Shown here: piece by piece, positions 1-64,000 of the stretch | Position numbering within the stretch: the first letter of the stretch is position 1 | Layout: each line of letters starts with the position of its first letter | From: Acetatifactor sp. | Lineage (GTDB): Bacteria > Bacillota > Clostridia > Lachnospirales > Lachnospiraceae | DNA length: 64,000 nt | Direction of reading: 5' to 3' | NCBI GenBank assembly: GCA_024695935.1 | Contig: JAILHH010000020.1 | Coordinates: 1 to 64,000 of the forward strand | Program-made: the position numbers and the translations under genes | Notes under the pieces: generated by a model | Databases searched by the model: none | What the model saw: only the letters and a program-made list of their open reading frames with translations | Told to the model about the DNA's origin: nothing

Positions 1-209
1 AATTATCAGATGTCAATTCATGGAATAAGAAACATGGCGTAATGTGGATCATTTATGGCATTTGTATTATTGGCTCGTGGATTTGTTCTGCGTTTATTGG
101 AGGAGACAGCATATACTCCGTGATTCCGTTATGTATAGGCATGATTATTCCTATTCCAGTTATGGTATTTCTTCATCACAAATGGGTGAAAAGGTATTTT
201 ATACAATAA
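1..209 (+). CDS. C-terminal end of a membrane protein (cut by window edge)
   Basis: An open frame enters from the left edge (codons in phase with base 3) and stops at 207-209. The roughly 68 visible residues hold two hydrophobic stretches (WIIYGICIIGSWICSAFIGG and VIPLCIGMIIPIPVMVFL) followed by a short basic tail, so this is the end of a polytopic membrane protein. The spacing is compatible with an SdpI/YhfL-type immunity or membrane protein, but too little is visible to name a family. An overlapping frame starting at 44 gives a protein-like length without membrane segments and is judged a shadow. Confidence 0.5.
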   Translation, partial: LSDVNSWNKKHGVMWIIYGICIIGSWICSAFIGGDSIYSVIPLCIGMIIPIPVMVFLHHKWVKRYFIQ

Positions 210-370
210 ATTCGAGTTGTCGGCATGAACGTTGGAACATAAAATCGGCAAGTAAATTGGGCTATGACCTTGAAGGAATCGAGTAAAATTGGTTCCTTTT
301 TTTGTGTGATTTTTGCAATTGATATTGTTTTTAACAAAACGCTTCCAAAAGGATAATTGTTAACAGACAG

Positions 371-397
371 CGGTCATCGTAAGATGGCCGTTTTGTT
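371..397 (+). terminator. Hairpin terminator after the partial membrane gene
   Basis: An 8-bp stem (CGGTCATC / GATGGCCG, one G-U pair) with a GTAA loop is followed by TTTTGTT. It lies 160 bp after the partial gene and 100 bp before the next start, so it separates the two units. Confidence 0.6.
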
Positions 398-496
398 CGT
401 GTAAATTTTCTTTATTTTTGGGAGTTTTATGCATTGTCATTTATTATTTTTCCATCTAGAATGTGAAAAGTATTTATACAGGAGAATTAAAAGACA

Positions 497-1669
497 ATGA
501 AAGAAAATATTTTGAGAAAATTTTGGAATATATTAAAAAAGGAATTGATGCTCACTTTAGCTCTGGCAGCAGCTGTGATATCCCTCTTTATCACACCGCC
601 TTCCGCAGAACTGCTTGAAAAGATAGACTGGAGAACGTTGGGAATATTGTTAATGATGCTTACAGTACTTGAAGGCTTTAAACAGGAAAACGTCCTGGGA
701 CCCGTGGTGCATGCGGCATCAAAGATCAAAAAGATGAGGGTGTTATCCCTGTTTTTGATATTCGGAGTCTTCTTTTCATCCATGTTTGTGACAAACGATG
801 TGTCCTTGATAATCTTTGTGCCTTTAACCATTTTGCTATTCAGGCAGGGGGGCAGAGAGGAATACATTCTTCCTGTAATCTCAATGGAAAATATAGCGGC
901 CATCAGAGGATCGCTTCTCACGCCTTTCGGAAGCCCACAGAATCTGTTTTTGTATGGTCAGGCTGATATAAATGTGTGGAAATTCATGCTGCATATGAGC
1001 CCTTTATCAGTTATGAGTGCAGTCTTACTCATAATATTCGTCACGGTCTTATACAGAAAAGATCTTGGACTAAGGGTTGTGGAAAAAGCCGGAGAAAGTG
1101 AAACTACAAATTCAGGCGAAACTGTTAAAGAGACTAAAAAAGGTAAGATTTATATGGCATTGTTTGCCCTGGTTCTTTTGGTGATCGTGACGAGGACAAG
1201 CCTGTGGCCTGTAGCAGTTTTGATCGTGACGGGTACCATAATTGCAACAGACAGAGGAATCTTTAAGAAAGTGGATTATGTGCTTATCCTTACATTTCTG
1301 TGCTTTTTTGTATTTTCTTCTTCTATCGCGGCAAATCAGGGGATCGCAGATATCCTTAAAAAAGCCGTTGCGGGAAGAGAATATTTTTGGGCGATAGGCC
1401 TTAGCCAGATCATTTCAAACGTACCTGCATCCATTGTGCTGTATCCTTTTTCGGAAAATTTTGCGGGGCTCATATACGGTGCGGATACGGCAGGACTTGT
1501 ATCACTGATCGGGTCATTGGCTTCTGTTATCAATTACAGAATCTATGTGCGTGAATACCCTGAAAACGGCGGAAAATTCGTAAAGGTGTTTACACTGATC
1601 AGTTGGGCATTTTTTGTGATCGTAGTTGTGCCGGGTTATTTACTCAGCAGGTGGAATTTCTTTTCTTAA
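497..1669 (+). CDS. ArsB/NhaD/SLC13-type anion permease
   Basis: A 390-residue polytopic membrane protein with about ten hydrophobic segments. It has the layout of the ion-transporter superfamily that includes ArsB, NhaD and SLC13/CitMHS permeases. Supporting features are the segment FVTNDVSLIIFVPLTILL near residue 97 (the Asn-Asp of this superfamily's first hairpin), the re-entrant SLLTPFGSPQNL stretch near residue 137 and the second-half SNVPASIVLYPF stretch near residue 310. A charged loop around residues 195-215 divides the two halves. Substrate (a dicarboxylate, arsenite or sodium/proton exchange) cannot be told. It sits alone, with a terminator upstream and an independent promoter for the next gene. 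Confidence 0.75.
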   Translation: MKENILRKFWNILKKELMLTLALAAAVISLFITPPSAELLEKIDWRTLGILLMMLTVLEGFKQENVLGPVVHAASKIKKMRVLSLFLIFGVFFSSMFVTNDVSLIIFVPLTILLFRQGGREEYILPVISMENIAAIRGSLLTPFGSPQNLFLYGQADINVWKFMLHMSPLSVMSAVLLIIFVTVLYRKDLGLRVVEKAGESETTNSGETVKETKKGKIYMALFALVLLVIVTRTSLWPVAVLIVTGTIIATDRGIFKKVDYVLILTFLCFFVFSSSIAANQGIADILKKAVAGREYFWAIGLSQIISNVPASIVLYPFSENFAGLIYGADTAGLVSLIGSLASVINYRIYVREYPENGGKFVKVFTLISWAFFVIVVVPGYLLSRWNFFS

Positions 1670-1704
1670 TGATCCGGGAAAAAACTCCACCTCCAAAGAT
1701 ATCT

Positions 1705-1733
1705 TTGTAAGTATAGTATTCACATGGTATCAT
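1705..1733 (+). promoter_or_regulatory. Promoter of the MBL-fold gene
   Basis: TTGTAA at 1705-1710 and TATCAT at 1728-1733 are spaced by 17 bp, with TGG just before the -10 box. They lie 36 bp upstream of the ATG at 1769. Confidence 0.55.
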
Positions 1734-1768
1734 ATTAATAAATTTGTGAAATATGGAGGGTATGAACA

Positions 1769-2551
1769 ATGAAAATAACAGTTCTGGTTGAAAACACGTC
1801 TAGCTGTGACATTCCCGTGGAGCACGGACTGAGTCTTTATATCGAAGCATGCGGAAAAAAGGTACTGTTCGACAGCGGTCAGAGTACTTTGTTTGCGGAG
1901 AATGCAAAGCGCCTTGGGGTGGATCTTAAAGCGGTTGATTTTTGTGTACTTAGCCACGGTCATTACGATCACAGCGGCGGCCTTATGGAATTTATCCGCG
2001 AAAATGATCACGCGCCCATCTATATGAACAAAAATGCTTTCGGGCTTCATTATCACGGTGACGACAGATACATCGGCATCGACAGGCAGTGGATGGATAA
2101 AGCTGATTTTGTTTCCAGGATCGTATTTACAGACGGAGACTATAAAATATGCGATGGCTTTGAAATCCTCGGGAAAAAGGGTAAAATGCGGATCGACATG
2201 GGCAGCGCGGGGCTCTGTGTAAATGAAAACGGTAAATTTGTGCCCGAAAAATTTGAACATGAGCATTATCTGTTGATAAATGAGGGAGAAAAGCGGATTC
2301 TCATAAGCGGATGTTCCCATGCAGGTATCATCAATATCGTGGACTGGTTTGAACCCGATGTGTGCATCGGCGGATTCCATTTTATGAAGGAAGCCCCGGG
2401 GGAGAAACTGGCAAATTACGGAAAGATCCTGAATGAATACAACACAGAATATTATACCTGCCACTGCACGGGTGTTGAGCAATATGAGTTTTTGAAGGGG
2501 TATATTGACAGGCTTCATTACATTTCCGCCGGCAGCAGTATCAATATTTAA
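1769..2551 (+). CDS. Metallo-beta-lactamase-fold hydrolase
   Basis: A 260-residue cytoplasmic protein with the zinc/iron-binding HxHxDH signature (SHGHYDHSGG, about residues 62-71), a downstream GCSHAG motif (about 176-181) that supplies another metal-binding His, and a C-terminal CHCTG stretch. This arrangement matches the branch of the fold annotated as 7,8-dihydropterin-6-methyl-aminobenzene-phosphate synthase-like, a group with poorly defined substrates. The ATG at 1769 is preceded by GGAGGGTATGAAC. It is monocistronic, with its own promoter. A precise reaction should not be assigned. Confidence 0.8.
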   Translation: MKITVLVENTSSCDIPVEHGLSLYIEACGKKVLFDSGQSTLFAENAKRLGVDLKAVDFCVLSHGHYDHSGGLMEFIRENDHAPIYMNKNAFGLHYHGDDRYIGIDRQWMDKADFVSRIVFTDGDYKICDGFEILGKKGKMRIDMGSAGLCVNENGKFVPEKFEHEHYLLINEGEKRILISGCSHAGIINIVDWFEPDVCIGGFHFMKEAPGEKLANYGKILNEYNTEYYTCHCTGVEQYEFLKGYIDRLHYISAGSSINI

Positions 2552-2596
2552 GATAAAAAACGCCCTTGTAATTAGAGAGTGGTTGATGGTATAGTA

Positions 2597-2700
2597 GATT
2601 TTAGGACTGTAACAAAGTACAGTGCAAAATCAGCTGTGCCATTTTTTTATTATTTTGCCGGATGAGTTTTCGTCCAAAGCGGCATAGTCTAAGGAAGACA
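2597..2700 (+). promoter_or_regulatory. Structured leader upstream of the dehydratase operon
   Basis: The 193-bp gap before the operon holds two hairpins. The first nests GATTTT/AAAATC (2597-2602/2626-2631) around ACTGTA/TACAGT (2606-2611/2618-2623). The second folds around GGATG...CGTCC inside GCCG...CGGC (about 2658-2685). The ACTGTA element is also an 18-bp DNA dyad. This could be a 5' regulatory leader or an operator. It is not a recognisable T-box, since no T-box consensus was seen. Confidence 0.35.
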
Positions 2701-2744
2701 CATATCCCTGATCACAGGCATAGTGTTTTCGTGGAGGAATATAT

Positions 2745-3218
2745 ATGGGAAAAATATTTAAGTTTTACAAGGATGTGGACACGGATCAGATAATCGCTTC
2801 ACAGTATCTGCTCTTTCCCACCATTGATGAAATGAAAACTCATACATTTGAATCTTTGAATTCAGATTTTGCAAAGGATGTCCGTCCGGGGGATTTTGTG
2901 GTGGCGGATGAGAATTTCGGCTGCGGCTCATCAAGAGAGCAGGCTCCGGGAGTTTTGAAGGCTCTTGGCGTAAAGGCAGTCATAGCAAAGTCTTTTGCCA
3001 GGATATTCTACAGAAATTCCATCAATATAGGCATGCCCGTCATCGTCTGCAAGGACCTCTATGAAGCAGTAAAAGACGGAGATGAGATGGAACTGGACCT
3101 TGAAAACGGCGTCATAAGAGCAAACGGTAAAGAGTATTCCTGTACAAAGCTGCCCGCAAAGATGCAGGAGATCTTGGATCAGGGCGGTCTTATCGCATCG
3201 CTTAACAGGGAGGAATAA
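2745..3218 (+). CDS. Isopropylmalate dehydratase-type small subunit, copy 1
   Basis: The 157-residue swivel subunit of an aconitase-superfamily hydro-lyase. Family marks are the N-terminal DTDQII strand, the GCGSSREQAP serine loop that contacts substrate phosphate/carboxylate (about residues 63-72) and AKSFARIFYRNSIN. The substrate-selecting loop after the DTD strand reads YLLF. Archaeal homoaconitases carry an Arg here (YLRT) and isopropylmalate isomerases a hydrophobic residue (YLVY), so a non-polar side chain is favoured, as in isopropylmalate, citramalate or dimethylmalate. It is first in a four-gene operon and lies 4 bp from its large-subunit partner. No leuA or leuB is adjacent, so leucine synthesis is not proven. 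Confidence 0.85.
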   Translation: MGKIFKFYKDVDTDQIIASQYLLFPTIDEMKTHTFESLNSDFAKDVRPGDFVVADENFGCGSSREQAPGVLKALGVKAVIAKSFARIFYRNSINIGMPVIVCKDLYEAVKDGDEMELDLENGVIRANGKEYSCTKLPAKMQEILDQGGLIASLNREE

Positions 3219-3222
3219 AGAT

Positions 3223-4470
3223 ATGGGTATGACAATGGCAGAAAAGATCATCGCTCTTGCAGCGGGGATCGAAAAGACAAAGGCCGGCGATATCGAGACC
3301 GTGACTTTGGACAGACTTATGAGTAATGACGGTACAACCCATCTTACCATAGATATGTATAATAAATTAAAAAATCCCCACATCGCAGATGTGGAGAAGC
3401 TTGTATGGATCGTGGATCACAATATCCCCTCAGATTCTCCAAAGACTGCCGCATCTCACAAAAAGATGAGAGATTTCGCAGCGGAGCACGGTATCACCTA
3501 CTACGAGGGAGAGGGCGTTTGCCATCAGATCATGATGGAAAATCATGTGCGCCCCGGAGAGCTGATATTCGGAGCAGACTCACACACCTGCGCCTACGGA
3601 GCTCTGGGAGCCTTTGGAACAGGCGTGGGATGCACGGATTATCTCTATGCCATGGTAACGGGAACAAGCTGGCTTTTGGTTCCGGAGAGTCTCAAATTCA
3701 ATCTTCACGGTAAACTCAGAGAAGGCGTGTACGCAAGAGACCTGATCCTCACTATAATCGGAAGAATCGGTGCAAACGGTGCCAACTATAAGGCAATGGA
3801 GTTTTGCGGGGAGGGTCTTGCCACTCTTTCCATGGCTGACAGGATTTCAATCTGTAATCTCTGCGTTGAAGCAGGTGCGAAGACTGCTCTCATGGAAGTG
3901 GATGATGTGGCCCTTGACTATCTGAAGGCACACGGGAGAGAGCCAAAGGCTATTGTAAAGTCAGACCCGGATGCGGTTTATTCGGAAACTTACGATATAG
4001 ACCTTAATGAGATTGAACCTATCGTGGCAAAGCCGCATTTTGTGGACAATGTGGTTCCTGCAAAAGAGTGTGAGGGCGTAAAGATCGACGAAGCATTCCT
4101 GGGCTCATGCAACAATGGTCGTATAGAGGATCTTCGCGTAGGAGCAGAGGTCATAAAGGGCAAAAAAGTTGCGGAGAGAGTCAGATTTTTAGTGGTTCCC
4201 GCAAGCCGTGCGGTGTATGAGCAGGCCATGAAGGAAGGACTTTTAGACATATTCCTGGATGCCGGTGCCATCATTATGAACCCCAACTGTTCGGTATGCT
4301 GGGGCGCATGTCAGGGAGTTATCGGTGAGGGTGAGACTCTGATCTCAACAGGCACCAGAAACTTTAAGGGAAGAGCCGGACACAAGGATTCATTCGTATA
4401 TCTGGCGTCGGCTGCCACGGTTACTGCATCTGCCATAGCAGGAAAGATCACAACCGCAGACAGAGTATAA
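3223..4470 (+). CDS. Isopropylmalate dehydratase-type large subunit, copy 1
   Basis: A 415-residue Fe-S hydro-lyase catalytic subunit of the short, archaeal-like LeuC/HacA/DmdA branch. The [4Fe-4S] ligands are visible as Cys in GSCNNGR (about residue 292) and the pair in PNCSVCWG (about 352 and 355). ADSHTCAYGALGAFGTGVG (about 118-136) is the conserved substrate and cluster loop. Two family positions are unusual: GSCNNGR instead of GSCTNGR, and PNCSVCWGACQG instead of the commoner PGCGPCLGRHQG. These suggest a specialised substrate. It pairs with the small subunit just upstream. Several clustered ATGs (3223, 3229, 3235) make the exact start uncertain. Confidence 0.85.
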   Translation: MGMTMAEKIIALAAGIEKTKAGDIETVTLDRLMSNDGTTHLTIDMYNKLKNPHIADVEKLVWIVDHNIPSDSPKTAASHKKMRDFAAEHGITYYEGEGVCHQIMMENHVRPGELIFGADSHTCAYGALGAFGTGVGCTDYLYAMVTGTSWLLVPESLKFNLHGKLREGVYARDLILTIIGRIGANGANYKAMEFCGEGLATLSMADRISICNLCVEAGAKTALMEVDDVALDYLKAHGREPKAIVKSDPDAVYSETYDIDLNEIEPIVAKPHFVDNVVPAKECEGVKIDEAFLGSCNNGRIEDLRVGAEVIKGKKVAERVRFLVVPASRAVYEQAMKEGLLDIFLDAGAIIMNPNCSVCWGACQGVIGEGETLISTGTRNFKGRAGHKDSFVYLASAATVTASAIAGKITTADRV

Positions 4471-4486
4471 ATTTGGAGACAGACAA

Positions 4487-4981
4487 ATGAGCGAGACATT
4501 CAAAGCAAAAATCTGGAAACTTGATGATGATATAGATACAGATATCGTTCTTCCCACGGAATACCTTGCATTAAAGACAGTGGAGGATATGAAGCCCTAT
4601 GCATTTTCGCCCCTTCGCCCTGAACTGGCGGCACAGATAAAGCCCGGGGATATGATAGTTGCGGGCAAAAATTTCGGATGCGGTTCCTCCAGGGAGCAGG
4701 CTCCTGAAGTGGTAAAGGCTCTCGGTGTAAGCTGCATCGTAGCACAGTCCTTTGCCAGGATATTCTTTAGAAATGCCATAAACAACGGCCTGTTACTCAT
4801 TGAAAATCCTGATCTTCATGACGCGGTAAAAGAGGGAGATGAGGCACTTGTAACTCCCGGCGAGAAAATCGTGGTAAACGGAAAAGAATTTCCCATTGCC
4901 TCCCTTCCGGAGAATCTGATGGAGATCCTGAATGCAGGCGGGCTGGTAAAGGCCATGCGAAAGAGAAACGGTCTGGATTAG
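4487..4981 (+). CDS. Isopropylmalate dehydratase-type small subunit, copy 2
   Basis: A 164-residue swivel subunit, clearly homologous to the gene at 2745 but diverged. The conserved marks are DDDIDTDIVLP, GCGSSREQAPEV (about residues 64-75) and AQSFARIFFRNAIN. The substrate loop reads YLAL, again without the Arg of homoaconitase, and differs from the YLLF of copy 1. The ATG at 4487 follows TTGGAGACAGACAA. It lies 16 bp after copy 1's large subunit and 9 bp before its own large subunit, so all four genes form one transcript. Confidence 0.85.
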   Translation: MSETFKAKIWKLDDDIDTDIVLPTEYLALKTVEDMKPYAFSPLRPELAAQIKPGDMIVAGKNFGCGSSREQAPEVVKALGVSCIVAQSFARIFFRNAINNGLLLIENPDLHDAVKEGDEALVTPGEKIVVNGKEFPIASLPENLMEILNAGGLVKAMRKRNGLD

Positions 4982-4990
4982 GGGGAAGTT

Positions 4991-6229
4991 ATGAAACATA
5001 CATTGGTTGAAAAAATATTCGGAAATAAAGTGGGTCATGAGGTTAAACCGGGGGATATCATCACCGTTCCCGTTGACTGGTGCATGGTGGATGACATCAT
5101 GGCAAAGTTTTGTATCGGTAAATTCGAGGAGATGGGCTTTACAAAAGTTTATGATCCCGAAAAGATAGTCCTTATCTATGATCACTTCCTGCCATCCACT
5201 CAGGCGGATGATACGGTGGCATTTCATGCAGGTGATGCATTTGCGGAAAAATACGGTATCAAAAATGTCCACAGAACGGACGGAATCTGTCATCAGCTTA
5301 TGACTGAGGCAGGTTATGTAAAACCCGGTGATATCGCCTTTGGTACGGACAGTCATACCGTCACCTACGGCTGCGTGGGAGCTTTTTCCACGGGTATAGG
5401 ATATACGGAGATGGCAGGGATTTTGGGAACCGGTGAGATCTGGATAAAGGTTCCCGAGACCATAAAGGTTCAGATCGAAGGAAAGCTTAATGAGGGTGTC
5501 ACATCAAAGGATGTGATCCTGAGGATAATCGGGGACCTCACCGCATCGGGAGCCACTTATCAGGCACTTGAGTTTTGCGGAAGCACCGTGTCTGACATGA
5601 GCGTTGCATCCCGCATGACCATGACAAACATGGCAGTGGAAGCCGGCGCAAAATGCGGTATATGTATCCCTGATGAGAAAACCGCAGAGTATTGCAATAT
5701 CCCCTATGATGAAAAGATAAAGAATTTATGCCCGGACGAAGGAGCTTCTTACAGTAAAGTGCTTACATACAAGGCAGAGGATTTTGTGCCTGTCATGGCC
5801 TGCCCTTCACTTGTTGACAATATTCATCCCGTGTCTGAACTAAAGGGTACAAAGGTTGACGAAGTATTCCTGGGCTCTTGCACAAACGGAAGGCTTGAAG
5901 ACCTGCAGGCTGCGGCAGCTGTATTAAAGGGCAGAAAAAAAGCCCCTCACGTGCAGTTTATCGTTACTCCTGCCAGCAGAAAGGTTTATAAAGAGGCATT
6001 AAACGACGGAACTTTGGAGATACTTTCAAAAGCCGGTGCGATCATCACCACTCCCGGATGCGGACTTTGCTGTGGAAGAGCAGGCGGAGTTCTCACGGAT
6101 GATGAGGTAGTTGTTGCCACAAACAACCGCAATTTCCTTGGACGAATGGGAACGAGCAAAGTAAAGATTTATCTGGCAAGTCCGGTTATGGCAGCAAAGG
6201 CAGCGCTTTTCGGAGAGATCACAGAATAA
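4991..6229 (+). CDS. Isopropylmalate dehydratase-type large subunit, copy 2
   Basis: A 412-residue large subunit with canonical cluster ligands: Cys in GSCTNGR (about residue 297) and the pair in PGCGLCCGRAGG (about 357 and 360). It also has GTDSHTVTYGCVGAFSTGIG. Its motifs are closer to the usual LeuC pattern than those of copy 1, so this pair is the better candidate for ordinary isopropylmalate isomerase and copy 1 for a variant role. The ATG at 4991 follows GGGGGAAGTT. The operon ends at a 24-bp perfect inverted repeat. Confidence 0.85.
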   Translation: MKHTLVEKIFGNKVGHEVKPGDIITVPVDWCMVDDIMAKFCIGKFEEMGFTKVYDPEKIVLIYDHFLPSTQADDTVAFHAGDAFAEKYGIKNVHRTDGICHQLMTEAGYVKPGDIAFGTDSHTVTYGCVGAFSTGIGYTEMAGILGTGEIWIKVPETIKVQIEGKLNEGVTSKDVILRIIGDLTASGATYQALEFCGSTVSDMSVASRMTMTNMAVEAGAKCGICIPDEKTAEYCNIPYDEKIKNLCPDEGASYSKVLTYKAEDFVPVMACPSLVDNIHPVSELKGTKVDEVFLGSCTNGRLEDLQAAAAVLKGRKKAPHVQFIVTPASRKVYKEALNDGTLEILSKAGAIITTPGCGLCCGRAGGVLTDDEVVVATNNRNFLGRMGTSKVKIYLASPVMAAKAALFGEITE

Positions 6230-6230
6230 A

Positions 6231-6299
6231 CAGAAATAAAATAAAGCCCTTTGGAGAATGAGTCTATGACTTATCCCAAAGGGCTTTATTTTATTTCTG
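6231..6299. terminator. Bidirectional terminator between the convergent operons
   Basis: A perfect 24-bp inverted repeat (6231-6254 / 6276-6299) has a GC-rich core (GCCCTTTGG / CCAAAGGGC) flanked by A-rich and T-rich arms. It can therefore end transcription from both sides. It overlaps the last codons of apbE and begins 2 bp after the dehydratase operon. Confidence 0.9.
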
Positions 6300-7397
6300 A
6301 ATATAATCTTTAAATCCGTCGGTATAAACCTTGGTCTCATCCGCAAGGATCCACATCACTTCCGTGTCATCAAGGCTTTCTGCCAAAGCCTTTCCCTCCT
6401 CTAAACTCATGTTAAAGAGGGCAGTGGACAGGGCATCTCCCATTCCGGCATCCTTGTTTAAAATGGATACGGACAAGAATTCATTTTCCGGGAAAAGTGT
6501 GTCCGGGTTAATGATATGATGGTATCTGACTCCGTCCACAGTGTAGAATCTTTGATAACTTCCGCTGGTGGTTAGAGCCATATCGTTGATGCTTAGGACT
6601 TCGACATAATTTATTTCCGCCTCTGTATCGGGATTTTGGATAGCCACAGTCCAGCTTCCACCGTCGGGCTTTGGACCGATGCTTCTGACGTTTCCGCCTG
6701 CGTTTATGGTATAGTTTACGGCGCCCATCTCTCTTAAGCCTTCGGAGATGCGCTCTAAAGCATATCCTTTTGCAATGGCGCCCACATCGCATTTTAACAA
6801 TGGATCTTTGTAAAAAACAGTGAAGTTTTCTTCATCTATCACCACGTCGTCCATGTTGCAGTGCTTTGAAGCTTCTGTCAGTTCTTCCATGGAGGGAACC
6901 CTTGTCTTTGAAGGGTCGTTTAATGCTTCTTCCCTGTAATTATGCCAGATCTCGAGCACGGCGCCAAAGGCAAAATTTGTCTTTCCGTTTGTGTTCTCAT
7001 AAATTCTCTTTCCTTCTTTAAACAGAGCGATGATATCAGGGTCAACCTCTACGGGCTCTGTTCCTGCATGCTGATTTATGTAATAGAGGTTTACTCCGCC
7101 CGATGGAAGAGAGTTGTAATTGTCATACAATCCGTCCAGCCTTTGAAGTTCAGATTCAACATATTGACTTTTTTCAAGGAAATCTTCTTCGCTTTTCTCA
7201 TATCCGATGACATTTGTCACGGTATCAAAGTAGTCAAAGTACACTTCGGAATATTTTTCGGGAGCTTTTTCAAAGCCTAAATTCCCGTTGCATCCTGTAA
7301 GGGACAGTAGAGAAACAATAACAGTCAGGGGTAAGAGCTTTTTAAAGTTTTTTTCCCAGCCAAAAGTTTTTATATTGAAAGTGTCCGGTTTAAGCAT
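6291..7397 (-). CDS. apbE: FAD:protein FMN transferase
   Basis: A lipoprotein of about 368 residues that transfers FMN from FAD onto Thr/Ser of secreted or membrane proteins such as RnfG, RnfD and FMN-binding lipoproteins. Family marks are AGTEPVEVDPDI, the core DVGAIAKGYALERI, the NAGGNVRSIG loop, HHIINPDT and the metal/FAD-binding GMGDALSTALF near the C-terminus. The N-terminus has a hydrophobic segment ending in LSLTGC (lipobox), so the enzyme is anchored outside the membrane. The second ATG (7397) is preferred because AAAGGA sits 8 nt upstream; the first ATG (7406) overlaps that ribosome binding site. It is second in a minus-strand operon behind a probable substrate, and a hairpin lies between them. 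Confidence 0.93.
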   Translation of the reverse strand: MLKPDTFNIKTFGWEKNFKKLLPLTVIVSLLSLTGCNGNLGFEKAPEKYSEVYFDYFDTVTNVIGYEKSEEDFLEKSQYVESELQRLDGLYDNYNSLPSGGVNLYYINQHAGTEPVEVDPDIIALFKEGKRIYENTNGKTNFAFGAVLEIWHNYREEALNDPSKTRVPSMEELTEASKHCNMDDVVIDEENFTVFYKDPLLKCDVGAIAKGYALERISEGLREMGAVNYTINAGGNVRSIGPKPDGGSWTVAIQNPDTEAEINYVEVLSINDMALTTSGSYQRFYTVDGVRYHHIINPDTLFPENEFLSVSILNKDAGMGDALSTALFNMSLEEGKALAESLDDTEVMWILADETKVYTDGFKDYIQK

Positions 7398-7411
7398 TCT
7401 GTTCATCCTTT

Positions 7412-7444
7412 AACAAAAAAATAGGGAGGACATCAGTCCTCCCT
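7412..7444 (-). terminator. Intra-operon terminator/attenuator upstream of apbE
   Basis: On the minus strand a 9-bp perfect stem (AGGGAGGAC / GTCCTCCCT, loop TGAT) is followed by a run of seven T after one A, ending only a few bases before the apbE ribosome binding site. It should end most transcripts after the lipoprotein gene and let a fraction through to apbE. Confidence 0.75.
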
Positions 7445-7464
7445 GAATTATATCAGATTAATGA

Positions 7465-8481
7465 TTACTTTGAAACAGGCTCTGCATCAGCGATACCAAT
7501 TGCAATGATCTCCTGAAGAGGAGTGATTGAAATTGTACAACCTGCAAGAAGATCGGGATCAGCGCTTGTAGCGATGTTGTGGTGCTCATCCTTGGGCTCT
7601 GTAGCGATACCTGTAACCTCAGCAGATGTCTTTCCTACGATATAATCTTCGAAAGTACCTGCCTGCTGATACCACTCTGCGATAGCGTTTGCATAAGCAA
7701 CCATTCCGTAGTGCTTCTTGAGCTCTTTCTTTGAACCTTCGAAGTTGAATGCGGTTACGTTGCCTGTTGTATCAAAGCTGATCTTAGGCTGGATCTCATC
7801 GATAAGGTCAACGAGGATCTTGCCGTCTGCATCTGTTACAACTGCACTGAAGTTAGAGTACATATTTGCTGCACCCTCTGCCTCGTCAGATGCTGATGCT
7901 GTAGAAGAATCAACCTCTGTGCTTACGCCGAGACCGTGATTGAAAGAAGAAGCCTTGAAGCTCTTAGCATACTCATCATTCATAGCCTTAACGATTGCTT
8001 CTTTGAATACGTTTACGCCGATTGTACATCCTGCAAGGATAGCTTCATCAGCTGCAACTTCGTGACCTGATACGTTGAATGATGTTGCAAGATTAGCAAC
8101 TTCGTCAACTGTCATACCAACTACTGATTTAGCAAAGAAATCAGCCTGCTCGTTCCACTCAGCGATAGCGCCGCCGTATGTCTTCATGTTATAGTCAGCA
8201 CCCTTCTGCTGCTTAGAACGTGTGTCAACTTCGTTAGCTGCCTGAACCTGGCCGCCTTCGATAGTCATCTTTGTCTGTGCTACGTCAAGTTTGCATGAAA
8301 CAATCTTGCCGCTTGCATCTGTTACAACAGTGGCAACTGTTGCGTCAACCTGAGCGGTACCTTCTGAGGAACCGTCCTCAACTACAATACCCATTCCGAG
8401 GGTATATTCCTTCTCTCCACATCCTACGAGTGAAAACACCATAGATGAAGCAAGAAGAAGTGCCATTAATTTTTTCTTCAT
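7465..8481 (-). CDS. Two-domain FMN-binding lipoprotein
   Basis: A 338-residue secreted lipoprotein (signal peptide, lipobox LVGC with Cys21) built from two tandem FMN_bind domains, about residues 35-160 and 205-330, joined by a Ser/Ala/Glu-rich linker. This resembles PplA-type extracellular flavin proteins used in extracellular electron transfer. Each domain ends in a segment aligned to the flavinylation site but reading LAGCTIG (Thr153) and LAGCTIS (Thr316), with Cys in place of Ala of the usual GAT motif. Covalent FMN on these Thr residues is plausible, given the adjacent apbE, but not certain. Codon use is strongly biased, which suggests abundant protein. It is divergent from rnfC and shares a promoter element with it. 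Confidence 0.85.
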   Translation of the reverse strand: MKKKLMALLLASSMVFSLVGCGEKEYTLGMGIVVEDGSSEGTAQVDATVATVVTDASGKIVSCKLDVAQTKMTIEGGQVQAANEVDTRSKQQKGADYNMKTYGGAIAEWNEQADFFAKSVVGMTVDEVANLATSFNVSGHEVAADEAILAGCTIGVNVFKEAIVKAMNDEYAKSFKASSFNHGLGVSTEVDSSTASASDEAEGAANMYSNFSAVVTDADGKILVDLIDEIQPKISFDTTGNVTAFNFEGSKKELKKHYGMVAYANAIAEWYQQAGTFEDYIVGKTSAEVTGIATEPKDEHHNIATSADPDLLAGCTISITPLQEIIAIGIADAEPVSK

Positions 8482-8531
8482 AACTTTACCTCTTTAAATA
8501 ATGAAAATTTATTGTTTTTTAAACAGGATTA

Positions 8532-8560
8532 AGTATAAGAAAAAAGGGTGAAAATGTCAA
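8532..8560 (-). promoter_or_regulatory. Promoter of the flavin lipoprotein-apbE operon
   Basis: Read on the minus strand, TTGACA (8560-8555) and TATACT (8537-8532) are separated by exactly 17 bp, a near-consensus vegetative promoter. The -35 box is the end of the element ATTGTACGTTGAC, which is repeated at the rnfC promoter. Confidence 0.85.
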
Positions 8561-8667
8561 CGTACAATGTAAAAATCGATTTAATTAGCGTAAAAATTTG
8601 TGGTTTATGAGTAAAAGTTGTATGTAAATATAAACGAAGATAGTGTAAAATTTAATTGTACGTTGAC
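8556..8667. promoter_or_regulatory. 13-bp inverted repeat shared by the divergent promoters
   Basis: GTCAACGTACAAT at 8556-8568 and its perfect reverse complement at 8655-8667 are 86 bp apart. Each copy covers the -35 hexamer of its own divergent promoter plus eight bases upstream (ATTGTACG). The placement suits an activator or repressor that controls both operons together. It does not match the Rex site pattern. Confidence 0.7.
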
Positions 8668-8691
8668 TGATTGGACGCAAAATGATATAAC
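8663..8691 (+). promoter_or_regulatory. Promoter of the rnf operon
   Basis: TTGACT (8663-8668) and TATAAC (8686-8691) are spaced by 17 bp. They lie 46 bp upstream of the chosen rnfC start and overlap the right arm of the shared 13-bp element. Confidence 0.8.
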
Positions 8692-8737
8692 GGACTTTGT
8701 GTGTAAAAGAAAAGTGAAAAATGCTTGGGAGGTAATT

Positions 8738-10069
8738 ATGTCATTTTTCAAGATGAGTGGTGTAGTCGTTCCCCACATGAAAAACACCTGCAAGATGCAG
8801 GCGGAACGAATGCCGGCTCCCAAAAGGGTGGTCATTCCGATGAATATGCATATCGGAGCACCTGCTAAGCCGGTTGTACAGGAAGGAGATATTGTAGGCG
8901 TGGGCCAGCTTATCGGCGAGGCCGGAGGATTTGTCTCAAGTCCCGTGTACGCTTCAGTATCCGGAAAAGTAACAAAGGTCGACAAGATCGTGGCATTAAA
9001 CGGAGCATCAGCAGACGCGGTATTCATCGAGTCTGATGGGGAGATGCGTCCCTTCGAAGGTATCAAAGCTCCTTCGATAAACGGTTTTGAAGATTTTGTT
9101 GCAGCAGTAAGAGACAGCGGTATCGTGGGTCTTGGCGGAGCAGGCTTCCCCACGGCGGTAAAACTTGGTGTGAAGGACTTGTCACTTGTACAGGAAGTTC
9201 TCATCAACGGAGCCGAGTGCGAGCCTTATATCACCAGTGATACGAGAACCATGCTGGACAGAGCCGATGATATAAAGGAAGGAATCGAACTTCTGGAAAA
9301 ATATCTCGGTGCAAAGACGATCATCTTCGGTATTGAAAAGAACAAGCCTGAAGCCATCGCAAAAATGAAGGAAATTACGTCCGGAGACAGTGCCGTTTCC
9401 GTAAAGGAACTTCCCAGTATCTACCCTCAGGGCGGAGAGAAAGTTCTTATTTATAATCTTACCGGAAAAGTGGTACCCGAGGGAAAACTTCCTCTGGACG
9501 TGGGATGTATAGTAATTAATGTGACTACACTGGCATCAATTGCCAAATATATAAGGACAGGAATGCCTTTGGTAGAAAAATGCCTTACCGTTGACGGTTC
9601 CGCAGTGGCAAGTCCAAAGAATCTCATTGTTCCCATCGGAACAAGTCTCAGGGATGTCTATGAATTTGCAGGCGGCTTTAAGGCAGAGCCGAAGAAAGTA
9701 CTCCTGGGCGGACCCATGATGGGAATCGCAGTAAAAGACCTTGATCAGCCCGTGATGAAGAATACCAATGCAACATTGGCATTTGCTGAAAAGGAAGCAG
9801 AAAGACCCGAGGAAAATCCCTGTATCCACTGCGGCAGATGTGTAAACAGCTGTCCTCTCGGATTAAACCCCGTGGCATTTGCAAAGGCTCTCAGCTTAAA
9901 TGACTGTGAGGCTTTGGAAGAATTAAAGATCAATCTCTGTATGGAGTGCGGATGCTGTGCATTTAACTGCCCTGCAAAGAGAGATCTGATCGCCCGTCAT
10001 AAACTTGCAAAGAGCGAGCTTCGCACATATCAGCAAAAGCGTGCGGAGCAGGAAAAGAAGGAGGCATAG
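8738..10069 (+). CDS. rnfC: Rnf complex subunit C (NADH-binding Fe-S/FMN subunit)
   Basis: A 443-residue peripheral subunit that exchanges electrons with NAD(H) on the cytoplasmic face. It shows an N-terminal barrel-sandwich (residues 1-80), the flavin/NADH site GLGGAGFPTAVK, then NGAECEPYI, a SLBB-like part and, near the C-terminus, two [4Fe-4S] motifs: CIHCGRCVNSCP and CMECGCCAFNCP. The frame is open further upstream, but the start at 8738 has GGGAGG 6 nt before it and gives the normal N-terminus; upstream codons would fall inside the promoter. It is first gene of rnfCDGEA. Confidence 0.95.
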   Translation: MSFFKMSGVVVPHMKNTCKMQAERMPAPKRVVIPMNMHIGAPAKPVVQEGDIVGVGQLIGEAGGFVSSPVYASVSGKVTKVDKIVALNGASADAVFIESDGEMRPFEGIKAPSINGFEDFVAAVRDSGIVGLGGAGFPTAVKLGVKDLSLVQEVLINGAECEPYITSDTRTMLDRADDIKEGIELLEKYLGAKTIIFGIEKNKPEAIAKMKEITSGDSAVSVKELPSIYPQGGEKVLIYNLTGKVVPEGKLPLDVGCIVINVTTLASIAKYIRTGMPLVEKCLTVDGSAVASPKNLIVPIGTSLRDVYEFAGGFKAEPKKVLLGGPMMGIAVKDLDQPVMKNTNATLAFAEKEAERPEENPCIHCGRCVNSCPLGLNPVAFAKALSLNDCEALEELKINLCMECGCCAFNCPAKRDLIARHKLAKSELRTYQQKRAEQEKKEA

Positions 10070-10073
10070 AACA

Positions 10074-11009
10074 ATGGAAGAGAATTTAAAAGTGTCTGTG
10101 TCACCCCATATTTTTTCTAAGCGCACCACAAGTAATCTGATGCTTGACGTGGTCATAGCACTTATCCCCGCTGCAGTTGCATCCGTAGTGATCTTTGGAG
10201 CAAGGAGCCTTGCAGTGATCGCGACATGCGTACTTTGCAGTATTATATCTGAAACTTTATTTAATCTCATTGTAAAGAGAAAGCAGACCATCGGAGATTT
10301 CTCGGCAATAATCACAGGACTTTTGCTGGCACTCAATCTCCCTGTAAACATTCCTCTCTGGCAGGCAGCCATCGGTTCCTTTGTGGCGATCATCGTTGTA
10401 AAGAATCTCTTCGGAGGCCTTGGATACAATTTTGCAAACCCTGCCATCACAGGACGTATCTTCATGCTCATAGCTTTTACAGGCTCCATGACGGAGGCTG
10501 TTCTTCCCAAGGCAGTTGATACCGTTGCGGGAGCAACACCCCTTGGGGCACTTGCCATGGGCGAAGAGGTTGATGCAAGTCTCCTCGACATGTTCCTGGG
10601 ACTTCGCGGCGGTGCACTGGGTGAAACCTGTGCTCTTGCTCTTTTGATCGGAGGATTGTATCTGATCTGCCGCAAGGTGATCACATGGCATACACCTGTG
10701 ACATTTATACTTACGGTATTTGTACTTTCTCTTATCTATTCGGGAAGCTTTGAGACAGCTCTTATCTATGTCCTCTCAGGCGGACTTTTGATCGGTGCGA
10801 TCTTTATGGCAACGGATTACGTGACCACACCCACCACGGCTCTCGGTCAGGTGGTGTTCGGTCTCGGCTGCGGACTCATCACATGCCTTATCCGTTTCTA
10901 CGGCAGTTTCCCCGAAGGTGTATCCTTCTCAATACTGTTTATGAATATTCTCACACCATACATTGAGAAGCTCACCATGAAGAAACCCTTTGGAGGTGTG
11001 AAGAAATGA
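10074..11009 (+). CDS. rnfD: Rnf complex subunit D (flavinylated membrane subunit)
   Basis: A 311-residue integral membrane protein of the NqrB/RnfD family. It keeps GGLGYNFANPAITGR, the flavinylation motif DTVAGATPLG with Thr155 as expected covalent FMN acceptor, and the MATDYVTTPTT loop. The start ATG at 10074 follows AGGAGGCATAGAACA and lies 4 bp after rnfC; an earlier in-frame ATG lies inside rnfC. Unlike RnfA and RnfE in this operon, nothing in RnfD looks altered. Confidence 0.95.
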   Translation: MEENLKVSVSPHIFSKRTTSNLMLDVVIALIPAAVASVVIFGARSLAVIATCVLCSIISETLFNLIVKRKQTIGDFSAIITGLLLALNLPVNIPLWQAAIGSFVAIIVVKNLFGGLGYNFANPAITGRIFMLIAFTGSMTEAVLPKAVDTVAGATPLGALAMGEEVDASLLDMFLGLRGGALGETCALALLIGGLYLICRKVITWHTPVTFILTVFVLSLIYSGSFETALIYVLSGGLLIGAIFMATDYVTTPTTALGQVVFGLGCGLITCLIRFYGSFPEGVSFSILFMNILTPYIEKLTMKKPFGGVKK

Positions 11010-12247
11010 AAAACAATGTAAAAAGCGTGGTAACGCTCACAGCGCTTTGTGTTGTTGTGACAGGCGTTTTGGCGGTTACAAACTATTTCACGGCACCAAA
11101 GATCGAAGAAAACAAAAAAGCTGCCGCAAATGCGGCTTTCGTTGAGGTAATGCCTGAGGGAACAGGCTTTGAGGAGGTTGAACTCCCCGCAAACGCTCCC
11201 GCCACCGTGACAAATCTCTACAGAGAGACTTCAGGTCAGGGATATGTTGCAAAGCTTGTGACCACCAGCCAGTATTCATCAGGTGATATGGGTATCACCG
11301 TGGGAATCGGTACGGACGGTGTGATAAAAGGTGTTGCCATCACTTCCTATAATGAGACAAAAGATTTCGGCGACTATCCTTATTCATATGTGGGTGCAGA
11401 TTCCGCATTAAATGATATCGATGTGTTTGCCGGAGCTACATACTCATCAATGGCTTTCAAAAATGCCATTCTTGATACCTTCAATATGCTGATTGCAAAC
11501 GGAGATGTATCAGAGGGGCAAAAGAGTGCCGAGACACTTATGGCAGAACTTTTACCCACTGTATTTCCCGGAAGCTGTAACGGAAGCGGCCTTCCCCAGC
11601 TTGTTGAGACAGAGGCTGCAGGTTTTACAAAGGCATATGCCACAGGAAATGACACAGGTTTTGTCGCTCTCTCTGAGTCTGATGCAGGAACCGTTGTCAG
11701 CGTGATGAATGCCTTCGGAGCAGTAAAATGCTACGACCTTGAGGGTAATGAAGTGGCGGGACCCGTGGATGAAATGAAGGCTGCATTCAAAGTCCTTGCA
11801 GATGAAAACAAGGATGCCAACTTAAGTAATGCTCTTAAGGCTTACGGAGATGAGGCAGCTGAGATGACAGCACTTGAAAATGTACCCGCATTCGGTTCTG
11901 TGACAGGCGGATTTAGTGTGACAACAGAAGAAAATACATATTACATATTTAATATCAAGACCTTCGGATACATGAACGAACTCATGGAGATGGCAGTAGT
12001 TCTCGACTCAGAGGGCAAGGTTGTAAATTACAGAACAGTGACGGATCTGATCCTTCACGGCGAGTATTTTACAGAACACGGCCTCGATGACAAAGAAGCT
12101 TATCTTTCTCAGTTTAAGGGCGTGGATGAAGGAAGCTACTCCGACGAAACTGCTATCGTGACCGGAGCAACATTTACATCCGATGCGGTGAACGATTCAA
12201 TTCACTCTGCTTTTGATGCATTTAAGGCAGTAAAGGAGGCAGAATAA
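11006..12247 (+). CDS. rnfG: Double-length Rnf subunit G with two FMN domains
   Basis: The 413-residue protein has one N-terminal membrane anchor (about residues 9-29) and two FMN_bind domains facing outside. Domain 1 ends in DVFAGATYSS (acceptor Thr145) and domain 2 in AIVTGATFTS (Thr389), so two covalent flavins are expected. Standard RnfG is about 190-210 residues with a single domain. The second domain is not a copy of the first at nucleotide level, so the fusion is old. It overlaps rnfD by 4 bp and rnfE by one base, so it is translated with them. The extra flavin would extend the extracytoplasmic electron path. Confidence 0.9.
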   Translation: MKNNVKSVVTLTALCVVVTGVLAVTNYFTAPKIEENKKAAANAAFVEVMPEGTGFEEVELPANAPATVTNLYRETSGQGYVAKLVTTSQYSSGDMGITVGIGTDGVIKGVAITSYNETKDFGDYPYSYVGADSALNDIDVFAGATYSSMAFKNAILDTFNMLIANGDVSEGQKSAETLMAELLPTVFPGSCNGSGLPQLVETEAAGFTKAYATGNDTGFVALSESDAGTVVSVMNAFGAVKCYDLEGNEVAGPVDEMKAAFKVLADENKDANLSNALKAYGDEAAEMTALENVPAFGSVTGGFSVTTEENTYYIFNIKTFGYMNELMEMAVVLDSEGKVVNYRTVTDLILHGEYFTEHGLDDKEAYLSQFKGVDEGSYSDETAIVTGATFTSDAVNDSIHSAFDAFKAVKEAE

Positions 12248-12885
12248 TGAATAAAACAGCAATTTTCCTTAAGGGAATCATCAAAGAAAATCCCGTGCTG
12301 GTGCTGGTTTTAGGCGCATGCCCCACACTTGCCGTGACCACAAACGTGCTTGCAGCTCTCTATATGGGTATTGCGGTTTTGGCAGTCCTTGTTTGCTCAA
12401 ACCTTTGTATCTCAGCTCTAAAGAATCTGATCGGAGATAATTTAAAATTTGTTGCAAACATCCTGATAATTACAGGCTTTGTGAGCCTTGTTCAGATGCT
12501 TATGGGAGCATTTCTTCCAAAGGCTTCCGATATGCTCGGTATTTATTTTACATTGATAGCCGTAAACGGTGTCCTTCTCTGTGAGGCCGGTGATTTCGCC
12601 CGCAATAATAAAGTTGTGGATTCGGTTTTAAGCGCTTTGGGAACGGGAATAGGATTTACCTGTGCTCTGTTTGTCATCGCACTTGTCAGAGAGATTTTCG
12701 GAAACGGAACCTTTGCCGGAATCGAGATCCCTTTCCTTGCAGATTACAAGATATCACTTTTAAATGCAACTCCCGGAGGATTTTTGGTACTGGGCCTTGT
12801 TATGGCTCTTCTATCTGCCATCAACAAAAAGCCCGTCGAAGAGATCTGCTTTGAAAATCAAAAGGAGGGCGAAGTAAATGCTTAA
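12247..12885 (+). CDS. rnfE: Rnf complex subunit E, one Fe-S cysteine replaced
   Basis: A 212-residue six-helix membrane subunit of the NqrD/RnfE family. In the first inverted half it keeps the cysteine motif LGACPTLAVTT (Cys25). In the second half the usual NC(I/V)(I/V)(L/V)GRAEAFA reads NGVLLCEAGDFA: the ligand Cys is Gly108 and a Cys appears four residues later (Cys112). The downstream CALFVIALVREIFGNGT block is conserved, so the alignment is secure. In Nqr/Rnf these cysteines bind an intramembrane [2Fe-2S] cluster shared with RnfA. The ATG overlaps the rnfG stop. Confidence 0.9.
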   Translation: MNKTAIFLKGIIKENPVLVLVLGACPTLAVTTNVLAALYMGIAVLAVLVCSNLCISALKNLIGDNLKFVANILIITGFVSLVQMLMGAFLPKASDMLGIYFTLIAVNGVLLCEAGDFARNNKVVDSVLSALGTGIGFTCALFVIALVREIFGNGTFAGIEIPFLADYKISLLNATPGGFLVLGLVMALLSAINKKPVEEICFENQKEGEVNA

Positions 12886-13471
12886 AAGTCTTTTGGTCAT
12901 AATGATGTCGTCAGTGCTCGTAAACAATTATGTATTTTCAAGATACATGGGCTTTGACAGGATGTTTGATACGTCAAAAAAGGCAAAAAAAGTCGGAAGC
13001 TTCGGACTTTTGGTCACAGTTGTGATGGTGCTTGCAGCCCTTGTTACATGGCCTCTTAACGCCTTTGTGATGGAGCCGCTTGGACTTAACTTCCTTCAGA
13101 CGGTATGCTTTGTATTTATAATTGCGGGAATATCTTTCCTTGCTGAAATTGTGATAAAAAAATGTTTCCCCGCTCTTTATACTGAGCTTGGAAATGTATG
13201 GCCCCTTATCCTGTGTAACAGTGCTGTTCTGGGTGTTACCCTCAGCAATATTTCCGCAGGATACGGATTCGGAGAGTCAGTATTTTCATCTCTCGGATGC
13301 GGCCTCGGATTTCTCCTTGCAATGTGGATGTTTGGCGGAGTAAAGGACAGACTTGAGATCGCTGTTCCTCCCAAATACTTTAAGGGGATTCCTATTCTTC
13401 TCATCTCTGCATTCATTGTCTCACTTGCCTTTTATGGATTTGGCGGTATCATCGAGACGATATTTGCATAA
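12878..13471 (+). CDS. rnfA: Rnf complex subunit A, both Fe-S cysteines replaced
   Basis: A 197-residue six-helix membrane subunit of the NqrE/RnfA family. It aligns end to end with the family (SSVLVNNYVFSRYMGF, SAVLGVTLSNI, VKDRLEIAVPPKYFKG, FYGFGGI). The two cluster cysteines are gone: the GLCPF motif reads GFDRM (Asp27) and TTNCAVLG reads LCNSAVLG (Ser115), with a non-aligned Cys at 113. It overlaps rnfE by 8 bp and is the last gene before a terminator. The usual following gene, rnfB, is absent. Confidence 0.9.
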   Translation: MLKSLLVIMMSSVLVNNYVFSRYMGFDRMFDTSKKAKKVGSFGLLVTVVMVLAALVTWPLNAFVMEPLGLNFLQTVCFVFIIAGISFLAEIVIKKCFPALYTELGNVWPLILCNSAVLGVTLSNISAGYGFGESVFSSLGCGLGFLLAMWMFGGVKDRLEIAVPPKYFKGIPILLISAFIVSLAFYGFGGIIETIFA

Positions 13472-13483
13472 CTTTTAAATTAT

Positions 13484-13531
13484 AAAAATCAGCACCCGCT
13501 TGCCTCAAAAGGTGAACAGGTGCTGTTTTTA
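13484..13531 (+). terminator. Terminator of the rnf operon
   Basis: CAGCACC (13490-13496) pairs with GGTGCTG (13519-13525), followed by TTTTTAT and preceded by an A-rich arm. It begins 13 bp after the rnfA stop, so the operon really ends at rnfA. Confidence 0.85.
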
Positions 13532-13569
13532 TAGTACTAAAACAATATAAATATGGTAAAATAACTGAT

Positions 13570-14001
13570 ATGAAGACAGACAGAGATCATGAAAATAAAT
13601 CAGAAAAAAATACCGGTGACAGGTCGGTATCATATAAAAAGGATATTATCTTTATAGGCATATTTATTCTGGTGGGACTCTTTTTAGCCGCAGTGGTCTT
13701 TTTGACAAAGCAGACCGGAAAGAGTGTCACGGTAAGTGTATCCGGAAAAGATGTCATAAGCTTTAACCTGGATGAAGACAGGGAGTATATGATAGAGGGA
13801 AAAGACGGCGGACAAAACCTCCTTATCATACGTGGCGGCAAGGCCTGGATCGAGGAGGCCAACTGCAGGGACGGCCTCTGTATCAATATGGGAAAGATCG
13901 ATTCCGTAGGTCAGTCGGTCATATGCCTTCCAAATGAAGTGGTGGTCAGTATCGGCAGTGGAGAGGTAACGGATGAGGGACCGGACATTGTGGTATATTG
14001 A
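13570..14001 (+). CDS. NusG domain II-containing exported protein
   Basis: A 143-residue protein with a charged N-terminus, one transmembrane segment (about residues 26-47) and an extracytoplasmic NusG_II-type beta domain. It contains VSVSGKDVISFNLDED, the conserved EANCRDGLCINMGKI disulfide/cysteine pair and SVICLPNEVVVSI. Its biochemical role is not established. It is recurrently found with Gx transporters, ApbE and FMN-binding proteins, as here, which hints at an accessory role in extracytoplasmic redox or quinone chemistry. The start at 13570 has only a weak ribosome binding site. Confidence 0.8.
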   Translation: MKTDRDHENKSEKNTGDRSVSYKKDIIFIGIFILVGLFLAAVVFLTKQTGKSVTVSVSGKDVISFNLDEDREYMIEGKDGGQNLLIIRGGKAWIEEANCRDGLCINMGKIDSVGQSVICLPNEVVVSIGSGEVTDEGPDIVVY

Positions 14002-14044
14002 GAAAAAGTTTTTCCCTTTGTTTACACAGATCATGGAGAAATAA

Positions 14045-14542
14045 ATGAAAACTTCGAAATTTACAAAATACGGGCTGTTGATCGCCCTGGCGCTTATCAT
14101 GAGCTATATTGAGGCTCAGGTCCCCGTGTTTTTTGCAATACCGGGTATAAAGCTTGGCCTTACAAATGTTGTTGTGCTCTTTGCGCTTTATGCCATGGAT
14201 TTTAAAAGCGCCTTTATCATCAATATTTTCAGGATCATCCTGGTGGGCTTTATGTTCGGAAACGGCGTGAGTATCCTCTTTTCACTTGCCGGAGGGTTCT
14301 TAAGCCTGTTGGTCATGGTGCTGTTAAAGAAATTTACGGGACTAAAGATAATCACCGTTTCGGTGGCCGGCGGTATTGCTCATAACATCGGTCAGATAAT
14401 AGTAGCCATGCTGATGCTTCAGACCCGCTCCATTGCATGGTATCTGCTGGTACTCTGGTTTACGGGTATTGCCGCGGGAGTGCTGGTGGGTGTTATCGGC
14501 GGCGAGATAGTAAAGAGAGTCAGATGGGAGGATCAGAATTGA
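14045..14542 (+). CDS. Gx transporter family (heptaprenyl diphosphate synthase component I-like) membrane protein
   Basis: A 165-residue protein with five to six hydrophobic segments. It starts with the family pattern YGLLIALALIMSYIEAQVP and continues with GIKLGLTNVVVLFALY, ending in VLVGVIGGEIVKRV. The family (Hpre_diP_synt_I) was first described as the small subunit of heptaprenyl diphosphate synthase, but its fold resembles ECF-type substrate-binding membrane components. No polyprenyl synthetase follows here, so a transport role is more likely. It lies 43 bp after the NusG_II gene and overlaps the rhomboid gene. Confidence 0.8.
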   Translation: MKTSKFTKYGLLIALALIMSYIEAQVPVFFAIPGIKLGLTNVVVLFALYAMDFKSAFIINIFRIILVGFMFGNGVSILFSLAGGFLSLLVMVLLKKFTGLKIITVSVAGGIAHNIGQIIVAMLMLQTRSIAWYLLVLWFTGIAAGVLVGVIGGEIVKRVRWEDQN

Positions 14543-15105
14543 AAAACAAATATAAAATAGCGGTTAATTCGCCGGTGGTACTTATCTTTGTGGGAATATG
14601 CTTTGTGGTGACATTACTCGGAACTCTTACCGGGGGTAGGTCAACGGGACTGCTGTTCAGCACGTACAGGTCATCCCTTGCAAGTCCTCTTACATACATC
14701 AGATTTTTCACCTACGTCTTTGGACACAGCGGATGGCAGCATTTTATAGGAAACGCATCCTATCTTTTGGTGATCGGTCCCATGCTTGAAGAAAAATACG
14801 GCTCGGAGATGATATTGGAGATAATGGCTGTCACAGCCCTTGTGACTGCGCTCATCAACTTCTTTTTATTTCCAAATATCGCTCTTTGCGGGGCAAGCGG
14901 CATAGTCTTTGCATTTATACTCCTGGCATCATTTACGGGATTTAAAGCGGGAGAGATCCCTCTGACATTTATATTGGTCGCCATTCTCTATATTGGCCAG
15001 CAGATTTATGAGGGCATCGTTTTGGTCGACAATATCTCAAACATGGCTCACATCGTGGGCGGCGTGGTAGGCGCAGTCCTTGGGTATAAATTAAACAAAA
15101 GGTAA
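14539..15105 (+). CDS. Rhomboid-family intramembrane serine protease
   Basis: About 188 residues and six transmembrane segments. The catalytic Ser lies in ALCGASGIVFAF, and the catalytic His in the last helix as NMAHIVGGVVGAVLG. The HxxxN-type loop HSGWQHFIGNASY is also present. It is therefore expected to be active. A TTG start at 14539 is preferred because GGGAGG lies 8 nt upstream; the in-frame ATG at 14524 has only a weak site, and a still earlier one would overlap most of the preceding gene. The reading frame overlaps the Gx transporter stop by 4 bp. Substrates are unknown. Confidence 0.85.
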   Translation: MKNKYKIAVNSPVVLIFVGICFVVTLLGTLTGGRSTGLLFSTYRSSLASPLTYIRFFTYVFGHSGWQHFIGNASYLLVIGPMLEEKYGSEMILEIMAVTALVTALINFFLFPNIALCGASGIVFAFILLASFTGFKAGEIPLTFILVAILYIGQQIYEGIVLVDNISNMAHIVGGVVGAVLGYKLNKR

Positions 15106-15121
15106 GACAGAAGGGACTTTT

Positions 15122-16021
15122 ATGGAGAAGGTATTACTCATATTAAACGGAAGTGCGGGAAAAGGGAAAATGCGGTCCGCCGCATATGAGATCATAGAAA
15201 AAATATGCCTGAAGGAATGCATTGTGACAGTTTTACCCATATCTCCGGACAAAGGCCTTGATATGAAGGCTTTTGATGATGCGGAGTGGGAAAAATATGA
15301 TCGCATCATCTGTGCCGGCGGCGACGGAACGTTAAATCATACCATCAATGCCATTATGAAGAAAAACATTTCATCCAGTGTGAGCCTTGGGTACATTCCG
15401 TCCGGAAGCACCAATGATTTTGCGAAGAGTATAGGTCTCTCAGAGGATGTGAAAAGGGCTGCCGAGGTGGCGGTATCCGGAGAACCTTTCTATTATGACA
15501 TTGGCAGATTTAATGACAATTATTTTAATTATGTGGCTGCATTCGGGGCATTTTCTGCAGTGAGTTATTCCACAAGCCAGGACTTTAAAAATGCTCTGGG
15601 ACATGCGGCATATGTGCTTGAAGGTATCAACAGACTTCCCGAAAACATCCGCTTTAACATACCCATGAAGATAAAGACGGACGTGTTCGAGGAGGAGGGT
15701 AATTACGTATTCGGCGCCATTCACAATGCCACTTCCATAGGAGGATTTTCGCTAAACACAAACGGATCCGTGGAATTAAACGACGGACTTTTTGAGATGA
15801 TCCTCATAAAAGCCCCTCAAAATCTCATTGAACTGTCCCAGATCACTCAGGGGCTTTTAAGCGGTAATTTCGACAGCCCTCTTATCAGCTTCCATCAGAT
15901 TAAAAGCGCCACCATCACATCAGATACTTTTGTTGCATGGAGCCTTGACGGTGAATACGGCGGAAAGGCAAAGAATGTGGAATTTAATGTAATCCCTTCG
16001 GCAATCCAGATAAATGTATGA
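15122..16021 (+). CDS. Diacylglycerol kinase-family lipid kinase (YegS/BmrU type)
   Basis: A 299-residue cytoplasmic lipid kinase. It has ILNGSAGKGKM at the N-terminus, the nucleotide-binding ICAGGDGTLNHTINAI (about residues 62-77), GYIPSGSTNDFAKS (about 91-104) and a C-terminal beta domain with WSLDGEYGGKAKNVEF. It probably phosphorylates diacylglycerol or a related lipid in phospholipid turnover. It is the last gene of the NusG_II-Gx-rhomboid group, 16 bp after the rhomboid gene, with AGAAGGGAC as ribosome binding site. Confidence 0.9.
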   Translation: MEKVLLILNGSAGKGKMRSAAYEIIEKICLKECIVTVLPISPDKGLDMKAFDDAEWEKYDRIICAGGDGTLNHTINAIMKKNISSSVSLGYIPSGSTNDFAKSIGLSEDVKRAAEVAVSGEPFYYDIGRFNDNYFNYVAAFGAFSAVSYSTSQDFKNALGHAAYVLEGINRLPENIRFNIPMKIKTDVFEEEGNYVFGAIHNATSIGGFSLNTNGSVELNDGLFEMILIKAPQNLIELSQITQGLLSGNFDSPLISFHQIKSATITSDTFVAWSLDGEYGGKAKNVEFNVIPSAIQINV

Positions 16022-16050
16022 GTTTGTTTATAGACTAAAAAATAAAAAAC

Positions 16051-16080
16051 TTGAGTTTAATGTATGTATTACATTATAAT
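16051..16080 (+). promoter_or_regulatory. Promoter of the nickel-transport operon
   Basis: TTGAGT (16051-16056) and a perfect TATAAT (16075-16080) are spaced by 18 bp. Transcription should start near 16087 and give a leader of about 175 nt before the first start codon. Confidence 0.75.
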
Positions 16081-16086
16081 ATTAAA

Positions 16087-16261
16087 GGCTGAAGCGTCCG
16101 AAGGCGCATTCATCGGACAGAAGTCCGAGGGCTTTTTAAAAAGATCTTTATTGTTCAAACATTAAAAATACGTATTTAAGTATATCCTGAAGATATGCAC
16201 TGCTTTGAAGGGCGGGCATATCTTCTTCTTTTTTAAAACAACATATGAGGAGAGAGTAAAA
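16087..16261 (+). promoter_or_regulatory. Attenuator-type leader RNA of the nickel operon
   Basis: The leader has a 5' folded part and a 3' switch. In the 5' part, GCGUCC/GGCGC (16094-16107, GAA loop) and CGGAC/GUCCG (16114-16127) form two hairpins. The pentamer GTCCG occurs twice (16096-16100 and 16123-16127) and either copy can pair with CGGAC. A 12-bp palindrome AAATACGTATTT lies at 16166-16177. In the 3' part, GAAGATATGC/GCATATCTTC (16189-16198/16216-16225) plus TTCTTTTTT is a perfect terminator. The upstream GTATATC (about 16179-16185) can instead pair with GATATGC and disrupt it. This is the layout of a riboswitch or another attenuation system. It does not fit the cobalamin or NiCo riboswitch patterns I know. 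Confidence 0.6.
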
Positions 16262-17329
16262 ATGCATATTCCTGAGAATTATTTAAGTCCCGCCACCTGT
16301 GCGGTAATGACTGCCGCAATGGTTCCGGTGTGGGCAAGAGCGGTAAAAAATGTGAAAGCTGAGCTTCCAAAGGAAAAGATATCCATGATAGGAGTGGGTG
16401 CAGCATTTTCCTTTGTGGGCATGATGTTTAATGTTCCCATGCCGGGAGGCACCACGGGACATGCTGTGGGAGGAACCCTTCTGGCAGCCCTTCTTGGACC
16501 GGATGCGGCCTGCATTGCGGTATCAATGGCACTTTTATTGCAGGCACTTATCTTTGGAGACGGAGGAATACTTGCCTTTGGAGCAAATGCTTTTAACATG
16601 GCTTTTGCCATGCCATACATCGGATATGGCATATACAGACTTTTGCTTAAGCTCTTTAAGGTTGACATAAAGGATAGATCCGGGTCAGACAAAAAAATAA
16701 TTTCCGCAGGTGTGGGCTCATACATAGGTATAAATGCGGCGGCTTTTTTGGCTGCGGTTGAATTTGGTATCCAGCCCTATTTCTTTAAGGATGCCGTAGG
16801 AAAGCCCATGTACTGCCCTTACGGACTTAATATTTCCATTCCCTCAATGATGATAGGACATTTAACAGTATTTGGCCTTGCGGAGATCATATTCACGGTG
16901 GCTATACTTGCATATGTATTAAAGACATCACCGGATCTGGTTCACGGCGCTGCAACTGTTGAAACTGAAAAAAGAGTAAATAAAAAGGGTAAGTTTACTT
17001 CCTATCTTCCTCTGCTCTTAGCTGTTTTGATAGCCTTTGTTCCTCTTGGACTTTTGGCCGAGGGAACAGCCTGGGGCGAGTGGGGAAGCGATGAGATCGC
17101 AGAAGTTGTAAGTGACGGAGAAGCTCTTGGCTTTGTCCCTCAGGGAATGGAGAGCGGATTTTCTCTCGAAGCCCTTATTCCCGACTATGCCATTGAGGGA
17201 GTGCCTGATATCATTGCCTATATCGCATCTGCAGTGATCGGTGTGGCAGTGCTTATCATAATCTTCAGACTTATATCTTCACTTTCGGATAAAAACAGGA
17301 TCCATAATGTGGAGCGCAGTAACAGTTAA
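16262..17329 (+). CDS. cbiM: Nickel/cobalt ECF transporter substrate component, CbiM-CbiN fusion
   Basis: A 355-residue membrane protein. The start at 16262 gives the essential MHIPENYLSP N-terminus, whose His2 ligates the metal in this family; GAGGAGAGAG precedes it. The CbiM body spans about residues 1-235 (MPGGTTGHAVGG, GDGGILAFGANAFNMAFAMP). A C-terminal CbiN/PDGLE-like part (about 245-350) has an extracytoplasmic loop between two helices. Members of this family carry Co(II) or Ni(II). The following lar genes make nickel far more likely, as in LarMNQO of Lactiplantibacillus. An in-frame ATG at 16205 lies within the attenuator and is rejected. Confidence 0.9.
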   Translation: MHIPENYLSPATCAVMTAAMVPVWARAVKNVKAELPKEKISMIGVGAAFSFVGMMFNVPMPGGTTGHAVGGTLLAALLGPDAACIAVSMALLLQALIFGDGGILAFGANAFNMAFAMPYIGYGIYRLLLKLFKVDIKDRSGSDKKIISAGVGSYIGINAAAFLAAVEFGIQPYFFKDAVGKPMYCPYGLNISIPSMMIGHLTVFGLAEIIFTVAILAYVLKTSPDLVHGAATVETEKRVNKKGKFTSYLPLLLAVLIAFVPLGLLAEGTAWGEWGSDEIAEVVSDGEALGFVPQGMESGFSLEALIPDYAIEGVPDIIAYIASAVIGVAVLIIIFRLISSLSDKNRIHNVERSNS

Positions 17330-17347
17330 TAGAAAACAGGTTTTTTA

Positions 17348-18157
17348 ATGAAAAAAAATGAGTTATATCCCGGTTTTATGCCGGATTGGATGATGCAAAA
17401 AAACGAATACGTACCGTCAAAGGACCGGGAAGGCTTTCTAACAAAAAGCCTTCTTGGTTTTTTGCGTCTTTTCAGGCATTTTTCCATGAGAGGAAATTCT
17501 GATATTTCGGTTATGGCCGCAGGAATGGGGCTGATCCTGACACTGGGGCTCATAATCCTTGTGGCACTTACGGATTCCCTGACATATTTAGCATGTGTTG
17601 GGGCTTTGGTTCTTGCTTTTTTAAGTTTTTCAAAGCTTGAGATCATGAAAAGGGCTCTGGGAACAAGCCTTAGCGTAATGGCTTTTACATTTGTGATAAT
17701 GCTCCCGTCATATTTTTTATATGGGTCTTTAAGCTATATATACATACCGGTCAAGGTTTTTTTGTCCGTATCCATGCTGTCCGTATATACATCCATCGTG
17801 CCATGGAACAGGATGACTGCGGCATTAAGGCTTTTTGGAATGCCGAACATATTGATATTTGTGCTGGATATGACCATTCATTACATACTCATTTTGGGAA
17901 ATGTGGCATTTGATATGCTGGCAGCCTTAAAACTAAAGAGCATCGGAAAAAACAGGGACAAAGTAAATTCTTTTTCAGGCATAAGCGGTACAGTCTTTAT
18001 GAAGGCCGTCACAATGTCAAAGGAGACGGAGGATGCGCTGACCTGCAGGCTTTTTGACGGAAAATACGATTCAAAAAAGGAAAGGATTGTTTTTGCCGAT
18101 TTTATCCCGCTGTTTATCCTTTGTATTTTTATTTTTTTGTATATATTTGTGGGATAA
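17348..18157 (+). CDS. cbiQ: ECF transporter transmembrane (T) component, CbiQ type
   Basis: A 269-residue membrane protein with about five helices. It has the coupling-helix region around AALRLFGMPNILIFVLDMTIHYI and GTVFMKAVTMSKETEDALTCRLFDG near residues 215-240, where CbiQ/EcfT proteins carry the conserved short motifs that contact the ATPase. The N-terminal 40 residues are hydrophilic and longer than usual. It begins 18 bp after the CbiM-N gene. Together with the next gene it forms the energising module for nickel uptake. Confidence 0.85.
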   Translation: MKKNELYPGFMPDWMMQKNEYVPSKDREGFLTKSLLGFLRLFRHFSMRGNSDISVMAAGMGLILTLGLIILVALTDSLTYLACVGALVLAFLSFSKLEIMKRALGTSLSVMAFTFVIMLPSYFLYGSLSYIYIPVKVFLSVSMLSVYTSIVPWNRMTAALRLFGMPNILIFVLDMTIHYILILGNVAFDMLAALKLKSIGKNRDKVNSFSGISGTVFMKAVTMSKETEDALTCRLFDGKYDSKKERIVFADFIPLFILCIFIFLYIFVG

Positions 18158-18219
18158 AACAGTTTAATGATGTCAAAACTGTGATAAAATTATGAAAAGA
18201 CCTTTGAGGGGGCGACAGA

Positions 18220-18894
18220 ATGGGAAGACATTTACAGATAGAATTGGAGGATGTGTACTTCAGATATGAGGACACACCTGCGCTGAATGGCATATCATTA
18301 AAGGTTTACGAGGGTGAGACCATAGGCTTAAAAGGAGACAACGGAAGCGGAAAGTCAACACTTTTAAGGCTCTTAAACGGTCTGGTATTTCCTGACAGCG
18401 GCAGATATCTGCTGGGCGGAAATGAGATAAACGGTAAGGCTATGAGGGATGAACTGTTTGCCAAGTCCGTCCACACAAAGATCGGATACGTGTTTCAAAA
18501 TTCCGACACCCAGCTTTTTTGCGGAAGTGTCAGGGAGGAAGTGGAATTCGGACCAAGACAGATGGGTTTATCCGATGAGGAAGTTTGGAGGCGAACAGAG
18601 GATGTGCTTAAGATGCTTGACCTTGAAAAAATACAGAACCGTCCCCCGTATCACTTAAGCGGCGGAGAAAAGAAAAAGACGGCTCTTGCCTCGGTCCTTT
18701 CCATGAATCCGGATATTCTGATGCTGGATGAGCCCATGAACGGACTGGACAAAAAGACGGTTGAGTGGCTGACGGGATTCATGTCACTTTGGAAAAAAGC
18801 CGGAAAGACACTTATAGTTGCAACCCACGATGAGAACCTTCTCTATGAAACGGCGGATAAGGTGATCGAACTGCATGAGGGCAAGATCATATAA
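18220..18894 (+). CDS. cbiO: ECF transporter ATPase, CbiO type
   Basis: A 224-residue cytoplasmic ABC ATPase. It has Walker A GDNGSGKST (about residues 40-48), the Q-loop in FQNSDTQLFCGSVREEVEFGP (typical of CbiO/EcfA), signature LSGGEKKKTALA (about 145-156), Walker B ILMLDEPMNGLD and the switch His in VATHDENL. A single ATPase is present, so it likely works as a homodimer. It starts 62 bp after cbiQ with GAGGGGG as ribosome binding site. A short dyad (ACAGTTT/AAACTGT) in that gap may be a weak internal signal. Confidence 0.92.
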   Translation: MGRHLQIELEDVYFRYEDTPALNGISLKVYEGETIGLKGDNGSGKSTLLRLLNGLVFPDSGRYLLGGNEINGKAMRDELFAKSVHTKIGYVFQNSDTQLFCGSVREEVEFGPRQMGLSDEEVWRRTEDVLKMLDLEKIQNRPPYHLSGGEKKKTALASVLSMNPDILMLDEPMNGLDKKTVEWLTGFMSLWKKAGKTLIVATHDENLLYETADKVIELHEGKII

Positions 18895-18938
18895 AACTTT
18901 GAATCTTTTGTGATCGGAAAAACCCTGACGGAGGAAAT

Positions 18939-19694
18939 ATGGACCAGGAAAAAATGCGGGAACTGCTTAAAAAATATAAAAATGGCGAAGCCACGGAGGA
19001 GGATGTGATCCTGAAACTAAAGGAAGCTCCTTTCGAAGATCTTGGTTTTGCAAAACTTGACAGTCACAGAGCCCTAAGACAGGGTATCGCGGAAGTGATA
19101 TACGGTGCAGGAAAGACACCGGAGCAGATCCTGGAGATAGCAAAAGCCGCAAAGGCAAAGGGCCAGGAAACCATTCTGATAACCAAGATGAGTAAGGATG
19201 CCGCCGAAGTTTTAAGGGGTGAAGTCGGATTAAATCTTGACTATGATGAGCTGAGTAAAACCGGTATCTGCGGAAAGATGCCTGCAAAAAACGGACGAGG
19301 CAAAATTGCCATAGTCACAGGGGGCACCAGCGACATGCCTGTTGCCGAGGAAGCGGCAAGATGCGCAGAGGCCTTTGGAAACGAGGTGGACAGGATATAT
19401 GATGTGGGTGTGGCAGGACTCCACAGACTCCTCTCAAACCTTGACAGGATAATGGAGGCGAAGGTTGTTATCGCCATTGCCGGTATGGAAGGTGCTCTTG
19501 CAAGTGTGGTGGGTGGCCTTGTGGATGTGCCTGTTTTGGCAGTTCCCACAAGCGTCGGATACGGAGCAAGCTTTAACGGGCTCTCTGCTCTTTTATCCAT
19601 GCTTAATTCCTGTGCCAGCGGTGTCAGTGTGGTAAACATCGACAACGGTTTCGGAGCTGCATATCAGGCCAGCATGATAAATCATATAAAATAA
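18939..19694 (+). CDS. larB: Nickel-pincer cofactor biosynthesis protein LarB
   Basis: A 251-residue protein. LarB carboxylates and hydrolyses nicotinic acid adenine dinucleotide, the first step to the nickel-pincer nucleotide used by lactate racemase and related enzymes. It has the PurE-like core: IVTGGTSDMPVAEEAA (about residues 124-139), AGMEGALASVVGGLVDVPVLAVPTS and GYGASFNGLSALLSMLNSCA. The N-terminal 60 residues carry the LarB-specific FAKLDSHRALRQGIAEVIYG stretch. It follows cbiO by 44 bp, with GGAGG before the ATG. Together with larC and larE it makes a complete cofactor set. Confidence 0.93.
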   Translation: MDQEKMRELLKKYKNGEATEEDVILKLKEAPFEDLGFAKLDSHRALRQGIAEVIYGAGKTPEQILEIAKAAKAKGQETILITKMSKDAAEVLRGEVGLNLDYDELSKTGICGKMPAKNGRGKIAIVTGGTSDMPVAEEAARCAEAFGNEVDRIYDVGVAGLHRLLSNLDRIMEAKVVIAIAGMEGALASVVGGLVDVPVLAVPTSVGYGASFNGLSALLSMLNSCASGVSVVNIDNGFGAAYQASMINHIK

Positions 19695-19758
19695 AAAGTC
19701 AGACAGGGTAAAACAAATTTAGACGAAAATGATATTTTCATCGGGAAAAGAGGGCTTA

Positions 19759-21105
19759 ATGAAGACATTATATCTTGAATGTAATATGGGCGCCGCAGGT
19801 GATATGCTCACTGCGGCATTATTGGAACTTTTGCCGGAGGAAAGGCAAAAGGAAGTCTTGGACAGACTGCAAAATCTGGGACTTGAAGGCGTGGAGATCA
19901 AAAAAGAGAAGGTCACAAAATGCGGTATCGCAGGAACTCATATGAAGGTGACTGTAAACGGTGAGGAAGAAGTCAGTGAGGATGTGGATCATGAGCATCA
20001 CCATGACCACGAACATTGTCATGATCACGAACATGACCACGATCATGATCACTGCCATGACCACAGCCACAACCACGACCATGATCATGACCACAATCAC
20101 GAACACGACCATCATGACCATGCCCACCATCACCATCATCACACTTCCATAAAGGACGTAGAAAAGATCATATACGGCATGGCACTTCCCTTTGGCGTAA
20201 AGATGGATGCGGTGGCTGTATATAAATTGATCGCCGAGGCAGAGAGCAATGCCCACGGAATGCCGGTTGAGGAGGTGCACTTCCACGAGGTGGGCAGCAA
20301 GGATGCCATAATGGATGTGGTGGCAGTTTGTCTGTTAATGCATGAGATAGATGCGGACAATATTTTCGCCTCCCCTGTACATGTGGGAAGCGGTCAGGTC
20401 AGATGTGCCCATGGCATAATGCCTGTTCCCGCACCTGCAACGGAATATTTATTACGTGGTATCCCTTCATATCAGGGAAATATCAAAGGGGAACTTTGCA
20501 CACCTACGGGAGCCGCTCTTTTAAAACACTTCGTCACTAAGTTTGGTCCCCGTCCCATGATGAATGTGGATAATGTGGGAATCGGATGCGGTATGAAGGA
20601 TTTTGAGGCTGCTAACTGTGTGAGGGCCTTTCTGGGAGACCTAATAACTGAGGAAACTCCCGGTAAATCAGAGAAAAAAGATGACACAGATACTGTTTTT
20701 GAACTGAATGCCAATGTGGATGACATGACTGCCGAGGAGATAGGTTTTGCTTGCGATAGGATCTTTGATGCGGGGGCCAGGGAAGTGTTTACAGAGTCCG
20801 TTTATATGAAAAAGAACCGTCCGGGGACACTTATCACGGTGATCTGTGACAGTAAGAGTAAAGAGTCTGTGCTGGAAGCGTTTTTTAAGCATACCACCAC
20901 CATCGGCATCAGAGAAAAAGAGTGTAACCGCTATGTGTTAAGCAGAAGCTTTGATAAAACCGAGACGGAATTTGGAACGCTTACCACAAAGACAAGTTCC
21001 GGATATGGTACTAAAAAGACTAAGGTGGAATATGATGATGCCGCAGAGGTAGCTCTTAAGCATGGCATGACTCTCAGAGAGGCGAGGGAATTGATCAACA
21101 GATGA
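19759..21105 (+). CDS. larC: Nickel-pincer cofactor nickel insertase LarC with His/Asp run
   Basis: A 448-residue cyclometallase that inserts nickel into the pincer nucleotide. LarC1 (LYLECNMGAAGDMLTAALLEL at the start, then FHEVGSKDAIMDVV, CTPTGAALLKHF) and LarC2 (NVDDMTAEEIGFACDRIFDAGA, VYMKKNRPGT, RREL-like end) lie in one uninterrupted frame. No programmed frameshift is needed, unlike Lactiplantibacillus. A segment of about 55 residues (about 76-130; nucleotides 19986-20142) is almost only His, Asp and Glu with a few Cys and Asn, ending in six His. It is probably a nickel store. The start at 19759 follows AAAGAGGG; an upstream in-frame ATG at 19729 lacks a good site. Confidence 0.93.
   Translation: MKTLYLECNMGAAGDMLTAALLELLPEERQKEVLDRLQNLGLEGVEIKKEKVTKCGIAGTHMKVTVNGEEEVSEDVDHEHHHDHEHCHDHEHDHDHDHCHDHSHNHDHDHDHNHEHDHHDHAHHHHHHTSIKDVEKIIYGMALPFGVKMDAVAVYKLIAEAESNAHGMPVEEVHFHEVGSKDAIMDVVAVCLLMHEIDADNIFASPVHVGSGQVRCAHGIMPVPAPATEYLLRGIPSYQGNIKGELCTPTGAALLKHFVTKFGPRPMMNVDNVGIGCGMKDFEAANCVRAFLGDLITEETPGKSEKKDDTDTVFELNANVDDMTAEEIGFACDRIFDAGAREVFTESVYMKKNRPGTLITVICDSKSKESVLEAFFKHTTTIGIREKECNRYVLSRSFDKTETEFGTLTTKTSSGYGTKKTKVEYDDAAEVALKHGMTLREARELINR
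19986..20142 (+). repeat. His/Asp codon repeat inside larC
   Basis: A low-complexity stretch of CAY and GAY codons encodes alternating His-Asp/His-Glu dipeptides. The repeat keeps long open frames on both strands, which produces spurious Met/Ile-rich overlapping frames that are not genes. At protein level it resembles the His-rich tails of nickel chaperones such as HypB and UreE. Confidence 0.9.
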
Positions 21106-21947
21106 TAAGCGATACCGAAAGAGAAAAACTTGAAGCCCTAAGGGCATATTTTAAAGAGCTCGGAAACTGCGCCATCGCTTTTTCCGGTGGGGTGGATTCC
21201 ACTTTTATGGCAAAAGTTGCCCATGACGTTTTGGGTGAGAAAATGCTTGCGATAACTGTTGTGGCATCCTCTTTTCCAAAAAGAGAGATGGATGAGGCAA
21301 AGGAATTTTGCAAAAAAGAGGGGATTCCCCATGTGATGGTGGAATATGACGAACTTTCGATCCCGGGATTTAAGGAGAATCCAAAGGACAGGTGCTATAT
21401 CTGCAAAAAAGCACTCTTTGGTAAAATGATGGAGATTGCAAAAGTCAGGGGTTTTATAAATTTGGCGGAAGGGTCAAACATGGATGACAACGGTGATTAT
21501 CGTCCGGGGCTATTGGCTATAAAAGAAATGAATGTTAAGAGTCCGCTCCGTCATGTGGGACTTACAAAGGCAGAGATCAGGGACCTCTCAAAAGAGCTTG
21601 GACTTCCCACATGGAACAAGCCCTCCTTTGCATGCCTGGCATCAAGATTTCCCTATGGGGAGGAGATCTCACATGAAAAACTTGACATGGTAGGTAAGGC
21701 TGAGCTGCTTTTGATAGACATGGGATTCGAGCAGATGAGAGTCAGGATCCACGGGAATATAGCCCGGATCGAAGTGTTGCCTCAGGATATCCTAAAGGTT
21801 GCAGAGCCGGAAAACAGAGAGAGGATCGTCACGGAGTTTAAAAACTATGGATTTTCCTATGTTTCACTGGATCTTCAGGGATACAGGACAGGAAGCATGA
21901 ATGAAATATTGGATAAAAATGCCCTTTCTAAAGGTAAAAATTTATAA
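21102..21947 (+). CDS. larE: ATP-dependent sacrificial sulfur transferase LarE
   Basis: A 281-residue PP-loop protein that adds sulfur to the pyridinium dicarboxylate mononucleotide during nickel-pincer synthesis. It shows SGGVDST (about residues 28-34), RCYICKKALF (about 93-102), GSNMDD and CLASRFPYG near residue 176. The Cys of CLASR is the position that donates its own sulfur in single-turnover LarE proteins. Three-cysteine [4Fe-4S] LarE types exist; the visible CxxC lies elsewhere, so the sacrificial type is more likely here. It overlaps larC by 4 bp (ATGA). Confidence 0.92.
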   Translation: MISDTEREKLEALRAYFKELGNCAIAFSGGVDSTFMAKVAHDVLGEKMLAITVVASSFPKREMDEAKEFCKKEGIPHVMVEYDELSIPGFKENPKDRCYICKKALFGKMMEIAKVRGFINLAEGSNMDDNGDYRPGLLAIKEMNVKSPLRHVGLTKAEIRDLSKELGLPTWNKPSFACLASRFPYGEEISHEKLDMVGKAELLLIDMGFEQMRVRIHGNIARIEVLPQDILKVAEPENRERIVTEFKNYGFSYVSLDLQGYRTGSMNEILDKNALSKGKNL

Positions 21948-21985
21948 TTCTGTACGATTTTACTTCCAATTTACAGAAAATTTTG

Positions 21986-21991
21986 TATAAT
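21986..21991 (+). promoter_or_regulatory. Extended -10 promoter of the phosphoribosyltransferase-like gene
   Basis: TTTTGTATAAT gives a perfect -10 box with TG one base upstream. The -35 region (TTCCAA at 21964-21969, 16 bp away) is weak. It separates this gene from the lar operon. Confidence 0.5.
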
Positions 21992-22026
21992 AGTGATATA
22001 AAATCTGTTTAACAGGAGGGGTCTAT

Positions 22027-22665
22027 ATGCAGGATTACAAGAAGATCAATTATGCAACCAACAAAGATGTAGTGCTCCGATATGTACCCGGTCACTTCAT
22101 CACTCCTCATTCACATGTCAATTATTACATGGACTTAACGGACATGAAATCCAGACAGCGTGAAGCCAGAGCCACCGGTGAAGAGCTGGCAAGCCACTAT
22201 ATGATCACCGAGATCGTGGATACCATTATCTGCCTTGACAATATGGAGGTTGTGGGAGCGTATCTTGCCAACAAACTCACAAAGGCGGGTGTTCATTCCA
22301 TGAATGCTCATCAGACCATCTATATCGCATCCCCCGAGTATGACTCCGGCGGACAGATAATTTTCAGAGAAAACAGTAAGCATATGGTAAAGGGCAAAAA
22401 GGTCCTCTTACTTTTGGCTACGGTTTCAACCGGAAATACCATCCAGAAAGCCATCCAGTCCATCCGTTATTACGGAGGCGAGGTCATGGGTATATCCGCT
22501 ATTTTCTCTGCTGCAACCCGTATCATGGAAATCCCCGTAAACTCTTTGTACGGAACAAAGGATTTGCCTGATTACGCAAACTATAAGCCTGATGAATGCC
22601 CTCTCTGCAAACAGAGAGTGCAGGTGGACGCACTTTGTAACGGCTTTGGGTTTTCCCTTATTTAG
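22027..22665 (+). CDS. Orotate phosphoribosyltransferase-like protein with altered PRPP motif
   Basis: A 212-residue type I phosphoribosyltransferase-fold protein. The segment KGKKVLLLLATVSTGNTIQKAI (about residues 122-143) sits where these enzymes bind PRPP, but the two acidic residues of the canonical (V/I)DDxxxTGxT are replaced by uncharged ones. The C-terminus carries CPLCKQRVQVDALCNGFGF, with a CxxC and a third Cys that could bind metal. Either catalysis is unusual or the protein senses a nucleotide, as PurR does. It has its own promoter and no pyrimidine genes next to it. AGGAGGGG precedes the ATG. Confidence 0.65.
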   Translation: MQDYKKINYATNKDVVLRYVPGHFITPHSHVNYYMDLTDMKSRQREARATGEELASHYMITEIVDTIICLDNMEVVGAYLANKLTKAGVHSMNAHQTIYIASPEYDSGGQIIFRENSKHMVKGKKVLLLLATVSTGNTIQKAIQSIRYYGGEVMGISAIFSAATRIMEIPVNSLYGTKDLPDYANYKPDECPLCKQRVQVDALCNGFGFSLI

Positions 22666-22724
22666 ATTTTCGAAGGACCTTCCGAAACCGGAGGATGACA
22701 CGATTTTGCCCTAGGGAATCTAAT

Positions 22725-22832
22725 TTGTCAAAATAGGTTTATGATTTAGTAAATATAGAATAAGAAAAAAGACTTCCTCTCATTTTATAATTCATTATGG
22801 GTTATAAACTACTATACAAGGAGGTCTTTTTT
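22725..22832 (+). promoter_or_regulatory. Amylase leader with ribosome-binding-site hairpin
   Basis: A 14-bp stem pairs 22765-22778 with 22819-22832 (one G-U), loop about 40 nt. Its 3' arm AGGAGGTCTTTTTT contains the whole Shine-Dalgarno sequence and ends at the base before the ATG. A possible promoter is TTGTCA (22725-22730) with TAGTAA (22747-22752), which would put the whole stem in the transcript. Alternatively TATAAT inside the loop is the -10 box and the stem never forms as RNA. Confidence 0.45.
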
Positions 22833-24620
22833 ATGGGTAACAAATTCACAAAGCGCTTGTTAGCGGTGGCTTTGGGTGCGATCATCGCCCTTAGTCCCGT
22901 CGGGGGAAGCTTTACAGGCGCAAACAACCTTGCAACCGTTTCAGCGGCAACAAGTACCAATTTGCCCCAGGACATGTCGGACGGAGCCATCCTTCATGCC
23001 TTCTGCTGGTCTTTCAACACTATCAAAAACAACATGGCCAATATTGCGGCAGCAGGATTTTCTGCTGTTCAGACTTCACCGATAAACGCATGTGAGTCAA
23101 GCTATTCTGCCATGACTTTATCCGGTCCAAGCGGATGCTGGTATTATCACTATCAGCCCACCGACTGGACCATCGGTAATTATCAGTTAGGAACCAGAGC
23201 GCAGTTTAAAGCAATGTGCGATGAGGCCGATAAATACGGCATCAAGATCATCGTTGACGTGGTTCCCAATCACACGGCATCTGCAAAGGATCATGTATCA
23301 AGCAATCTGAAAAATGCAGTTGGCGGTCAGAGTAAGCTCTACCACTCAACCGGAGATACCTGGATCTCTGATTACAGCAATCGTCTTCAGTGCACCAGAT
23401 ATTCTTTAAGCGGTCTTCCCGATGTGGATACTGAGAATACAGCTTTCCAGAATTATTTCATCAGCTACTTAAATGACTGTATCGCATGCGGCGCCGACGG
23501 TTTCAGATATGACACCGCAAAGCACATAGGTCTTCCCGATGATTCAAGACCCTCTGGAGTAAATAATAATTTCTGGGGAAGAGTTACAACAGAGATCTCA
23601 AACGCTTCAAGGATCTTTAACTACGGCGAGGTCCTTCAGGGCGGAAATGAGAGACTGGGTGCTTATCAGAAGGCCATCGGAGCTACAACTGCAAGCTCCT
23701 ACGGCGAGCAGATAAGGACCGCATTAAAGAACAAGAATTTCCTGGTTTCAAACATTATGTACTACTGCATCCCTTCAGATGCAAATGCGGATGACCTGGT
23801 TACCTGGGTAGAGTCCCACGACAATTACATCAATGACGGAACCTGGAGCGAACTTTCAGAGTCTCAGGTTCTCTTAGGATATGCCATCATCACTGCAAGA
23901 GCAGACGGAACACCACTGTTTTTCTCACGTCCCAAGGGATCATCCACATCCAATATGTGGGGAAACAACACCATCGGTGCTGTGGGAAGTGATGCATATA
24001 AATCCGCTACAGTCAGAGAGGTCAACCTCTTTAGAAACAACATGGTGGGCCAGAGCGAGTATTTGAGAAACCCCAACGGTTCCGAGAGGATCCTCATGAT
24101 CGAGCGCGGTAACAAGGGTATGACCATTGTAAACAACAGCCAGTGGAACTACGTACTCACCAATATCACAACAAATCTTGCAGACGGAACCTATGTTGAT
24201 CATATTTCAGGAACAAATACTTTCACTGTTTCGGGCGGAAAGATAAACGGAACCATCCCTGAGAACGGAGTTGTGGTGCTGTATAACACATCAGCTTCAA
24301 ACAGCGGATCAAACAGCGGAAACTCAAATTCCACCACGGTTTATTTCTATAACTCAAGCAACTGGAGTCAGGTTTATGCATATGTATGGGGTCCAGGAGA
24401 ACTTCTTGGCAAGTGGCCCGGAACAAAGTGCACAGCAGACGGAAGCAAATGGTACAAGATAACCCTGCCATCAAAGCCCGCTTCGAACCTGCATGTCATA
24501 TTTAACAACGGAGGAAACGGTTCCCAGTCCCCGGACTATGTGATAAGTAACTCCACAAATGTGTACATGAAAAATTCCAGCTCGTCGAAATATACATCAA
24601 AATCCGCGGCAGGATATTAA
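22833..24620 (+). CDS. Secreted alpha-amylase (GH13) with C-terminal starch-binding module
   Basis: A 595-residue extracellular enzyme that cleaves alpha-1,4-glucan bonds in starch. It has a signal peptide (about residues 1-38, AxA-type end), then the GH13 barrel. The nucleophile Asp227 is in GFRYDTAKH, the acid/base Glu266 in NYGEVLQ and the transition-state Asp330 in VESHDNY. The N-terminus (GAILHAFCWSFNTIKNNM) resembles AmyE-type subfamily 28 enzymes. After a Ser/Asn linker (about 487-500) a CBM26-like module follows (VYFYNSSNWSQVYAYVWG...WYKITLP). The ATG at 22833 is chosen because AGGAGG lies 8 nt upstream; the in-frame ATG 36 bp earlier would lack both this site and a clean signal peptide. 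Confidence 0.93.
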   Translation: MGNKFTKRLLAVALGAIIALSPVGGSFTGANNLATVSAATSTNLPQDMSDGAILHAFCWSFNTIKNNMANIAAAGFSAVQTSPINACESSYSAMTLSGPSGCWYYHYQPTDWTIGNYQLGTRAQFKAMCDEADKYGIKIIVDVVPNHTASAKDHVSSNLKNAVGGQSKLYHSTGDTWISDYSNRLQCTRYSLSGLPDVDTENTAFQNYFISYLNDCIACGADGFRYDTAKHIGLPDDSRPSGVNNNFWGRVTTEISNASRIFNYGEVLQGGNERLGAYQKAIGATTASSYGEQIRTALKNKNFLVSNIMYYCIPSDANADDLVTWVESHDNYINDGTWSELSESQVLLGYAIITARADGTPLFFSRPKGSSTSNMWGNNTIGAVGSDAYKSATVREVNLFRNNMVGQSEYLRNPNGSERILMIERGNKGMTIVNNSQWNYVLTNITTNLADGTYVDHISGTNTFTVSGGKINGTIPENGVVVLYNTSASNSGSNSGNSNSTTVYFYNSSNWSQVYAYVWGPGELLGKWPGTKCTADGSKWYKITLPSKPASNLHVIFNNGGNGSQSPDYVISNSTNVYMKNSSSSKYTSKSAAGY

Positions 24621-24681
24621 ATTTTAAAACCTAAAATACGATTTTCTAAAAAAAGAAATAAAAACTGAATACTTAAATCTT

Positions 24682-24724
24682 ACCTCCCTGAAACGGATTT
24701 TTAAGGCTTCAGGGAGGTTTTTTT
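24682..24724 (+). terminator. Terminator of the amylase gene
   Basis: An 11-bp perfect stem ACCTCCCTGAA / TTCAGGGAGGT (24682-24692 / 24708-24718) is followed by seven T. Confidence 0.92.
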
Positions 24725-24772
24725 GATCCGAAGTTTAATCCGCCGCAGGTTTCCTAACAGATTTGTTAGACT

Positions 24773-25010
24773 TTGTGCAAAATTTCACAAAACAACATAT
24801 AGTATTAAAAGTAAAGCAAAGTTATTAAGCAATACAAAGCTTAAGAATTTACTTACAAGCTCCTTTTATAGATGCGGTTAAGAACCGCTGCAGATCTTCA
24901 GATCTGTATTAATTAACCCGTAAGGCTTAGTTTATACATTAATTAAGCTTTATACCCAAAACCCTATATAACCCTTGAATCGCCTATGGTCCCATAGGCG
25001 ATTCGCATTT
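24773..25010 (+). ncRNA. Possible small structured RNA between amylase and the suf operon
   Basis: The 517-bp gap between the amylase and suf operons has no plausible gene but has RNA-like features. TTGTGC (24773) and TATAGT (24798) could be a promoter (spacer 19). Several hairpins follow: GCGGTT/AACCGC, CAGATC/GATCTG and a long-range AAAGCTTAA/TTAAGCTTT pair that would close a rod. A 13-bp perfect terminator stem GAATCGCCTATGG/CCATAGGCGATTC lies at 24977-25004, with only a short T tract. The implied length of about 200 nt and the rod shape resemble 6S RNA, but I cannot confirm that family. Confidence 0.4.
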
Positions 25011-25045
25011 TCATCTAAAAAATCTCTAAACTTTCCCCACTTTCA

Positions 25046-25103
25046 TTGACAAGCAAAGGCATTCGTGATAGTTTTAACAGGAATTAATTGTACTAAATTG
25101 GTA
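25046..25103 (+). promoter_or_regulatory. Promoter and Rrf2 operator of the suf operon
   Basis: TTGACA (25046-25051) has a weak -10 (TAGTTT at 25069, spacer 17). Downstream, TACTAAATTGGTA (25091-25103) is a 13-bp near-perfect dyad just before the Rrf2 regulator gene. Position and shape fit an autoregulatory IscR/Rrf2 site. Confidence 0.5.
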
Positions 25104-25137
25104 GGATTTATTTTTAGTTTTTGCGAAAGGCTTTTTT

Positions 25138-25602
25138 ATGAAAATATCAACCAAGGGGCGATACGGTCTGAGGGCTATGCTGGACCTTGCAAAGCATGAC
25201 ATTGACGGCGAGGCAGTGAGTGTGCAGAGTATCTCCCAGAGACAGAATATATCCGAAAGTTATCTGGAGCAGTTAGTGAGGCTTCTCAGAACTGCGGGGC
25301 TTATCCAAAGTGTCCGTGGAGCCGGAGGAGGATACAAACTGGCAAAATCTCCCGACAAGATTTCGGTGGGAGACGTTTTAAGAGCCTGCGAAGGAGATAT
25401 CGAGGTTGTTTCCTGCGGAAATTCCGGGGATGATGAGAGCTCCTGCAATCAGGCAGAGCGTTGCGTTGCCAGGATCGTGTGGGAGACGGTAAACAATGCC
25501 ATCGAGGATGCGGTGGATTCACTTTCTCTTCAGAAACTGATCGATGAGAGCAAAGATATAGACAGCGAGCAGCTTTTGGATACTGCAAAATGTGTGAATT
25601 GA
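25138..25602 (+). CDS. iscR: Rrf2/IscR-family Fe-S cluster regulator
   Basis: A 154-residue winged-helix regulator starting with KISTKGRYGLRAMLDLA. It has a recognition region ISESYLEQLVRLLRTAGLIQSVRGAGGGYKLAK (about residues 43-75) and three cysteines, CGNSGDDESSCNQAERC (about 100-116), placed as the [2Fe-2S] ligands of IscR. It should sense Fe-S status and control the suf genes that follow 21 bp downstream. The spacing of the first two cysteines is longer than in E. coli IscR. The start has GCGAAAGG upstream. Confidence 0.85.
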   Translation: MKISTKGRYGLRAMLDLAKHDIDGEAVSVQSISQRQNISESYLEQLVRLLRTAGLIQSVRGAGGGYKLAKSPDKISVGDVLRACEGDIEVVSCGNSGDDESSCNQAERCVARIVWETVNNAIEDAVDSLSLQKLIDESKDIDSEQLLDTAKCVN

Positions 25603-25623
25603 TAATTTGAAAGGCGGTTTAAA

Positions 25624-26379
25624 ATGGGTGACAATTTGTTAAAGGTCGAGGATCTGTCCGTTGGAATAGAGAGCGGAACCATCCTTCACAATATTAATCT
25701 GACTATTTCTTCCGGGGAGACACATGTCCTCATGGGACCAAACGGTGCCGGAAAATCAACTTTGGGAAATGCCCTTATGGGTAATCCCGCATACAAAATA
25801 GAGGGCGGAAAGATCATTTTTGACGGTGAGGATATCACGGAACTTTCAGCCGATAAAAGAGCAAGGGCGGGAATGTTCATGTCTTTTCAGAATCCTTTGG
25901 AGGTTCCCGGAATCTCCCTTGAGAGCTTTATCAGAAATGCTATCAGACAAAAGACAGGAAAGCCCGTAAAGATCTTTCAGTTTAAAAAGGATATGGAAGA
26001 GATAATGAAGCTTCTTGATATGGATCCTTCATATGCGGAAAGAGATCTGAATGTTGGATTTTCGGGCGGTGAGAAAAAGAAAGCCGAGATCCTTCAGATG
26101 CTTATGTTAAGTCCCAAGTTTGCGATCCTTGACGAGACCGACTCAGGACTTGACGTTGATGCGGTCCGCACAGTTTCAAAGGGTATAAAGGAATATCAGA
26201 AAAAATTCGGCGGAGCTCTCCTTATCGTAACTCATAACGCAAATATTTTGGAATCTTTAGATGTGGATTATACCCATGTCATCGTAAAAGGTAATTTGGT
26301 AAAGACAGGCGGTCCCGAGATCATAGGTACTGTAAATGAAAAGGGATTTGAGTCATTTATAGAGGAGGCTGCAAAATAA
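25624..26379 (+). CDS. sufC: Fe-S cluster assembly ATPase SufC
   Basis: A 251-residue ABC-type ATPase of the SufBC2D scaffold. It has Walker A GPNGAGKST (about residues 38-46), Q-loop MSFQNPLEVPG, signature FSGGEKKKAEILQ (about 142-154), Walker B FAILDETDSGLDVDA and TLIVTHN-like LLIVTHNANIL. The substitution of Asp/Glu-Thr in DETDSG is usual for SufC. It is second in the operon and its stop is followed immediately by the sufB ATG. Confidence 0.96.
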   Translation: MGDNLLKVEDLSVGIESGTILHNINLTISSGETHVLMGPNGAGKSTLGNALMGNPAYKIEGGKIIFDGEDITELSADKRARAGMFMSFQNPLEVPGISLESFIRNAIRQKTGKPVKIFQFKKDMEEIMKLLDMDPSYAERDLNVGFSGGEKKKAEILQMLMLSPKFAILDETDSGLDVDAVRTVSKGIKEYQKKFGGALLIVTHNANILESLDVDYTHVIVKGNLVKTGGPEIIGTVNEKGFESFIEEAAK

Positions 26380-27843
26380 ATGGAGAATTCAGCAAAGAAT
26401 AATCCGGTTGAATTCAATCCCGAGCTTGATGTGTCAAAGGATGATATAAATGCTTATCTTGACAGTCAGGACAGAACTTCCATCTATGACTTCAAGGATG
26501 ATGAGTCTTCATTTTACAAATTGGACTCAGGTCTTACGGAGGAGATCGTAAACAAGATCTCCGAAGAAAAGCATGACCCTGAGTGGATGCATGAGTTCAG
26601 ATTAAAATCACTGGATCTTTATAATAAAATACCTGTGCCTCAGTGGGGCTCACCCATTGACGGCCTTAATATGGACAATATCGTTACCTACGTCCGCCCA
26701 AACACCGACATGAAGGCTTCTTGGGACGATGTGCCGGAGGAGATAAAATCCGCTTTTGACAGGCTGGGCATCCCCCAGGCGGAGCATGATTATCTGGCCG
26801 GAGTGGGCGCTCAATACGATTCCGAGCTTGTTTATCATAATCTTCAGGAATCCGTTGCGGCAAAGGGCGTAGTATATTCCGATCTTGAGAGTGCCATGAC
26901 AGGGGAATATGCCGACATGGTAAAGGAATATTTCATGAAACTGGTTCCTCCCACGGATCACAAATTTGCAGCACTTCACGGCGCTGTATGGTCCGGAGGT
27001 TCATTCGTGTATGTTCCGAAGGGAGTCACGGTGGAAGTGCCCCTTCAGTCATATTTCAGGCTTAATGCAAAGGGCGCCGGACAGTTTGAGCATACCCTTA
27101 TAATCGTTGACGAGGGAGCGGACCTTCACTTTATCGAAGGGTGTTCCGCACCAAAGTGGAACGTGGCAAATCTCCATGCGGGATGCGTTGAATTATATGT
27201 AAAGAAAAACGCCAGACTTCGCTATTCCACAATAGAGAACTGGTCCAAAAATATGTACAACTTAAATACCAAGAGAGCTCTTGTTGAGGAGGGAGCCAGA
27301 ATGGAATGGGTATCCGGTTCCTTTGGTTCACATGTGTCATATCTCTATCCCACCACCATTTTAAAGGGCAGGGATTCACAGTGTGACTATACGGGTATCA
27401 CTTTCTCCGGAAAAGGTCAGAACCTTGACACCGGCTGCAGAATGGTGCACCTGGGCGAGAATACTTCATCCCTTGTGACTGCAAAATCACTTTCAAAGGA
27501 TGGGGGCATCAACACCTTCAGAAGTTCCATCGAAGTGATGCCAAGTGCCACCGGTTCAAAGTCATCCGTTGACTGTTCATCACTGATGCTGGATGATATC
27601 TCAAGGTCCGACACCATACCTGAGATAGATGTGAGGACGGCGGACTGTAATATAGGACATGAGGCAAAGATCGGACGAATCTCAGATGATGCCGTATTTT
27701 ATCTCATGAGCAGGGGCATATCCGAGGAGGAGGCCAGGAGCATGATCGTATCCGGCTTTGCAAATCCCATCAGCAAGGAACTTCCTCTTGAATATGCGGC
27801 TGAGATGAACAATCTTATCAAACTGGAAATGGAGGGAGCATAG
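26380..27843 (+). CDS. sufB: Fe-S cluster scaffold protein SufB
   Basis: A 487-residue scaffold subunit on which clusters are built with sulfur from SufS/SufU. It shows the family blocks WSGGSFVYVPKGVTVEVPLQ, HTLIIVDEGADLHFIEGCSAP, the C-terminal catalytic-core region SVDCSSLMLDD (Cys equivalent to the essential SufB cysteine) and DAVFYLMSRGISEEEARSMIV. It begins on the base after the sufC stop. Length and domain layout are normal. Confidence 0.96.
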   Translation: MENSAKNNPVEFNPELDVSKDDINAYLDSQDRTSIYDFKDDESSFYKLDSGLTEEIVNKISEEKHDPEWMHEFRLKSLDLYNKIPVPQWGSPIDGLNMDNIVTYVRPNTDMKASWDDVPEEIKSAFDRLGIPQAEHDYLAGVGAQYDSELVYHNLQESVAAKGVVYSDLESAMTGEYADMVKEYFMKLVPPTDHKFAALHGAVWSGGSFVYVPKGVTVEVPLQSYFRLNAKGAGQFEHTLIIVDEGADLHFIEGCSAPKWNVANLHAGCVELYVKKNARLRYSTIENWSKNMYNLNTKRALVEEGARMEWVSGSFGSHVSYLYPTTILKGRDSQCDYTGITFSGKGQNLDTGCRMVHLGENTSSLVTAKSLSKDGGINTFRSSIEVMPSATGSKSSVDCSSLMLDDISRSDTIPEIDVRTADCNIGHEAKIGRISDDAVFYLMSRGISEEEARSMIVSGFANPISKELPLEYAAEMNNLIKLEMEGA

Positions 27844-27846
27844 GCC

Positions 27847-29019
27847 ATGAGCGAAAACAGTAACGGCGTTTTGGTAAATCACCTGCCTTCTCCCACATGG
27901 AACAGGCTTGGTGTAAACAGAGCGTTTATAAATTTTGATACTCTGCCCGAGGTGGAAAAGACCTTTGAGTTTACCATCGACAATGCAGAGCAGATCACCA
28001 TAGAGAGAAAAAATACAAAGGAAGCGGTGGCTTTTGCGGATTCTTTTTCAAAAGGCATAAGGAGAGAAGCCAGCGTTGCGGGAAAGGCACCCATTTATCA
28101 AAAGCAGGTATTTGCCACCGGAATGGGCAGGGAATATACCGACCTTATTGAAAAAATGGTACACAGAACGGATATTTTGACTGTGGGTGAAAACGAATCC
28201 TTAGCTGATCCCGTGATCCTTCACTGGAGCTTTCAAAAGGACGGAAAAGCTGCTTCACAGCAGATAATCCATGCAAAGAAGAATTCCACCTCTACATTTT
28301 TACTTATCCAGGAGTCTGACAAAGGCGCCTCAGGTCATGTGGCCATCGAAACCAAGGTGATACTTGAAGAGGGCGCGAGATTAAACCTCATCAAGGTCAA
28401 TATGCTCGGAGAGGGCTTTGTGCTCATGGATGATACCGCCGCAGTGTTAAATGACAGGGCGGACTTTGAATTTACACAGATGATCCTCGGGGCTGACAAG
28501 ACCTATACCGGATGCTACGCCGACCAGGCGGGAGAGTCCTCCGTATTTAATGTAAATACGGGATATATGGCTAACAAAGAGCATTTGATAGATATAAATT
28601 ATGTGGCCTGCGAGCGCGGCGAAAACTGTAATTCAAAGATCTGCGTAAAGGGGTCACTAAGGGACAGAGCTTACAAGACCTTCAGAGGAACCATTGATTT
28701 CAGACGCGGAGCAAAAAACTCCGTGGGAGATGAGCAGGAGGACGTACTTTTACTGGATGAGGGTGTGATCAACAAGACCGTGCCCGTGATCCTTACCGAG
28801 GAAGAGGATGTGGATGCAAGACACGGCGCCACCATCGGAAACCTCTCTCCCGAAGTACTGTTTTATATGGGAAGCCGCGGAATAGACAAGCATGCGGCTG
28901 AGATGCTCATCACCAGAGGACACCTTATCAGCATAGCAAATACCATTCCTGACGAGGATACGGTTAAAAAGATAAATCTGTTTATAAGAGAGGCGTTTGA
29001 CAGCAATGAATGTTTTTAG
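27847..29019 (+). CDS. sufD: Fe-S cluster scaffold protein SufD
   Basis: A 390-residue paralogue of SufB that completes the SufBC2D complex. Its C-terminal core has YKTFRGTIDFRRGAKNSVGDEQEDVLLL, the RHGATIGNLSPEVLFYMGSRGI block with the conserved His, and AEMLITRGHL. The N-terminal 90 residues are variable and contain the PTWNRLGVNRAFINF stretch. It starts 3 bp after sufB and overlaps sufS. Confidence 0.94.
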   Translation: MSENSNGVLVNHLPSPTWNRLGVNRAFINFDTLPEVEKTFEFTIDNAEQITIERKNTKEAVAFADSFSKGIRREASVAGKAPIYQKQVFATGMGREYTDLIEKMVHRTDILTVGENESLADPVILHWSFQKDGKAASQQIIHAKKNSTSTFLLIQESDKGASGHVAIETKVILEEGARLNLIKVNMLGEGFVLMDDTAAVLNDRADFEFTQMILGADKTYTGCYADQAGESSVFNVNTGYMANKEHLIDINYVACERGENCNSKICVKGSLRDRAYKTFRGTIDFRRGAKNSVGDEQEDVLLLDEGVINKTVPVILTEEEDVDARHGATIGNLSPEVLFYMGSRGIDKHAAEMLITRGHLISIANTIPDEDTVKKINLFIREAFDSNECF

Positions 29020-30217
29020 ACAGGATTTTCCCATATTGAAAGACCCGGACTACATATACTTTGACAATGCCGCAACGGCTCAGAAGCCTGCCTGCGTAAT
29101 GGAGGCGATAAGCAAATTTTACGAGACGGAAAACGCTAACCCTTTAAGGGGCCTTTATAAGTGGAGTGTTATGGCCACCGAAAGCTACGAGGCCGCAAGG
29201 GAGAAGGTGGCTAATTTTCTCGGCGCCAGAAAAGCCTCCGAGATCGTATTTACCAGAAACGCCACAGAGTCTTTAAATCTCATTGCATACAGCTACGGCA
29301 GAGCCAATGTGAACGAGGGCGACGAGATAGTGGTGGCAGTGAGTGAGCACCACAGTAACATCCTCCCCTGGCAGATGGTGGCAAAGGAAAAAAATGCGAA
29401 GCTTGTATGGCTTGAATGCGATGAAAACGGATACTATTCCGACGAGGAATTAAATAACAAGATCACATCAAAGACCAGGATCGTGGCGATCGCCCAGGTC
29501 TCAAATGTGCTTGGAGTTCCAAAGCCCATAAAAAAGATCGCTGACATTGCCCACAGTGTGGGAGCGGTCATCGTGGTGGACGGAGCCCAGTCGGCACCCC
29601 ATATGGCGGTAAATGTTCAGGCAATGGATGCGGACTTTTTTGTATTTTCCGGCCACAAGCTGATGGGACCCATGGGAATCGGCGTGCTCTACGGAAAGCA
29701 TGAGCTCTTAAATGATATGCCTCCCTTCCTCACAGGAGGAGAGATGATAGAATATGTCACCAGAGAAAATGCCACATATGCCGAGATCCCTCACAAATTT
29801 GAAGCGGGAACCGTAAATGCCGCTGATGCGGTGGGACTGGCGGCTGCCATCGACTATATCAAGTCCGTGGGATTTGAATATATCACAGAAACCGAGAAGA
29901 ATCTCACAGCACTTTTGATGGAGGAGATGCGTGCCATACCCCATGTGACCGTTTATGGATCGCCAAAGGCAAAGGATCACTGCGGTATCGTCACATTTAA
30001 TATTGATGGATGCCATCCCCATGATGTATCATCTATTCTGGATGCGGATCATATCTGTATACGTGCGGGACATCATTGTGCACAGCCACTTTTACAGTAT
30101 ATGAATGTGAATGCCACATGCAGAGCCAGCATGTATTTTTACAATACGGAGGATGAGGTTCACAGATTTGCAAAGAGTCTGGCAAAGGTAAGAGAGGAAC
30201 TGGGTTATGGATCTTAA
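29006..30217 (+). CDS. sufS: Cysteine desulfurase SufS
   Basis: A 403-residue PLP enzyme that removes sulfur from cysteine and hands it to SufU. It has YFDNAATAQKP near the start, EHHSNILPWQ, VVDGAQSAPHMAVNVQAMDADFFVFSGHKLMGPMGIGVLYG with the PLP Lys in SGHKLMGP (about residue 226), FEAGTVNAADAVGLAAAIDY, and the active-site Cys in IRAGHHCAQPLLQY (about residue 364). The ATG at 29006 is preferred; a TTG nine bases earlier also exists. It overlaps sufD by 14 bp and sufU by 11 bp. Confidence 0.95.
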   Translation: MNVFRQDFPILKDPDYIYFDNAATAQKPACVMEAISKFYETENANPLRGLYKWSVMATESYEAAREKVANFLGARKASEIVFTRNATESLNLIAYSYGRANVNEGDEIVVAVSEHHSNILPWQMVAKEKNAKLVWLECDENGYYSDEELNNKITSKTRIVAIAQVSNVLGVPKPIKKIADIAHSVGAVIVVDGAQSAPHMAVNVQAMDADFFVFSGHKLMGPMGIGVLYGKHELLNDMPPFLTGGEMIEYVTRENATYAEIPHKFEAGTVNAADAVGLAAAIDYIKSVGFEYITETEKNLTALLMEEMRAIPHVTVYGSPKAKDHCGIVTFNIDGCHPHDVSSILDADHICIRAGHHCAQPLLQYMNVNATCRASMYFYNTEDEVHRFAKSLAKVREELGYGS

Positions 30218-30638
30218 GGAAATGTACAGGGAGATTGTAAATGAACACAATCTCCATCCCACACATAAACACGCACTGGATAATCCGACTCTTGAATTAA
30301 GAGGCGTCAATCCCAGCTGCGGAGACGATATCACATTACAGCTTATGGTCGAAAATGATATGATAACCGACGGAGCCTATGTGGGCCAGGGATGTGCCAT
30401 ATCCCAGGCCTCGGCGGATATGATGCTGGACCTTGTCATCGGAAAGTCAAAGGATGAAGCACTTAAGGTCGCGGATATATTCATGAGAATGATCAAAAAC
30501 GAGGCTTCCGAAGAGGAGATAGAATCCCTCGACGAAGCGGCGGCTCTTCAGAACATATCCCATATGCCGGCCAGAGTCAAATGTGCTCAGCTTGGCTGGC
30601 GCACCATGGACGAGATCATAAAGGGCACGGAAAATTAA
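30207..30638 (+). CDS. sufU: Zinc-dependent sulfurtransferase SufU
   Basis: A 143-residue protein that accepts persulfide sulfur from SufS and delivers it to SufB. Metal ligands and the acceptor cysteine are visible in NPSCGDD (about residues 36-42), GQGCAISQASADM (about 60-72) and ARVKCAQLGW (about 124-133). It carries the insertion region between the second and third Cys typical of SufU and not of IscU. Last gene of the suf operon; a terminator-like hairpin follows. Confidence 0.95.
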   Translation: MDLKEMYREIVNEHNLHPTHKHALDNPTLELRGVNPSCGDDITLQLMVENDMITDGAYVGQGCAISQASADMMLDLVIGKSKDEALKVADIFMRMIKNEASEEEIESLDEAAALQNISHMPARVKCAQLGWRTMDEIIKGTEN

Positions 30639-30653
30639 AATACGGTAATTAAC

Positions 30654-30685
30654 AGGCACATGTCTAAAAGGGCATGTGCCTTTCG
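30654..30685 (+). terminator. Terminator of the suf operon
   Basis: AGGCACATG/CATGTGCCT (30654-30662/30673-30681) is a perfect 9-bp stem, followed by a modest T-rich tail (TTCGATTT). Confidence 0.75.
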
Positions 30686-30721
30686 ATTTGCTATTATTTA
30701 TTCTTCTTTTTAAAATTGGTA

Positions 30722-30749
30722 TTGACAAAGAGAAATAATCGTTTATAAT
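30722..30749 (+). promoter_or_regulatory. Promoter of cysK-cymR
   Basis: Consensus TTGACA (30722-30727) and TATAAT (30744-30749) with a 16-bp spacer, 73 bp before cysK. The leader contains AAGTAGGA, a half-site-like stretch reminiscent of the GTAGGA next to the suf operator. Confidence 0.85.
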
Positions 30750-30821
30750 TTAAAACATATTAAACAAGTAGGAAAAGAGGGAATAAAATCCCCATAAAAA
30801 GATCAAACGGAGGAAAAAGAC

Positions 30822-31757
30822 ATGAGCGATATTAAGAAGAGCACATTGGAACTTATAGGTAACACTCCCCTTGTGGAGATCTCAAGATATGCAAAGGCAG
30901 CTGAGGCTACAGAGGGAACTATCCTTGCAAAACTTGAATACTTAAATCCCGCAGGAAGTGTAAAGGACAGAGTTGCCCTTGCCATGATAGAGGATGCAGA
31001 AAAGAAAGGGCTTCTTAAACCCGGAGCCACCATCATCGAGCCCACCTCCGGAAATACAGGTATCGGACTTGCGGCAGTGGCAGCCACAAAGGGATACAGA
31101 GCGATCCTTACTCTTCCCGACACAATGTCTGTTGAGCGCAGGAACCTTTTAAAGGCATACGGAGCAGAGCTGGTGCTTACGGAAGGTGCAAAGGGCATGA
31201 AGGGAGCCATCGCAAAGGCTGAGGAATTAAAGGAGGAAATCGAAGGCGCAGTGATCCTCGGACAGTTTGTAAATCCCGCAAATCCCGCAGTGCACAAAGC
31301 AACCACAGGTCCCGAGATCTGGGAGCAGACAGACGGCAAGGTAGACATCTTTGTGGCAGGTGTCGGAACAGGCGGAACCATAAGTGGTGTCGGCGAGTAC
31401 TTGAAAGAAAAGAATCCTGATGTTAAAATTGTAGCTGTGGAGCCTGCTACCAGTGCAGTTCTTTCCACAGGAAAGCCCGGACCTCACAAGATCCAGGGAA
31501 TCGGTGCAGGATTTGTTCCCGAAACATTGAATACAGAAGTTTACGATGAGATCATTCCTATCGAGAATGATGATGCTTTCGAGGAGGGCAGAAGATTTGC
31601 TCTTTCAGAGGGTGTTCTCGTGGGAATCTCCTCAGGTGCGGCATTAAAGGCAGCAGCCATCCTTGCAAAGAGACCTGAGAACAAGGGCAAGACCATCGTA
31701 GCGCTTTTACCTGATTCGGGAGACAGATATCTTTCTACACCTCTTTTTGCAAACTAA
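30822..31757 (+). CDS. cysK: Cysteine synthase A (O-acetylserine sulfhydrylase)
   Basis: A 311-residue PLP enzyme that makes cysteine from O-acetylserine and sulfide. It has the PLP-lysine motif [11 protein letters not shown] (about residues 41-51), [11 protein letters not shown], the phosphate-binding [13 protein letters not shown] (about 182-194), [11 protein letters not shown] and SSGAALKAA. Length is standard. It is followed 19 bp later by a CymR-like repressor. In Bacillus, CysK binds CymR to form the sulfur-responsive repressor, and the pairing here fits that. Confidence 0.95.
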
Positions 31758-31775
31758 TAAAAACGGAGAAGTGTT

Positions 31776-32198
31776 ATGAAAATTTCGACCAAGGGCAGAT
31801 ATGCCTTACGCCTTATGCTGGATCTGGCAACCTACAACACAGGAGAGCCGGTATCCCTGAAAAATGTGGCAAGCCGCCAGGAGATCTCGGAGAAATATCT
31901 TGAGCAGATAATATCCATTCTCAATAAAGCAGGCTTTGTAAAAAGTATAAGGGGTGCATCCGGAGGGTATTTCCTTTCGAGGGAACCAAAGGAGTATACT
32001 GTGGGAATGATCCTGAGACTTACGGAGGGTGATCTTACCGCAGTTGATTACAAGGATGAAGCTGAAGTTGGAAACGGTTATGTAACGGTAAAGGTTTGGC
32101 AGAAAATGGATGAAGCCGTAAACGGTGTGATAGACAGTATCACACTGGAGGATCTGAAAAACTGGCAGACCGAGGAAAATGACTTTTATTGTATTTAA
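31776..32198 (+). CDS. cymR: Rrf2-family sulfur-metabolism regulator (CymR-like)
   Basis: A 140-residue Rrf2 regulator (KISTKGRYALRLMLDLA, ISEKYLEQIISILNKAGFVKSIRGASGGYFLSR) without the three Fe-S cysteines of IscR. Its N-terminal half is closely related to the regulator at 25138, but the effector half has diverged. The absence of cluster ligands and the operon with cysK both point to the CymR type, which uses CysK as its sensor partner. The ATG at 31776 follows ACGGAGAAGTGTT. Confidence 0.85.
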   Translation: MKISTKGRYALRLMLDLATYNTGEPVSLKNVASRQEISEKYLEQIISILNKAGFVKSIRGASGGYFLSREPKEYTVGMILRLTEGDLTAVDYKDEAEVGNGYVTVKVWQKMDEAVNGVIDSITLEDLKNWQTEENDFYCI

Positions 32199-32212
32199 TT
32201 TGTGTTTGATCC

Positions 32213-32242
32213 GAGCAGGTACGAGAGTGCCTGCTCATTTTT
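32213..32242 (+). terminator. Terminator of cysK-cymR
   Basis: GAGCAGG/CCTGCTC (32213-32219/32230-32236) followed by ATTTTTC. Confidence 0.85.
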
Positions 32243-32258
32243 CTTTATATCTTAACAG

Positions 32259-32287
32259 TTGCAGGAGGCAGGCGGAAATATTATAAT
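32259..32287 (+). promoter_or_regulatory. Promoter of the sugar-sensing operon
   Basis: TTGCAG (32259-32264) and perfect TATAAT (32282-32287), spacer 17 bp, 28 bp upstream of the chosen start at 32316. Confidence 0.8.
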
Positions 32288-32315
32288 CAAATAACAGAAA
32301 AAATAAGGTATGTCT

Positions 32316-33299
32316 ATGGAACAGAAGGGTGTCAGAAAATCTAAACTTATTGTGGGGATCTGTATCATGGTGGTGTCTTTGCTGGTATTGGCGGGCATAG
32401 CCTTATTTTTGTATTTCAAAATAGCCCATTCGGGCAAATCTTCCACAAATGTGATATATGATAAAAAATATGCATTTATAGCAAATGACAGCGAGGATGC
32501 TTTTGTCCTTGATGTCTACAATGTTGCAAAGGAATATGCTGCCCAAAAAGGTGCATATCTGGAGCTTGTGGGTGAAAACCTGAACAATTCATATTCCTCC
32601 CATGAACTAATGGCTATGGCCATCGCATCAAAATATGACGGCATAATCGTGGAGCCGGATGATACGGAGGAGATGACAAATCTCATTAACAAAGCAGTGT
32701 CGGAGCAGATACCCGTGGTGACTTACATGACGGATGATGCCTCCAGTAAGAGACAGTGTTACATCGGAATGAACTTTTATGTGCTGGGAACTCAATACGG
32801 CAAGGTTATCGGCAAGATGGGATATGAGGATGAATGTAATGTGCTGGTCCTCACAAAGGAGACTCTGCCGGACAGCAGCAAAAACAATTTCTATACATCT
32901 CTTATGAGTGAACTTTCGTCCCACAGCCCCGGAAATGTAAAATATGATGTTAACTTCAGCGCAGTTGATACCGCATCCAGTTTTAACGTGGAGGAAGCGG
33001 TGAGAGATATCGTTCTCTACGATGAGGCTGATATCGATGTGGTGCTGTGCATGGATGAGATCACCACCACCAGCATGTACAGGGCTCTTGTGGATTACAA
33101 CAAGGTGGGAAGCCTGGAAGTGGTCGGTTATTATAACTCCGATACCATTTTACAGGGAGTGGAGCGTGGTGTCATCAGGGCCACCATCTCGGTTGACGCT
33201 TCGGAGATGGGTGTCGGATGTATAGATGCACTGGAAGAATATCTGGACACCGGATATGTCAGCGAATATATCTCGGTTTCTGTGGAGATCATCGACTGA
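32316..33299 (+). CDS. Membrane-anchored periplasmic-binding-type sugar sensor
   Basis: A 327-residue protein. It has one N-terminal transmembrane anchor (about residues 12-37, with no lipobox) and an extracytoplasmic ribose-binding-like domain (Peripla_BP_4): YAFIANDSEDAFVLDVYNVAKEYA, YDGIIVEPDDTEEMTNLINKA, IPVVTYMTDDA and VVGYYNSDTILQGVERG. It is in an operon with a histidine kinase, so it probably presents bound sugar to the kinase, as XylFII does for LytS in Clostridium beijerinckii. The second ATG (32316) is preferred because AAGG lies 7 nt upstream; the first ATG (32310) is too close. Confidence 0.85.
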   Translation: MEQKGVRKSKLIVGICIMVVSLLVLAGIALFLYFKIAHSGKSSTNVIYDKKYAFIANDSEDAFVLDVYNVAKEYAAQKGAYLELVGENLNNSYSSHELMAMAIASKYDGIIVEPDDTEEMTNLINKAVSEQIPVVTYMTDDASSKRQCYIGMNFYVLGTQYGKVIGKMGYEDECNVLVLTKETLPDSSKNNFYTSLMSELSSHSPGNVKYDVNFSAVDTASSFNVEEAVRDIVLYDEADIDVVLCMDEITTTSMYRALVDYNKVGSLEVVGYYNSDTILQGVERGVIRATISVDASEMGVGCIDALEEYLDTGYVSEYISVSVEIID

Positions 33300-33319
33300 C
33301 ATTTGAGAGACAGGTGGAT

Positions 33320-34819
33320 ATGAAGCAGTTGGAGAGAAGGATTTCTAATTTCATACACAAGATGAGTATCAAAAAGCAGCTGCTCTTGGTTTTTATCCTG
33401 ACGGCCGCTATCATTTTTGTGGCCAATTTTGTGATATTTATCGAGATCGATAAACAGATGGGATCTGTGGACGCGGTTTATGACAGTAACGAGCAAAACA
33501 ACGAGCTTTTGGCTTTGGTTGAAAATGTGCAGGATTCCATGACAGTATATCTTCAGGTAAAATCCACGGATGTTATGGAGGGATATTACAGAGCGGTCTA
33601 TGATCTCACGGATGTGCTCGACAGAATGGATACCACCATCCAGGGGACGGTGGCACCGGCTGCCAGAGATGACATCAAAAATATGATATATGCATATCTA
33701 AAGCTTGCCGATGAGACCATACAGGGGAAACGAGGCAGAAATGTGGAGAGGTATTCCGTAAACTATGAGGAAGCCAGCACCATGTTTTTATATATAAAGG
33801 ATTCCATAACCAGTTTGAATGAACTCCAGTTCAGACAGAATACGGAGGAGTACTCGGAACTGAGAACATCAATGAAGGTGCTGGAAGTCACCAGCTTCAT
33901 CGTGCTGGGCTTTGCGTTTTTGATAGGAATAGTGCTTGTAATCCTGTTTACGGAGAGAATCACTTTCCCCATAACAGACCTGGCAGAGAGAGCGGGCAAG
34001 ATCTCCGGCGGAAACTTTGATGTGGATATCCCCGCAAACAACTGGACGGATGAGATCAGCATCCTCTCGAAAGCCTTTTCCGGAATGCTTGTCAGCATCA
34101 AGGACTATATGGCTCAGGAAAAGAAAAACATGGAGACGGAGAGGGACTTAAGAGAGAGGGAGCTTACCATGGAGGCTGAGATCAAGGAGGCCAGACTTAA
34201 ATATTTCCAGGCCCAGATAAACCCACACTTCCTTTTTAATACACTGAATGCGGGAATGCAGCTTGCCATGCTTGAAAGCGCCCCCAGGACAGGTGAGTTT
34301 TTAAAGAATGTGTCGGAATTTTTCCGTTACAATATCAACAAGGATAACGGCGGATCTACCATAGGTGAGGAAGTGTCACTGGTGGATTATTATGTTGAGA
34401 TATTAAAGGTAAGGTTCGGGGACGAACTGGAACTTATAAAGGATGTGGACGAGTCGGTTTACGGCCTGTACATCCCAAAGATGGTGCTGCAGCCAATTGT
34501 GGAAAACTGCGTTAACCACGGAGTCAGGGAGACAGAGCGAAAAGGCATCATATATCTTACTATATATAAGAGGGACGGCGAGGTGCTCATAAGCATTGCG
34601 GACAACGGCATAGGAATGTCTGCTGAGCTTATAGATTCCATTCTAAGCGGCAGTTACGTGCCGGATGAAAACAGCGCGGAGTCAAACGGTGTGGGCATCA
34701 GAAGTGTCATCAACAGATTAAAGCTTTTCTATAACAGAGAAGATGTGATAGAGATCGTAAGTGAAGGAAAAGACCAGGGAACGGAGGTGATCATTCATGT
34801 ACAAGATAATGCTGGCTGA
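33320..34819 (+). CDS. YesM/LytS-type sensor histidine kinase
   Basis: A 499-residue membrane kinase. TM1 spans about residues 18-40. An extracytoplasmic four-helix-like domain (about 41-185) and TM2 (about 188-212) follow, then a HAMP domain (ERITFPITDLAERAGKISGGNFDVDIPA) and a coiled coil (about 265-292). The His-kinase motif QAQINPHFLFNTLNAGMQLA (phospho-His about 300) and an HATPase with VLQPIVENCVNHG, DNGIGM and GVGIRSVINRL complete it. It lies 20 bp after the sugar sensor and overlaps its response regulator by 23 bp. A start further upstream would run into the sensor gene. Confidence 0.92.
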   Translation: MKQLERRISNFIHKMSIKKQLLLVFILTAAIIFVANFVIFIEIDKQMGSVDAVYDSNEQNNELLALVENVQDSMTVYLQVKSTDVMEGYYRAVYDLTDVLDRMDTTIQGTVAPAARDDIKNMIYAYLKLADETIQGKRGRNVERYSVNYEEASTMFLYIKDSITSLNELQFRQNTEEYSELRTSMKVLEVTSFIVLGFAFLIGIVLVILFTERITFPITDLAERAGKISGGNFDVDIPANNWTDEISILSKAFSGMLVSIKDYMAQEKKNMETERDLRERELTMEAEIKEARLKYFQAQINPHFLFNTLNAGMQLAMLESAPRTGEFLKNVSEFFRYNINKDNGGSTIGEEVSLVDYYVEILKVRFGDELELIKDVDESVYGLYIPKMVLQPIVENCVNHGVRETERKGIIYLTIYKRDGEVLISIADNGIGMSAELIDSILSGSYVPDENSAESNGVGIRSVINRLKLFYNREDVIEIVSEGKDQGTEVIIHVQDNAG

Positions 34820-36407
34820 TGATGAGAGCATTGTAATAGAGGCTTTGAAATTCATCATAAGCGATACCTTTGGAGATGAGTGTGAAGTGGCTTATGCAAA
34901 GACGGGCAGAAGCGTGGTGGAACTGGCCCAGGAGTTTCGCCCGGACATAGCCTTCATGGATATACAGATGCCCGGAATAAACGGTATCGATGCCATGAAG
35001 GAGATACAGAGCTTTAATCCCTCCATCATCTTTATCGTAATGAGCGCCTATGACAAATTTGATTATGCAAAACAGGCCATAGACCTGGGAGTCCTGGATT
35101 ATCTCACAAAGCCTGTGGAGAGGGACAAGATCGAGGCAGTATTAAAAAAGGCCATGGCCATAAACGATAAGCGAAAGGAAAAGAGGAGCAACGACCTTCG
35201 TATCAAGGAAAAACTGGAGATCGTGGTGCCTTTTATGGAAAGCGGCCTGATCTATTCCCTTCTTTTCGGAGAAAACGACATCGTCACTGTTAACAAATAC
35301 AGGGAGCTTTTGTCCATACCGGAGGAGTCGGCTTACTGTATGGTGCTTGAAGCGGGAGAGATCGAAAACGAGAGAGTCTCAAACGAAGTGGGAAACGGTG
35401 TGAGACTTGATGACAAATATGATATCATCAGAGAATCCATAAAAAGCACCGTAAACTGTATTGTGGGCCCCATAATGTCCAACCGTATCATCTGCATCGT
35501 ACCCTTTGGAGGTGACGAGATACGATTTGCGGAGAGAAGTATTCTCATCGAAAATATCAGGAAAAAACTCCATGAGCTAAGAGAAGCCTTTGACATAGAG
35601 CTGAGAGTGGGCGTGGGCAGGTTAAAATCCTGGAGGACCCAGGGGGAGAGCTACAGGGAGGCTTTGCAGGCTTTAAAGATCTCTGTGGGTAGCGTATCCC
35701 ATGCGGATGACCTGGAGGTGGGCCCCAGATGGGAGACAGATTATCCCATAGACCTTGAGAGAGAGATTTTTTCAAATGTGGCAGCAGGCCTGGTCACAGA
35801 GACGGGCCACAGCTCCAGAGAGTTCTGGAACTGGATGATGGCAAGCCACGGCGACGATGAAGGCGATATACGTATCAAGGTCATCGATTTTATATTGAGG
35901 GCCGAGTATGATTCCTATCAAAAGGGAGGCGGAATGTATCGCTTCGACTCCAGAAGGGATTATCTTGAGACTGCATATAAAAGCCCTTTTCCGGACCTTG
36001 AAAACTGGTTTGTGCAAAAGATGAGCGATGCCGCAAGAAGGGTCAATCTCTTAAAAGAGGATTCCCTTAAATCTCCCATAGTAAAGGCTGTCGAATATAT
36101 CAGAGAAAACTTCCGTCAGGATATTTCTCTGGACGATGTGGCCAGAATGGTGGATGTTACGCCCTATTATTTCAGCAAACTCTTTAAGGCGGAGGAAGGC
36201 GTGAACTTCATCGACTACCTCACGGCGCTCAGGATAGAGGAAGCCAGAAAGATGCTTTCCGGGGATGAATTTGCGGTAAAAGAAGTGGGCGCAAGTGTCG
36301 GATACCAGGATCCGAATTATTTCAGCAGGATCTTTAAGAAAAATACCGGTTATACTCCTACGGAATACAAGGAGAGATGCAATGAAAAAACTAAGCTGGA
36401 CAAATAA
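34797..36407 (+). CDS. YesN-type response regulator with AraC DNA-binding domain
   Basis: A 536-residue protein. The N-terminal receiver domain has phospho-Asp in IAFMDIQMPGING (about residue 55) and Lys in LDYLTKPVERDK. A long middle region (about 130-420) is of the YesN linker type. The C-terminal AraC pair of helix-turn-helices is VKAVEYIRENFRQDISLDDVARMVDVTPYYFSKLFKAEEGVNFIDYLTALRIEEARKML, written in part here as ISLDDVARMVDV and VGASVGYQDPNYFSRIFKK. It should activate the XylFGH-type transporter downstream in response to sugar. It overlaps both neighbours. Confidence 0.93.
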   Translation: MYKIMLADDESIVIEALKFIISDTFGDECEVAYAKTGRSVVELAQEFRPDIAFMDIQMPGINGIDAMKEIQSFNPSIIFIVMSAYDKFDYAKQAIDLGVLDYLTKPVERDKIEAVLKKAMAINDKRKEKRSNDLRIKEKLEIVVPFMESGLIYSLLFGENDIVTVNKYRELLSIPEESAYCMVLEAGEIENERVSNEVGNGVRLDDKYDIIRESIKSTVNCIVGPIMSNRIICIVPFGGDEIRFAERSILIENIRKKLHELREAFDIELRVGVGRLKSWRTQGESYREALQALKISVGSVSHADDLEVGPRWETDYPIDLEREIFSNVAAGLVTETGHSSREFWNWMMASHGDDEGDIRIKVIDFILRAEYDSYQKGGGMYRFDSRRDYLETAYKSPFPDLENWFVQKMSDAARRVNLLKEDSLKSPIVKAVEYIRENFRQDISLDDVARMVDVTPYYFSKLFKAEEGVNFIDYLTALRIEEARKMLSGDEFAVKEVGASVGYQDPNYFSRIFKKNTGYTPTEYKERCNEKTKLDK

Positions 36408-37443
36408 ATACAGGAAAGGTGCCTTACAGCTTTTCTCTTTTTTATTTATGATATTGTGCCTTACGGGGTGCGGAACCTCCGGAAGAGAAGTTGTGGATGA
36501 AAAAAAGGACGATACCGGCATCAAGATTGGTTTTTCCGTGGATTCCCTGGTGGTTGAAAGATGGGAAAAGGACAGGGATATCTTTGTCACAAAGGCGGGA
36601 GAACTGGGAGCTGAGGTCAATTTTCAAAATGCAAGCGGCAGCATTGAAAATCAAAAAAAGCAGATCGGCTACCTGATAGACAGGGATGTGGATGTCATCG
36701 TCATCGTGGCCGGTGATTCGGAAATGTTTTCCGAAGAAGTCGAAGCCGCCCACAAAAAAGGCATAAAAGTGATAGCCTATGACAGAATGCTCATGAATGC
36801 GGATGTGGATCTTTATATTTCCTTTGACAATACGGAAGTGGGGAGACTCATGGGTGAAGCTTTTTCCGAGAAATTAAAAAAAGGCGCAAAGGTGATGATG
36901 GTAAACGGACCTACCACCGACAACAATGTGGCTCTTGTCAGCGCAGGATTTGAGGAAGTGGCGGGCATCAATCAATGGACCATCACAGACATCTCATATA
37001 CGGATGGCTGGAAACAGGAGCTGGCGTATGATTATATAAACGAGCACATAGATATGGCAAAGGAAGCGGATGCCATAATGTGCGGAAACGATGCCATAGC
37101 CGGACAGGTCATAAGCGCCCTGTCGGAAAACAGGATCGTGGGTGATATTCTGGTGGCGGGGCAGGATGCGGATCTGGACGCCTGCCAGAGAGTTGTGGAA
37201 AAGACTCAGTTCATGACGGTGTACAAACCCATCGACACCCTGGCTGAGACGGCTGCCAAATATGCGGTCCGCCTTGCAAAGGGAGATCTGTCGGAGGAGC
37301 TTCTTACCGAAAACAACGGAAAATATGACATTCCCTGTATCTATGTGACTCCCTATGCGGTGACCATAGACAATATAGATGAGATGATCATAGACAGCGG
37401 TTTCCACATGAGAAGTGATGTATATTTAAATGTGACACAGTGA
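36382..37443 (+). CDS. Second sugar-binding sensor lipoprotein (XylF-like)
   Basis: A 353-residue lipoprotein (hydrophobic segment ending LCLTGC, lipobox Cys near residue 29) with a D-xylose-binding-like fold: KIGFSVDSLVVERWEKDRDIF, GYLIDRDVDVIVIVAGD, VIAYDRMLMNADVDLYISFDNTEVGRLMG, DAIMCGNDAIAGQVI and VAGQDADLDACQRVVEKTQFMTVYKPI. It is encoded within the two-component operon, not with the transporter, so it is more likely a sensing partner than a transport protein. Homology to the transporter's own binding protein at 37675 is clear. Its ATG at 36382 overlaps the regulator's end by 26 bp. Confidence 0.88.
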   Translation: MKKLSWTNKYRKGALQLFSFLFMILCLTGCGTSGREVVDEKKDDTGIKIGFSVDSLVVERWEKDRDIFVTKAGELGAEVNFQNASGSIENQKKQIGYLIDRDVDVIVIVAGDSEMFSEEVEAAHKKGIKVIAYDRMLMNADVDLYISFDNTEVGRLMGEAFSEKLKKGAKVMMVNGPTTDNNVALVSAGFEEVAGINQWTITDISYTDGWKQELAYDYINEHIDMAKEADAIMCGNDAIAGQVISALSENRIVGDILVAGQDADLDACQRVVEKTQFMTVYKPIDTLAETAAKYAVRLAKGDLSEELLTENNGKYDIPCIYVTPYAVTIDNIDEMIIDSGFHMRSDVYLNVTQ

Positions 37444-37456
37444 TGTTCACAATATG

Positions 37457-37576
37457 TTTACAAATAGTTTACAAATAGCACATTTTTAACAGCATTAATT
37501 TGACCTGTTAAAAATGTGCTATTTTTTGTAGTGAATGGGGTGGTTTTTACAAAATTGTCCATTGTTTATTTGTAAA
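37457..37576. promoter_or_regulatory. Cluster of TTTACAAA elements upstream of the sugar transporter
   Basis: TTTACAAAT occurs at 37457-37465 and 37468-37476, exactly 11 bp apart, one helical turn. TTTACAAA recurs at 37546-37553 with its inverted copy TTTGTAAA at 37569-37576. The cluster lies between the two-component operon and the transporter it probably controls, so it is a candidate regulator-binding region. Confidence 0.5.
37474..37527 (+). terminator. Terminator of the sugar-sensing operon
   Basis: A 19-bp perfect stem (AATAGCACATTTTTAACAG at 37474-37492 with 37505-37523) is followed by TTTTG. Confidence 0.9.
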
Positions 37577-37674
37577 TGTCCTATTTTTATCGAAAAACTG
37601 TGAGAGTAATATGGTTGTTGTAGGAGCCACATGGGGTGGCAAACCAAAAACTATTCTAAAATGGAGGAAATCAA

Positions 37675-38790
37675 ATGAAAAAGTTTGGTAGCATTTTACT
37701 GAGCCTCGTTCTCGCAGTCAGCGTACTTGCAGGATGCGGCAGCACAGGTCAGAAGGCTTCTTCAGGAAGCGGAACACAGGTTGGTATCGTCCTTCCTACA
37801 AAGGATGAGCCCAGATGGTTACAGGACCAGAAACAGTTCGAGACACTTCTTACAGAGGCAGGATTTACCTCAGAGGTATTATTCAGCCAGGGATCTTCAG
37901 CAACAGAGAAGACAAACGTTGAGTCACTCATCACATCAGGTATCAAGGTTCTTGTTATCTGTGCACAGGACGCTTCAGCAGCAGGAGCTGCAGTTGAGGC
38001 AGCAAAGGATGCAGGCGTAACAGTTATCTGCTATGACCGTCTGATCACAGGTACAGATGCAGTTGACTACTATGTAACATTCGACTCAGTAGCAGTTGGT
38101 GTTGCACAGGGCCAGTACCTCATCGACAACAAGCCTGAAGGAACAGGTATTCCTCTTTACCTTTACGCAGGTGCTGCAACAGATAACAACGCATTCCTCT
38201 TCTTCGAGGGCGCTTGGTCAGTTCTTCAGCCTTACATCGCTGACGGAACATTCGTTATCGCTAACTCTTCAGAAGCTGTAGCTCTTCAGGACAAGAACGA
38301 ACTCACATATGATGAGAAGTCAAAGATCCTCGGACAGGTTACAACAGACTGGGATTTCAACACAGCTAAGTCAAAGGCTGAGGCACACCTTACAGCAAAC
38401 GATGCTTCTATGAAGGGTGATGTTCTTATCCTTGCTCCCAACGATGGTACATCAAGAGCTATCGCTGATGCTTTCGCAGCAGATGCAGACGTTTCAAGCT
38501 ATGTTATCACAGGACAGGATGCTGAGCTTGCTTCAATCAACTACATCCAGGCCGGAAAGCAGAGCATGACAGTATTCAAGAACACAAGCACACTTGCAGC
38601 AGATTCAGTTGCAATGGCTAAGTCAGTTCTTAACGGAGAGACACCTAAGACAGATACCACATACAACAATGGTAATGTAGATGTTCCTTCAAAGCAGACA
38701 GATGTCACAGTAGTAACAGCTGACAACTACAAGTCAGTTCTTGTAGACTCAGGCTACTATACACAGGCTGATATTGACGCTGCTCAATAA
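37675..38790 (+). CDS. Sugar ABC transporter substrate-binding lipoprotein (XylF/ChvE-type)
   Basis: A 371-residue lipoprotein (signal peptide with lipobox VLAGC, Cys near 21) that captures a monosaccharide, xylose-like by family. It shows GIVLPTKDEPRWLQDQKQFETLL, VIAQ-type LVICAQDASAAGAAVEAAKDAG, ICYDRLITGTDAVDYYVTFDSVAVG, ILAPNDGTSRAIADAF and GQDAELASINYIQAGKQSMTVFKN. It is followed by its ATPase and permease. Codon choice is extreme (mostly ACA, TCA, GCA/GCT, GTT, CTT), a mark of very high expression. AATGGAGGAAATCAA precedes the ATG. Confidence 0.93.
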   Translation: MKKFGSILLSLVLAVSVLAGCGSTGQKASSGSGTQVGIVLPTKDEPRWLQDQKQFETLLTEAGFTSEVLFSQGSSATEKTNVESLITSGIKVLVICAQDASAAGAAVEAAKDAGVTVICYDRLITGTDAVDYYVTFDSVAVGVAQGQYLIDNKPEGTGIPLYLYAGAATDNNAFLFFEGAWSVLQPYIADGTFVIANSSEAVALQDKNELTYDEKSKILGQVTTDWDFNTAKSKAEAHLTANDASMKGDVLILAPNDGTSRAIADAFAADADVSSYVITGQDAELASINYIQAGKQSMTVFKNTSTLAADSVAMAKSVLNGETPKTDTTYNNGNVDVPSKQTDVTVVTADNYKSVLVDSGYYTQADIDAAQ

Positions 38791-38883
38791 TTAAGCAAAA
38801 CTAATGTGAGCCGCGGGAGTTTCACAACAGTGAGATGACCGCGGCTTATGTGATAAACCGGAAAATGAAAGGAAACAGGTCAA

Positions 38884-40413
38884 ATGAGTGATTTCATTTT
38901 GGAAATGAAAAACATAACAAAGACCTTCCCCGGCGTAAGGGCACTTGACAATGTAAACTTCAGCGTCAAAAGGGGAGAAATCCACTGTCTGGTAGGAGAG
39001 AACGGAGCCGGTAAATCAACACTTATGAAAGTTCTTTCCGGTGTTTACGGATACGGAAGTTATGAAGGAGATATCGTTTATAACGGAGAAGTACAGCAGT
39101 TCAAGGGAATTGCGGACAGTGAAGCGAAGGGAATCGGTATCATTTACCAGGAGCTTGCTCTGATACCCGAACTCAGTGTTTACGAGAACATTTTCTTCGG
39201 ACACGAGATCATAAAGGGCAGATCCATCGACTGGAACGAGACCATCAGCCGTTCCTCGGATGTCCTTAAAAAGGTAAGACTGGATATAGACCCTTCGACC
39301 AAGGTCAAAAATTTTGGTGTAGGTAAACAACAGCTTATAGAAATTGCAAAGGCTCTCAGCAAGGACGTAAAACTCCTGATTTTGGATGAGCCCACTGCAT
39401 CCCTCAATGAGGATGACAGTGAGAACCTGTTAAAGATCATCAGAGAATTAAAAGAACAGGGCGTATCCTGTATCATGATCTCTCACAAACTCAAAGAGGT
39501 TATAGAGATCGCTGATACGATAACAGTATTGCGAGACGGTGCTACTATCTGTTCAATGGATGTTACAAAGGAAAAGGTAGGAGAAGCTGACATCATCAAG
39601 CACATGGTGGGCCGTGAGATCAGCAATATTTATCCTGAACGTGAAAACAAGAATATCGGAGATGTTATTTTTGAAATAAAGGATTGGACAGCATATGATC
39701 CCAAGAAGGGCCGCGAGATCCTTCACAAGGTCAATATGAATGTCAGAAAGGGCGAGATCGTCGGGCTCCAGGGACTTATGGGCGCGGGAAGAACAGAACT
39801 TGCGCTGAGCCTCTTCGGAAATACTCCCGGATACAGGATCACCGGCGGTGAACTTGTACTTGACGGAAAGACTCTTTCCATCAAATCTCCCAAAGGTGCC
39901 ATCAAAGAGGGAATCGCATATGTGAGTGAGGACAGAAAGGGTAACGGACTTGTCCTTATCCAGGATGTTAAATACAACAATACCATAGCAAATCTTGAGG
40001 CACTTACAAAAGGGCTTGTGATCAATCAGAACGAAGAGATCAAGATCGCAAACGAATACAAGGAATCGATCAATATCAAGACTCCCAGTATCGAACAGAA
40101 GGTAGGTAACCTCTCCGGAGGAAACCAGCAAAAGGTTCAGCTGGCAAAGTGGATGTTTGTATCACCAAAGATCCTGATCTTGGATGAACCCACTCGAGGA
40201 ATCGATGTAGGAGCAAAATACGAGATCTACACACTTATGAACAGACTGGTGGAGGAAGGCATGAGTATCATCATGATCTCCTCGGAACTTTCCGAAGTCT
40301 TAGGTATGAGTGACAGATTATATGTTATGAGCGAGGGTACCATCACAGGCGAACTTACCCGCGAGGAAGCAAGCGAAGAAAAGGTAATGGCTCTTGCGAT
40401 CAAATCTGAATAA
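38884..40413 (+). CDS. Sugar ABC transporter ATPase, double-domain (XylG/MglA-type)
   Basis: A 509-residue ATPase with two ABC domains. Domain 1 has Walker A GENGAGKST (about residues 39-47) and Walker B LLILDEPTASL. Domain 2 has the degenerate Walker A GLMGAGRTELA usual in this family, signature LSGGNQQKVQLAKW and ILILDEPTRGIDVGAKYEIY. It energises uptake with the permease at 40450. It lies 93 bp after the binding protein, a gap that holds a weak hairpin (GCCGCGG / CCGCGGC around 38810-38843). That hairpin probably sets the higher level of the binding protein. Confidence 0.95.
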   Translation: MSDFILEMKNITKTFPGVRALDNVNFSVKRGEIHCLVGENGAGKSTLMKVLSGVYGYGSYEGDIVYNGEVQQFKGIADSEAKGIGIIYQELALIPELSVYENIFFGHEIIKGRSIDWNETISRSSDVLKKVRLDIDPSTKVKNFGVGKQQLIEIAKALSKDVKLLILDEPTASLNEDDSENLLKIIRELKEQGVSCIMISHKLKEVIEIADTITVLRDGATICSMDVTKEKVGEADIIKHMVGREISNIYPERENKNIGDVIFEIKDWTAYDPKKGREILHKVNMNVRKGEIVGLQGLMGAGRTELALSLFGNTPGYRITGGELVLDGKTLSIKSPKGAIKEGIAYVSEDRKGNGLVLIQDVKYNNTIANLEALTKGLVINQNEEIKIANEYKESINIKTPSIEQKVGNLSGGNQQKVQLAKWMFVSPKILILDEPTRGIDVGAKYEIYTLMNRLVEEGMSIIMISSELSEVLGMSDRLYVMSEGTITGELTREEASEEKVMALAIKSE

Positions 40414-40449
40414 TTGGTGACAATAAACAAAGAAAGGTAGGAAAGAAAA

Positions 40450-41658
40450 ATGGCTGAGATTAATGAAACAGCTGTAGAAGAGAAGGTTTCTCTCGGAAAA
40501 GAATTAAGAACACTTGCCAAGAAAAATCTCCGTGATTACATGATGTACATCGTGTTGGTAGCCATTGTAATCTTCTTCTCGGTGGTTACAGGCGGCAAGT
40601 TCATAAGTGCAGGCAATATCTCAAACCTGTTTAACCAGGCTGCATATGTAGCAGTCCTTGCGATCGGTATGACGCTCATCCTCATCCTCAGACAGATCGA
40701 TCTGTCCGTAGGTTATGTGGCAGGTTTCTCCGGAGCGATCGCCGCAATATTACTTACAAATCATGGATGGCCCGTATATCTGACTATCCCCATCGTCCTT
40801 ATCATCGGATTATGCGTAGGTCTTTATCAGGGTCTCTTGGTTACAAGAGTCGGCGTTCCCGCTTTCGTAACAACCCTTGCCGGAATGTTCATCTTCCGTG
40901 GACTCCTCGGTGTTGCGACATCAAAGTCCGGTACCATCGTTATCAAAAACGATGCTTTCAATGCACTTAACAACGGATTTATCCCCGATATCAATATCAT
41001 TCCGGGGGTACATTTTGTGACCATCCTCATCGGAGTCATCGCAGTTTGCCTTGTTATCTATACCCAGATAAAGGCAAGAAGAAACAAGGAAAAATACAAT
41101 TTCAAAGTTGTATCACTTCCCATCTTCATCGCTACCCTGATACTGGTTTCAATAGTCATCATGGTGATCGTAACAGTCCTTGCAAAATGGCACGGTATTC
41201 CCTGGTCGGCAGTAATTGTAGCAGTTATCCTGCTGGCATATAATTTCATGCTGAACAATACAAGACTTGGCCGTTACATTTACGGTATCGGCGGTAACGA
41301 TCAGGCAGCAGAACTCTCCGGTGTAAATGTAAAGAACGTTATCCTCTTTGCATTCTGCTCAATGGGAGTTTTGGCTTCCCTTGCAGGTATCCTCTATTCA
41401 TCAAGACTTCAGTCCGCTACACCTACAGCGGGTGCAGCTTTCGAAATGGATGCCATCGCATCATCCTACATCGGCGGTGTTGCCGTAAGCGGTGGTGTTG
41501 GTAAAGTTACAAATACCATCATCGGTACATTGGTTATTATGTCTCTTACAAACGGAATGAACCTCATGGGTGTGGACACCTTTATGCAGTATGTTGTAAA
41601 AGGTATTATCTTCATCCTTGCAGTTGCATTCGATGTAACCACACGTAAGAACAATTAA
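40450..41658 (+). CDS. Sugar ABC transporter permease (XylH-type)
   Basis: A 402-residue integral membrane protein of the BPD_transp_2 family. It has AVLAIGMTLILILRQIDLSVGYVAGFSGAIAAILL, VPAFVTTLAGMFIFRGLLGV, YIYGIGGNDQAAELSGVNVKNV and ASSYIGGVAVSGGVGKVTNTIIGTLVIMSLTNGMNLMG. An unusually long segment (about residues 195-235) between helices is specific to XylH-like permeases. It completes the sugar importer; GAAAGGTAGGAAAG precedes the start. Confidence 0.95.
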   Translation: MAEINETAVEEKVSLGKELRTLAKKNLRDYMMYIVLVAIVIFFSVVTGGKFISAGNISNLFNQAAYVAVLAIGMTLILILRQIDLSVGYVAGFSGAIAAILLTNHGWPVYLTIPIVLIIGLCVGLYQGLLVTRVGVPAFVTTLAGMFIFRGLLGVATSKSGTIVIKNDAFNALNNGFIPDINIIPGVHFVTILIGVIAVCLVIYTQIKARRNKEKYNFKVVSLPIFIATLILVSIVIMVIVTVLAKWHGIPWSAVIVAVILLAYNFMLNNTRLGRYIYGIGGNDQAAELSGVNVKNVILFAFCSMGVLASLAGILYSSRLQSATPTAGAAFEMDAIASSYIGGVAVSGGVGKVTNTIIGTLVIMSLTNGMNLMGVDTFMQYVVKGIIFILAVAFDVTTRKNN

Positions 41659-41679
41659 TACACACTAAATCAAATCAGG

Positions 41680-41746
41680 CAAAGCCTTCCGTAACAGTAC
41701 TGTTTCGGGAGGCTTTGTTTTGTGTGCGCCTAGCGGCGCACTTTTC
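41680..41746 (+). terminator. Tandem terminators after the sugar transporter
   Basis: CAAAGCCTTCCG/CGGGAGGCTTTG (41680-41691/41706-41717) followed by TTTTG, then GTGCGCC/GGCGCAC (41724-41730/41735-41741) followed by TTTTC. Confidence 0.88.
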
Positions 41747-41809
41747 ACTGTTTTTAGCGGTGATGGAATTTGATCCGGGTGGCCTTTAAAATAACAAAAA
41801 ATTATTGTA

Positions 41810-41838
41810 TTTACATATAAATTGTGAGATAATAATAT
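41810..41838 (+). promoter_or_regulatory. Promoter of the chemoreceptor gene
   Basis: TTTACA (41810-41815) and TAATAT (41833-41838), spacer 17 bp; no sigma-28-type motif seen. Confidence 0.65.
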
Positions 41839-41895
41839 GAAATTATTTATATTGGCTAGTAAACATCAAAATATAAAGACAAAGGAGTGTTACCT

Positions 41896-43662
41896 ATGAA
41901 GAAACTATCTCTACGTGCTAAGTTTGCAGTTATTTTGCTCCCGGTTTTTGTGATGATTTTTGGATTGATGATAGTGTTTGGAAGCTACATCAGCGGTCTT
42001 TATAAAGACCTGACCACGACCCTCTATGATGAGGTTTATACTTCCAGCACCAACCTGATAAACGGTGAGAGAGACTTTTATCAATCCTTGCAGGCCTTCC
42101 TCATAATGCTTGCCGATCCGTCAAAGACCGATGATCAGCTTGGAGCATACGAGGCAAATTACAATCAGACTATCGACAGACTTCAGATCGCTGCGGATAT
42201 AGTAAGCAGTCACCCTGAGTGGTACAGAGGATTTACCATTGCGGACCTGGCAAAAAAGACAGGACTTAACCCGGCGGATGACGAGGACGGTTATCTGTCG
42301 GACAACAGGACCTATGAAGATGTAGAGAAACAATACGTGACAGAGATCTTCGGATACCATGATTCCTATAATCCTGCAGACAGAAGCGGAGATGCTGTGG
42401 CTGCCCAGGAGCATTTTGCAAATGCCGGTTCATACATCAATAACATGAAAGACATCATCGATATGTATGCTTCATACGAGATGGAGAGATATCAGGGGGA
42501 GATGAAGACTCAGCTCACCATCGCATACATAGTAATGGTAGCCCTTGCAGTTGTGATCTTTATCCTCACCATCCTCATAATCGAGAACATCATGAGAGGT
42601 GTAAAGACCACTCAGGACAATATGGAGCAGTTGGCTAACAAAAATCTGAAATACGAGCCAAAGGAAATAAACGGAAAAGATGAGATCGCCAAAATGGCTA
42701 ATGCCTCCGTGCGACTCTTCGAAAACCAGAAGAATATATTGAACCTCATAAATGATGCATCCAACAGGATCGGCGAAGCATCAACCACCCTCAGCAATTC
42801 ATCCCATGATGTGGAGAATACTACAAATGAGATCTCCACAGCTATCAACGAGATTGCAGACAAGATCTCGGCGCAGGCTGCAGAGACAGGAGAAGCTTCC
42901 GAGCAGACAAAGATCCTTGGAGATATTGTTGTGGCAAGTAATGAGACAGCTGAAAACCTCGCAAATGTAGGTGCTGCCATCGGAACAGCTACCGCAGACG
43001 GTATGAAGGTGGTTACACAGCTTCAGAGAGATACTGAGGCAAATGAAGTGGCATTCGGCAGGATATTTGATTCCATCAATGCCATGACAGTCAGCGCTTC
43101 AAAGATCGGTGAAGCATCACAGCTTATTGCAGAGATCGCTTCCCAGACAAACCTCCTTTCCCTCAACGCTTCAATTGAGGCAGCCAGAGCAGGTGAGGCA
43201 GGCCGTGGTTTTGCAGTCGTGGCAGACGAGATCAGAGGTCTTGCAGAACAGTCAGCAAATGCGGTAAATGCCATCGACAGCATGCTGGCAGAACTCAACA
43301 AATGCGTTGAGCAGGCTTCAAATGAGCGTGTTCAGGTGGAAGAAGCTGTTAAGACCCAGGCTGACAGCGTTTCCGCAACAGGCGAGAAATATAAACTCAT
43401 CGTTGATAAAGTTGATGAGATCAATGAGCAGGTTAGATCACTGGATGAGCTCAGCAACAACATGGATCAGAGCTGCAAGGTTGTTGTAAATGCAGTAAAC
43501 AACCTCTCCAGCCAGGCCACCGATGCCGCTGCAAGCTCGCAGCAGACATCTGCATCCACCGCTTATGTACAGGATAATGTGGTGAAGATCACATCCATCA
43601 GCGATGATATCCAGAACCTTTCCGTAGAACTCAAAAACCTCCTCTCAGAGTTCGAGTTCTAG
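41896..43662 (+). CDS. Methyl-accepting chemotaxis protein
   Basis: A 588-residue membrane receptor. TM1 spans about residues 10-32, the extracytoplasmic sensor about 33-205 and TM2 about 206-232. A HAMP domain ([23 protein letters not shown]) follows, then the long signalling coiled coil with its hairpin tip [37 protein letters not shown] (conserved E-A-A-R-A-G-E). Ligand is unknown. No CheW-binding variant residues are apparent. The ATG at 41896 is chosen because AAAGGAG lies 8 nt upstream; the GTG at 41887 is part of that site. The adjacent sugar transporter suggests, but does not show, sugar taxis. Confidence 0.93.
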
Positions 43663-43697
43663 TCCCGGATTGAAAAATATTGATTCACATGACCTAC

Positions 43698-43723
43698 AGG
43701 GGAGCATTCAGCTCCCCTTTTTT
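43698..43723 (+). terminator. Terminator of the chemoreceptor gene
   Basis: AGGGGAGC/GCTCCCCT (43698-43705/43711-43718) with a six-T tail. Confidence 0.92.
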
Positions 43724-43735
43724 GTATAACAACGA

Positions 43736-43872
43736 GCCTATGTCCCGCCTGCAAGCTTGCTTGCGAGGAGGACTTAGGCGACTGTAGAACACCGAAAGGC
43801 TTTGCCTTGAGGTGTGAAACAGAGTTGAAATCGAGGAGTGAGCCTACTAGATTGATGACAGCCTCACCAAGT
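43736..43872. repeat. Structured intergenic element of unknown family
   Basis: Three nested dyads follow each other: GCCTA.GTCC with GGAC.TAGGC, enclosing GCAAGC/GCTTGC, then ACACC/GGTGT enclosing AAGGC/GCCTT. The phrase GCGAGGAGGACTTAGGCGACTG resembles GCGAGGACTGTCTGAGCGACTG in the 172-bp repeats near 45.5 kb, so this may be a distant member of the same interspersed family. No coding potential is evident. Confidence 0.45.
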
Positions 43873-43910
43873 GCTTTTCTATAAATCCGGTCCATCCATA
43901 CAGCACTCAT

Positions 43911-44215
43911 GTGACTGCAAATACATTATTTTAGAAATGCGGTCACGGAAAATAACCCGGCCAAGTGACCGCAAATCAGGATTTCGCCGAATGCGGTCAC
44001 GGAAAATAACCCGGCTTAGTGACCGCAAATCAGGATTTCGTCGAATGCGGTCACGGAAAATAACCTCGGCAAGTGACCGCAAATTAGGATTTCGCCGAAT
44101 GCGGTCACGGAAAATAACCCCGGCAAGTGACCGCAAATTAGGATTTCCCAAAATGCGGTCACAAAATAGATCGAATATCAGTGACCGCAAAAGCAAATCC
44201 GGCAATTGCGGTCAA
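43911..44215. repeat. Array of twelve alternating 9-bp half-sites with a 27-bp step
   Basis: GTGACCGCA and its reverse complement TGCGGTCAC alternate with starts at 43911, 43938, 43965, 43992, 44019, 44046, 44073, 44100, 44127, 44154, 44181 and 44207. Ten successive steps are exactly 27 bp and the last is 26. The first copy has one mismatch (GTGACTGCA) and the last lacks the final C. Central spacers are conserved (54-bp tandem unit), but the outer spacers differ completely while the 9-mers and spacing persist. Both strands stay open because 54 is a multiple of three; the resulting Arg-rich frames are not credible genes. Confidence 0.93.
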
Positions 44216-44275
44216 TTATCAGCCCGTAAGACGACGATTTTATAAAAATTTAACCACAGGCACCCCTTCTTTTCA

Positions 44276-44304
44276 TTGACTTTTTCTATAATAAATAATA
44301 TATT
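44276..44304 (+). promoter_or_regulatory. Promoter of the radical SAM gene
   Basis: TTGACT (44276-44281) and TATATT (44299-44304), spacer 17 bp, 61 bp after the half-site array. Confidence 0.65.
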
Positions 44305-44364
44305 TGATATAAATAGTCGCATACAATAGTATTGTACAAAATATAATCGGAACAGGTGAAAAAT

Positions 44365-45459
44365 ATGAATGAAAATTTTGATTTAGGCAGTTATCTTACA
44401 GGTGGCGTTGAAAAAATCGTAAAGGGCGCCATTAAGGCAACTCTCTCCAATCCTCAGGAGAGTATTTTCCTGGCAAAATATGCCGCAGCATCAAAGATCG
44501 CGAGCAAAAAAAGAGCAGAAGCTGACGCAAGGGGCGAACACATTCCTCCCTTTTTGATAGCCAGCATCACAAGCAGCTGTAATCTTCATTGCGCGGGATG
44601 TTATTCCAGAGCAAATCATGCATGTAATGATCAGGCTCCCGTAAGCCAGCTCACTGACAAGGAATGGGGCAAGATTTTTGCGGAAGCAAAGGACTTGGGT
44701 ATAGGATTTATTCTCCTTGCTGGCGGTGAACCTTTGCTTAGAAAGGATGTAATGGAGGAGGCAGGTCATGTGCAGGACATCCTGTTCCCCGTATTTACCA
44801 ACGGCACCCTCATAAGCGAGGCATATATACAGACATTCGAAAAATACAGAAACCTGGTTCCCGTACTCAGTATCGAGGGACGAAAGGAAAAGACTGATAA
44901 CAGAAGAGGCGAAGGCGTCTATGATAAGGCTGTAAAAGCCATGGAACTTATGCAGGACCACAAAGTCATCTTTGGTGCAAGCGTCACTGTCACCACAGAA
45001 AACCTTGAGGAAGTTACAAGCGAAGCCTTCCTTGAAAAACTTGAGGAGAGAGGCTGCAAAGTAGTCTTCTATGTAGAATTTGTACCTGTCACCGAGGAGG
45101 CAACACATCTGGCACCCGGGGACAAAGAAAGAGAATATTTAAACGAGAGACTCTCAGTTCTCAGAAGTAACCGAGACGGTATGGTATACGTTTCCTTTCC
45201 CGGAGATGAAAAGACCTCCGGCGGATGCCTTGCCGCAGGAAGAGGATTTTTCCATATCAATTCCCACGGTGGAGCAGAACCCTGCCCATTCTCTCCTTAT
45301 TCTGATATAAATGTGAGGGATACTTCCGTAAGAGAAGCGTTGAAATCAAAACTTTTCACATCTCTTCAGGACGGTGGCGTCCTGAACGAAGATCACGCCG
45401 GCGGATGCGTCCTTTTTGAAAGACAGGACAAAGTAAAAGAGATCATGGCCGCCAACTAA
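44365..45459 (+). CDS. Radical SAM protein (HemK-like/SPASM-type, function unknown)
   Basis: A 364-residue radical SAM enzyme. The CxxxCxxC motif binding the SAM cluster is SSCNLHCAGCYSRAN (about residues 70-84), followed by LLAGGEPLLRKDVME, the SAM-contacting FTNGTLI and VTVTTENLEEV. The C-terminal part has several cysteines (GGCLAAGRGFF, AEPCPFSPYS, AGGCVLF) at positions where auxiliary-cluster SPASM-like domains place theirs, though not in the full pattern. About 65 residues precede the cluster motif. Substrate unknown; no peptide precursor is adjacent. The start at 44365 follows AGGTGA; a GTG nine bases earlier overlaps that site. It lies directly downstream of the half-site array. Confidence 0.85.
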   Translation: MNENFDLGSYLTGGVEKIVKGAIKATLSNPQESIFLAKYAAASKIASKKRAEADARGEHIPPFLIASITSSCNLHCAGCYSRANHACNDQAPVSQLTDKEWGKIFAEAKDLGIGFILLAGGEPLLRKDVMEEAGHVQDILFPVFTNGTLISEAYIQTFEKYRNLVPVLSIEGRKEKTDNRRGEGVYDKAVKAMELMQDHKVIFGASVTVTTENLEEVTSEAFLEKLEERGCKVVFYVEFVPVTEEATHLAPGDKEREYLNERLSVLRSNRDGMVYVSFPGDEKTSGGCLAAGRGFFHINSHGGAEPCPFSPYSDINVRDTSVREALKSKLFTSLQDGGVLNEDHAGGCVLFERQDKVKEIMAAN

Positions 45460-45484
45460 TACATCGCCCTTTGACCATCCTGAA

Positions 45485-45656
45485 TGAAAATGTGAAAAGT
45501 AAGCGGGATGTCTGTGGGGATGCCACCAAGCGAGTTCCGCAGACGCGAAGCGGCGAGGACTGTCTGAGCGACTGGCACCCTGCAGACGGGGCCCGCTTCA
45601 AATGCAAACAACTAAAGGTGAAACTTTTTCCATAGAAGTATTGGAAAAACCTTCAC
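45485..45656. repeat. 172-bp structured direct repeat, copy 1
   Basis: The same sequence recurs 207 bp downstream with about three mismatches. It folds into an outer AAGCGGG/CCCGCTT stem, then GTCTG/CAGAC and TGCCA/TGGCA around a GCG-rich core. At the 3' end is a terminator-like hairpin (AAGGTGAA/TTCACCTT with inner TTTTTCCA/TGGAAAAA); copy 1 keeps the T-run after it. It begins 26 bp after the radical SAM stop and may serve as its terminator. Confidence 0.88.
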
Positions 45657-45691
45657 CTTTTTTATTTTCCTTCCGATCACAATAACTTCGC

Positions 45692-45863
45692 TGAAAATGT
45701 GAAAAGTAAGCGGGATGTCTGTAGGGATGCCACCAAGCGAGTTCCGCAGACGCGAAGCGGCGAGGACTGTCTGAGCGACTGGCGCCCTGCAGACGGGGCC
45801 CGCTTCAAATGCAAATAACTAAAGGTGAAACTTTTTCCATAGAAGTATTGGAAAAACCTTCAC
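45692..45863. repeat. 172-bp structured direct repeat, copy 2
   Basis: Near-identical to copy 1 (differences at GTGGGG/GTAGGG, GGCACC/GGCGCC and CAAACA/CAAATA). It ends inside the 3' hairpin arm, so the T-run is lost (CTTCACTGATAAT). The remaining 45864-46017 is AT-rich upstream DNA of the GGDEF gene with no clear promoter. No gene is seen in 45460-46017. Confidence 0.88.
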
Positions 45864-46017
45864 TGATAATGTTAAAAAAGACAAAAAACAGTTAGAATTT
45901 ATCACGGTTTTGTGTTAAAATAAAAACAAGTATACATATCGAACGAAACGAAAGGGTTAATTGACAAAGGTTTTCTTGTATTATTTTTTATGATTGTCGA
46001 TATCGAGGGGGATAAAG

Positions 46018-46911
46018 ATGAACATCAATAACAAGAACGACTATTACAAAGTGCTGGACGCACTCTCTGAAACCTATATAGCAGTTGCACTTTTTAACCT
46101 GAAAAGCAATGTGCTGAAAGGAATCAAACTCAATACAATAATCAACAAATACGCCGAATGTTGCGAAGGCGCGGACGAGAAAGTAAAAAATGTAATGAAC
46201 AATACAGTCTGCCCCGAACATATCTGCGATGTTCAAGACTTTGTGGATCTTTCAACTCTCAACGAGAGGATGATAGACAGGACCAGCATCTCCCATATTT
46301 TTGAGGGAAAATATCACGGATGGTGCAAGGCCAAATTCATCGTGCTTGAGAGAGACGAAGCCGGAGAACTCCAACAGGTGATATTTACCGTTGAATGTGT
46401 TGACGAAGAAAAGAGACGTGTGGACAGCTTATTATATTTGTCCCAGACCGACCTGATGACAGGCATTAAAAACAGAGGATATGGAGAAGAACTTATCCGC
46501 AAGGCTTTAGAAGATGATGTGGCAGGTGTGTTTGGACTTTTTGATATAGACAGATTCAAACATGTAAATGACATTTATGGCCACAGAGTCGGGGATATCG
46601 TCGTAAAAGAGATTGCAAAGGCAATGCAGAGAACCTTCGGAAAAGATGATATTTTCCTGCGCCTTGGAGGAGATGAGTTTGCTTTTTACCTGCCCGGAGT
46701 TGTGGACAGACATGCTGCGGAGGATGTGGCTGATAGGCTGTTTGACAATATCGACAATATCCATGTGGAACCCATGAAGGAGGGAATAGCCATAAGCCTT
46801 GGCATGAGCTTTTATGAGCCCGGGATAACTTTTGATACCATTTACCGCAAGGCGGACAATGGTGTTTACTGCAGCAAGAGGAACAAAGAATGCTCCGTGA
46901 CTATTTGCTAA
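46018..46911 (+). CDS. Diguanylate cyclase (GGDEF) protein
   Basis: A 297-residue protein with an N-terminal PAS-like domain (about residues 8-130; YYKVLDALSETYIAVALFNL) and a C-terminal GGDEF domain with the intact active site LGGDEFAFYLPG (about residues 218-229), preceded by TGIKNRGYGEELIRKAL and FDIDRFKHVNDIYGHRVGD. It should make c-di-GMP. The RxxD inhibitory site five residues before GGDEF is replaced (GKDD), so product inhibition is probably lost. GAGGGGGATAAAG precedes the ATG at 46018, and the hybrid kinase follows 12 bp later. Confidence 0.9.
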   Translation: MNINNKNDYYKVLDALSETYIAVALFNLKSNVLKGIKLNTIINKYAECCEGADEKVKNVMNNTVCPEHICDVQDFVDLSTLNERMIDRTSISHIFEGKYHGWCKAKFIVLERDEAGELQQVIFTVECVDEEKRRVDSLLYLSQTDLMTGIKNRGYGEELIRKALEDDVAGVFGLFDIDRFKHVNDIYGHRVGDIVVKEIAKAMQRTFGKDDIFLRLGGDEFAFYLPGVVDRHAAEDVADRLFDNIDNIHVEPMKEGIAISLGMSFYEPGITFDTIYRKADNGVYCSKRNKECSVTIC

Positions 46912-46923
46912 AGGAGATGGGCA

Positions 46924-48792
46924 ATGCTCTATAATATTGACTTCGAGATAGTATCATTTGTCTTTGTACTGATGATATATATATTCCATATTTTTCAATA
47001 CAATGCCGAAAACGTGCTAAACCGCCAATTCCGCCAGCTTGAGTTGCTTACTCTGGTATTTATTGCGACGGATATAGCTTCTGCTGTCGGCATAAGTTTC
47101 TATGAGAAAGTTCCAAGGCTTGTCAATATGGTGCTTAACGGTTCCAATTTCGCATCCCTTGTAGTTCTTGCGTATTTCTTTGCAAAATATATCAAAACCT
47201 TTACAACCAAAAATAACGAGCCGGCGAGGACACCGGTAAATACCTTTGTCTGCGTGGCATATCTTATTGCGGCTCTCATTAATCTGCACTTTGGATTTCT
47301 CTTCGATTTCGTGGAGACGGGATATATTCACGGACCCCTTTACCTGATATCGCCGGCGGTGGCTTATTATTATGTTTTATATTCCGGATTTATGGTTGCG
47401 CTCCACGGAAAAGAAATGGAGAACAGACAGAAGATATCAACAATTTTCTATGTTGTTTTGATGCTGGTATTTGTCCTTATCCAGATGTTCATCATTCCCA
47501 ATGTGCTCTTAAGTGGTGTGGCCATCGGAATTGCTCTCGTGATCATCCTGTTTTCGCTGGAGACGCCGGATTATGTAAAACTGCAGCTTACCATGAATGC
47601 GTTAGAGCAGGCGAAAGTCGACGCTGAGGATGCAAACCGCGCAAAATCGGAATTTCTTGCAAATATGTCCCACGAGATCCGAACTCCCATAAATGCCATC
47701 ATGGGCATGAATGAAATGGTTCTCAGAGAATCGGAAGACCCCAACGTGAGATTCTACTCCATCAATATCAAAAGAGCCAGCGAGACACTTCTTGCCATTA
47801 TCAACGGAATCCTTGACTTTTCCAGGATCGAATCAGGCAAGATGGAGATCGTGAATTCTGTATACAAATTAAAACCGCTTTTGGACGAAATCGTCACCAT
47901 GTTCTTTATGAAGGCGGAGGAAAAAGGCCTGGTTTTTGTGGTGGACGTGGATGCTTCCCTGCCGGAACTGGTGATAGGAGACGATGTCAGAGTAAAACAG
48001 ATTATCATAAACCTGTTGAACAATGCCATAAAATATACGCCAAAGGGTACTGTTACCTTAAAGATCGGATATGATGTTCTGGCCCACGACAGAGTTTTGT
48101 TAAAGATTAGCGTTATGGATACGGGAATCGGTATAAAGGCTGAGGATAAAAAGAAGCTTTTCGGAAACTTTGAACGCCTTGATTATGACAGAAACAAGGG
48201 CGTGGAGGGTACGGGCCTGGGACTTGCCATCACGGAGAGGCTTGTAAAGATGATGGGTGGCAAGATAAGGGTCGAGAGCGAATATGAAAAAGGCTCCGAG
48301 TTTTCTGTTGAGATCCCGCAAAATGTGGAAGACTGGGCGGAGATCGGACCCTTAAGCAGGGAACAATACATGGAGGAGGCAAAGCCGGAAAACAGAGTGG
48401 AGGAGGATGTTTTCACCGCTCCGGACGCAAATGTACTTGTCGTGGATGACAACAAGATGAATATTGTGGTTGCCATAAATCTCCTCAAGCGCACGAGGAT
48501 CAATGTGGACACTGCCACAAGCGGTCCCGAGTGCCTGGAAAAATTAAAGAACAAGCATTATGATGTGATCCTGCTGGACGATATGATGACGGGAATGAGT
48601 GGAAAAGAAACCCTGGACATCGCCAAAAATATGGAAGAGAACAGAAGCAGAAACAGCGCATACATTGCCCTTACCGCCAATGCCATCGCAGGCAGCAGGG
48701 AGCATTATATTGAGGCCGGATTTACGGACTACCTCAGTAAACCCGTTATCGGCAAGGATCTGGAAACAATGCTTAAAAAATATCTGACTTAA
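46924..48792 (+). CDS. Membrane hybrid histidine kinase
   Basis: A 622-residue kinase. Six to seven N-terminal transmembrane segments (about residues 1-215) are followed by a coiled coil (ALEQAKVDAEDANRAKSEF), HisKA with LANMSHEIRTPINAIMGMNE (phospho-His about 249), HATPase with NLLNNAIKYTP, DTGIGI and GTGLGLAITERLV, and a C-terminal receiver VLVVDDNKMNIVVA with phospho-Asp in VILLDDMMTGMSG. The multi-helix N-terminus resembles 7TM-type sensor modules. It is co-transcribed with the GGDEF gene and may feed phosphate signals into c-di-GMP control. No histidine phosphotransfer protein is seen nearby. Confidence 0.92.
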   Translation: MLYNIDFEIVSFVFVLMIYIFHIFQYNAENVLNRQFRQLELLTLVFIATDIASAVGISFYEKVPRLVNMVLNGSNFASLVVLAYFFAKYIKTFTTKNNEPARTPVNTFVCVAYLIAALINLHFGFLFDFVETGYIHGPLYLISPAVAYYYVLYSGFMVALHGKEMENRQKISTIFYVVLMLVFVLIQMFIIPNVLLSGVAIGIALVIILFSLETPDYVKLQLTMNALEQAKVDAEDANRAKSEFLANMSHEIRTPINAIMGMNEMVLRESEDPNVRFYSINIKRASETLLAIINGILDFSRIESGKMEIVNSVYKLKPLLDEIVTMFFMKAEEKGLVFVVDVDASLPELVIGDDVRVKQIIINLLNNAIKYTPKGTVTLKIGYDVLAHDRVLLKISVMDTGIGIKAEDKKKLFGNFERLDYDRNKGVEGTGLGLAITERLVKMMGGKIRVESEYEKGSEFSVEIPQNVEDWAEIGPLSREQYMEEAKPENRVEEDVFTAPDANVLVVDDNKMNIVVAINLLKRTRINVDTATSGPECLEKLKNKHYDVILLDDMMTGMSGKETLDIAKNMEENRSRNSAYIALTANAIAGSREHYIEAGFTDYLSKPVIGKDLETMLKKYLT

Positions 48793-49011
48793 AATCGGAT
48801 GTTTGGATACAAAAGGCCGGTCTTTGGAAAAGCTGAGTGCAAATATTGCGTAAATTAAACATATAATAAACAAAATTCGTACAATTTATTATTAACAACA
48901 ATATTTTTCAAAAACAGACAAAGTGATTCATATTTTTTTTGAATAAAACCTTATATACTTAATGGCAGAGGGCTTTGGGGAAACTGCTTTTAATGTATAA
49001 GGAGGAAAAAA

Positions 49012-52000
49012 ATGAAAAAAAGACGTGTGTTAGGGTTACTCACGGCTGCTTTGTTTGCGTTCACCGGCATATTCGGCGGTGGATACATCAAGGCTGAAGC
49101 TGCCGGAAACGGCAGTGCTTCACCCGCTTACCGCAATGTAATGTATTACGGCGAGTGGTCCATCTATTCGGGGCAAAACTATTTTTACCCAAGTTTGATC
49201 GACGGAAGTCAGATCACTCATTTAAATTTCGCATTCCTTGACATGGATGCCAACGGGGACTTGGTTCTGTGCGATGAACATGCGGATTTCCTGGCAATTC
49301 TGCCTGAACAACAGGGAATCACTTACGGCGAACCCTATGCGGGGGTATTGGGCGCCATGAGTATCCTTCGTTCTAAGTATCCAAACATGAAGATCGGAAT
49401 ATCTGTGGGAGGCTGGACCAGAAGCGGCGACTTTGCGGCTGTGGCGGCTGACCCTGCAAAAAGAGCGCATTTTGCGGAAAACATAGCAAAATTCGTGGAT
49501 TATTTAGGATATGATTTCGTTGATATCGACTGGGAATATCCCACCAGTGTCAGGGCATCCGACCCTGCAGGTAACGGTGTTACCATCGATGAAGGCTGCA
49601 ATGGAAGCGAAGCCGATACCCGGAATTTTACTCTGCTTTTGAGCGCCATCAGAGGAAAACTTGATGAACTCGGAAACAGAAACGGAAAATATTATGAACT
49701 TTCCGCAGCCATGAGCGCATCTCCTGCCATGATGGCAAAGATCGATTATGACGATGTGCTTGGCGTGGTGGATTTCCTCAATATGATGACCTATGACCTT
49801 AACGGTGCATGGAATTCATATACAGGACATCAGACGGCTCTTTATACCAATCCGGCTTATGATCACGAAACTCAAAAAGACGGAATGTTCTCGGTGGATA
49901 CCTGCGTGCAGTATCTGAAAAACACCTACGGAAATTCCATCGATTACTCAAAGATCGTTATCGGCGTGGCACCCTACACAAGAGGCTGGGCAGGAGTTTT
50001 AAATGACGGACCTGATCCTGCGCATCCCGGGCTTTACGCCACTGCACAGCCCAATTCCGTAAAAAGTGCGGACGGCACCACCAGCGGAACCTTTGCATAC
50101 GGTGCCATCGACAGCTTAAAAGCGCAGTACGGACTCAGAGAATATTATGATGAGGTGGCAGAGGCTGCCTACTATTACAATCCGGATACAGGATATTTCT
50201 TTACCTGTGACAACGAGAGAAGCGTGGCCGCAAAGGGCGCATATGTAAAGGCAAACGGTCTGGGAGGACTTATCTCATGGATGGCATCTCTTGACAGCGC
50301 TAATTCCATCACCAGGACCATGAAGCAGTCACTCTACGGAAATGCCGCTCTTCCAGCAAATGAGATAGTGGTACATACACCTGCTACATCCCTTACGGTT
50401 ACAGCTTCAGGCTCAACATATACATTTACATTAAAAAACAATGAGCAGGCAAAGGAATCCGGTACCGCATTAAAGGATGCGGAGCTTTTCCAAAAAACCG
50501 TTCTCAATCCCAAGTTATATATAAGTACAAAGAGCGGAAAGACACTCACTGCAGGAAGTGAGTGCGGACAGGTTTCCGTAAACGGCGATACTACCGTTCT
50601 TGACCTGTCGGGAGTATATGCGGCAAAATCCTTAAAGCCGGGCGCAAGCCACACATTTACATTAAATGTGTCAGGAACAGCTGATGTAAATGATATTGAA
50701 GGTGTATCCATGACAGAGAGAGTTTTAAAGACTCTTGATGAATTCGGAAGCCAGGTGATCTACGGCGAAGGAGCAAATGTTGAAAACGGATCCGGAGATG
50801 GCAATACAGGCTCGGGGGATGAGCAGAATACAGGCTCTGAAACAGGTGGATCAGGCGATAACGGAAACACGGGAGATAACGGAAACACAGGAGACAACGG
50901 AAACTCAGGCGACACCGGTAATACAGGAGACAACGGCTCAACCGAAACCGGAAACGATGATACCGGAAATGAAGGCGGACAGACTTCAACAGGCAATTAT
51001 CCTGCATGGAGTGCGGATAATGTCTCTTACAAACTCGGCGACCTGGTAGTATATGAAGGAAATGTTTACGAATGTACTTATGTACACAATTCAAATGTTG
51101 CATGGACACCTACCGCGGCATTTGTTCTATGGGCACTCAGAAGTGATCTGATCCCCGGGGAGCAAACAGGAAACGGTGGCGAAACAGGCACCGGAAATGA
51201 AGGAAGCGGAAACAATGACCAGGGTAACACAGGCTCAGGTGAAACCGGAAACGACCAGGGTGAAGGAACAGGCTCAGGTTCCGGAAATGAAGGAAGCGGT
51301 AATTCGGGCGAAACAGGAAACGAAGGTGGCGGAAGCAATTACACGGGAAGTTCACTTTTGGGCGATCATATCGTTACAGGCTATTGGCACAATTTCTTAA
51401 ACGGTTCAACAGCCCTTAAACTGTCAGATGTGCCTGAATATTATGACCTTATCTGCGTGGCATTTACAGACAACACTCAGACCCCGGGAGAAGTAACATT
51501 TTCCCTTGACACAGACCTCTCAAATGCTCTGGGCGGATACAGCAAGGCTCAGTTTATACAGGACATCAGAGATCTTAAGGCAAATGGCCGGCATGTTATA
51601 ATCTCCGTGGGCGGTGCTGAGGGAAGGATCACCATAAATGATTCTGTTTCCGCACAGAGATTTGCAAACGGACTTATCGGAATCATCGAAGAATACGGAT
51701 TTGAAGGAGTTGATATCGACCTTGAGGGTTCTGCGGTTGCAGGTGTTGATTATATTGCGGGGGCTTTGAGAACTGTTCATGATCATTTCGGAGATGACTT
51801 TATCATCACCATGGCGCCTGAAACATATTATCTGCAGGCTGACAGGATCTCTTCAAACGATATAACCACGGCATATTTGAGACTTGCCCTTGAGATCAAG
51901 GACATTTTGACCATCTGCTATCCTCAGTATTATAATTCCGGAAGCATGATCGGTTACGGCGGAGGTGTGGTAAATCCCGGAACGGCTGATTTTATCACTT

Positions 52001-52596
52001 CACTTACAACACTCATTATAGAGGCAGGACTTGATGACAGTCAGGTCGGCGTGGGTGTACCCAGTATTTCAAGAGCAGCAGGAAGCGGTTATGTATCAAA
52101 TGACACCTTGAGAACTGCAGTGCTTTCTCTGGTAAACGGTACAAACTCAGGAAACTTTACGGTTCCTCATGCATATTCACAGTTAAAGAGTGTCATGACC
52201 TGGTCAATCAACTGGGATGCCACAAACGGTTATGCCTGGGGCAGAGCCATGAGCGACCTTATGGATGAGATAAGCGGAAATACAGGCTCAGGAAATGAAG
52301 GAAGCGGAAACAATGACCAGGGTAATACGGGCTCAGGTGAAACCGGAAATGGCCAGGGTGAAGGAACAGGCACCGGAAGCGGGGAAAACGGAAACACAGG
52401 CTCGGGAGATGAAAACTCCGGAGAGGGCGGAAACACCGAAAATCCTACATATCCCGCATGGGATGCCAACACCGTTTATGTGGGCGGAGACATTGCCGTT
52501 TACAACGGAGTAGTGTATCGCGCAAGCTGGTGGAATTTAAATACTAATCCTACGACCCAGGGAGAGTGGGGCCCTTGGAAGGTATATAACGAATAA
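49012..52596 (+). CDS. Secreted double-GH18 chitinase with two chitin-binding modules
   Basis: A 1194-residue extracellular enzyme. In order: signal peptide (1-31); GH18 domain A (about 36-440; catalytic FVDIDWEYP, Glu175); beta-sandwich domain (about 450-580); Gly/Asn/Thr-rich linker; CBM5/12-like module (about 662-710; YPAWSADNVSYKLGDLVVYEG); second linker; GH18 domain B (about 780-1085; GVDIDLEG, Glu905, with Glu instead of Asp at the first motif position); third linker; C-terminal CBM5/12-like module (about 1145-1194; YPAWDANTVYVGGDIAVYNG). Domain A resembles chitinases and domain B the smaller endo-chitinase/endo-N-acetylglucosaminidase-like type, so complementary action on chitin is likely. 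About 85 bp of linker DNA is near-identical between the second and third linkers. AAGGAGG precedes the ATG. Confidence 0.93.
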   Translation: MKKRRVLGLLTAALFAFTGIFGGGYIKAEAAGNGSASPAYRNVMYYGEWSIYSGQNYFYPSLIDGSQITHLNFAFLDMDANGDLVLCDEHADFLAILPEQQGITYGEPYAGVLGAMSILRSKYPNMKIGISVGGWTRSGDFAAVAADPAKRAHFAENIAKFVDYLGYDFVDIDWEYPTSVRASDPAGNGVTIDEGCNGSEADTRNFTLLLSAIRGKLDELGNRNGKYYELSAAMSASPAMMAKIDYDDVLGVVDFLNMMTYDLNGAWNSYTGHQTALYTNPAYDHETQKDGMFSVDTCVQYLKNTYGNSIDYSKIVIGVAPYTRGWAGVLNDGPDPAHPGLYATAQPNSVKSADGTTSGTFAYGAIDSLKAQYGLREYYDEVAEAAYYYNPDTGYFFTCDNERSVAAKGAYVKANGLGGLISWMASLDSANSITRTMKQSLYGNAALPANEIVVHTPATSLTVTASGSTYTFTLKNNEQAKESGTALKDAELFQKTVLNPKLYISTKSGKTLTAGSECGQVSVNGDTTVLDLSGVYAAKSLKPGASHTFTLNVSGTADVNDIEGVSMTERVLKTLDEFGSQVIYGEGANVENGSGDGNTGSGDEQNTGSETGGSGDNGNTGDNGNTGDNGNSGDTGNTGDNGSTETGNDDTGNEGGQTSTGNYPAWSADNVSYKLGDLVVYEGNVYECTYVHNSNVAWTPTAAFVLWALRSDLIPGEQTGNGGETGTGNEGSGNNDQGNTGSGETGNDQGEGTGSGSGNEGSGNSGETGNEGGGSNYTGSSLLGDHIVTGYWHNFLNGSTALKLSDVPEYYDLICVAFTDNTQTPGEVTFSLDTDLSNALGGYSKAQFIQDIRDLKANGRHVIISVGGAEGRITINDSVSAQRFANGLIGIIEEYGFEGVDIDLEGSAVAGVDYIAGALRTVHDHFGDDFIITMAPETYYLQADRISSNDITTAYLRLALEIKDILTICYPQYYNSGSMIGYGGGVVNPGTADFITSLTTLIIEAGLDDSQVGVGVPSISRAAGSGYVSNDTLRTAVLSLVNGTNSGNFTVPHAYSQLKSVMTWSINWDATNGYAWGRAMSDLMDEISGNTGSGNEGSGNNDQGNTGSGETGNGQGEGTGTGSGENGNTGSGDENSGEGGNTENPTYPAWDANTVYVGGDIAVYNGVVYRASWWNLNTNPTTQGEWGPWKVYNE

Positions 52597-52632
52597 ACTT
52601 AGCCTGAATTTATGAAATAAGTGAGATTATAG

Positions 52633-52672
52633 GAAAAAGGATTGTAAATTATCAAATTTACAGTCCTTTTTC
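52633..52672 (+). terminator. Terminator of the chitinase gene
   Basis: An 18-bp stem (52633-52650/52655-52672, one G-U) followed by TATTCTTTTTTTC. Confidence 0.88.
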
Positions 52673-52747
52673 TATTCTTTTTTTCTATACAAGTCCGATT
52701 TTTAGTGTATTATTAAACTGTATGTTTGTAAATTTTGGAGGTATTTC

Positions 52748-54166
52748 ATGAATTCCAGGATCAAAAAGATTCAAATCTTTATCATCACCGGATTTACGAT
52801 CATTCTTGCCATGGGGAACATAGCGTACATTCTGGTGCGCATGGGCGAGGGGAAAACAGTATCAGAGGTTTTTGGGGTTTACAGAGAAACGATCCATATG
52901 TTTTTGTATATGTGGATCACATGGATTTTAATGGTATTATGTCAGTTAAAATTCAGTCACATGCTGTCCAAAACAAGGGCAGAACTCGAAAAAGCGAGGA
53001 TCGAGGCCGAACAGGCAAACCGTGCAAAGACTACTTTTTTATTCAACATGTCTCACGATATCAGGACGCCCATAAGCGCCATTATGGGATTTGCGGATAT
53101 GTTAAAAAAACACAAAAACGACGACAAGACGGATCAGTACATCGAAAACATTCAGGTTTCCACAAAGTATCTCATAGAACTTATGGATGATGTGCTGGAG
53201 GTATCCAGGCTTGTGAGCGGGGAAGTAGTATATGACGATTCCACTGTCATCAACCTGGACGAATTCTGTGATTCCGTATCCGTTGTGTTTGACGAATCCA
53301 TGAAAGAGAAAAAACTGGATTTTAATGTGAACTTTGATGTGCTTCACAACGAAGTCTATTGCGATACGGCAAAACTCAGGCGGATATATTTAAATGTCCT
53401 TGGAAATGCCGTGAAATATACCCCAGAGGGTGGCTCCATCACCATGGATATAAGTGAGATACCCGGTGAGGAGAAGGGAAGCAATTCCTACAAGACGGTC
53501 ATAAGCGATACGGGGCTTGGAATATCAAAGGAGTATCTTCCTCACGTGTTTGAGGAGTTTACCAGACAGCGCACCGTCACTGAGAACAAGATATCGGGAA
53601 CGGGTCTGGGACTATATATCACAAAGCACCTGATAGAACTGATCGGAGGCACCATCGAGATAGAGAGCACGGAGGGCGAGGGAACAACGGTAACATTTGT
53701 ATTGTCCCTCAGGACCACCGGAAAGCGCGTCCCGAAAAACAAAAATGCCGGACAGGAAACAGTCAAAAAGGACAAGGTTTCAATGGCCGGAAAGAGAGTC
53801 CTTGTGGCAGAGGACAACGAATTAAATGCCATAATCGTAAAGGATGTGCTGGAGGAAGCCGGAGTTTTGACAAGCCATGCGGAGGACGGAGTTCAGGCTG
53901 TGAACTTGGTTAAGGAAAATTCCGAGGGATATTTTGATGCCATACTTATGGATATACAGATGCCGAACCTAAACGGTTATGAGGCCGCAAAGCAGATAAG
54001 GGCTCTCCCCGGAAAAAGAGGAGAGGTTCCCATATTGGCAGTGACCGCAAATGTCTTTGACGAGGACAAAAAGAATGCCAAAGAAGCCGGCATGAACGGC
54101 CACGTGGCAAAACCCATAGATGCCGAGAAACTGATAGAGTCCATCAGCGAAGTCATAGAAAAGTAA
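52748..54166 (+). CDS. Membrane hybrid histidine kinase (second)
   Basis: A 472-residue kinase. Two N-terminal transmembrane segments (about residues 7-30 and 50-70) enclose only a short external loop. A coiled coil follows, then His[22 protein letters not shown] (phospho-His about 103), HATPase ([34 protein letters not shown]) and receiver [14 protein letters not shown] with phospho-Asp in [19 protein letters not shown] and Lys in HVAKPID. It lies between the chitinase and an oligosaccharide importer, so a role in sensing polysaccharide products is conceivable. TTGGAGG precedes the ATG, and a promoter-like TTATTAAACTG region is weak. Confidence 0.92.
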
Positions 54167-54186
54167 TGTTATATAGAAGTTATCAG

Positions 54187-54218
54187 GAAAGAGTGTCGAT
54201 TGCGACACTCTTTCTTTT
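54187..54218 (+). terminator. Terminator after the second hybrid kinase
   Basis: GAAAGAGTGTCG/CGACACTCTTTC is a perfect 12-bp stem with a TTTTG tail. Confidence 0.92.
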
Positions 54219-54350
54219 GGTTTGTTTATTTTTGTACAGAGAACAACATTATGCAAAAACTCACATTCTTGGCAATTTTGGAATGAAAATTTGTGCACTA
54301 TAATAAATTCAGAATTTGATAAGAGAATTTTTATTTGGGAGTTTGTGGAT

Positions 54351-55310
54351 ATGGCTAATGCAGCAGTAAAAAAACAAAAACGTTCAAGCATAAAAAAAGC
54401 CGGAAGAAAAAAGAATCTTCTGTTGTTATCAATGGTTGCGCCCGGTGCGATCTGGCTTTTATTGTTAAGATATTTACCAATACCCGGTTTGATCATCGCT
54501 TTTCAGAATTATAAATTGGGTCAGAAGTCATTGGTTCAGAATATTCTGCACAGTCCCTTTGTCGGATTAGACAACTTTAAATTCATGTTTACAACATCCG
54601 ACACCTGGGTATTTGTCAGAAACACCATCGGATATAATGTGATCTTCATTTTGCTGGGACTTGTTTTATCAGTTACATTCGCGATCATGCTGAATGAGAT
54701 CACAAGCAAGTTCGCGGCAAAGAGTTATCAGACAATGATGTTCTTCCCCTACTTCATGAGCTGGGTTGTTGCAAGTTACTTTTTAAATGCATTCCTGGAT
54801 CCTACAAGAGGACTTATCCCCGAGCTTCAAAAGAGTATGGGATGGGCGGTCACAGACTTTTACAACGACTGTAAGCCCTGGCCGTTTTTGCTGATCCTCT
54901 GTAATGTATGGAAACAGACAGGATACTCAACGATCCTTTATCTGGCAGCCATCACCGGTATCGACGCATCTCAGTACGAGGCGGCAGAAATCGACGGAGC
55001 CACCAAATGGCAACAGATCAAATATGTTACCATTCCTCACTTAAAGACAATGATCATAATCCTGTTCATAATGAACGTAGGTAAGATCTTTAACTCGGAC
55101 TTCGGTCTGTTCTTCACAGTACCTAATCAGTCCGGCGCCCTCATTCCTGTTACACAGACCATCGATACCTACGTATATCGTGGAATGATGAGTATGTCGT
55201 ACGGTATGACAACAGCGGCAGGCTTTGTACAGAACCTGGTAGGATTTATCTGTATCATGATCGCCAATACCATCGTGCGTAAGGTTGAACCTGACAGTGC
55301 ATTGTTCTAA
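54351..55310 (+). CDS. Oligosaccharide ABC transporter permease, LplB type
   Basis: A 319-residue permease with six transmembrane helices: APGAIWLLLLRYLPIPGLIIAFQNYKLG (start of LplB-type proteins) and the EAA loop YEAAEIDGATKWQQIKYVTIPHLK (about residues 206-229). It imports complex sugars together with the YtcP-type partner at 55347 and the binding protein at 56334. The start at 54351 follows GGGAG; an in-frame ATG 129 bp upstream precedes a TATAAT (54299-54304) and is rejected. No ATPase is in the cluster, so a shared MsmX-like ATPase elsewhere is expected. Confidence 0.93.
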   Translation: MANAAVKKQKRSSIKKAGRKKNLLLLSMVAPGAIWLLLLRYLPIPGLIIAFQNYKLGQKSLVQNILHSPFVGLDNFKFMFTTSDTWVFVRNTIGYNVIFILLGLVLSVTFAIMLNEITSKFAAKSYQTMMFFPYFMSWVVASYFLNAFLDPTRGLIPELQKSMGWAVTDFYNDCKPWPFLLILCNVWKQTGYSTILYLAAITGIDASQYEAAEIDGATKWQQIKYVTIPHLKTMIIILFIMNVGKIFNSDFGLFFTVPNQSGALIPVTQTIDTYVYRGMMSMSYGMTTAAGFVQNLVGFICIMIANTIVRKVEPDSALF

Positions 55311-55346
55311 TTTCAGGAATCTACTTTGAGAAAGAGGAAATAAATC

Positions 55347-56264
55347 ATGGCTAAAGAAAAAAAGAGAAGAATAAATGCAGTCAGCGTGCCAACGGAGATA
55401 TTGATCCATATCGCGATGATCCTGTTCTGTGCACTTTGTATCGTGCCTTTTATTCTGGTTATCATAATTTCATTCACATCGGGAGAGAGTATCACGGAAA
55501 AAGGTTATTCCTTCTTCCCCAACTCCTGGTCACTGGAATCTTATAAATATGCTTTCGAAATGGGATATGTCCTTTGGAGATCATATTTTAACAGCTTCTT
55601 TATCACAGTCGTAGGAACCGTTGCCAGCGTTTTGGTCTGTGCACTTTACTCCTACAGTTTGTCCAGAAAAGACTTTAAGTACAGAAACTTCTTTACATTC
55701 TTCAGTTTCTTTACAATGCTTTTCGGAGGCGGACTTGTTCCTACATTTGTAGTTACAAAACAGCTCCTTGGACTTCATGACAGTTATGCGGCGGTAATAA
55801 TCCCCCTGATGGTAAATCCCTTTAACTTTATTGTCATGAGGACATTTTTCCAGACATCAGTTCCGGATGAGCTTATCGAAGCGGCTGCAATTGACGGAAG
55901 CGGAGAGTACAACACTCTTTTCAAGATCGTATTCCCCGTTGCAAAGCCCGGTATTGCAACCATCGCTCTCCTTAATGCCATCGCTTATTGGAATGAGTGG
56001 TTCATTCCTATGCTGTACCTTAGAAATGATGTCAAGCATATGCCCTTACAGCATTTGCTCGTAAGTATGCAGCGAGATGTGGAATTCCTCGCAAAGAATG
56101 CGGCCATGATGGGAGCCGAGGCATCAAAAGCCATGCAGGGTACATCAACTCAGGCCCTTCGAATGGTTCTCGTAGTTTTGGCGGTAGTCCCTATCGCATG
56201 TGCATATCCTTTCTTCCAGAGATACATCGTGGCAGGTCTTACGATCGGATCCGTGAAAGGTTAA
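55347..56264 (+). CDS. Oligosaccharide ABC transporter permease, YtcP type
   Basis: A 305-residue six-helix permease with the EAA loop ELIEAAAIDGSGEYNTLFKIVFPVAKPGIATIA (about residues 174-206) and the C-terminal RYIVAGLTIGSVKG that ends YtcP-family proteins. It forms the second half of the membrane channel with the LplB-type gene 37 bp upstream. GAAAGAGGAAAT precedes the ATG. Confidence 0.93.
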   Translation: MAKEKKRRINAVSVPTEILIHIAMILFCALCIVPFILVIIISFTSGESITEKGYSFFPNSWSLESYKYAFEMGYVLWRSYFNSFFITVVGTVASVLVCALYSYSLSRKDFKYRNFFTFFSFFTMLFGGGLVPTFVVTKQLLGLHDSYAAVIIPLMVNPFNFIVMRTFFQTSVPDELIEAAAIDGSGEYNTLFKIVFPVAKPGIATIALLNAIAYWNEWFIPMLYLRNDVKHMPLQHLLVSMQRDVEFLAKNAAMMGAEASKAMQGTSTQALRMVLVVLAVVPIACAYPFFQRYIVAGLTIGSVKG

Positions 56265-56333
56265 TCAGTATGAGACAGCTCGCATGGTGCGCGCTGTTTA
56301 CATAGAAAAATCAATATAATGGGAGGTTTCAAA

Positions 56334-57947
56334 ATGAAACAGAAAAAGTTATTGGCACTTCTTCTTTCAGCAGCAATGGTAACAACAATGTTTGCCGGAT
56401 GTGGCGCTAAAGAAGAGACAGCAGCTCCTGCAGCAGACACAACAACTGAGACAGCAGAAGCAACTGATGATGCAGCTGAGACAGCAGCTCCTGAAGAGAA
56501 CAAGTTTGCAGATCATGTAACACTTAAATGGTATCTCCACGGATCAAACGTTTCAGATGATGCAGCAGTTCTCGAGAAGGTAAATGAGTACCTTAACGAG
56601 AAGATCAATGCAGACCTTCAGCCTATCTGGGGTACATGGGGCGACTTCGATGAGGGCGCTACCCTTGCTATCAACGGTGGTGATGATGTAGATATCTACT
56701 TCACATGCTCATGGTCAGCAGATGAATACAACAAATACGCTAAGCAGGGTGCTTGGGTAAGACTTGATGATCCTTCAAACAACCTTATCGACCAGTACGG
56801 TTCAGATGTTTGGGCAGCACTTCCTCAGGTACTTAAAGATGGTGCCGTTACAGACGGTGCAGCAGGTACAGGTGTTTACGCTGTTCCCGGATTCAAGGAT
56901 TTCGGAACACAGAACACATGGGATGTTAACGTAACTCTTCTTGAGGAGTTAGGTTACACACTTGCAGATGTTGAGTCAAGAGACTTCTACAGCTTCGGCG
57001 ATCTCCTCGCAGCAGCTAAGGAAGCTAAGGGCGATGACTTCTATCCTCTCGTAATCGAGGGTGCAGTTCTTGAGAGAATGGTAACCAACTCAATCATCGT
57101 TAACGGTGATACAGCAGGCGTTCTTTCATACTACCTTGATCCTAAGGATGTTTCAAACGACATCGGAAGCAAGGTTGTAAACAAGTTCGGTACAGACGAG
57201 TACGCTAAGTTCGCTAACCAGGTTCGTGAGTACTATCTTGCAGGATACATTGATCCCGCACTTGCTAACGGCGGTACAGCAAACGATACACTTGTAGCTC
57301 AGCAGAACGCTGCTAACTACCTCATCGGTACACAGTCATATGCACTTGGATATGAGTACACTACATCTGCAGCAAGAGGAATCCACGTAGAGTATGTTCC
57401 TTGCACAGATCCTTATGTAGACAAGACAGCTACACAGGGTGCTATGATGGCTATCTCAACAGCTTCAAAGAATCCTGAGAGAGCAATGGCATTCCTTAAC
57501 CTCCTCAACACAGATCCTTACCTTATGATGCTTCTTGAGTATGGTGTTGAAGGTACACACTACACACTTGATGACAACGGACTTGTAGTATTCAACGATG
57601 ACGCTCGTGCAACATACAGCCCTTGGAGAAATGGTATGGGTAACATCACACTTCTTACTCCTACCGCTGATGAGGGAGTTGACTTCTTCACAGATACATT
57701 CGTTCCTTACTACACAAATGCAAAGGCAATCCCTGCATTCGGATATTCATTCGTACCTACAAGTGTAGAGAACGAACTCGCATCACTTGCTAACGTTCAG
57801 GCTCAGTACGCACTCTCAATCGACTGCGGTTCTGTAGATCCTGCAACAGCACTTCCTGAGTTCCTTGAGAAGCTTGATGCTAACGGAATCCAGACAGTTG
57901 TTGATGAAGCAAATGCTCAGCTTGATGCATACTTTGCAGCAAACTAA
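56334..57947 (+). CDS. Extracellular sugar-binding lipoprotein of the LplB/YtcP importer
   Basis: A 537-residue lipoprotein: signal peptide with lipobox MFAGC (Cys about 23), an acidic Thr/Ala/Glu-rich linker (about 26-58), then a large family 1-like binding fold starting HVTLKWYLHGSNVSDDAAVLEKVNEYLNEK. Its size matches LplA-type binding proteins for long oligosaccharides. Codon use is as extreme as in the XylF-type gene at 37675, indicating high expression. The start at 56334 has GGGAGG 8 nt upstream; the ATG at 56319 overlaps that site. Placed between a chitinase and a glucanase, it may bind their products; its ligand is not shown by sequence. Confidence 0.92.
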   Translation: MKQKKLLALLLSAAMVTTMFAGCGAKEETAAPAADTTTETAEATDDAAETAAPEENKFADHVTLKWYLHGSNVSDDAAVLEKVNEYLNEKINADLQPIWGTWGDFDEGATLAINGGDDVDIYFTCSWSADEYNKYAKQGAWVRLDDPSNNLIDQYGSDVWAALPQVLKDGAVTDGAAGTGVYAVPGFKDFGTQNTWDVNVTLLEELGYTLADVESRDFYSFGDLLAAAKEAKGDDFYPLVIEGAVLERMVTNSIIVNGDTAGVLSYYLDPKDVSNDIGSKVVNKFGTDEYAKFANQVREYYLAGYIDPALANGGTANDTLVAQQNAANYLIGTQSYALGYEYTTSAARGIHVEYVPCTDPYVDKTATQGAMMAISTASKNPERAMAFLNLLNTDPYLMMLLEYGVEGTHYTLDDNGLVVFNDDARATYSPWRNGMGNITLLTPTADEGVDFFTDTFVPYYTNAKAIPAFGYSFVPTSVENELASLANVQAQYALSIDCGSVDPATALPEFLEKLDANGIQTVVDEANAQLDAYFAAN

Positions 57948-57980
57948 TCTGATACAAAAACAGATTTGAGTTAAAACACA

Positions 57981-58016
57981 AGGGTCTCACCTTAACCGGT
58001 GAGGCCCTTTATTATT
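57981..58016 (+). terminator. Terminator of the oligosaccharide importer operon
   Basis: AGGGTCTCACC/GGTGAGGCCCT (57981-57991/57998-58008, one G-U) and a TTATTATT tail. Confidence 0.85.
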
Positions 58017-58023
58017 ATGTTCC

Positions 58024-58073
58024 GTATTTGTCAAAAAAATAGGAATTAAGAACTAGTATTTGTCGAAAAAATA
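58024..58073. promoter_or_regulatory. 18-bp direct repeat upstream of the GH5 gene
   Basis: GTATTTGTCAAAAAAATA (58024-58041) and GTATTTGTCGAAAAAATA (58056-58073) differ by one base and start 32 bp apart, about three helical turns. They lie 100 bp before a TATAAT at 58172-58177. Candidate paired operator; binding protein unknown. Confidence 0.5.
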
Positions 58074-58233
58074 CAAAAAACGTTTCTGAGTTTTAAAAAC
58101 TGTCCACCAAAAACTGTGAATACCAACCAAAAAATAAAAAGAATATTGCTATGAAAATAGACATATGTTACTATAATTCCACAAAAACGTTTTTATTACG
58201 TTTGGCAAAAAACTATAAGATGGAGGTTGGATT

Positions 58234-60516
58234 ATGGTTATGAAAAAACTGCTTTCAAAAGTTATGGCCATAGCTCTGGGGGGAGTCATGGTACTGACAA
58301 TGGCCATGAGCCCTATCGAGGGGGTTACCTTAAAGGCTCAGGCTGCTTCGCTCACAAGTTCCGATTTTCTGAAGGCAAACGGCAAGGTTCTCAGGAAAAA
58401 TTACGGAACAGGTGATGTGGTCCAGCTCAAAGGAACCAATGCGGGGGGATATCTGGTTCAGGAGTTTTGGATGACACCGACAGTTAACAGTGACGGTGTA
58501 AATTGTGAGATGGATATCTACAACAAACTCACCCAGAGATTTGGTGAGAGTTCAATGCGTACACTGGTAAATACATATCAGAACGCTTACTGGACAGAGA
58601 CTGATTTTGATAATTGTGCCGCAATGGGTATCAATTGTATCAGACTTCCCTTCTGGTACATGAACTTCGTAGATTTTAACGGTAATTACCTGGACAATTG
58701 CTTCTCCAGGATCGACTGGTTCTTGCAGGAAGCCGGAGAGAGAGGAATCTATGTAGTCCTTGATTTCCACGGTGCTCCCGGTTCTCAGAATGGTTCCGAT
58801 CATTCGGGTGTTGACGGAGGAAATGACAAGCAGGGAGCTTCTCAGTTCTTCTTTGGAAACAATGCTTACAACAACCAGCAGCTCTATTATGACATCTGGT
58901 ACAAGATCGCTACAAGATACAAGGACAATCCTACAGTTGCAGGATATGATCTTTTGAATGAGCCTTATTGCACATACAGATACAATTCTTCTTATTCAGC
59001 AGATGAACTGCACAGTATTCTTTGGAGTATTTATGACATCGCATATGATGTAATTCGTTCTGTGGATCAAAATCACGTTATTATAATGGAAGCAACATGG
59101 GATCCTGTTGATCTGCCCAATCCTTCCACATACGGATGGGAAAATGTAATGTATGAATATCACAATTATCTGTATGATGATTATGATAATGCGGCCGGCA
59201 ACCAGATCACCAACATGCAGAACAAATTGAATAAGATCACTGAGGCCAATTACAACGTACCCAGCTATATGGGAGAATTTTGCTATTTTAACAATACCTC
59301 AGCATGGACAGAGGGACTGCAGTTATTAAATGATTTCGGAATTAACTGGACAACATGGACATACAAAGTGATATCCGAATACGGCAATTGGGGACTTTAC
59401 AATCAAAATGTAGCAAGCACCAATGTATCAACAGATTCTTACAATAACATTTTAAGTAAATGGTCAAATGTGGGAAGCTCCTACATGAACAGTACTCTGG
59501 TAAATGCCATCAGAGGATATTTTACATCCGCTGCAGTTAATCCGGACGGAAGTTCGGGATCAGGTTCTTCGAACTTTGCTCAGGCTTCGATTGCTGACGG
59601 AAACTATTACTTTAAAGCGGTTGACAGTGGAAAGGTAGTCTGTGCAGATAATACAGGTAATGATCCTTTGAAGGCAAACAGAGATGCTTACGGCGGAGCG
59701 TGGGAGACTATTTCTCTTGTGAACAATTCCGACGGAACAGTATCATTCAAGAGCGGAGCAAACAGCAAATATGTATGCGCAGTCATCGACGAGCAGAATC
59801 AGCTCCTGGCAAGAAGCGCATCCATCGGCACCTGGGAGAAATATAATATTTATCAGGTCACAGATACACAGTTTGCGATCAAAGCTGTTGCCAACGGAAA
59901 ATTCGTAACGGATGACCACAACAATTCCAATACTTTAAAGGCTTCATCAGATTCGGTAAGCGGCTGGGAAGTATTTAACATCTATACCACAGGCGGAAAC
60001 CAGATCACATCCTCTTCTACAGGTGGCAATACTTCATCGGGTGGAACAGTAAATTCCGGCGGATCAACAAATAATGGAAATACATCATCACAGGTTATTG
60101 CAAACGGTGAATACTATTTGGTGGATTCAGCTAACAAAGTAGTATGTGCCGACAATACCGGAAACAGTCCTCTTGTTGCCAACCGCGCTTCCTACGGCGG
60201 AGCATGGGAGACCATCACAGTTGTAAATAACTCTGACGGAACCGTATCATTAAAGAGCGGTGCCAACGGCAAATATGTATGCGCAGTCATTGATGAGCAG
60301 AATCAGCTCCTGGCAAGAAGCGCATCCATCGGTACCTGGGAGAAATACAATGTGGTGAAAAACAGCGATGGCACATTCGCATTCAAGGCTGTTGCCAACG
60401 GCAAATATGTATGTGCGGATCAGAACAAATCATCTGTTTTATATGCTGACAGAGATGCAGTCGGAGGATGGGAGTCCTTTAAGATCTATACCACAGGCGG
60501 TTCAATGGTTCAGTAA
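58234..60516 (+). CDS. Secreted GH5 glucanase with two beta-trefoil (fascin/ricin-like) repeats
   Basis: A 760-residue extracellular enzyme: signal peptide (about 1-35), GH5 catalytic domain (about 45-430) with acid/base Glu243 in LLNEPY and nucleophile Glu348 in YMGEFC, and the RLPFWYMNF and VVLDFHGAPGSQNG blocks. The start VQLKGTNAGGYLVQEFWMTPT is closest in pattern to exo-beta-1,3-glucanase-like GH5 members, though cellulase activity is possible. Two C-terminal modules of about 130 residues (about 450-588 and 620-760), joined by a Ser/Gly linker, share near-identical DNA (for example around 59766-59850 and 60278-60355). They are probably sugar-binding. TGGAGG lies before the ATG at 58234. 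Confidence 0.9.
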   Translation: MVMKKLLSKVMAIALGGVMVLTMAMSPIEGVTLKAQAASLTSSDFLKANGKVLRKNYGTGDVVQLKGTNAGGYLVQEFWMTPTVNSDGVNCEMDIYNKLTQRFGESSMRTLVNTYQNAYWTETDFDNCAAMGINCIRLPFWYMNFVDFNGNYLDNCFSRIDWFLQEAGERGIYVVLDFHGAPGSQNGSDHSGVDGGNDKQGASQFFFGNNAYNNQQLYYDIWYKIATRYKDNPTVAGYDLLNEPYCTYRYNSSYSADELHSILWSIYDIAYDVIRSVDQNHVIIMEATWDPVDLPNPSTYGWENVMYEYHNYLYDDYDNAAGNQITNMQNKLNKITEANYNVPSYMGEFCYFNNTSAWTEGLQLLNDFGINWTTWTYKVISEYGNWGLYNQNVASTNVSTDSYNNILSKWSNVGSSYMNSTLVNAIRGYFTSAAVNPDGSSGSGSSNFAQASIADGNYYFKAVDSGKVVCADNTGNDPLKANRDAYGGAWETISLVNNSDGTVSFKSGANSKYVCAVIDEQNQLLARSASIGTWEKYNIYQVTDTQFAIKAVANGKFVTDDHNNSNTLKASSDSVSGWEVFNIYTTGGNQITSSSTGGNTSSGGTVNSGGSTNNGNTSSQVIANGEYYLVDSANKVVCADNTGNSPLVANRASYGGAWETITVVNNSDGTVSLKSGANGKYVCAVIDEQNQLLARSASIGTWEKYNVVKNSDGTFAFKAVANGKYVCADQNKSSVLYADRDAVGGWESFKIYTTGGSMVQ

Positions 60517-60604
60517 CTGTATGATACAGATCTAAGTTAAACATGCTGATTTCAAATTACAATCTACCAAATGCCAAATTGGTAAATTAAATATTTTCTT
60601 CCAC

Positions 60605-60635
60605 AAGAGTGCGACCGAAGGGCCGCACTCTTTTT
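60605..60635 (+). terminator. Terminator of the GH5 gene
   Basis: AAGAGTGCG/CGCACTCTT with inner CC/GG pairs, followed by TTTTTAT. Confidence 0.9.
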
Positions 60636-60697
60636 ATCAGCTGAAATAAAATAGGTCAATTCTCCTAATAAAGTCTTTAAATTTACGCTAAACATGG

Positions 60698-60703
60698 TAT
60701 AAT
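60698..60703 (+). promoter_or_regulatory. Extended -10 promoter of the OPT transporter gene
   Basis: ATGGTATAAT gives TG-N-TATAAT. Transcription would start near 60710, which places the ATG at 60719 without a ribosome binding site and supports the later start at 60764. Confidence 0.65.
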
Positions 60704-60763
60704 TTAGAGGTCTGTTTAATGAAAAAACATGACGAATTTAATTTATTGGAGGATATTTGTAAA

Positions 60764-62665
60764 ATGACTAACGAGGAATTTAAACCGTATATTCCGGCAG
60801 ACAAGATAACACCGGAATTTACAGTTACATCCGTCATAATGGGTGTACTCCTTGCGATAATCTTTGGCGCAGCCAATGCTTATCTGGGACTGAGAGTCGG
60901 AATGACAGTTTCCGCTTCAATCCCCGCAGCCGTTATCTCTATGGCTGTTATCAGAGTGATAATGAAAAAGGATTCGATCCTTGAGAGCAATATGGTTCAG
61001 ACCATCGGTTCAGCCGGTGAGTCTCTGGCTGCCGGTGCTATCTTTACCATGCCTGCATTATTCCTTTGGGCAAAGGAAGGCGTGATGGAAGCTCCCAATC
61101 TTTTGGAGATCACCGTCATCGCTCTCTGCGGAGGACTTTTGGGAGTCCTCTTCATGGTTCCCCTCAGAAATGCTCTCATCGTAAAAGAGCACGGCGTTCT
61201 TCCCTATCCCGAGGGAACTGCCTGCGCAGAGGTTCTTCTTGCAGGTGAAGAGGGCGGAGCAAGTGCTAAATCCGTATTTGCCGGTATGGGAATTGCCGCT
61301 GTATTCAAGTTTTTGGTTGATGGTCTTGGTGTTGTGGGCGGAGTTATCACAGCTCCCATCAAGGCATTAAAGACAGAACTTTCGGCTGAAGTTTATCCCG
61401 CACTTGTGGGCGTCGGATATATCTGCGGACCAAAGATCGCAGGTTATATGTTTGCCGGCGGTGTGCTGGGATGGTTCGTTCTTATCCCTGCGATCGCAAT
61501 GTTTGGCGGTGACACCGTACTCTATCCCGCATCAGTCTCTGTCGCAGAATTGTTTGCAGACGGTGGCGCAGCAGCGATCTGGAGTAAATATATCAGATAT
61601 ATCGGAGCCGGTGCAGTTGCTGCGGGCGGAATCATAAGCCTTGTAAAGACTTTCCCTCTTATCATCCGTACATTTGCGGACGCCATGAAGGGACTTAAAG
61701 GCTCCAAACCATCAGACGGTGCTCGTACTTCACAGGATCTGTCCATGAAATTTATCGGAATCGGAGTGATCGTGATGATCCTGGTACTCTGGGCTCTTCC
61801 TCAGATTCCCGTTTCACTTGTTGGAGCTATTTTTATCATAGTGTTTGGTTTCTTCTTTGCAACCGTATCATCCAGAATGGTGGGACTTGTAGGAAGTTCA
61901 AATAACCCTGTTTCAGGTATGGCTATTGCCACACTCTTAATTGCAACAGCTCTGTTAAAGGTGACAGGAGACAACGGCGCGCACGGTATGCAGGGCGCTA
62001 TTGCCATCGGTTCCATAATCTGTATCATCGCTGCCATGGCAGGTGATACTTCACAGGATTTGAAGACAGGTTACATACTTGGTGCCACACCTAAAAAACA
62101 GCAGATCGGTGAGATCGTTGGAACCATCGTTGCCGCGCTTGTAATCGGAGGAGTATTAGTGCTTCTCGATAATGCATGGGGATTTGGTACAGAGGAACTT
62201 GCAGCTCCTCAGGCAACTCTCATGAAGATGATCGTTGAAGGCGTAATGGACGGTAACCTACCCTGGGCACTTGTATTTACCGGCGCGTTTATCGCAATCG
62301 CAGTGGAAATCATCGGTGTGTCATCACTTCCCGTTGCTATCGGTCTCTACCTTCCTCTTGAGCTTAGCTCCACGATCCTGCTTGGCGGTCTGATCCGTCT
62401 GGCATATGACAAAAGAATGGCTAAGAAGGCAGAAAAAGAAGACAATGAGGCAGGAAGCGGAATTCTCTTCTGCTCAGGAATGATCGCAGGAGAAGGTCTT
62501 GTGGGAATCATCCTTGCAATCGTTGCCGCACTTGGAGGAAGCGCTGCACTTAATATTTCAGACAAGTTTACAACAGGTACTGTAGGCGGAGTGATCGTTT
62601 TGATCCTGATGATGGTTGCGGTATGGTTCTATGCAAATAAAAAGGATTCAAAACAGTCAAAATAA
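60764..62665 (+). CDS. OPT-family oligopeptide transporter
   Basis: A 633-residue membrane protein with about 14-16 hydrophobic segments. It begins EEFKPYIPADKITPEFTVTSVIMGVLLAIIFGAANAYLGLRVGMTVSASIPAAVISMA and later has PYPEGTACAEVLLAGE and AGDTSQDLKTGYILGATPKKQQIGE, all marks of the bacterial OPT family (peptide or metal-chelate uptake by proton symport). The start at 60764 is preferred: GGAGGA lies 10 nt upstream. The in-frame ATG at 60719 sits only about 9 nt from the predicted transcription start. It is followed 10 bp later by a PqqD-family gene. Confidence 0.9.
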   Translation: MTNEEFKPYIPADKITPEFTVTSVIMGVLLAIIFGAANAYLGLRVGMTVSASIPAAVISMAVIRVIMKKDSILESNMVQTIGSAGESLAAGAIFTMPALFLWAKEGVMEAPNLLEITVIALCGGLLGVLFMVPLRNALIVKEHGVLPYPEGTACAEVLLAGEEGGASAKSVFAGMGIAAVFKFLVDGLGVVGGVITAPIKALKTELSAEVYPALVGVGYICGPKIAGYMFAGGVLGWFVLIPAIAMFGGDTVLYPASVSVAELFADGGAAAIWSKYIRYIGAGAVAAGGIISLVKTFPLIIRTFADAMKGLKGSKPSDGARTSQDLSMKFIGIGVIVMILVLWALPQIPVSLVGAIFIIVFGFFFATVSSRMVGLVGSSNNPVSGMAIATLLIATALLKVTGDNGAHGMQGAIAIGSIICIIAAMAGDTSQDLKTGYILGATPKKQQIGEIVGTIVAALVIGGVLVLLDNAWGFGTEELAAPQATLMKMIVEGVMDGNLPWALVFTGAFIAIAVEIIGVSSLPVAIGLYLPLELSSTILLGGLIRLAYDKRMAKKAEKEDNEAGSGILFCSGMIAGEGLVGIILAIVAALGGSAALNISDKFTTGTVGGVIVLILMMVAVWFYANKKDSKQSK

Positions 62666-62675
62666 GGGCTTTATT

Positions 62676-63029
62676 ATGAATAAAAAAAGCGAATCGGTTT
62701 CGGCGAATTTCCTGGATTTTAAGCCGGTGCCCAATATATCTTGCCAGGTAAAAGTGACTGAAAAAGGCGAAGTGATAATCCTGCAGGAGAACAAGGGTCT
62801 GTTTAATTTCATAGCTCAAAAACTCTTTAAAAAGCCCAGAATATCCCAGATACATTTGGATACCATGGGAAACTATATATGGCCTCTTATGGACGGAAAG
62901 ATGACTGTAGGAGACATAGCGGGAAAGGTAAAAGAACACTTTGGCGACGATGCCGAGCCTCTGTATGAGAGACTTATTAAGTATCTGAAGACCCTTGAGA
63001 GTTACGGGTTTATTGAAATACAAGAGTAA
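62676..63029 (+). CDS. PqqD-family small protein
   Basis: A 117-residue protein whose C-terminal two thirds match the PqqD (RiPP recognition element) fold: LDTMGNYIWPLMDGKMTVGDIAGKVKEHFGDDAEPLYERLIKYLKTLESYGFIEI. PqqD proteins bind leader peptides for radical SAM enzymes, but many free-standing members lack a known partner. The N-terminal 40 residues are basic (LFNFIAQKLFKKPR). It is in an operon with an OPT peptide transporter. The only radical SAM gene in the window is 17 kb away, and no precursor peptide was recognised. The ATG at 62676 follows TAAGGGCT. Confidence 0.8.
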   Translation: MNKKSESVSANFLDFKPVPNISCQVKVTEKGEVIILQENKGLFNFIAQKLFKKPRISQIHLDTMGNYIWPLMDGKMTVGDIAGKVKEHFGDDAEPLYERLIKYLKTLESYGFIEIQE

Positions 63030-63048
63030 TATTAAATAAACATTTTTG

Positions 63049-63090
63049 ATGTCTGTGACGATGCATATCATTGTCACAGACATTTTTTTG
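63049..63090 (+). terminator. Terminator of the OPT-PqqD operon
   Basis: ATGTCTGTGAC/GTCACAGACAT (63049-63059/63073-63083), perfect 11-bp stem, then a T run. Confidence 0.92.
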
Positions 63091-63196
63091 TAAAAATGTA
63101 TGGAAATCAAAAAAAAAATAAATTGAAAACCGTTTATTTCTATGATATATATAACTTATGGAAGAAAACTTATATACGAGGGAGGAGACTAACTAT

Positions 63197-63685
63197 ATGA
63201 AAAAAGCACGTATCTTTTTGGGAACTATCGCTTCTTTAGCATGTTTTGTGTTTTTTGTTTCGACCTTTTATTTGGACTTTGGTTGCGGAGAACAAAATAT
63301 GATATACTCTCCGGAATCTATACTCACAGTGCTGGTTCCGCTAATTGTATGGCAGCTTTTTTCGGGAATAATGCCGGGTTTTATCAGGGCTTTTAAGATT
63401 GCTTTTACAAAAAAAGAATATAAAGCTGTAGATATTAAGAAATCTATGTATGCTTTGAAGGCGACATTTGTGGCTGCGATATTGATAAATGCTATGCAGG
63501 TTATAATTTCTGTTTCTTCTGCGTTTTTTAACAGCATGGGTGTGGAAGATTATGCTACAGTATGGGCTCCTGTAACCTGGCCACTCGTGGTGTCGGGAGC
63601 GTTGGTGGCACCTGTGATCATTCTTATATTGTTGCCGGTTTATTCCGAACTTAAATTTTCTCTTTTCGAAAAAGAAGAAAATTAG
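63197..63685 (+). CDS. Small four-helix membrane protein, unknown function
   Basis: A 162-residue protein with four hydrophobic segments (about residues 5-26, 42-62, 84-108 and 122-146) and a short basic loop AFTKKEYKAVDIKKS between the second and third. I do not recognise a family. The ATG at 63197 is chosen because GGGAGGAG lies 10 nt upstream; a longer frame from 63158 lacks a ribosome binding site. A terminator-like stem upstream and another downstream make it monocistronic. Confidence 0.7.
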   Translation: MKKARIFLGTIASLACFVFFVSTFYLDFGCGEQNMIYSPESILTVLVPLIVWQLFSGIMPGFIRAFKIAFTKKEYKAVDIKKSMYALKATFVAAILINAMQVIISVSSAFFNSMGVEDYATVWAPVTWPLVVSGALVAPVIILILLPVYSELKFSLFEKEEN

Positions 63686-63709
63686 GGTATTGATGTCAAC
63701 TAAGATAAA

Positions 63710-63750
63710 AAGGGCTGCGCACCGGTAAGTGCGCAGCCCTTAAAATTGTT
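63710..63750 (+). terminator. Strong hairpin after the small membrane protein gene
   Basis: A 13-bp perfect stem AAGGGCTGCGCAC/GTGCGCAGCCCTT (63710-63722/63729-63741) with a poor T tract. Confidence 0.75.
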
Positions 63751-63918
63751 GCTCTTCATACGTTTTATCCGCACTTTTCATTAGAAACCTATGAAAAACT
63801 AGATACACCAATTAGGGAAGACTGGAAGAGGCTATTAACAAGAGATAACCTTCCATGCAGGATTCATTGTTATGGGAAGAATAGCAATCATGAAGTCTCT
63901 CCTGAATTGCTTAAGTAG
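63742..63918 (+). pseudogene. Possible degenerate coding fragment
   Basis: A frame open from 63709 to the TAG at 63916-63918 encodes a protein-like stretch (SLETYEKLDTPIREDWKRLL, then IHCYGKNSNHEVSPELLK) but has no usable start codon or ribosome binding site. It looks like the 3' remnant of a broken gene. The family is not recognised. Confidence 0.25.
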
Positions 63919-63936
63919 TATAGTGTGGATTAGGCT

Positions 63937-63970
63937 TAGTAGTAAACATAATCCTTTTACTACTATTTTT
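63937..63970 (+). terminator. Terminator-like hairpin near the right edge
   Basis: TAGTAGTAAA/TTTACTACTA (63937-63946/63956-63965) followed by TTTTTACT. The rest of the window to 64000 shows nothing else. Confidence 0.5.
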
Positions 63971-64000
63971 ACTACTAATAGGTGGTAAAAGTATGCTAAA

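Follow-up and report, generated by a model that had tools for sequence, protein, structure and literature searches.

In classical divergent regulation, back-to-back promoters carry matching sites of one operator type at equal positions. Among Rnf-type complexes, the E. coli SoxRS response co-activates rsxABCDGE, rseC and apbE (PMC12174285), and in Clostridium ljungdahlii rnfCDGEAB is under RseC-dependent control (PMC9124969). In Cad (cAD1 precursor)/PplA clusters a two-domain lipoprotein adjoins apbE, with an Hpre_diP_synt_I protein encoded nearby, and cad-apbE pairs are stated to occur only in genomes without rnf (PMC7074142). A different type of example is provided by the NQR/RNF-like one-way systems, mainly of Actinobacteria and CPR, where a partial Rnf, its RnfD fused to an NqrF domain, lies beside flavinylation genes and electrons presumably pass from NAD(P)H to the outside (PMC8238504).

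The locus considered here is in a 64,000-nucleotide stretch of DNA (the window) from Acetatifactor sp., a rumen-type gut bacterium with a 96.6%-complete genome of 2,643,724 bases (2.64 Mb). A 256-bp intergenic region (8482-8737) separates a lipoprotein gene and apbE on the minus strand from an rnfCDGEA operon on the plus strand (Table 1), and its two outward promoters carry matching sites at equal positions. To that extent the likeness to classical divergent promoters is close; the locus differs in that its sites are distinct copies, inverted relative to each other at a distance of 99 bp, and in that there is no regulator gene at the divergent junction. The E. coli system, though from another phylum, counts as a precedent for common control of an Rnf-type complex and ApbE, while the C. 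ljungdahlii parallel is rnf operon regulation in a Firmicute, the complex here differing in being without RnfB. Control by RseC is rejected, as a family search of the genome gave no match for its gene. With the Cad/PplA clusters the locus shares the two-domain lipoprotein adjoining apbE and the nearby Hpre_diP_synt_I gene, the lipoprotein motif being SGAT there and AGCT here. That this genome has two rnf operons (window 6291-14542, and a second on another contig, L066) contradicts the statement on cad-apbE pairs. A partial Rnf beside flavinylation genes is also what the NQR/RNF-like systems have; unlike in them, each of RnfC, RnfD, RnfG, RnfE and RnfA is a separate protein here.

Table 1. Features of the divergent locus, with coordinates in the window.
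Feature	Coordinates	Strand	Remarks
apbE, FAD:protein FMN transferase	6291..7406	-	sole ApbE match in genome
Intrinsic terminator between lipoprotein gene and apbE	7423..7444	-	z = -4.2 for surrounding 56 nt
Cad/PplA-like lipoprotein	7465..8481	-	lipobox and two repeats, each ending AGCTI (SGAT-like motif)
Lipoprotein promoter TTGACA-17-TATACT	8532..8560	-	11/12; no substitutions in congener
13-bp element ATTGTACGTTGAC, copy 1	8556..8568	-	TTGAC is -35 of lipoprotein promoter; identical in congener
Five GTAAA repeats	8569, 8590, 8611, 8624, 8645 (8569..8649)	+	spacings 21, 21, 13, 21 bp
13-bp element ATTGTACGTTGAC, copy 2	8655..8667	+	TTGAC is -35 of rnf promoter; identical in congener
rnf promoter TTGACT-17-TATAAC	8663..8691	+	extended TGA before -10; one spacer substitution in congener
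rnfC	8738..10069	+	family profile match
rnfD	10074..11009	+	family profile match
rnfG, two FMN-binding domains	11006..12247	+	domain match
rnfE	12247..12885	+	one of two cluster cysteines replaced
rnfA	12878..13471	+	both cluster cysteines replaced
NusG domain II protein (EetA-like by context)	13570..14001	+	recurrent neighbour in other genera
Hpre_diP_synt_I protein (EetB-like by context)	14045..14542	+	recurrent neighbour in other genera

The shared element, ATTGTACGTTGAC, has the structure ATTGTACG(TTGAC), its TTGAC part belonging to the -35 box. Exact matches in the window number two, one per strand, and when up to one mismatch is allowed across the entire genome the same two intergenic sites are recovered and no third. 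The statement of the preliminary description that each copy supplies the -35 of a promoter with 17-bp spacing is borne out. Its term near-consensus suits the minus-strand promoter, which the promoter scan ranks as the top promoter-like site of positions 6200-14200, and is slightly generous for the plus-strand one, whose -10 is without the final T and which hence goes unlisted by the scan. Promoter-like sites in the region are in any case at the level of chance (14 against a shuffled mean of 13.9), so promoter scores alone prove little and the evidence lies in the common element and its conservation. Identity between the copies ends sharply at 13 bp, with differing flanks on both sides, which is the pattern of a binding site and not of promoter duplication. 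There is no clear dyad within the 13 bp, and an Rfam search of the window for structured RNA gave no match.

Conservation was assessed in one congener (G001, locus L023, which matches the contig of the yak rumen Lachnospiraceae MAG RGIG10340), whose locus is 86.6% identical over 6.6 kb. Both copies of the element are 100% identical in it and have the same orientation, and the occurrence of the locus in two genomes makes an assembly artefact less likely. Element and promoters together differ at 1 of 74 bases, as against 9 of the 86 (10.5%) in the linker that the inverted copies enclose (Fisher p = 0.02), a contrast which favours common control and which is based on a single pairwise comparison within a genus represented by two genomes. 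The footprint is weakened in that the entire lipoprotein/intergenic stretch is unusually conserved: third-position differences amount to 12% in the lipoprotein gene, 24% in rnfC and 29% in rnfD. High expression is a possible cause of the few third-position changes in the lipoprotein gene.

Outside the genus the picture is different. Exact matches to ATTGTACGTTGAC in 395 genomes of the family number six, compared with about 34 for a reversed control, and the contexts inspected are unrelated, mostly coding sequence; with stray matches rarer than the control, a family-wide motif is rejected. The other genera examined lack the element ahead of their rnf and lipoprotein genes, this genome lacks it ahead of its second rnf operon, and on the sequences compared the motif is restricted to the genus. 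The conservation expected of orthologous intergenic regions is, then, present in the congener and absent in other genera. A wider regulon is also rejected, there being no third site, and promoter-shaped near matches at two or three mismatches preceding unrelated genes, e.g. tyrS-like and ilvE-like. Control would accordingly be local.

On the best reading of the sequence, the two divergent operons are probably under common control, expression of the rnf-like operon rising and falling with that of the flavolipoprotein gene through matching putative sites for one regulator. A single regulator would bind ATTGTACG, which in both promoters covers about -36 to -43, in an orientation that is alike relative to each RNA polymerase, and expression of the two would move in parallel. 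Repression, via blocking of the -35, would be a little likelier than activation, since both promoters already have good -35 boxes and a good spacing of 17 bp. What argues for common control is that the two promoters carry, at equal positions, an exact inverted 13-mer whose rarity is evident from shuffling and from comparison of pairs: dinucleotide shuffling of the intergenic region yields a 13-bp inverted match in 7 of 5,000 rounds, and all eight upstream bases are common to 19 of 226,801 TTGAC pairs from the collected loci. The earlier claim that such a match is unlikely by chance is upheld by these counts; from composition, eight matching bases beside two aligned TTGAC have an expectation of ~1e-4. 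Counted against common control are the want of a clear dyad, of a third genome site and of conservation outside the genus. Coincidence, i.e. two good -35 boxes that happen to have eight upstream bases alike, would sit well with the restriction to one genus and with the way 13-mers arise by chance across genomes, as the stray matches and their reversed control illustrate, but is quite improbable given the chance of ~0.0014 within the 256-bp region and the intactness of both copies in the congener. Scarcely credible is an invertible or recombining segment of which the copies would be the inverted repeats. The geometry, 13-bp repeats enclosing 86 bp, is what it would require, but flipping the segment would not alter either promoter, and the identical orientation in the congener is the ground for its rejection.

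An alternative of another kind is that the shared bases do no more than adjust how strong each promoter is intrinsically, through contacts made upstream of the -35 by alpha or by sigma region 4 of RNA polymerase and without a dedicated regulator. The element does abut both -35 boxes, the DNA upstream is A/T-rich and phased, and the near matches before the tyrS-like and ilvE-like genes are promoter-shaped; however, GTACG is not A-tract-like and what the other sites mostly have in common is T-rich bases and not ATTGTACG, making this explanation rather unlikely. It is also conceivable, though very improbable, that the true control site is the phased GTAAA array between the copies, e.g. response-regulator boxes arrayed in tandem along one face of the DNA, with the 13-mer secondary. 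Shuffles contain a mean of 1.3 GTAAA copies, with at least five reached in 9 of 5,000; three 21-bp intervals between copies occur in 1 of 5,000, the exact GTAAA triple is unique in the genome, and all 25 GTAAA bases are unchanged in the congener. Against this, the pattern was noticed post hoc, the P for chance sparing is 0.04, phased A-tracts would look identical, and the repeats all point one way and hence are not symmetric for two promoters. Under common control through the 13-bp element, the GTAAA repeats may bend the DNA as phased A-tracts or form the array of a second protein, and are a lead in that respect. More loosely defined, GTAAA/GTGAAA repeats with 21-bp spacing extend across 8548-8649, between the divergent promoters.

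For the product of the minus-strand gene, Pfam and NCBIfam gave no family match. A six-member profile of the lipoprotein nevertheless matches PDB 2kzx (E 2.9e-7), and a single-sequence search, weak at E 0.007, aligns its AGCTI with SGATI of the 2kzx protein. D310 and T316 are invariant in six relatives, the S/G/A positions of the motif being variable. With a lipobox, two repeated domains and linkage to apbE all present, the protein is Cad/PplA-like, and flavin would be attached to it. Between it and apbE stands a terminator, a 9-bp hairpin (six G-C pairs) followed by a T run, which is kept in the congener and has terminator-like counterparts at the equivalent spot in loci of other genera (L067, L070, L077 and L085). 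Since this terminator is strong and conserved, the lipoprotein promoter reaches apbE only by read-through, and the preliminary description, in which one promoter drives both genes, applies fully to the lipoprotein gene alone. The promoter would thus yield mostly lipoprotein message, giving many substrate copies per enzyme, and ApbE, at a lower level from behind the terminator, would attach the flavins. The second Rnf, too, would depend on this enzyme, the single ApbE match in the genome. The wider claim, of shared control of the complex, the lipoprotein and the flavin loader, gains from the same element, its equal -35 placement and its conservation in the congener, and is to be narrowed with respect to the lack of a wider regulon, the single genus and the dependence of apbE on read-through.

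The complex of the plus-strand operon departs from an ordinary Rnf. Canonical Rnf has RnfB and four RnfA/E cysteines, which hold a [2Fe-2S] cluster (PMC12174285). At the window locus rnfB is absent, the only rnfB of the genome above the cut-off being in the second operon, a canonical rnfCDGEAB at ~116-121.5 kb of contig 25, and comparison with 9eri, a Na+-translocating Rnf of solved structure, shows three of the four cysteines replaced, in RnfA by D and by S and in RnfE by G. Of these replacements the congener shares those at the first RnfA and the second RnfE position; the other RnfA site lies beyond the end of the congener contig. In relatives with RnfB (L077, L085, L030 and L031) all four cysteines are kept. 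In another set of clusters (L081, L084 and L086) lipoprotein and apbE genes precede rnfC, rnfD and a gene resembling rnfG, none of rnfE, rnfA and rnfB being recognised within the stretch read; these are possibly a minimal electron exporter. A further cluster, L083, ends within rnfD. Such collinearity of lipoprotein-apbE pairs with rnfC-rnfD, or with rnfCDGEAB, in other genera points to functional linkage independently of the motif.

The missing rnfB, the replaced cysteines, the RnfG with two FMN domains and the reduced clusters of relatives together fit one-way electron flow from NADH to the outside, and we infer this direction for the window complex, an exporter paired with the Cad/PplA-like flavolipoprotein. 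That the element controls a dedicated export module is held tentatively, at slightly under an even chance: an Rnf without its ferredoxin arm (no RnfB and no RnfA/E cluster) would pass electrons one way, from NADH via RnfC, RnfD and the two-flavin RnfG to the surface flavolipoprotein, beside a normal energy-conserving Rnf. If true, a second Rnf can turn from ion pump into electron exporter, and regulation in rumen Lachnospiraceae would be tied to a flavin-based route of electron export starting from an Rnf-derived complex. The promoter pair is a concrete starting point for a regulator search. Elsewhere in the window, and not linked to the rnf locus, are two genes for regulators of Rrf2 type by sequence appearance (25138-25602 and 31776-32198), one beside suf-like genes and the other beside a cysK-like gene.

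Follow-up and report, generated by a model that had tools for sequence, protein, structure and literature searches.

An Rnf paralogue of Acetatifactor sp. lacking RnfB and most ligands of the membrane cluster: a predicted exporter of electrons from NADH to extracytosolic flavins

Models of the Rnf complex let electrons follow a U-shaped path, with Na+ transport driven by the RnfA/E cluster and RnfD serving as a mere conductor. This assignment is debated, an earlier proposal having made RnfD/NqrB the pump. In A. woodii, mutation of ligands of the intramembrane AE1 [2Fe-2S] cluster abolishes ferredoxin:NAD+ activity (PMC11889175). Multi-flavinylated RnfG has already been proposed to feed other acceptors (PMC8238504), and an EetB-type FAD exporter has been reported adjoining clostridial Rnf (PMC9973259). 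The two-subunit unidirectional systems related to Nqr and Rnf (Meheust 2021; Huang 2024), in which an RnfD-like domain is fused to an NqrF-type NAD domain, keep only the branch from NAD(P)H to extracytosolic flavin and lack RnfA, RnfC and RnfE. Na+-NQR is held to derive from an Rnf duplicate without rnfB (PMC12174285). No Rnf devoid of RnfB has been described in the open literature searched.

The window, that is, the whole stretch of DNA analysed here, covers positions 1-64,000 of contig JAILHH010000020.1 (assembly GCA_024695935.1) from Acetatifactor sp., a gut-type bacterium. Open reading frames and Pfam matches identify positions 8738-13471 as a single operon encoding the homologous subunits RnfC-D-G-E-A, which ends, as the original prediction had it, at a Rho-independent terminator (13490..13530, + strand; MFE -25.2, fold z = -5.7) located at the position of rnfB in relatives. 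RnfC and RnfD pass the NCBIfam cut-offs, and RnfA, RnfE and RnfG remain below them. The flavin sites of RnfD and RnfG and both clusters of RnfC had been described as intact, and all the motifs are indeed retained: rnfC (8738..10069, +) encodes an FMN/NADH domain with the motif GLGGAGFPT as well as two 4Fe-4S motifs; rnfD (10074..11009, +), a covalent FMN site (DTVAGATPL) and both the Asn and the Asp that belong to the riboflavin-site motifs; and rnfG (11006..12247, +), two FMN_bind domains (AGAT and TGAT, PF04205 in two stretches). Beyond the terminator lie a NusG domain II protein (13570..14001, +; PF07009), usual companion of the cluster and neighbour in relatives, and a membrane protein of family PF07456 (heptaprenyl diphosphate synthase I/Gx-type; 14045..14542, +), which, on the presumed assignment of EetB to this family, is probably an EetB-type FAD exporter.

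Divergent from rnfC are the genes for a lipoprotein (7465..8481, - strand) and for the FAD:protein FMN transferase ApbE (6291..7406, -; PF02424, E=1.8e-68), the only apbE of the genome. Sequence reading places the lipoprotein-apbE promoter at 8560-8555 (-35, TTGACA) and 8537-8532 (-10, TATACT), and the rnfC promoter at 8663-8668 (-35, TTGACT) and 8686-8691 (-10, TATAAC). A 13-bp box is common to both and lies over each -35 element, as GTCAACGTACAAT (8556..8568, -) at the former and ATTGTACGTTGAC (8655..8667, +) at the latter; the two boxes are identical, the one at 8556 being the reverse complement of that at 8655.

The positions of the cluster ligands were taken from the A. woodii complex (9ERI; ligands per PMC11889175) through gap-free alignments. 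In RnfA (12878..13471, +) both ligands are missing, with Asp27 (codon at 12956..12958, +) aligned with C25 and Ser115 (13220..13222, +) with C113, while RnfE (12247..12885, +) has lost one, Gly108 (12568..12570, +) replacing C108, and retains Cys25 (12319..12321, +) at the position of C25. In all, the AE1 cluster has had three of its four ligands replaced, in agreement with what had been predicted. The replacements are not due to chance, because cysteine is kept in 94/94 related RnfA and 93/93 related RnfE sequences, the latter count including position 108. RnfA Cys113 and RnfE Cys112, whose location at the ligand positions would have refuted the prediction, were considered as substitute ligands and ruled out: Cys113 aligns with Thr111, and the equivalent of RnfE Cys112 is Gly in a congener.

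When the window was searched by tblastn with RnfB, the sole match above chance was the ferredoxin motif of RnfC; neither rnfB nor a remnant of it is present in the window, as foreseen, and an overlooked copy there is ruled out. Genome-wide, PF04060 detects a single RnfB, along with an unrelated hydrogenase-like sensor. This RnfB, the only one found in the genome, belongs to a canonical rnfCDGEAB operon with all four cysteines on another contig (C25), which answers the question of a second rnf operon that the original prediction had raised. With this separate canonical Rnf in the genome, the paralogue of the window would be free to specialise.

The loss of ligands is accompanied by other changes in the same two subunits. 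Near-invariant residues are altered at 21/55 positions in RnfA and 9/46 in RnfE, against 0/59 in RnfC and 0/54 in RnfD (Fisher p 1e-11); RnfC, RnfD and RnfG retain every such residue. Branch lengths from the common ancestor, for the window and its sister L083 respectively, are 0.18 and 0.17 for RnfC and 0.23 and 0.35 for RnfD, and reach 1.69 and 0.40 for RnfE and 1.53 and 0.09 for RnfA. The loss is confined to one half of the complex, RnfA/RnfE, and does not extend to the near-invariant residues of RnfC/RnfD. Among the altered residues, named after A. woodii (PMC11889175), are T110, T111, Y105 and R154 in RnfA, with R67 and E115 in RnfE; all of these belong to the Na+ site or gate except R154, which contacts the RnfB domain. 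Residues of the site or gate that are retained are L108 and N112 in RnfA and L103 and V106 in RnfE.

These substitutions bear on the possibility that the complex is still an ion-pumping Rnf, served in trans by the RnfB of the canonical operon and holding its cluster through Asp27, Ser115, Cys25 or other cysteines. Asp and Ser do occasionally ligate Fe-S clusters, and the RnfB encoded on C25 is a normal one. Nevertheless, Gly108 is unable to ligate, Cys112 of RnfE is not conserved in the congener, the Na+-site residues and the RnfB-contacting R154 have changed as well, and relatives always possess an rnfB of their own where the contig is long enough; we regard such a pump as highly improbable.

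The congener (genome G001) carries RnfA Asp27 and RnfE Gly108 within an intact colinear cluster. An assembly error was considered and ruled out, since the same replacements occur in this second genome wherever it can be seen; it is about 70% complete and its contig ends inside rnfA, so that the equivalent of Ser115 and the region past rnfA are not visible. Only these two genomes display the reduced state. In the RnfD tree they group with L083 (support 100/99), which has the same layout, rnfB and all the cysteines. Every related locus whose contig reaches far enough contains rnfB, and the nearest relative, the MAG of Agathobacter sp. SUG88, combines rnfB with the same apbE-lipoprotein//rnfCDGEA layout. 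A search for RnfA in 397 genomes of the family yielded, beyond the genus, 16 close relatives, each of which has the four cysteines and rnfB (the one that missed the strict motif, L054/L068, still shows rnfB), and in the best 80 loci of a GTDB scan the cysteines are kept wherever the contig includes the gene; no wider clade of cysteine-less RnfA was found in either set. For position 115 of RnfA, a codon pattern that excluded codons starting with T matched only at chance places in 391 genomes of the class: of the matches taken as loci (some others were not), the window alone is close to an Rnf ORF. In 399 genomes of the phylum the pattern matched nothing but the window. As the relatives keep both the cysteines and rnfB, and the nearest one shares the layout, the loss is derived; on this comparative evidence it is specific to the genus and arose from an ancestor of the same layout endowed with RnfB and the cluster.

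A derived loss could also be the beginning of decay, the canonical Rnf having made this paralogue redundant, with rnfB deleted, rnfA and rnfE drifting to pseudogenes and no current function left. The strong acceleration of RnfA and RnfE would fit this explanation, as would the dN/dS of RnfA between the window species and the congener, 0.34 over 90 codons, the highest of the set. However, this value is below 1 (p=3e-4), and with dN/dS from 0.03 to 0.34 all genes are under purifying selection, the lipoprotein, RnfC, RnfD and RnfG at 0.03-0.10. Moreover, the ORFs are intact in both species despite synonymous differences at 17-55% of sites across these genes, none of the 113 near-invariant residues of RnfC and RnfD is altered, and both promoter boxes are conserved in the congener. 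Decay is consequently judged unlikely, although the fast evolution of RnfA could also reflect partial relaxation.

We propose, with a probability of roughly 0.7, that the locus encodes a second Rnf paralogue with one electron branch, a probably non-pumping exporter from NADH to extracytosolic flavins descended from a complete Rnf. In the model, NADH would reduce RnfC (FMN, 4Fe-4S), the flavins of RnfD would carry the electrons across the membrane, and these would reach the two FMNs of RnfG, then the lipoprotein and finally an extracytosolic acceptor. RnfA/E would remain as a scaffold docking RnfG that no longer pumps; pumping has probably been lost as well. Through electron export the complex would relieve the cell of NADH, and the ferredoxin:NAD+ pump would stay with the canonical Rnf. 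It also seems fairly probable that this is a natural half-Rnf, in which the joint loss of RnfB, the cluster and the Na+ site gave rise to a dedicated one-way exporter whose C-D-G branch may work without B-A/E, RnfA/E being a cluster-less scaffold. The original prediction had argued against a standard ferredoxin:NAD oxidoreductase and inferred a route from NADH through RnfC and the flavins of RnfD/RnfG to the lipoprotein; this reading is supported, and the route fits the comparative evidence, namely the joint loss of RnfB, the cluster ligands and several Na+-site or gating residues, the retention of every near-invariant residue in RnfC, RnfD and RnfG, and the FMN_bind-related repeats of the lipoprotein, with electron flow remaining an inference. 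Both route and acceptor are inferred, in the absence of biochemistry or expression data. A PF00890 search for an extracytosolic flavin reductase gave short NAD-fold matches only and no fumarate-reductase-like enzyme.

Direction is not fixed by sequence, and since the electron steps of Rnf and Nqr are reversible in principle (PMC11889175), electrons might instead flow inwards, an extracytosolic donor reducing the lipoprotein and RnfG, and RnfC making NADH. Such electron uptake would depend on a donor outside the cytosol with a potential of about -320 mV or lower, of which none is evident, and those flavinylated exporters that are known work in the outward direction (PMC8238504, PMC11334425), making it very unlikely.

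The proposed outward exporter shares with the Rnf complexes of A. woodii (9ERI) and C. tetanomorphum (7ZC6) full-length homology of C/D/G/E/A and, in C/D/G, the motifs for FMN, riboflavin and 4Fe-4S, and differs from them in the absence of RnfB, of three of the four AE1 ligands and of several Na+-site residues, as well as in its two-domain RnfG and its predicted flavin-type lipoprotein partner. Clostridial Rnf loci with two-domain RnfG, lipoprotein and apbE (SUG88, JALEKN010000055.1; G132; G301) comprise the same genes, in SUG88 with the same divergent layout and 53-77% protein identity, but they have rnfB and all four cysteines. Unlike the two-subunit systems, whose branch it resembles, the window keeps the RnfCDGEA frame; its RnfD is not fused to a PF00175 NAD domain (311 aa, PF03116 only), and entry of NADH is inferred to occur via RnfC. 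ApbE, the predicted flavin-type lipoprotein and the probable EetB-like protein recall Listeria-type flavin-based extracellular electron transfer (Ndh2, PplA, FmnB, EetB), from which the locus departs by an Rnf-derived electron input in place of Ndh2 and quinone (the genome was not searched for Ndh2). Na+-NQR kept the membrane cluster and replaced RnfB by NqrF, whereas here the cluster ligands are gone and no replacement of RnfB is seen (nqrF was not sought genome-wide); nor is RnfC NqrA-like, with its two 4Fe-4S motifs and a far better fit to TIGR01945 than to nqrA. The joint loss of RnfB, cluster and Na+-site residues with RnfC and RnfD untouched constitutes independent genetic evidence for the division of labour within Rnf, which becomes directly testable, and suggests how flavin-based electron export could arise from an energy pump.

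The lipoprotein has a lipobox, LVGC, and two repeats, recognised by alignments and a profile match, each with a conserved AGCT motif. Its profile matches 2KZX (SGATIKV) at 6.9e-7, and 2KZX itself is an FMN_bind protein above the Pfam cut-off; by these profile links the lipoprotein is a two-repeat divergent relative of FMN_bind. It is predicted to be a di-flavin carrier, though AGCT is not the classic SGAT and flavinylation is not certain. A fold search with the lipoprotein returned nothing significant, the whole-chain model being mediocre, and for this protein the sequence-profile links were the more informative.

The cluster at 8738-13471 encodes RnfC, RnfD, RnfG, RnfE and RnfA, in this order, each identified by Pfam; the genes lie close together, start and stop codons overlapping at several junctions, and two FMN_bind domains are present in RnfG. 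A terminator hairpin 3' of rnfA (13490-13530, z = -5.7) occupies the position where relatives carry rnfB, confirming the operon limits of the original prediction, and is followed by genes for a NusG-II protein and a PF07456 membrane protein. In A. woodii, the intramembrane [2Fe-2S] cluster between RnfA and RnfE, AE1, is held by four cysteines, including C25A, C113A and C108E, and ligand mutations abolish Fd:NAD+ activity (PMC11889175). Gap-free alignments with the structure chains place RnfA D27, RnfA S115 and RnfE G108, respectively, at these positions. Hence, three of the four ligands are replaced, as predicted, RnfE C25 being the only one kept. Two nearby cysteines at the ligand positions would have refuted the prediction, but RnfA Cys113 lies opposite T111, and at RnfE Cys112 the congener G001 has Gly.

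Near-invariant columns (≥97% conserved among relatives) are altered at 21/55 positions in RnfA and 9/46 in RnfE, versus 0/59 in RnfC and 0/54 in RnfD (A+E versus C+D, Fisher p = 1e-11). The altered residues include, in A. woodii numbering, RnfA Y105, T110, T111 and R154 and RnfE E115 and R67 (conserved in 89/92, here Lys), assigned there to Na+ binding, gating or RnfB-domain contact (PMC11889175). Branches from the common ancestor, window versus sister locus L083 (Agathobacter sp. SUG88), measure 1.53/0.09 for RnfA and 1.69/0.40 for RnfE, and differ little for RnfC (0.18/0.17) and RnfD (0.23/0.35). At the sequence level, altered columns and long branches thus gather in the pump half, RnfC and RnfD being little affected. 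The complex fails three sequence tests defining the Rnf redox pump: RnfB, the four cluster cysteines and the Na+-site/gate residues.

G001 has a colinear cluster (apbE-lipoprotein//C-D-G-E-A, as far as its contig end) and shares RnfA D27 and RnfE G108. Among the matches listed, the nearest loci outside the genus keep all four cysteines (94/94 RnfA, 93/93 RnfE), and rnfB lies 3' in every relative locus on a long enough contig; in L138 and L150 the contig stops at most about 100 bases past rnfA. L083, with which the window and G001 group in the RnfD tree (support 100/99), has the same divergent layout, a long RnfG and also rnfB; G132 and G301 hold complete Rnf relatives with the same lipoprotein. 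Because relatives retain rnfB and the four cysteines, the RnfB-less, cluster-less state is derived. It was found in this genus (the window and, as far as its contig reaches, G001) and was not seen beyond it among the matches listed, the GTDB census covering the best 80 loci only and the codon-pattern scans being blind to codons starting with T and to diverged flanks.

Simple decay would be an alternative. All reading frames are open, and dN/dS between the window species and G001 is 0.03 for the lipoprotein, 0.06 for RnfC, 0.10 for RnfD, 0.08 for RnfG, 0.13 for RnfE and 0.34 for RnfA (90 codons; below neutrality at about p = 3e-4, with approximate site counts). Both speak against simple decay, partial relaxation of RnfA not being excluded. 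Interspecies identity is uneven (L057, 1-6617), about 95% at the DNA level for lipoprotein and promoter and 76-94% for the neighbours, as though recombination had swapped part of the cluster.

The genome (2.64 Mb, 96.6% complete, 0% contamination) was searched for rnfB and a canonical operon: its sole RnfB belongs to a second operon, rnfCDGEAB, on contig C25 with all cysteines present. As apbE (6291-7406) is single-copy, we infer that its product must serve both complexes, the canonical one presumably relying on it for flavinylation.

Both apbE and the lipoprotein gene (7465-8481) are divergent from rnfC. A 13-bp box forming a perfect inverted pair (8556-8568 and 8655-8667), kept in G001, lies over the -35 element of each of the two divergent promoters and so points to their co-regulation. 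Neither Pfam nor NCBIfam matches the lipoprotein itself, and fold searches were uninformative. Its repeat profile (17 members) matched PDB 2KZX at 6.9e-7, AGCTI opposite SGATI, in a segment that is FMN_bind above the Pfam cut-off; hhalign placed both repeats, weakly, in register with the SGAT of RnfG. Two flavin sites are inferred. This lipoprotein family, which lacks a Pfam or NCBIfam entry and has two repeats conserving an AGCT-type motif, accompanies a clostridial Rnf clade whose RnfG is mostly two-domain (L060, L063, L083, L085, L088, L095, L097, L102-L104, L106, L109-L111, L113).

We propose that electrons would pass from NADH through RnfC, the RnfD flavins and RnfG (two FMN) to the lipoprotein and an unidentified acceptor, RnfA and RnfE probably being retained to hold RnfG. 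This route, already suggested in the original prediction, remains an inference, supported by the unaltered near-invariant residues of RnfC and RnfD and the FMN_bind-related lipoprotein; a genome search (PF00890) found no terminal reductase. The complex would work like half of an Rnf, making exclusive the proposal that multi-flavinylated RnfG feeds alternative acceptors (Meheust et al., PMC8238504). Two-subunit Nqr/Rnf-like systems (PMC8238504; PMC11334425) are one-way by fusion, whereas this one would be so by loss. An Rnf copy that shed rnfB and acquired NqrF is held to be the ancestor of NQR (PMC12174285), which nevertheless keeps the cluster. Searches of the open-access literature, subscription papers not being covered, turned up no account of an Rnf lacking both RnfB and the cluster.

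Elsewhere in the window, 497-6229 encodes a CitMHS transporter and then two aconitase-family small/large subunit pairs, and 16205-21947, with a CbiM/CbiQ/ABC metal transporter and after it an AIRC-domain (LarB-like) gene, resembles a nickel/lactate-racemase cofactor operon. On contig C7 (L008:3773-5731), a 652-aa protein joins an FeFe-hydrogenase-like region, an RnfB-type FeS domain and a methyl-accepting chemotaxis domain.

Follow-up and report, generated by a model that had tools for sequence, protein, structure and literature searches.

We analyzed a 64,000-nucleotide stretch of DNA from Acetatifactor sp., hereafter the window. Six genes on its forward strand form the operon cbiM-cbiQ-cbiO-larB-larC-larE, which combines nickel/cobalt ECF uptake with nickel-pincer nucleotide synthesis. 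The first gene (16262-17329) encodes CbiM with a PDGLE domain, part of a nickel/cobalt ECF transporter (NCBIfam PRK07331 above cut-off; Pfam CbiM and PDGLE), and is followed by genes for a CbiQ-like T component (17348-18157; Pfam CbiQ) and a CbiO-like ATPase (18220-18894; profile search with NCBIfam and Pfam). Nickel-pincer nucleotide synthesis is represented by larB (18939-19694; NCBIfam NF033503 above cut-off), larC (LarC1 + LarC2, 19729-21105; NCBIfam TIGR00299 and NF052512), and larE, encoding a sacrificial sulfur transferase (21102-21947; NCBIfam TIGR00268). The LarC sequence carries a long His/Asp-rich insertion (HDHEHCHDHEHDHDH...), possibly a nickel store, and a phosphoribosyltransferase-like gene lies 3' of larE on the same strand (22027-22665).

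A promoter precedes the operon on the same strand at 16051-16080, where a consensus scan found the -35 element TTGAGT (16051-16056) and the -10 element TATAAT (16075-16080) separated by 18 nt. Its 10 of 12 consensus matches are not significant alone; the only congener compared has a matching promoter, TTGAGA ... TATAAT, and the promoter named in the original prediction was retained. Two small hairpins start 14-33 nt past the -10 element: HA1, GCGUC[CGAA]GGCGC (16094-16107), identified by folding and by a scan for hairpins with loops ending in GAA (GAA-loop hairpins), and HA2, UCGGAC[AGAA]GUCCGA (16113-16128). An AU-rich linker of 51 nt leads to the candidate antiterminator hairpin HB, GUAUAUC[CUGAA]GAUAUGC (16180-16198), also found by the GAA-loop scan, and to an intrinsic terminator, GAAGAUAUGC ... 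GCAUAUCUUC plus a U-rich run (16189-16234), recognized from sequence and folding. The terminator arms (16189-16198 and 16216-16225) pair perfectly over 10 bp, as had been predicted, and the U-rich run extends through 16234, ending 27 nt 5' of the cbiM ATG (16262). The apical part of the terminator is itself a hairpin, H4, CUGCUU[UGAA]GGGCGG (16200-16215), detected by folding and the GAA-loop scan and present at the equivalent position in the related loci L049, L173, L182, and L276. The ribosome binding site (RBS) of cbiM (GAGGAGAGAG, 16247-16256) follows.

HB and the terminator are mutually exclusive because the 3' strand of HB belongs to the 5' arm of the terminator: GTATATC (16180-16186) pairs with GATATGC (16192-16198), a piece of that arm. 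The computed energies were -4.7 kcal/mol for HB and -21.6 kcal/mol for the terminator. These results bear out the GTATATC antiterminator of the original prediction, and the exclusive hairpins together with the gene annotations support its view that the region is an attenuator controlling genes for nickel uptake and the nickel-pincer cofactor. The leader folded more stably than all of 200 shuffles (z -3.6). All four window hairpins (at least 5 bp, non-overlapping, within 155 nt) have loops ending in GAA (CGAA, AGAA, CUGAA, and UGAA); dinucleotide shuffles of 155 nt held on average 0.066 GAA-loop hairpins, with a maximum of two in 5000 shuffles and three or more in 0 of 5000. No second cluster of four GAA-loop hairpins occurs on either strand of the 64 kb.

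The leader is conserved in the congener, a yak-rumen metagenome-assembled genome (G001, locus L035). HA1 is preserved, and HA2 differs at two base pairs in a compensating way, giving UUCGAC[AGAA]GUCGAA. Identity over HB and the 5' part of the terminator is 47 of 48 bases, the remaining leader having diverged. About 270 nt are inserted between the terminator and cbiM of the congener, and its U run is poorer. A repeat-rich element (GCTCCGC...GGATGCGCAC; L035:600-880) lies in this interval and is also found 5' of cbiM in Eubacterium oxidoreducens (L037). One further detail of the original prediction, a CGGAC segment with two competing GTCCG partners, stood only in part: both partners exist, but the 5' alternative is the weaker one (-9.0 vs -15.1 kcal/mol) and does not survive in the congener, where HA2 is changed. 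We therefore dropped the idea of a switch between the two GTCCG partners, and from the sequences the double partner looks like a coincidence.

A DNA search with the leader among 60 relatives returned only the congener and one 29-nt match at a non-cbiM locus, and none of the viral contigs searched contained the exact leader pattern. The design itself was widespread. Among 60 upstream regions of cbiM-type genes sampled across Clostridia, many genera shared a hairpin of 5-8 bp with an ANGAA loop shortly 3' of the -10 element, a linker of mostly 30-70 nt, and a second ANGAA hairpin overlapping an RBS-adjacent terminator. In the Lachnospiraceae locus L049, the hairpins GGUCCC[AGAA]GGGAUC, GUAUAUC[ACGAA]GGUAUAC, and GCUGCUC[UGAA]GGGCAGC precede a terminator 5' of cbiM. 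HB and the terminator were mutually exclusive, with the terminator far more stable, in all eight leaders evaluated (the window and seven others). The AGAA loop of HA2 is also that of the 5' hairpins in L049, L173, L180, L182, L197, L179, L020, and L276; adjacent double 5' hairpins recur in L276, and L277 has a CGAA-loop 5' hairpin. Two Lachnospiraceae leaders that adjoin a gene of the family DUF3842, L276 and L020, have the doubled 5' hairpins, AGAA loops, HB, and hairpin within the terminator seen in the window. Individual leaders vary, with two to four hairpins, linkers of 4 to about 150 nt, and loops of 4 or 5 nt. Because linkers vary, MAFFT alignment of whole leaders was unusable, and the hairpins were instead aligned with N-padding. 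Alignment A4 of nine leaders showed compensatory changes at five of the six HA2 pairs and 96% of cells paired, figures that are partly circular in that the relatives were picked by their hairpins. The structure is thus conserved with compensatory changes among related leaders, the covariation that the original prediction had named as its check.

The same design precedes other operons. It lies ahead of operons of cooT and DUF3842 (DUF3842-cooT in G288; cooT beside DUF3842 in G440 and G511) and ahead of operons of an ECF S component and a uridine-kinase-like protein, most of whose leaders resemble that of the window in two ways: their 5' hairpins carry exactly the AGAA loop of HA2, and their terminator contains a third hairpin. 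These S-component/kinase loci (L173, L176, L177, L179, L180, L182, L183, L188, L197, L276, and L277) often neighbor DUF3842. A connection of this orphan system to nickel is suggested. At L022 (G039), cbiM directly follows the genes for the kinase and the S component, and DUF3842 lies upstream. At L202 (G511:C51, 3004-4254), the leader precedes a SAM-dependent methyltransferase gene with a weak match to CpaM (corrinoid-protein-associated), which is followed by an ECF S component.

Known RNA families did not account for the leader. Rfam 15 gave no match at gathering thresholds in the 64-kb window, which agrees with the original prediction that the leader resembles neither the cobalamin nor the NiCo riboswitch. 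At relaxed thresholds the matches near the leader were at chance level (the best was RefA1, 20.2 bits vs a gathering threshold of 94), and the GAA-loop leaders of relatives matched no Rfam family. Rfam identified a NiCo riboswitch shortly 3' of cbiM-cbiQ-cbiO at L047:8739-8828 and a cobalamin riboswitch at L057:2660-2843, each separate from the GAA-loop leader. No nickel or cbiM attenuator of such design was found in the literature outside subscription journals.

Two covariance models were built. R1 describes both hairpins of the ANGAA type; it scored 15-36 bits on recognized leaders and located the design ahead of the cooT/DUF3842 and S-component/kinase operons. It did not match the window leader, whose loops (AGAA, CUGAA) diverge from the ANGAA type, and it likewise missed that of the congener. 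R2 describes HB and the following hairpin and was built from 13 leaders, none from the genus of the window. In the 64 kb, R2 ranked 16180-16217 first at 17.1 bits (E 0.13, E-values of such a short model being rough), with the next match at 12.5 bits; it also ranked the congener leader first in its own contig and, at 25.6 bits, picked up a cbiM leader from outside the seed, that of G110. That leader (L306) has three direct repeats, GTTCAGTGAAGGYCG, ahead of HB and about 30-90 nt before the R2 match, as if a GAAGG element were repeated. Weak R1 and R2 matches elsewhere in the genome of the window fall within coding sequence. Leader counts are lower bounds because the genome-wide scan scores few candidates per genome.

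Clustering of the genes around leader loci yielded one shared non-transporter family, DUF3842 (PF12953), and no other common gene. DUF3842 was present in 135 of 391 genomes of Clostridia and missing from most of the sampled Lachnospiraceae. The genome of the window encodes it on a separate contig (G000:C8:23482-23862, E 5.7e-50), and the congener has it too. The association with the leader was assessed in the 78 genomes whose sequence 5' of cbiM had been inspected, a match to R1 being at least 15 bits; the model score was chosen because a loose hairpin scan yielded chance matches. Both were present in 32 genomes, the R1 match only in 1, DUF3842 only in 11, and neither in 34 (Fisher p=3.7e-11), so that DUF3842 occurred in 32 of 33 genomes with an R1 leader vs 11 of 45 without. 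The 11 genomes with DUF3842 only include those of the window and the congener, whose leaders R1 misses. The association persisted when permuted within families (p=0.002), which controls for relatedness at the family level. A model-free count agreed: among the 64 loop triplets 5' of cbiM, GAA ranked first by a wide margin in genomes with DUF3842, at 1.16 per 260 nt vs 0.22 in genomes lacking it (Mann-Whitney p=1.4e-8, 5-nt loops being allowed to end in G). There were exceptions: DUF3842 was not found in G266, which has two good leaders, and G403 has DUF3842 and a different promoter site. A second set of 44 genomes was searched separately and conformed to expectation: DUF3842 is encoded by the congener and by the genomes carrying L049, L050, L053, L055, L056, L057, and L059, and the genomes with a CCCC...GG promoter site lack it. 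Where a single contig held both genes, DUF3842 and cbiM were separated by 2-3.5 kb (11 genomes checked), and DUF3842 often shares an operon with leader-bearing genes. In the genome of the window, the DUF3842 gene stands alone and has no GAA-loop leader of its own; a solitary, leaderless gene could fit a regulator acting in trans.

Nearly all relatives without DUF3842 had a different promoter site or neither element. A TATCCCCC(n)GGGGCTTGTG-like site, overlapping the -35 element of cbiM about 50-110 nt 5' of the gene, was seen in genomes lacking DUF3842, from Lachnospiraceae and elsewhere (examples are L007, L010, L014, L016, L019, L036, L038, L043, L051, and L054), and 26 of 28 upstream regions with such a site came from genomes lacking DUF3842. 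This site is perhaps the operator of an RcnR/CsoR-like nickel repressor.

DUF3842 has a GxGGxxG-type N-terminus. Its fold is predicted, with modest confidence, to be Rossmann-like (pLDDT 71; best Foldseek hit at E 0.003, TM 0.37), and the model reached VIA-align Z scores of up to 9.4 against ordinary dehydrogenases. This prediction is silent on RNA binding, for which Rossmann-like folds are not typical; from the model, DUF3842 could conceivably have a nucleotide ligand. No mention of DUF3842 was found in the literature outside subscription journals. Of 47 cooT genes, 34 have DUF3842 no more than 700 bp away. CooT, a nickel-binding dimer (PMC6006190), was considered as the regulator and rejected: it is absent from the genome of the window, and its association with the leader (19/8/7/20, p=0.002) is looser than that of DUF3842.

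The existence of the leader is confirmed, and taken together these data lead us to think it fairly probable that it is an on/off transcription attenuator, one of a widespread and apparently undescribed family of leaders built from tandem GAA-loop hairpins, that it responds to nickel, and that DUF3842 is its most likely trans factor. DUF3842 is the leading candidate because leaders occur almost only in genomes that encode it. The short GAA-loop hairpins, with their variable stems and linker, look like an array of candidate protein-binding sites. By default, the nascent RNA would fold the terminator (16189-16234), and transcription would end before cbiM. A trans factor, most likely DUF3842 encoded elsewhere in the genome and responding to nickel status, would recognize the GAA-type loops of the hairpins at 16094-16128 and of HB (16180-16198) as the RNA emerges. 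With HB held closed, the terminator would lose its 5' arm and polymerase would read into cbiM-cbiQ-cbiO-larB-larC-larE. Read-through would be expected at nickel shortage because these genes import and use nickel, and the uptake and cofactor genes would then be on. The structures, their mutual exclusion and conservation, the spread of the family, and its link to DUF3842 are observed; RNA binding by DUF3842 itself, nickel as the signal, and the direction of control are inferred. More tentatively, and with somewhat more doubt than confidence, we propose that DUF3842 founds a new class of RNA-binding antiterminators that read tandem GAA-loop hairpins and control nickel uptake, CooT, and the orphan ECF S-component/kinase system. 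For nickel homeostasis in Clostridia, our reading provides a regulator and an RNA target that can be tested; it also proposes the first role for DUF3842, assigns CooT to a regulon, and gives a way toward the substrate of an orphan ECF S component that has its own kinase.

The original prediction raised the possibility of a new riboswitch with Ni(II), the pincer nucleotide, or nicotinic acid adenine dinucleotide (NaAD) as possible ligands. In such a scheme, the GAA-loop hairpins would themselves be the binding site for Ni(II)/Co(II) or for a metabolite (the nickel-pincer nucleotide or NaAD), and DUF3842 would act only in the same metabolism, as an enzyme or chaperone; the co-occurrence could stem from shared metabolism. 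The target genes share a narrow theme (nickel uptake, CooT, and nickel-pincer genes), tandem small hairpins are able to form aptamers, as in guanidine-II, and protein binding to the leader is something we infer. We saw no sign of an aptamer, however: what is conserved is short hairpins and their GAA-ending loops, with variable stems and linker, and they track a trans-encoded protein. A direct riboswitch is less likely than protein-dependent antitermination because the number of hairpins and the linkers vary, as does loop size, which is unusual for an aptamer, and because genomes have the leader according to whether they have a protein gene. We consider it unlikely.

Protein-dependent antitermination might also be exerted by another RNA-binding protein, with DUF3842 as its partner, for instance as a sensor or a nickel-metabolism enzyme. 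The Rossmann-like fold and N-terminal motif of DUF3842, which suggest nucleotide rather than RNA binding, speak for such a partner, as does its usual pairing with the nickel protein CooT. Neighborhood clustering provided no second shared gene to fill the role, though, CooT is missing from the genome of the window and more loosely associated with the leader, and the loops, stems, and linker rule out an ANTAR protein, so that we find this arrangement improbable. The absence of any regulation, that is, a plain terminator with chance hairpins and constitutive partial read-through, would sit well with the congener's insertion and poorer U run, and regulation of the window leader is predicted from sequence. 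It is very hard to reconcile with the compensatory changes in HA2, the near-identity of HB and the terminator where the rest of the leader diverged, and the recurrence of the architecture in distant leaders at levels that the shuffles and the loop-triplet enrichment exclude as chance. We regard it as highly improbable. DUF3842-dependent antitermination remains our preferred reading.

Several known systems resemble parts of this design. The NiCo (czcD) riboswitch (RF02683) is likewise tied to metal-linked genes, but it is a compact single aptamer with a four-way junction, and it has no match in the window. Guanidine-II (mini-ykkC) also has two hairpins with a short conserved loop, the ACGR tetraloop, and ACGAA resembles ACGR plus one base. 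The leaders described here accept any base at loop position 2 and keep GAA; this loop rule and the lack of an Rfam match exclude guanidine-II identity. In the RAT of the BglG-LicT system, one hairpin of ~30 nt with internal loops is stabilized by a protein and excludes a terminator, whereas the present leaders have several simple stem-loops in tandem. The closest likeness is to the targets of the ANTAR proteins EutV, NasR, and AmiR, in which a pair of small hairpins keeps certain loop bases constant and the downstream one overlaps an intrinsic terminator. ANTAR targets have hexaloops with A1 and G4, 3-bp stems in the search motif, and a linker of 5-12 nt, and adding 20 nt kills function (PMC3369931, PMC8934654). 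Here the stems are 5-8 bp, the loops have 4-5 nt and end in GAA (none in the window being a hexaloop), and the linker is usually 30-70 nt, with 51 nt between HA2 and HB; ANTAR target identity was therefore rejected. The principle would be shared: a protein that holds the second hairpin closed prevents termination, as we propose for this leader. If confirmed, our proposal would place a further kind of protein-dependent antitermination next to ANTAR and BglG/LicT.

Follow-up and report, generated by a model that had tools for sequence, protein, structure and literature searches.

What is the function of an intergenic stretch of DNA in which twelve short sequence words alternate in direction at near-perfect intervals? 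The locus in question lies in a 64,000-nucleotide window (the whole stretch analyzed; positions 1 to 64,000 of contig JAILHH010000020.1, GenBank assembly GCA_024695935.1) from the draft genome of a gut-type bacterium, Acetatifactor sp. (2.64 Mb, 41 contigs, 96.6% complete; hereafter G000). Ten perfect copies of the 9-mer GTGACCGCA lie at 43938(-), 43965(+), 43992(-), 44019(+), 44046(-), 44073(+), 44100(-), 44127(+), 44154(-) and 44181(+), with one-mismatch copies starting at 43911 (GTGACTGCA) and 44207 (TGCGGTCAA). All ten steps from 43911 to 44181 are exactly 27 bp, whereas the last is 26. The 9-mer is expected 0.31 times in the window by chance; eleven copies were found (ten in the array and one stray at 54041), a number reached by 0 of 100 shuffles. 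The initial observation, made by a sequence-only reading that reported twelve alternating 9-bp half-sites on a 27-bp lattice, is therefore confirmed.

The array (43911-44215) can be described as six dyad units of the form GTGACYGCA-N17/18-TGCGGTCAC. Unit 1 (43911-43946) pairs the mismatched GTGACTGCA with TGCGGTCAC around a spacer unrelated to those of units 2-5; units 2 (43965-44000), 3 (44019-44054), 4 (44073-44108) and 5 (44127-44162) have perfect 9-bp arms, although the right half of the unit 5 spacer has diverged; and unit 6 (44181-44215) is 35 bp long, with the mismatched right arm TGCGGTCAA and an unrelated spacer. Inspection of this region calls for a correction to the sequence-only reading, which had argued from the unrelated outer spacers for selection rather than simple tandem duplication: the outer spacers are indeed unrelated to the central ones, but the four central units are near-identical copies (tandem repeat finding gives 54 bp x 4.2), so that tandem duplication did contribute. 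The array is positioned, as had been proposed, between a terminator and a promoter. An intrinsic terminator (43698-43718, forward strand) follows a methyl-accepting chemotaxis-type gene (41887-43662), and a sigma-70-like promoter (44276-44304, forward strand) precedes a radical SAM gene (44356-45459, forward strand; 367 aa, GTG start).

To determine whether the array is unique, we searched for the same word and lattice elsewhere. Within G000, both recur on contigs C4, C7, C13, C25 and C26, with a short array on C40, giving six arrays plus a short one, all intergenic, and about 40 units in total. The exact word pair is absent from 396 other genomes of the family and from viral contigs (IMG/VR), and similarity searches of plasmid and phage records likewise returned no match, which gives no support to a phage or plasmid origin. 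A scan of 84,980 species genomes gave scattered single hairpins, mostly chance or terminators, and two short lattices in rumen Clostridia (loci L039 and L034). Among the single hairpins were some beside small reading frames that we read as holin-like toxins (loci L032 and L025) and took to be convergent; in these two loci, and in L090 (4600-4740), the stop codon of the small frame lies in a GTGAC...GTCAC terminator hairpin (TGACCGCA...TGCGGTCA in L032 and L025).

In a sister species (G001), the gene pair that flanks the window array (the radical SAM product is 97% identical) also has an array between it, but built from another word, GTGACCTGA...CAGGTCAC. Arrays or single units lie at two further orthologous places (C7/C195 and C40/C116), although unit number differs between orthologous loci (6 versus 5; 5 versus 1). 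A relaxed search (GTGAC-N25-28-GTCAC-N16-19-GTGAC) found the same lattice in G332, a genome of another genus of the family, and a class-wide sample of 391 genomes gave only one further plausible case, G534. Lattice hits in two other genomes, G305 and G298, consist of repeats of other makeup, and since single-hit genomes were about as frequent in the reversed control, we treated them as chance plus duplication; one G305 locus (L089, contig C31) is a kilobase-scale intergenic region of repeated GTGACT/AGTCAC motifs mixed with terminator-like hairpins, with steps of 23 and 29. In two genomes of another Clostridia family (G729 and G680), clusters of short palindromes, GTGACTATAGTCAC / GTGACCAAAGTCAC, lie in front of genes (L114 1500-1580 and L115 1460-1600).

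Comparison of 61 units from three species of two genera shows that the conserved geometry is not the one first proposed. Measured on a 6-bp core, GTGACY...RGTCAC, the outer step is 24 bp in 49 of 50 cases and the inner step is 29 or 30 bp (inner unit 35 or 36 bp); in the window array itself, the core steps alternate between 30 and 24. The even 27-bp lattice is thus a consequence of taking a nine-base word. Because units were found with the core as search pattern, invariance of the core across all 61 units arises partly by selection of hits, but a comparison between orthologous loci is less affected. Aligning the window array with its sister unit by unit, we found that the cores differ at 2 of 60 bases, bases 7-9 at 21 of 30, and outer spacers at 64 of 90 (Fisher p about 1e-15); the inner spacers differ at 32 of 85, a figure that is optimized over a gap and so biased low. 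Fourfold-degenerate sites of the two flanking genes differ by 49-50%, indicating that spacers are essentially unconstrained whereas cores are held. The sister array moreover keeps steps of 29 and 24; a loss of phasing in relatives, which had been named beforehand as grounds for rejecting a functional reading, was looked for and not found. These results indicate that core and spacing are under selection, and that the 9-mer is partly species-specific.

We sought next to determine whether arrays of this design occur with other words. A word-free scan for alternating lattices over 0.79 Mb of G000 found, besides the GTGAC arrays, TACAGT...ACTGTA (C2, C10 and C14), ACTGTAAAA...TTTTACAGT on C26 (98126-98455, or L135 18126-18455; five units at a period of 74 bp, seven helical turns, with near-identical spacers) and ATGCAAC...GTTGCAT on C25 (66733-66960, or L130 6733-6965; a period of 62-63 bp, six helical turns, intergenic and directly after a gene end), with no cluster in a Markov control. 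TACAGT-N23-25-ACTGTA occurs 69 times in G000 and 33 times in the sister genome, as compared to 0-2 times in nine others. In 18 TACAGT array loci, the inner step is 30 or 31 bp and the outer step takes only the values 21-22, 31-33, 42-43, 53 and 63 bp, such that nearest same-orientation spacings cluster near whole helical turns, at 52, 62, 73, 84, 93 and 104 bp (Rayleigh R 0.90 at 10.45 bp, n=144). Counting each distinct outer step once per array gives R 0.93 (n=38), which was reached by 0 of 20,000 uniform controls. Steps mix freely within arrays of unrelated spacers, so duplication does not explain them. In two orthologous TACAGT arrays, cores differ at 2/147 and spacers at 70/781 columns (p=0.0006). 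Intrinsic curvature by phased A-tracts is significant in the GTGAC arrays tested, but is not above shuffled runs in most TACAGT arrays, and hence is not the common cause. This pattern is the signature of sites that must lie on one face of double-stranded DNA.

Gene context points to no evident target process. None of the arrays examined lies inside a sizeable gene, and of the loci with both neighbors called, about six are convergent, two divergent and the rest tandem, against 11 convergent of 94 long gaps in the background, at most a mild excess in convergent gaps. A protein-coding repeat was also considered, since 54 bp corresponds to 18 codons and leaves open reading frames across the window array; however, the period is 53 bp in G001 and G332 and alternates between 53 and 54 in C25, so that no frame is kept.

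The reading that we favor, with reasonable but not high confidence, is that the array is a double-stranded-DNA platform for an as yet unidentified sequence-specific protein. In this view, the protein would read the 6-bp core, with a preference extended to GTGACYGCA in this species, and the cores would be arranged as inverted pairs so that successive same-orientation cores fall on one helical face every five turns (the GTGAC period of 53-54 bp is about 5.1 turns). Oligomers bound side by side would form a wrapped or filament-like complex in an intergenic gap, with a local use that is either architectural (nucleoid, supercoil or transcription insulation) or regulatory. The genome carries at least one companion system of the same design with another word, TACAGT...ACTGTA. 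The recurrence of the arrays, their lattice and intergenic position, the selection on the core, and the helical quantization of the TACAGT family rest directly on the sequence comparisons, whereas the existence of a protein that binds, its oligomerization and the role of the complex are inferences. Helical quantization was shown for TACAGT and not independently for GTGAC, whose period is nearly fixed, so that a common mode of action for the two families is likewise inferred. One feature fits this model poorly: the GTGAC-array spacers are strongly strand-asymmetric (A much above T, inner and outer spacers agreeing), and the A-rich strand is the gene-majority, G-rich/leading strand at 7 of 7 loci (L016, L017, L018, the window, L042, L043 and L123), convergent and divergent ones included. 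A symmetric double-stranded site does not predict this bias, which may reflect a directional complex or replication-strand composition. The over-representation of GGA in the spacers does not fit the model either.

Alternative origins for the arrays appear unlikely, though each accounts for part of the data. The strand asymmetry, together with the 9-bp stems, an enrichment of GGA in loops and linkers, and the presence of CsrA in G000 and G001, would suit tandem RNA hairpins that sequester an RNA-binding protein, as CsrB does, or that shape transcripts. Yet CsrA was not found in the array-bearing G332 (90% complete); right arms shuffled within arrays pair as well as the true partners (144 versus 142.8; 758 of 2000 shuffles), with T:G hardly commoner than C:A (12 versus 9); the window array has no terminator of its own; no Rfam 15 family matches the window above its gathering score; and helical quantization of the companion family is a double-helix signal. 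Still less likely is a neutral minisatellite in which tandem duplication and template switching between inverted arms keep the arms alike. The near-identical central units and variable unit numbers agree with such a process, but the conservation of cores against saturated spacers, the occurrence of one core at many unlinked loci with unrelated spacers, and the quantization of spacings across arrays do not.

A BIME-like mobile or amplifying element of the REP/REPIN type, spread by a single-strand-DNA transposase with alternation as a by-product, is also doubtful, although regularly alternating orientation, intergenic position and species-restricted words all match the published description of BIMEs (PMC2817692). 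Two pairs of arrays share left flanks: those on C13 and C26 of G000 share ATGTCAACAGGTACTG, with an outward TTGACA hexamer, and two arrays of G332 (L087 4560-4661 and L088 3040-3110) share a different module of ~75 bp with a CACACTGG...GTGTGGGC dyad just before the first unit. However, the only Y1_Tnp (PF01797) gene in G000 lies next to what reads like a TnpB gene, as in ordinary IS200/IS605, with no array word around it; no REP-type transposase (RAYT), which would be flanked by two inverted copies of the repeat, was recognized in this 96.6% complete genome; and, where checked, arrays sit at the same loci in the two species. Helical quantization with unrelated spacers is, moreover, not expected from copying.

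We read the arrays as working like BIME-2 clusters or Lrp-type phased sites, but not as members of the REP/BIME, CRISPR or matS kinds. Among described systems, BIME-2/REP clusters of Enterobacteria, Pseudomonas and Xanthomonas are reported protein-binding sites and share the alternating intergenic arrangement, many per genome (PMC2817692), but REPs are imperfect palindromes with a GT(A/G)G head and an associated RAYT, whereas GTGACCGCA and TACAGT are non-palindromic half-sites of 6-9 bp, carry no such head, and are spaced (as shown for TACAGT) by helical turns. Phased operators of oligomeric architectural regulators such as the Lrp/AsnC family likewise place several sites at whole helical turns so that an oligomer wraps or bridges DNA, but the described cases are individual promoters rather than dozens of genus-restricted arrays. 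Plasmid centromeres and iterons (sopC, parC) are tandem arrays of short sites, some with inverted repeats, present once or a few times per replicon beside par genes; here at least 17 arrays are scattered over chromosomal contigs of the sampled genome (about 0.8 Mb plus individual loci) without par neighbors, which makes partition unlikely. The matS site of MatP shares a GTGAC...GTCAC inverted core but is a solitary 13-bp sequence, GTGACRNYGTCAC, that was found in none of 213 loci. CRISPR arrays comprise direct repeats of about 23-47 bp with unique spacers near cas genes, whereas the window array has 9-bp alternating words, repeated spacers, and a chemotaxis-type and a radical SAM gene as neighbors. 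The dispersed Pasteurellacean uptake sequence, AAGTGCGGT, does not occur in the window, and the words found here are confined to arrays (the stray at 54041 aside). We found no paper describing such arrays in a literature search that did not extend to subscription journals.

The interpretation offered by the sequence-only reading is thus partly supported. Selection on sites and spacing, a protein-binding platform with same-orientation sites on one DNA face, and the lack of CRISPR character are supported, whereas the 9-mer as the conserved unit and 27 bp as the basic step are not; of the roles it listed, partition is unlikely, a mobile repeat is disfavored, and a regulatory or nucleoid function remains possible. 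A bolder reading, tentative but compatible with the data, is that these arrays represent a previously undescribed class of bacterial "phased satellites," in which each genus keeps one or more private half-site words, amplified into dozens of intergenic arrays held to whole helical turns, with each word read by a dedicated, fast-evolving oligomeric protein that organizes the chromosome. Chromosome organization in Clostridia beyond SMC/ParB, HU and AbrB-type factors is poorly known, and here sequence alone gives a testable signature, a short conserved core in inverted pairs with spacings locked to the helical repeat, in about 40 (GTGAC) and 69 (TACAGT) units of one genome. A cognate protein would reveal a lineage-private architectural or regulatory system and explain how intergenic repeats with species-specific words are kept; a mobile repeat would instead constitute a BIME-like element in Firmicutes that obeys helical phase, which is also unexpected. 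Examination of the surrounding window additionally revealed a 207-bp repeat (45485-45863; 1.8 copies at 98% identity) downstream of the radical SAM gene, whose "cgcgaagcggcgaggactgtctgagcgac" style resembles the stretch at 43740-43850 before the array.
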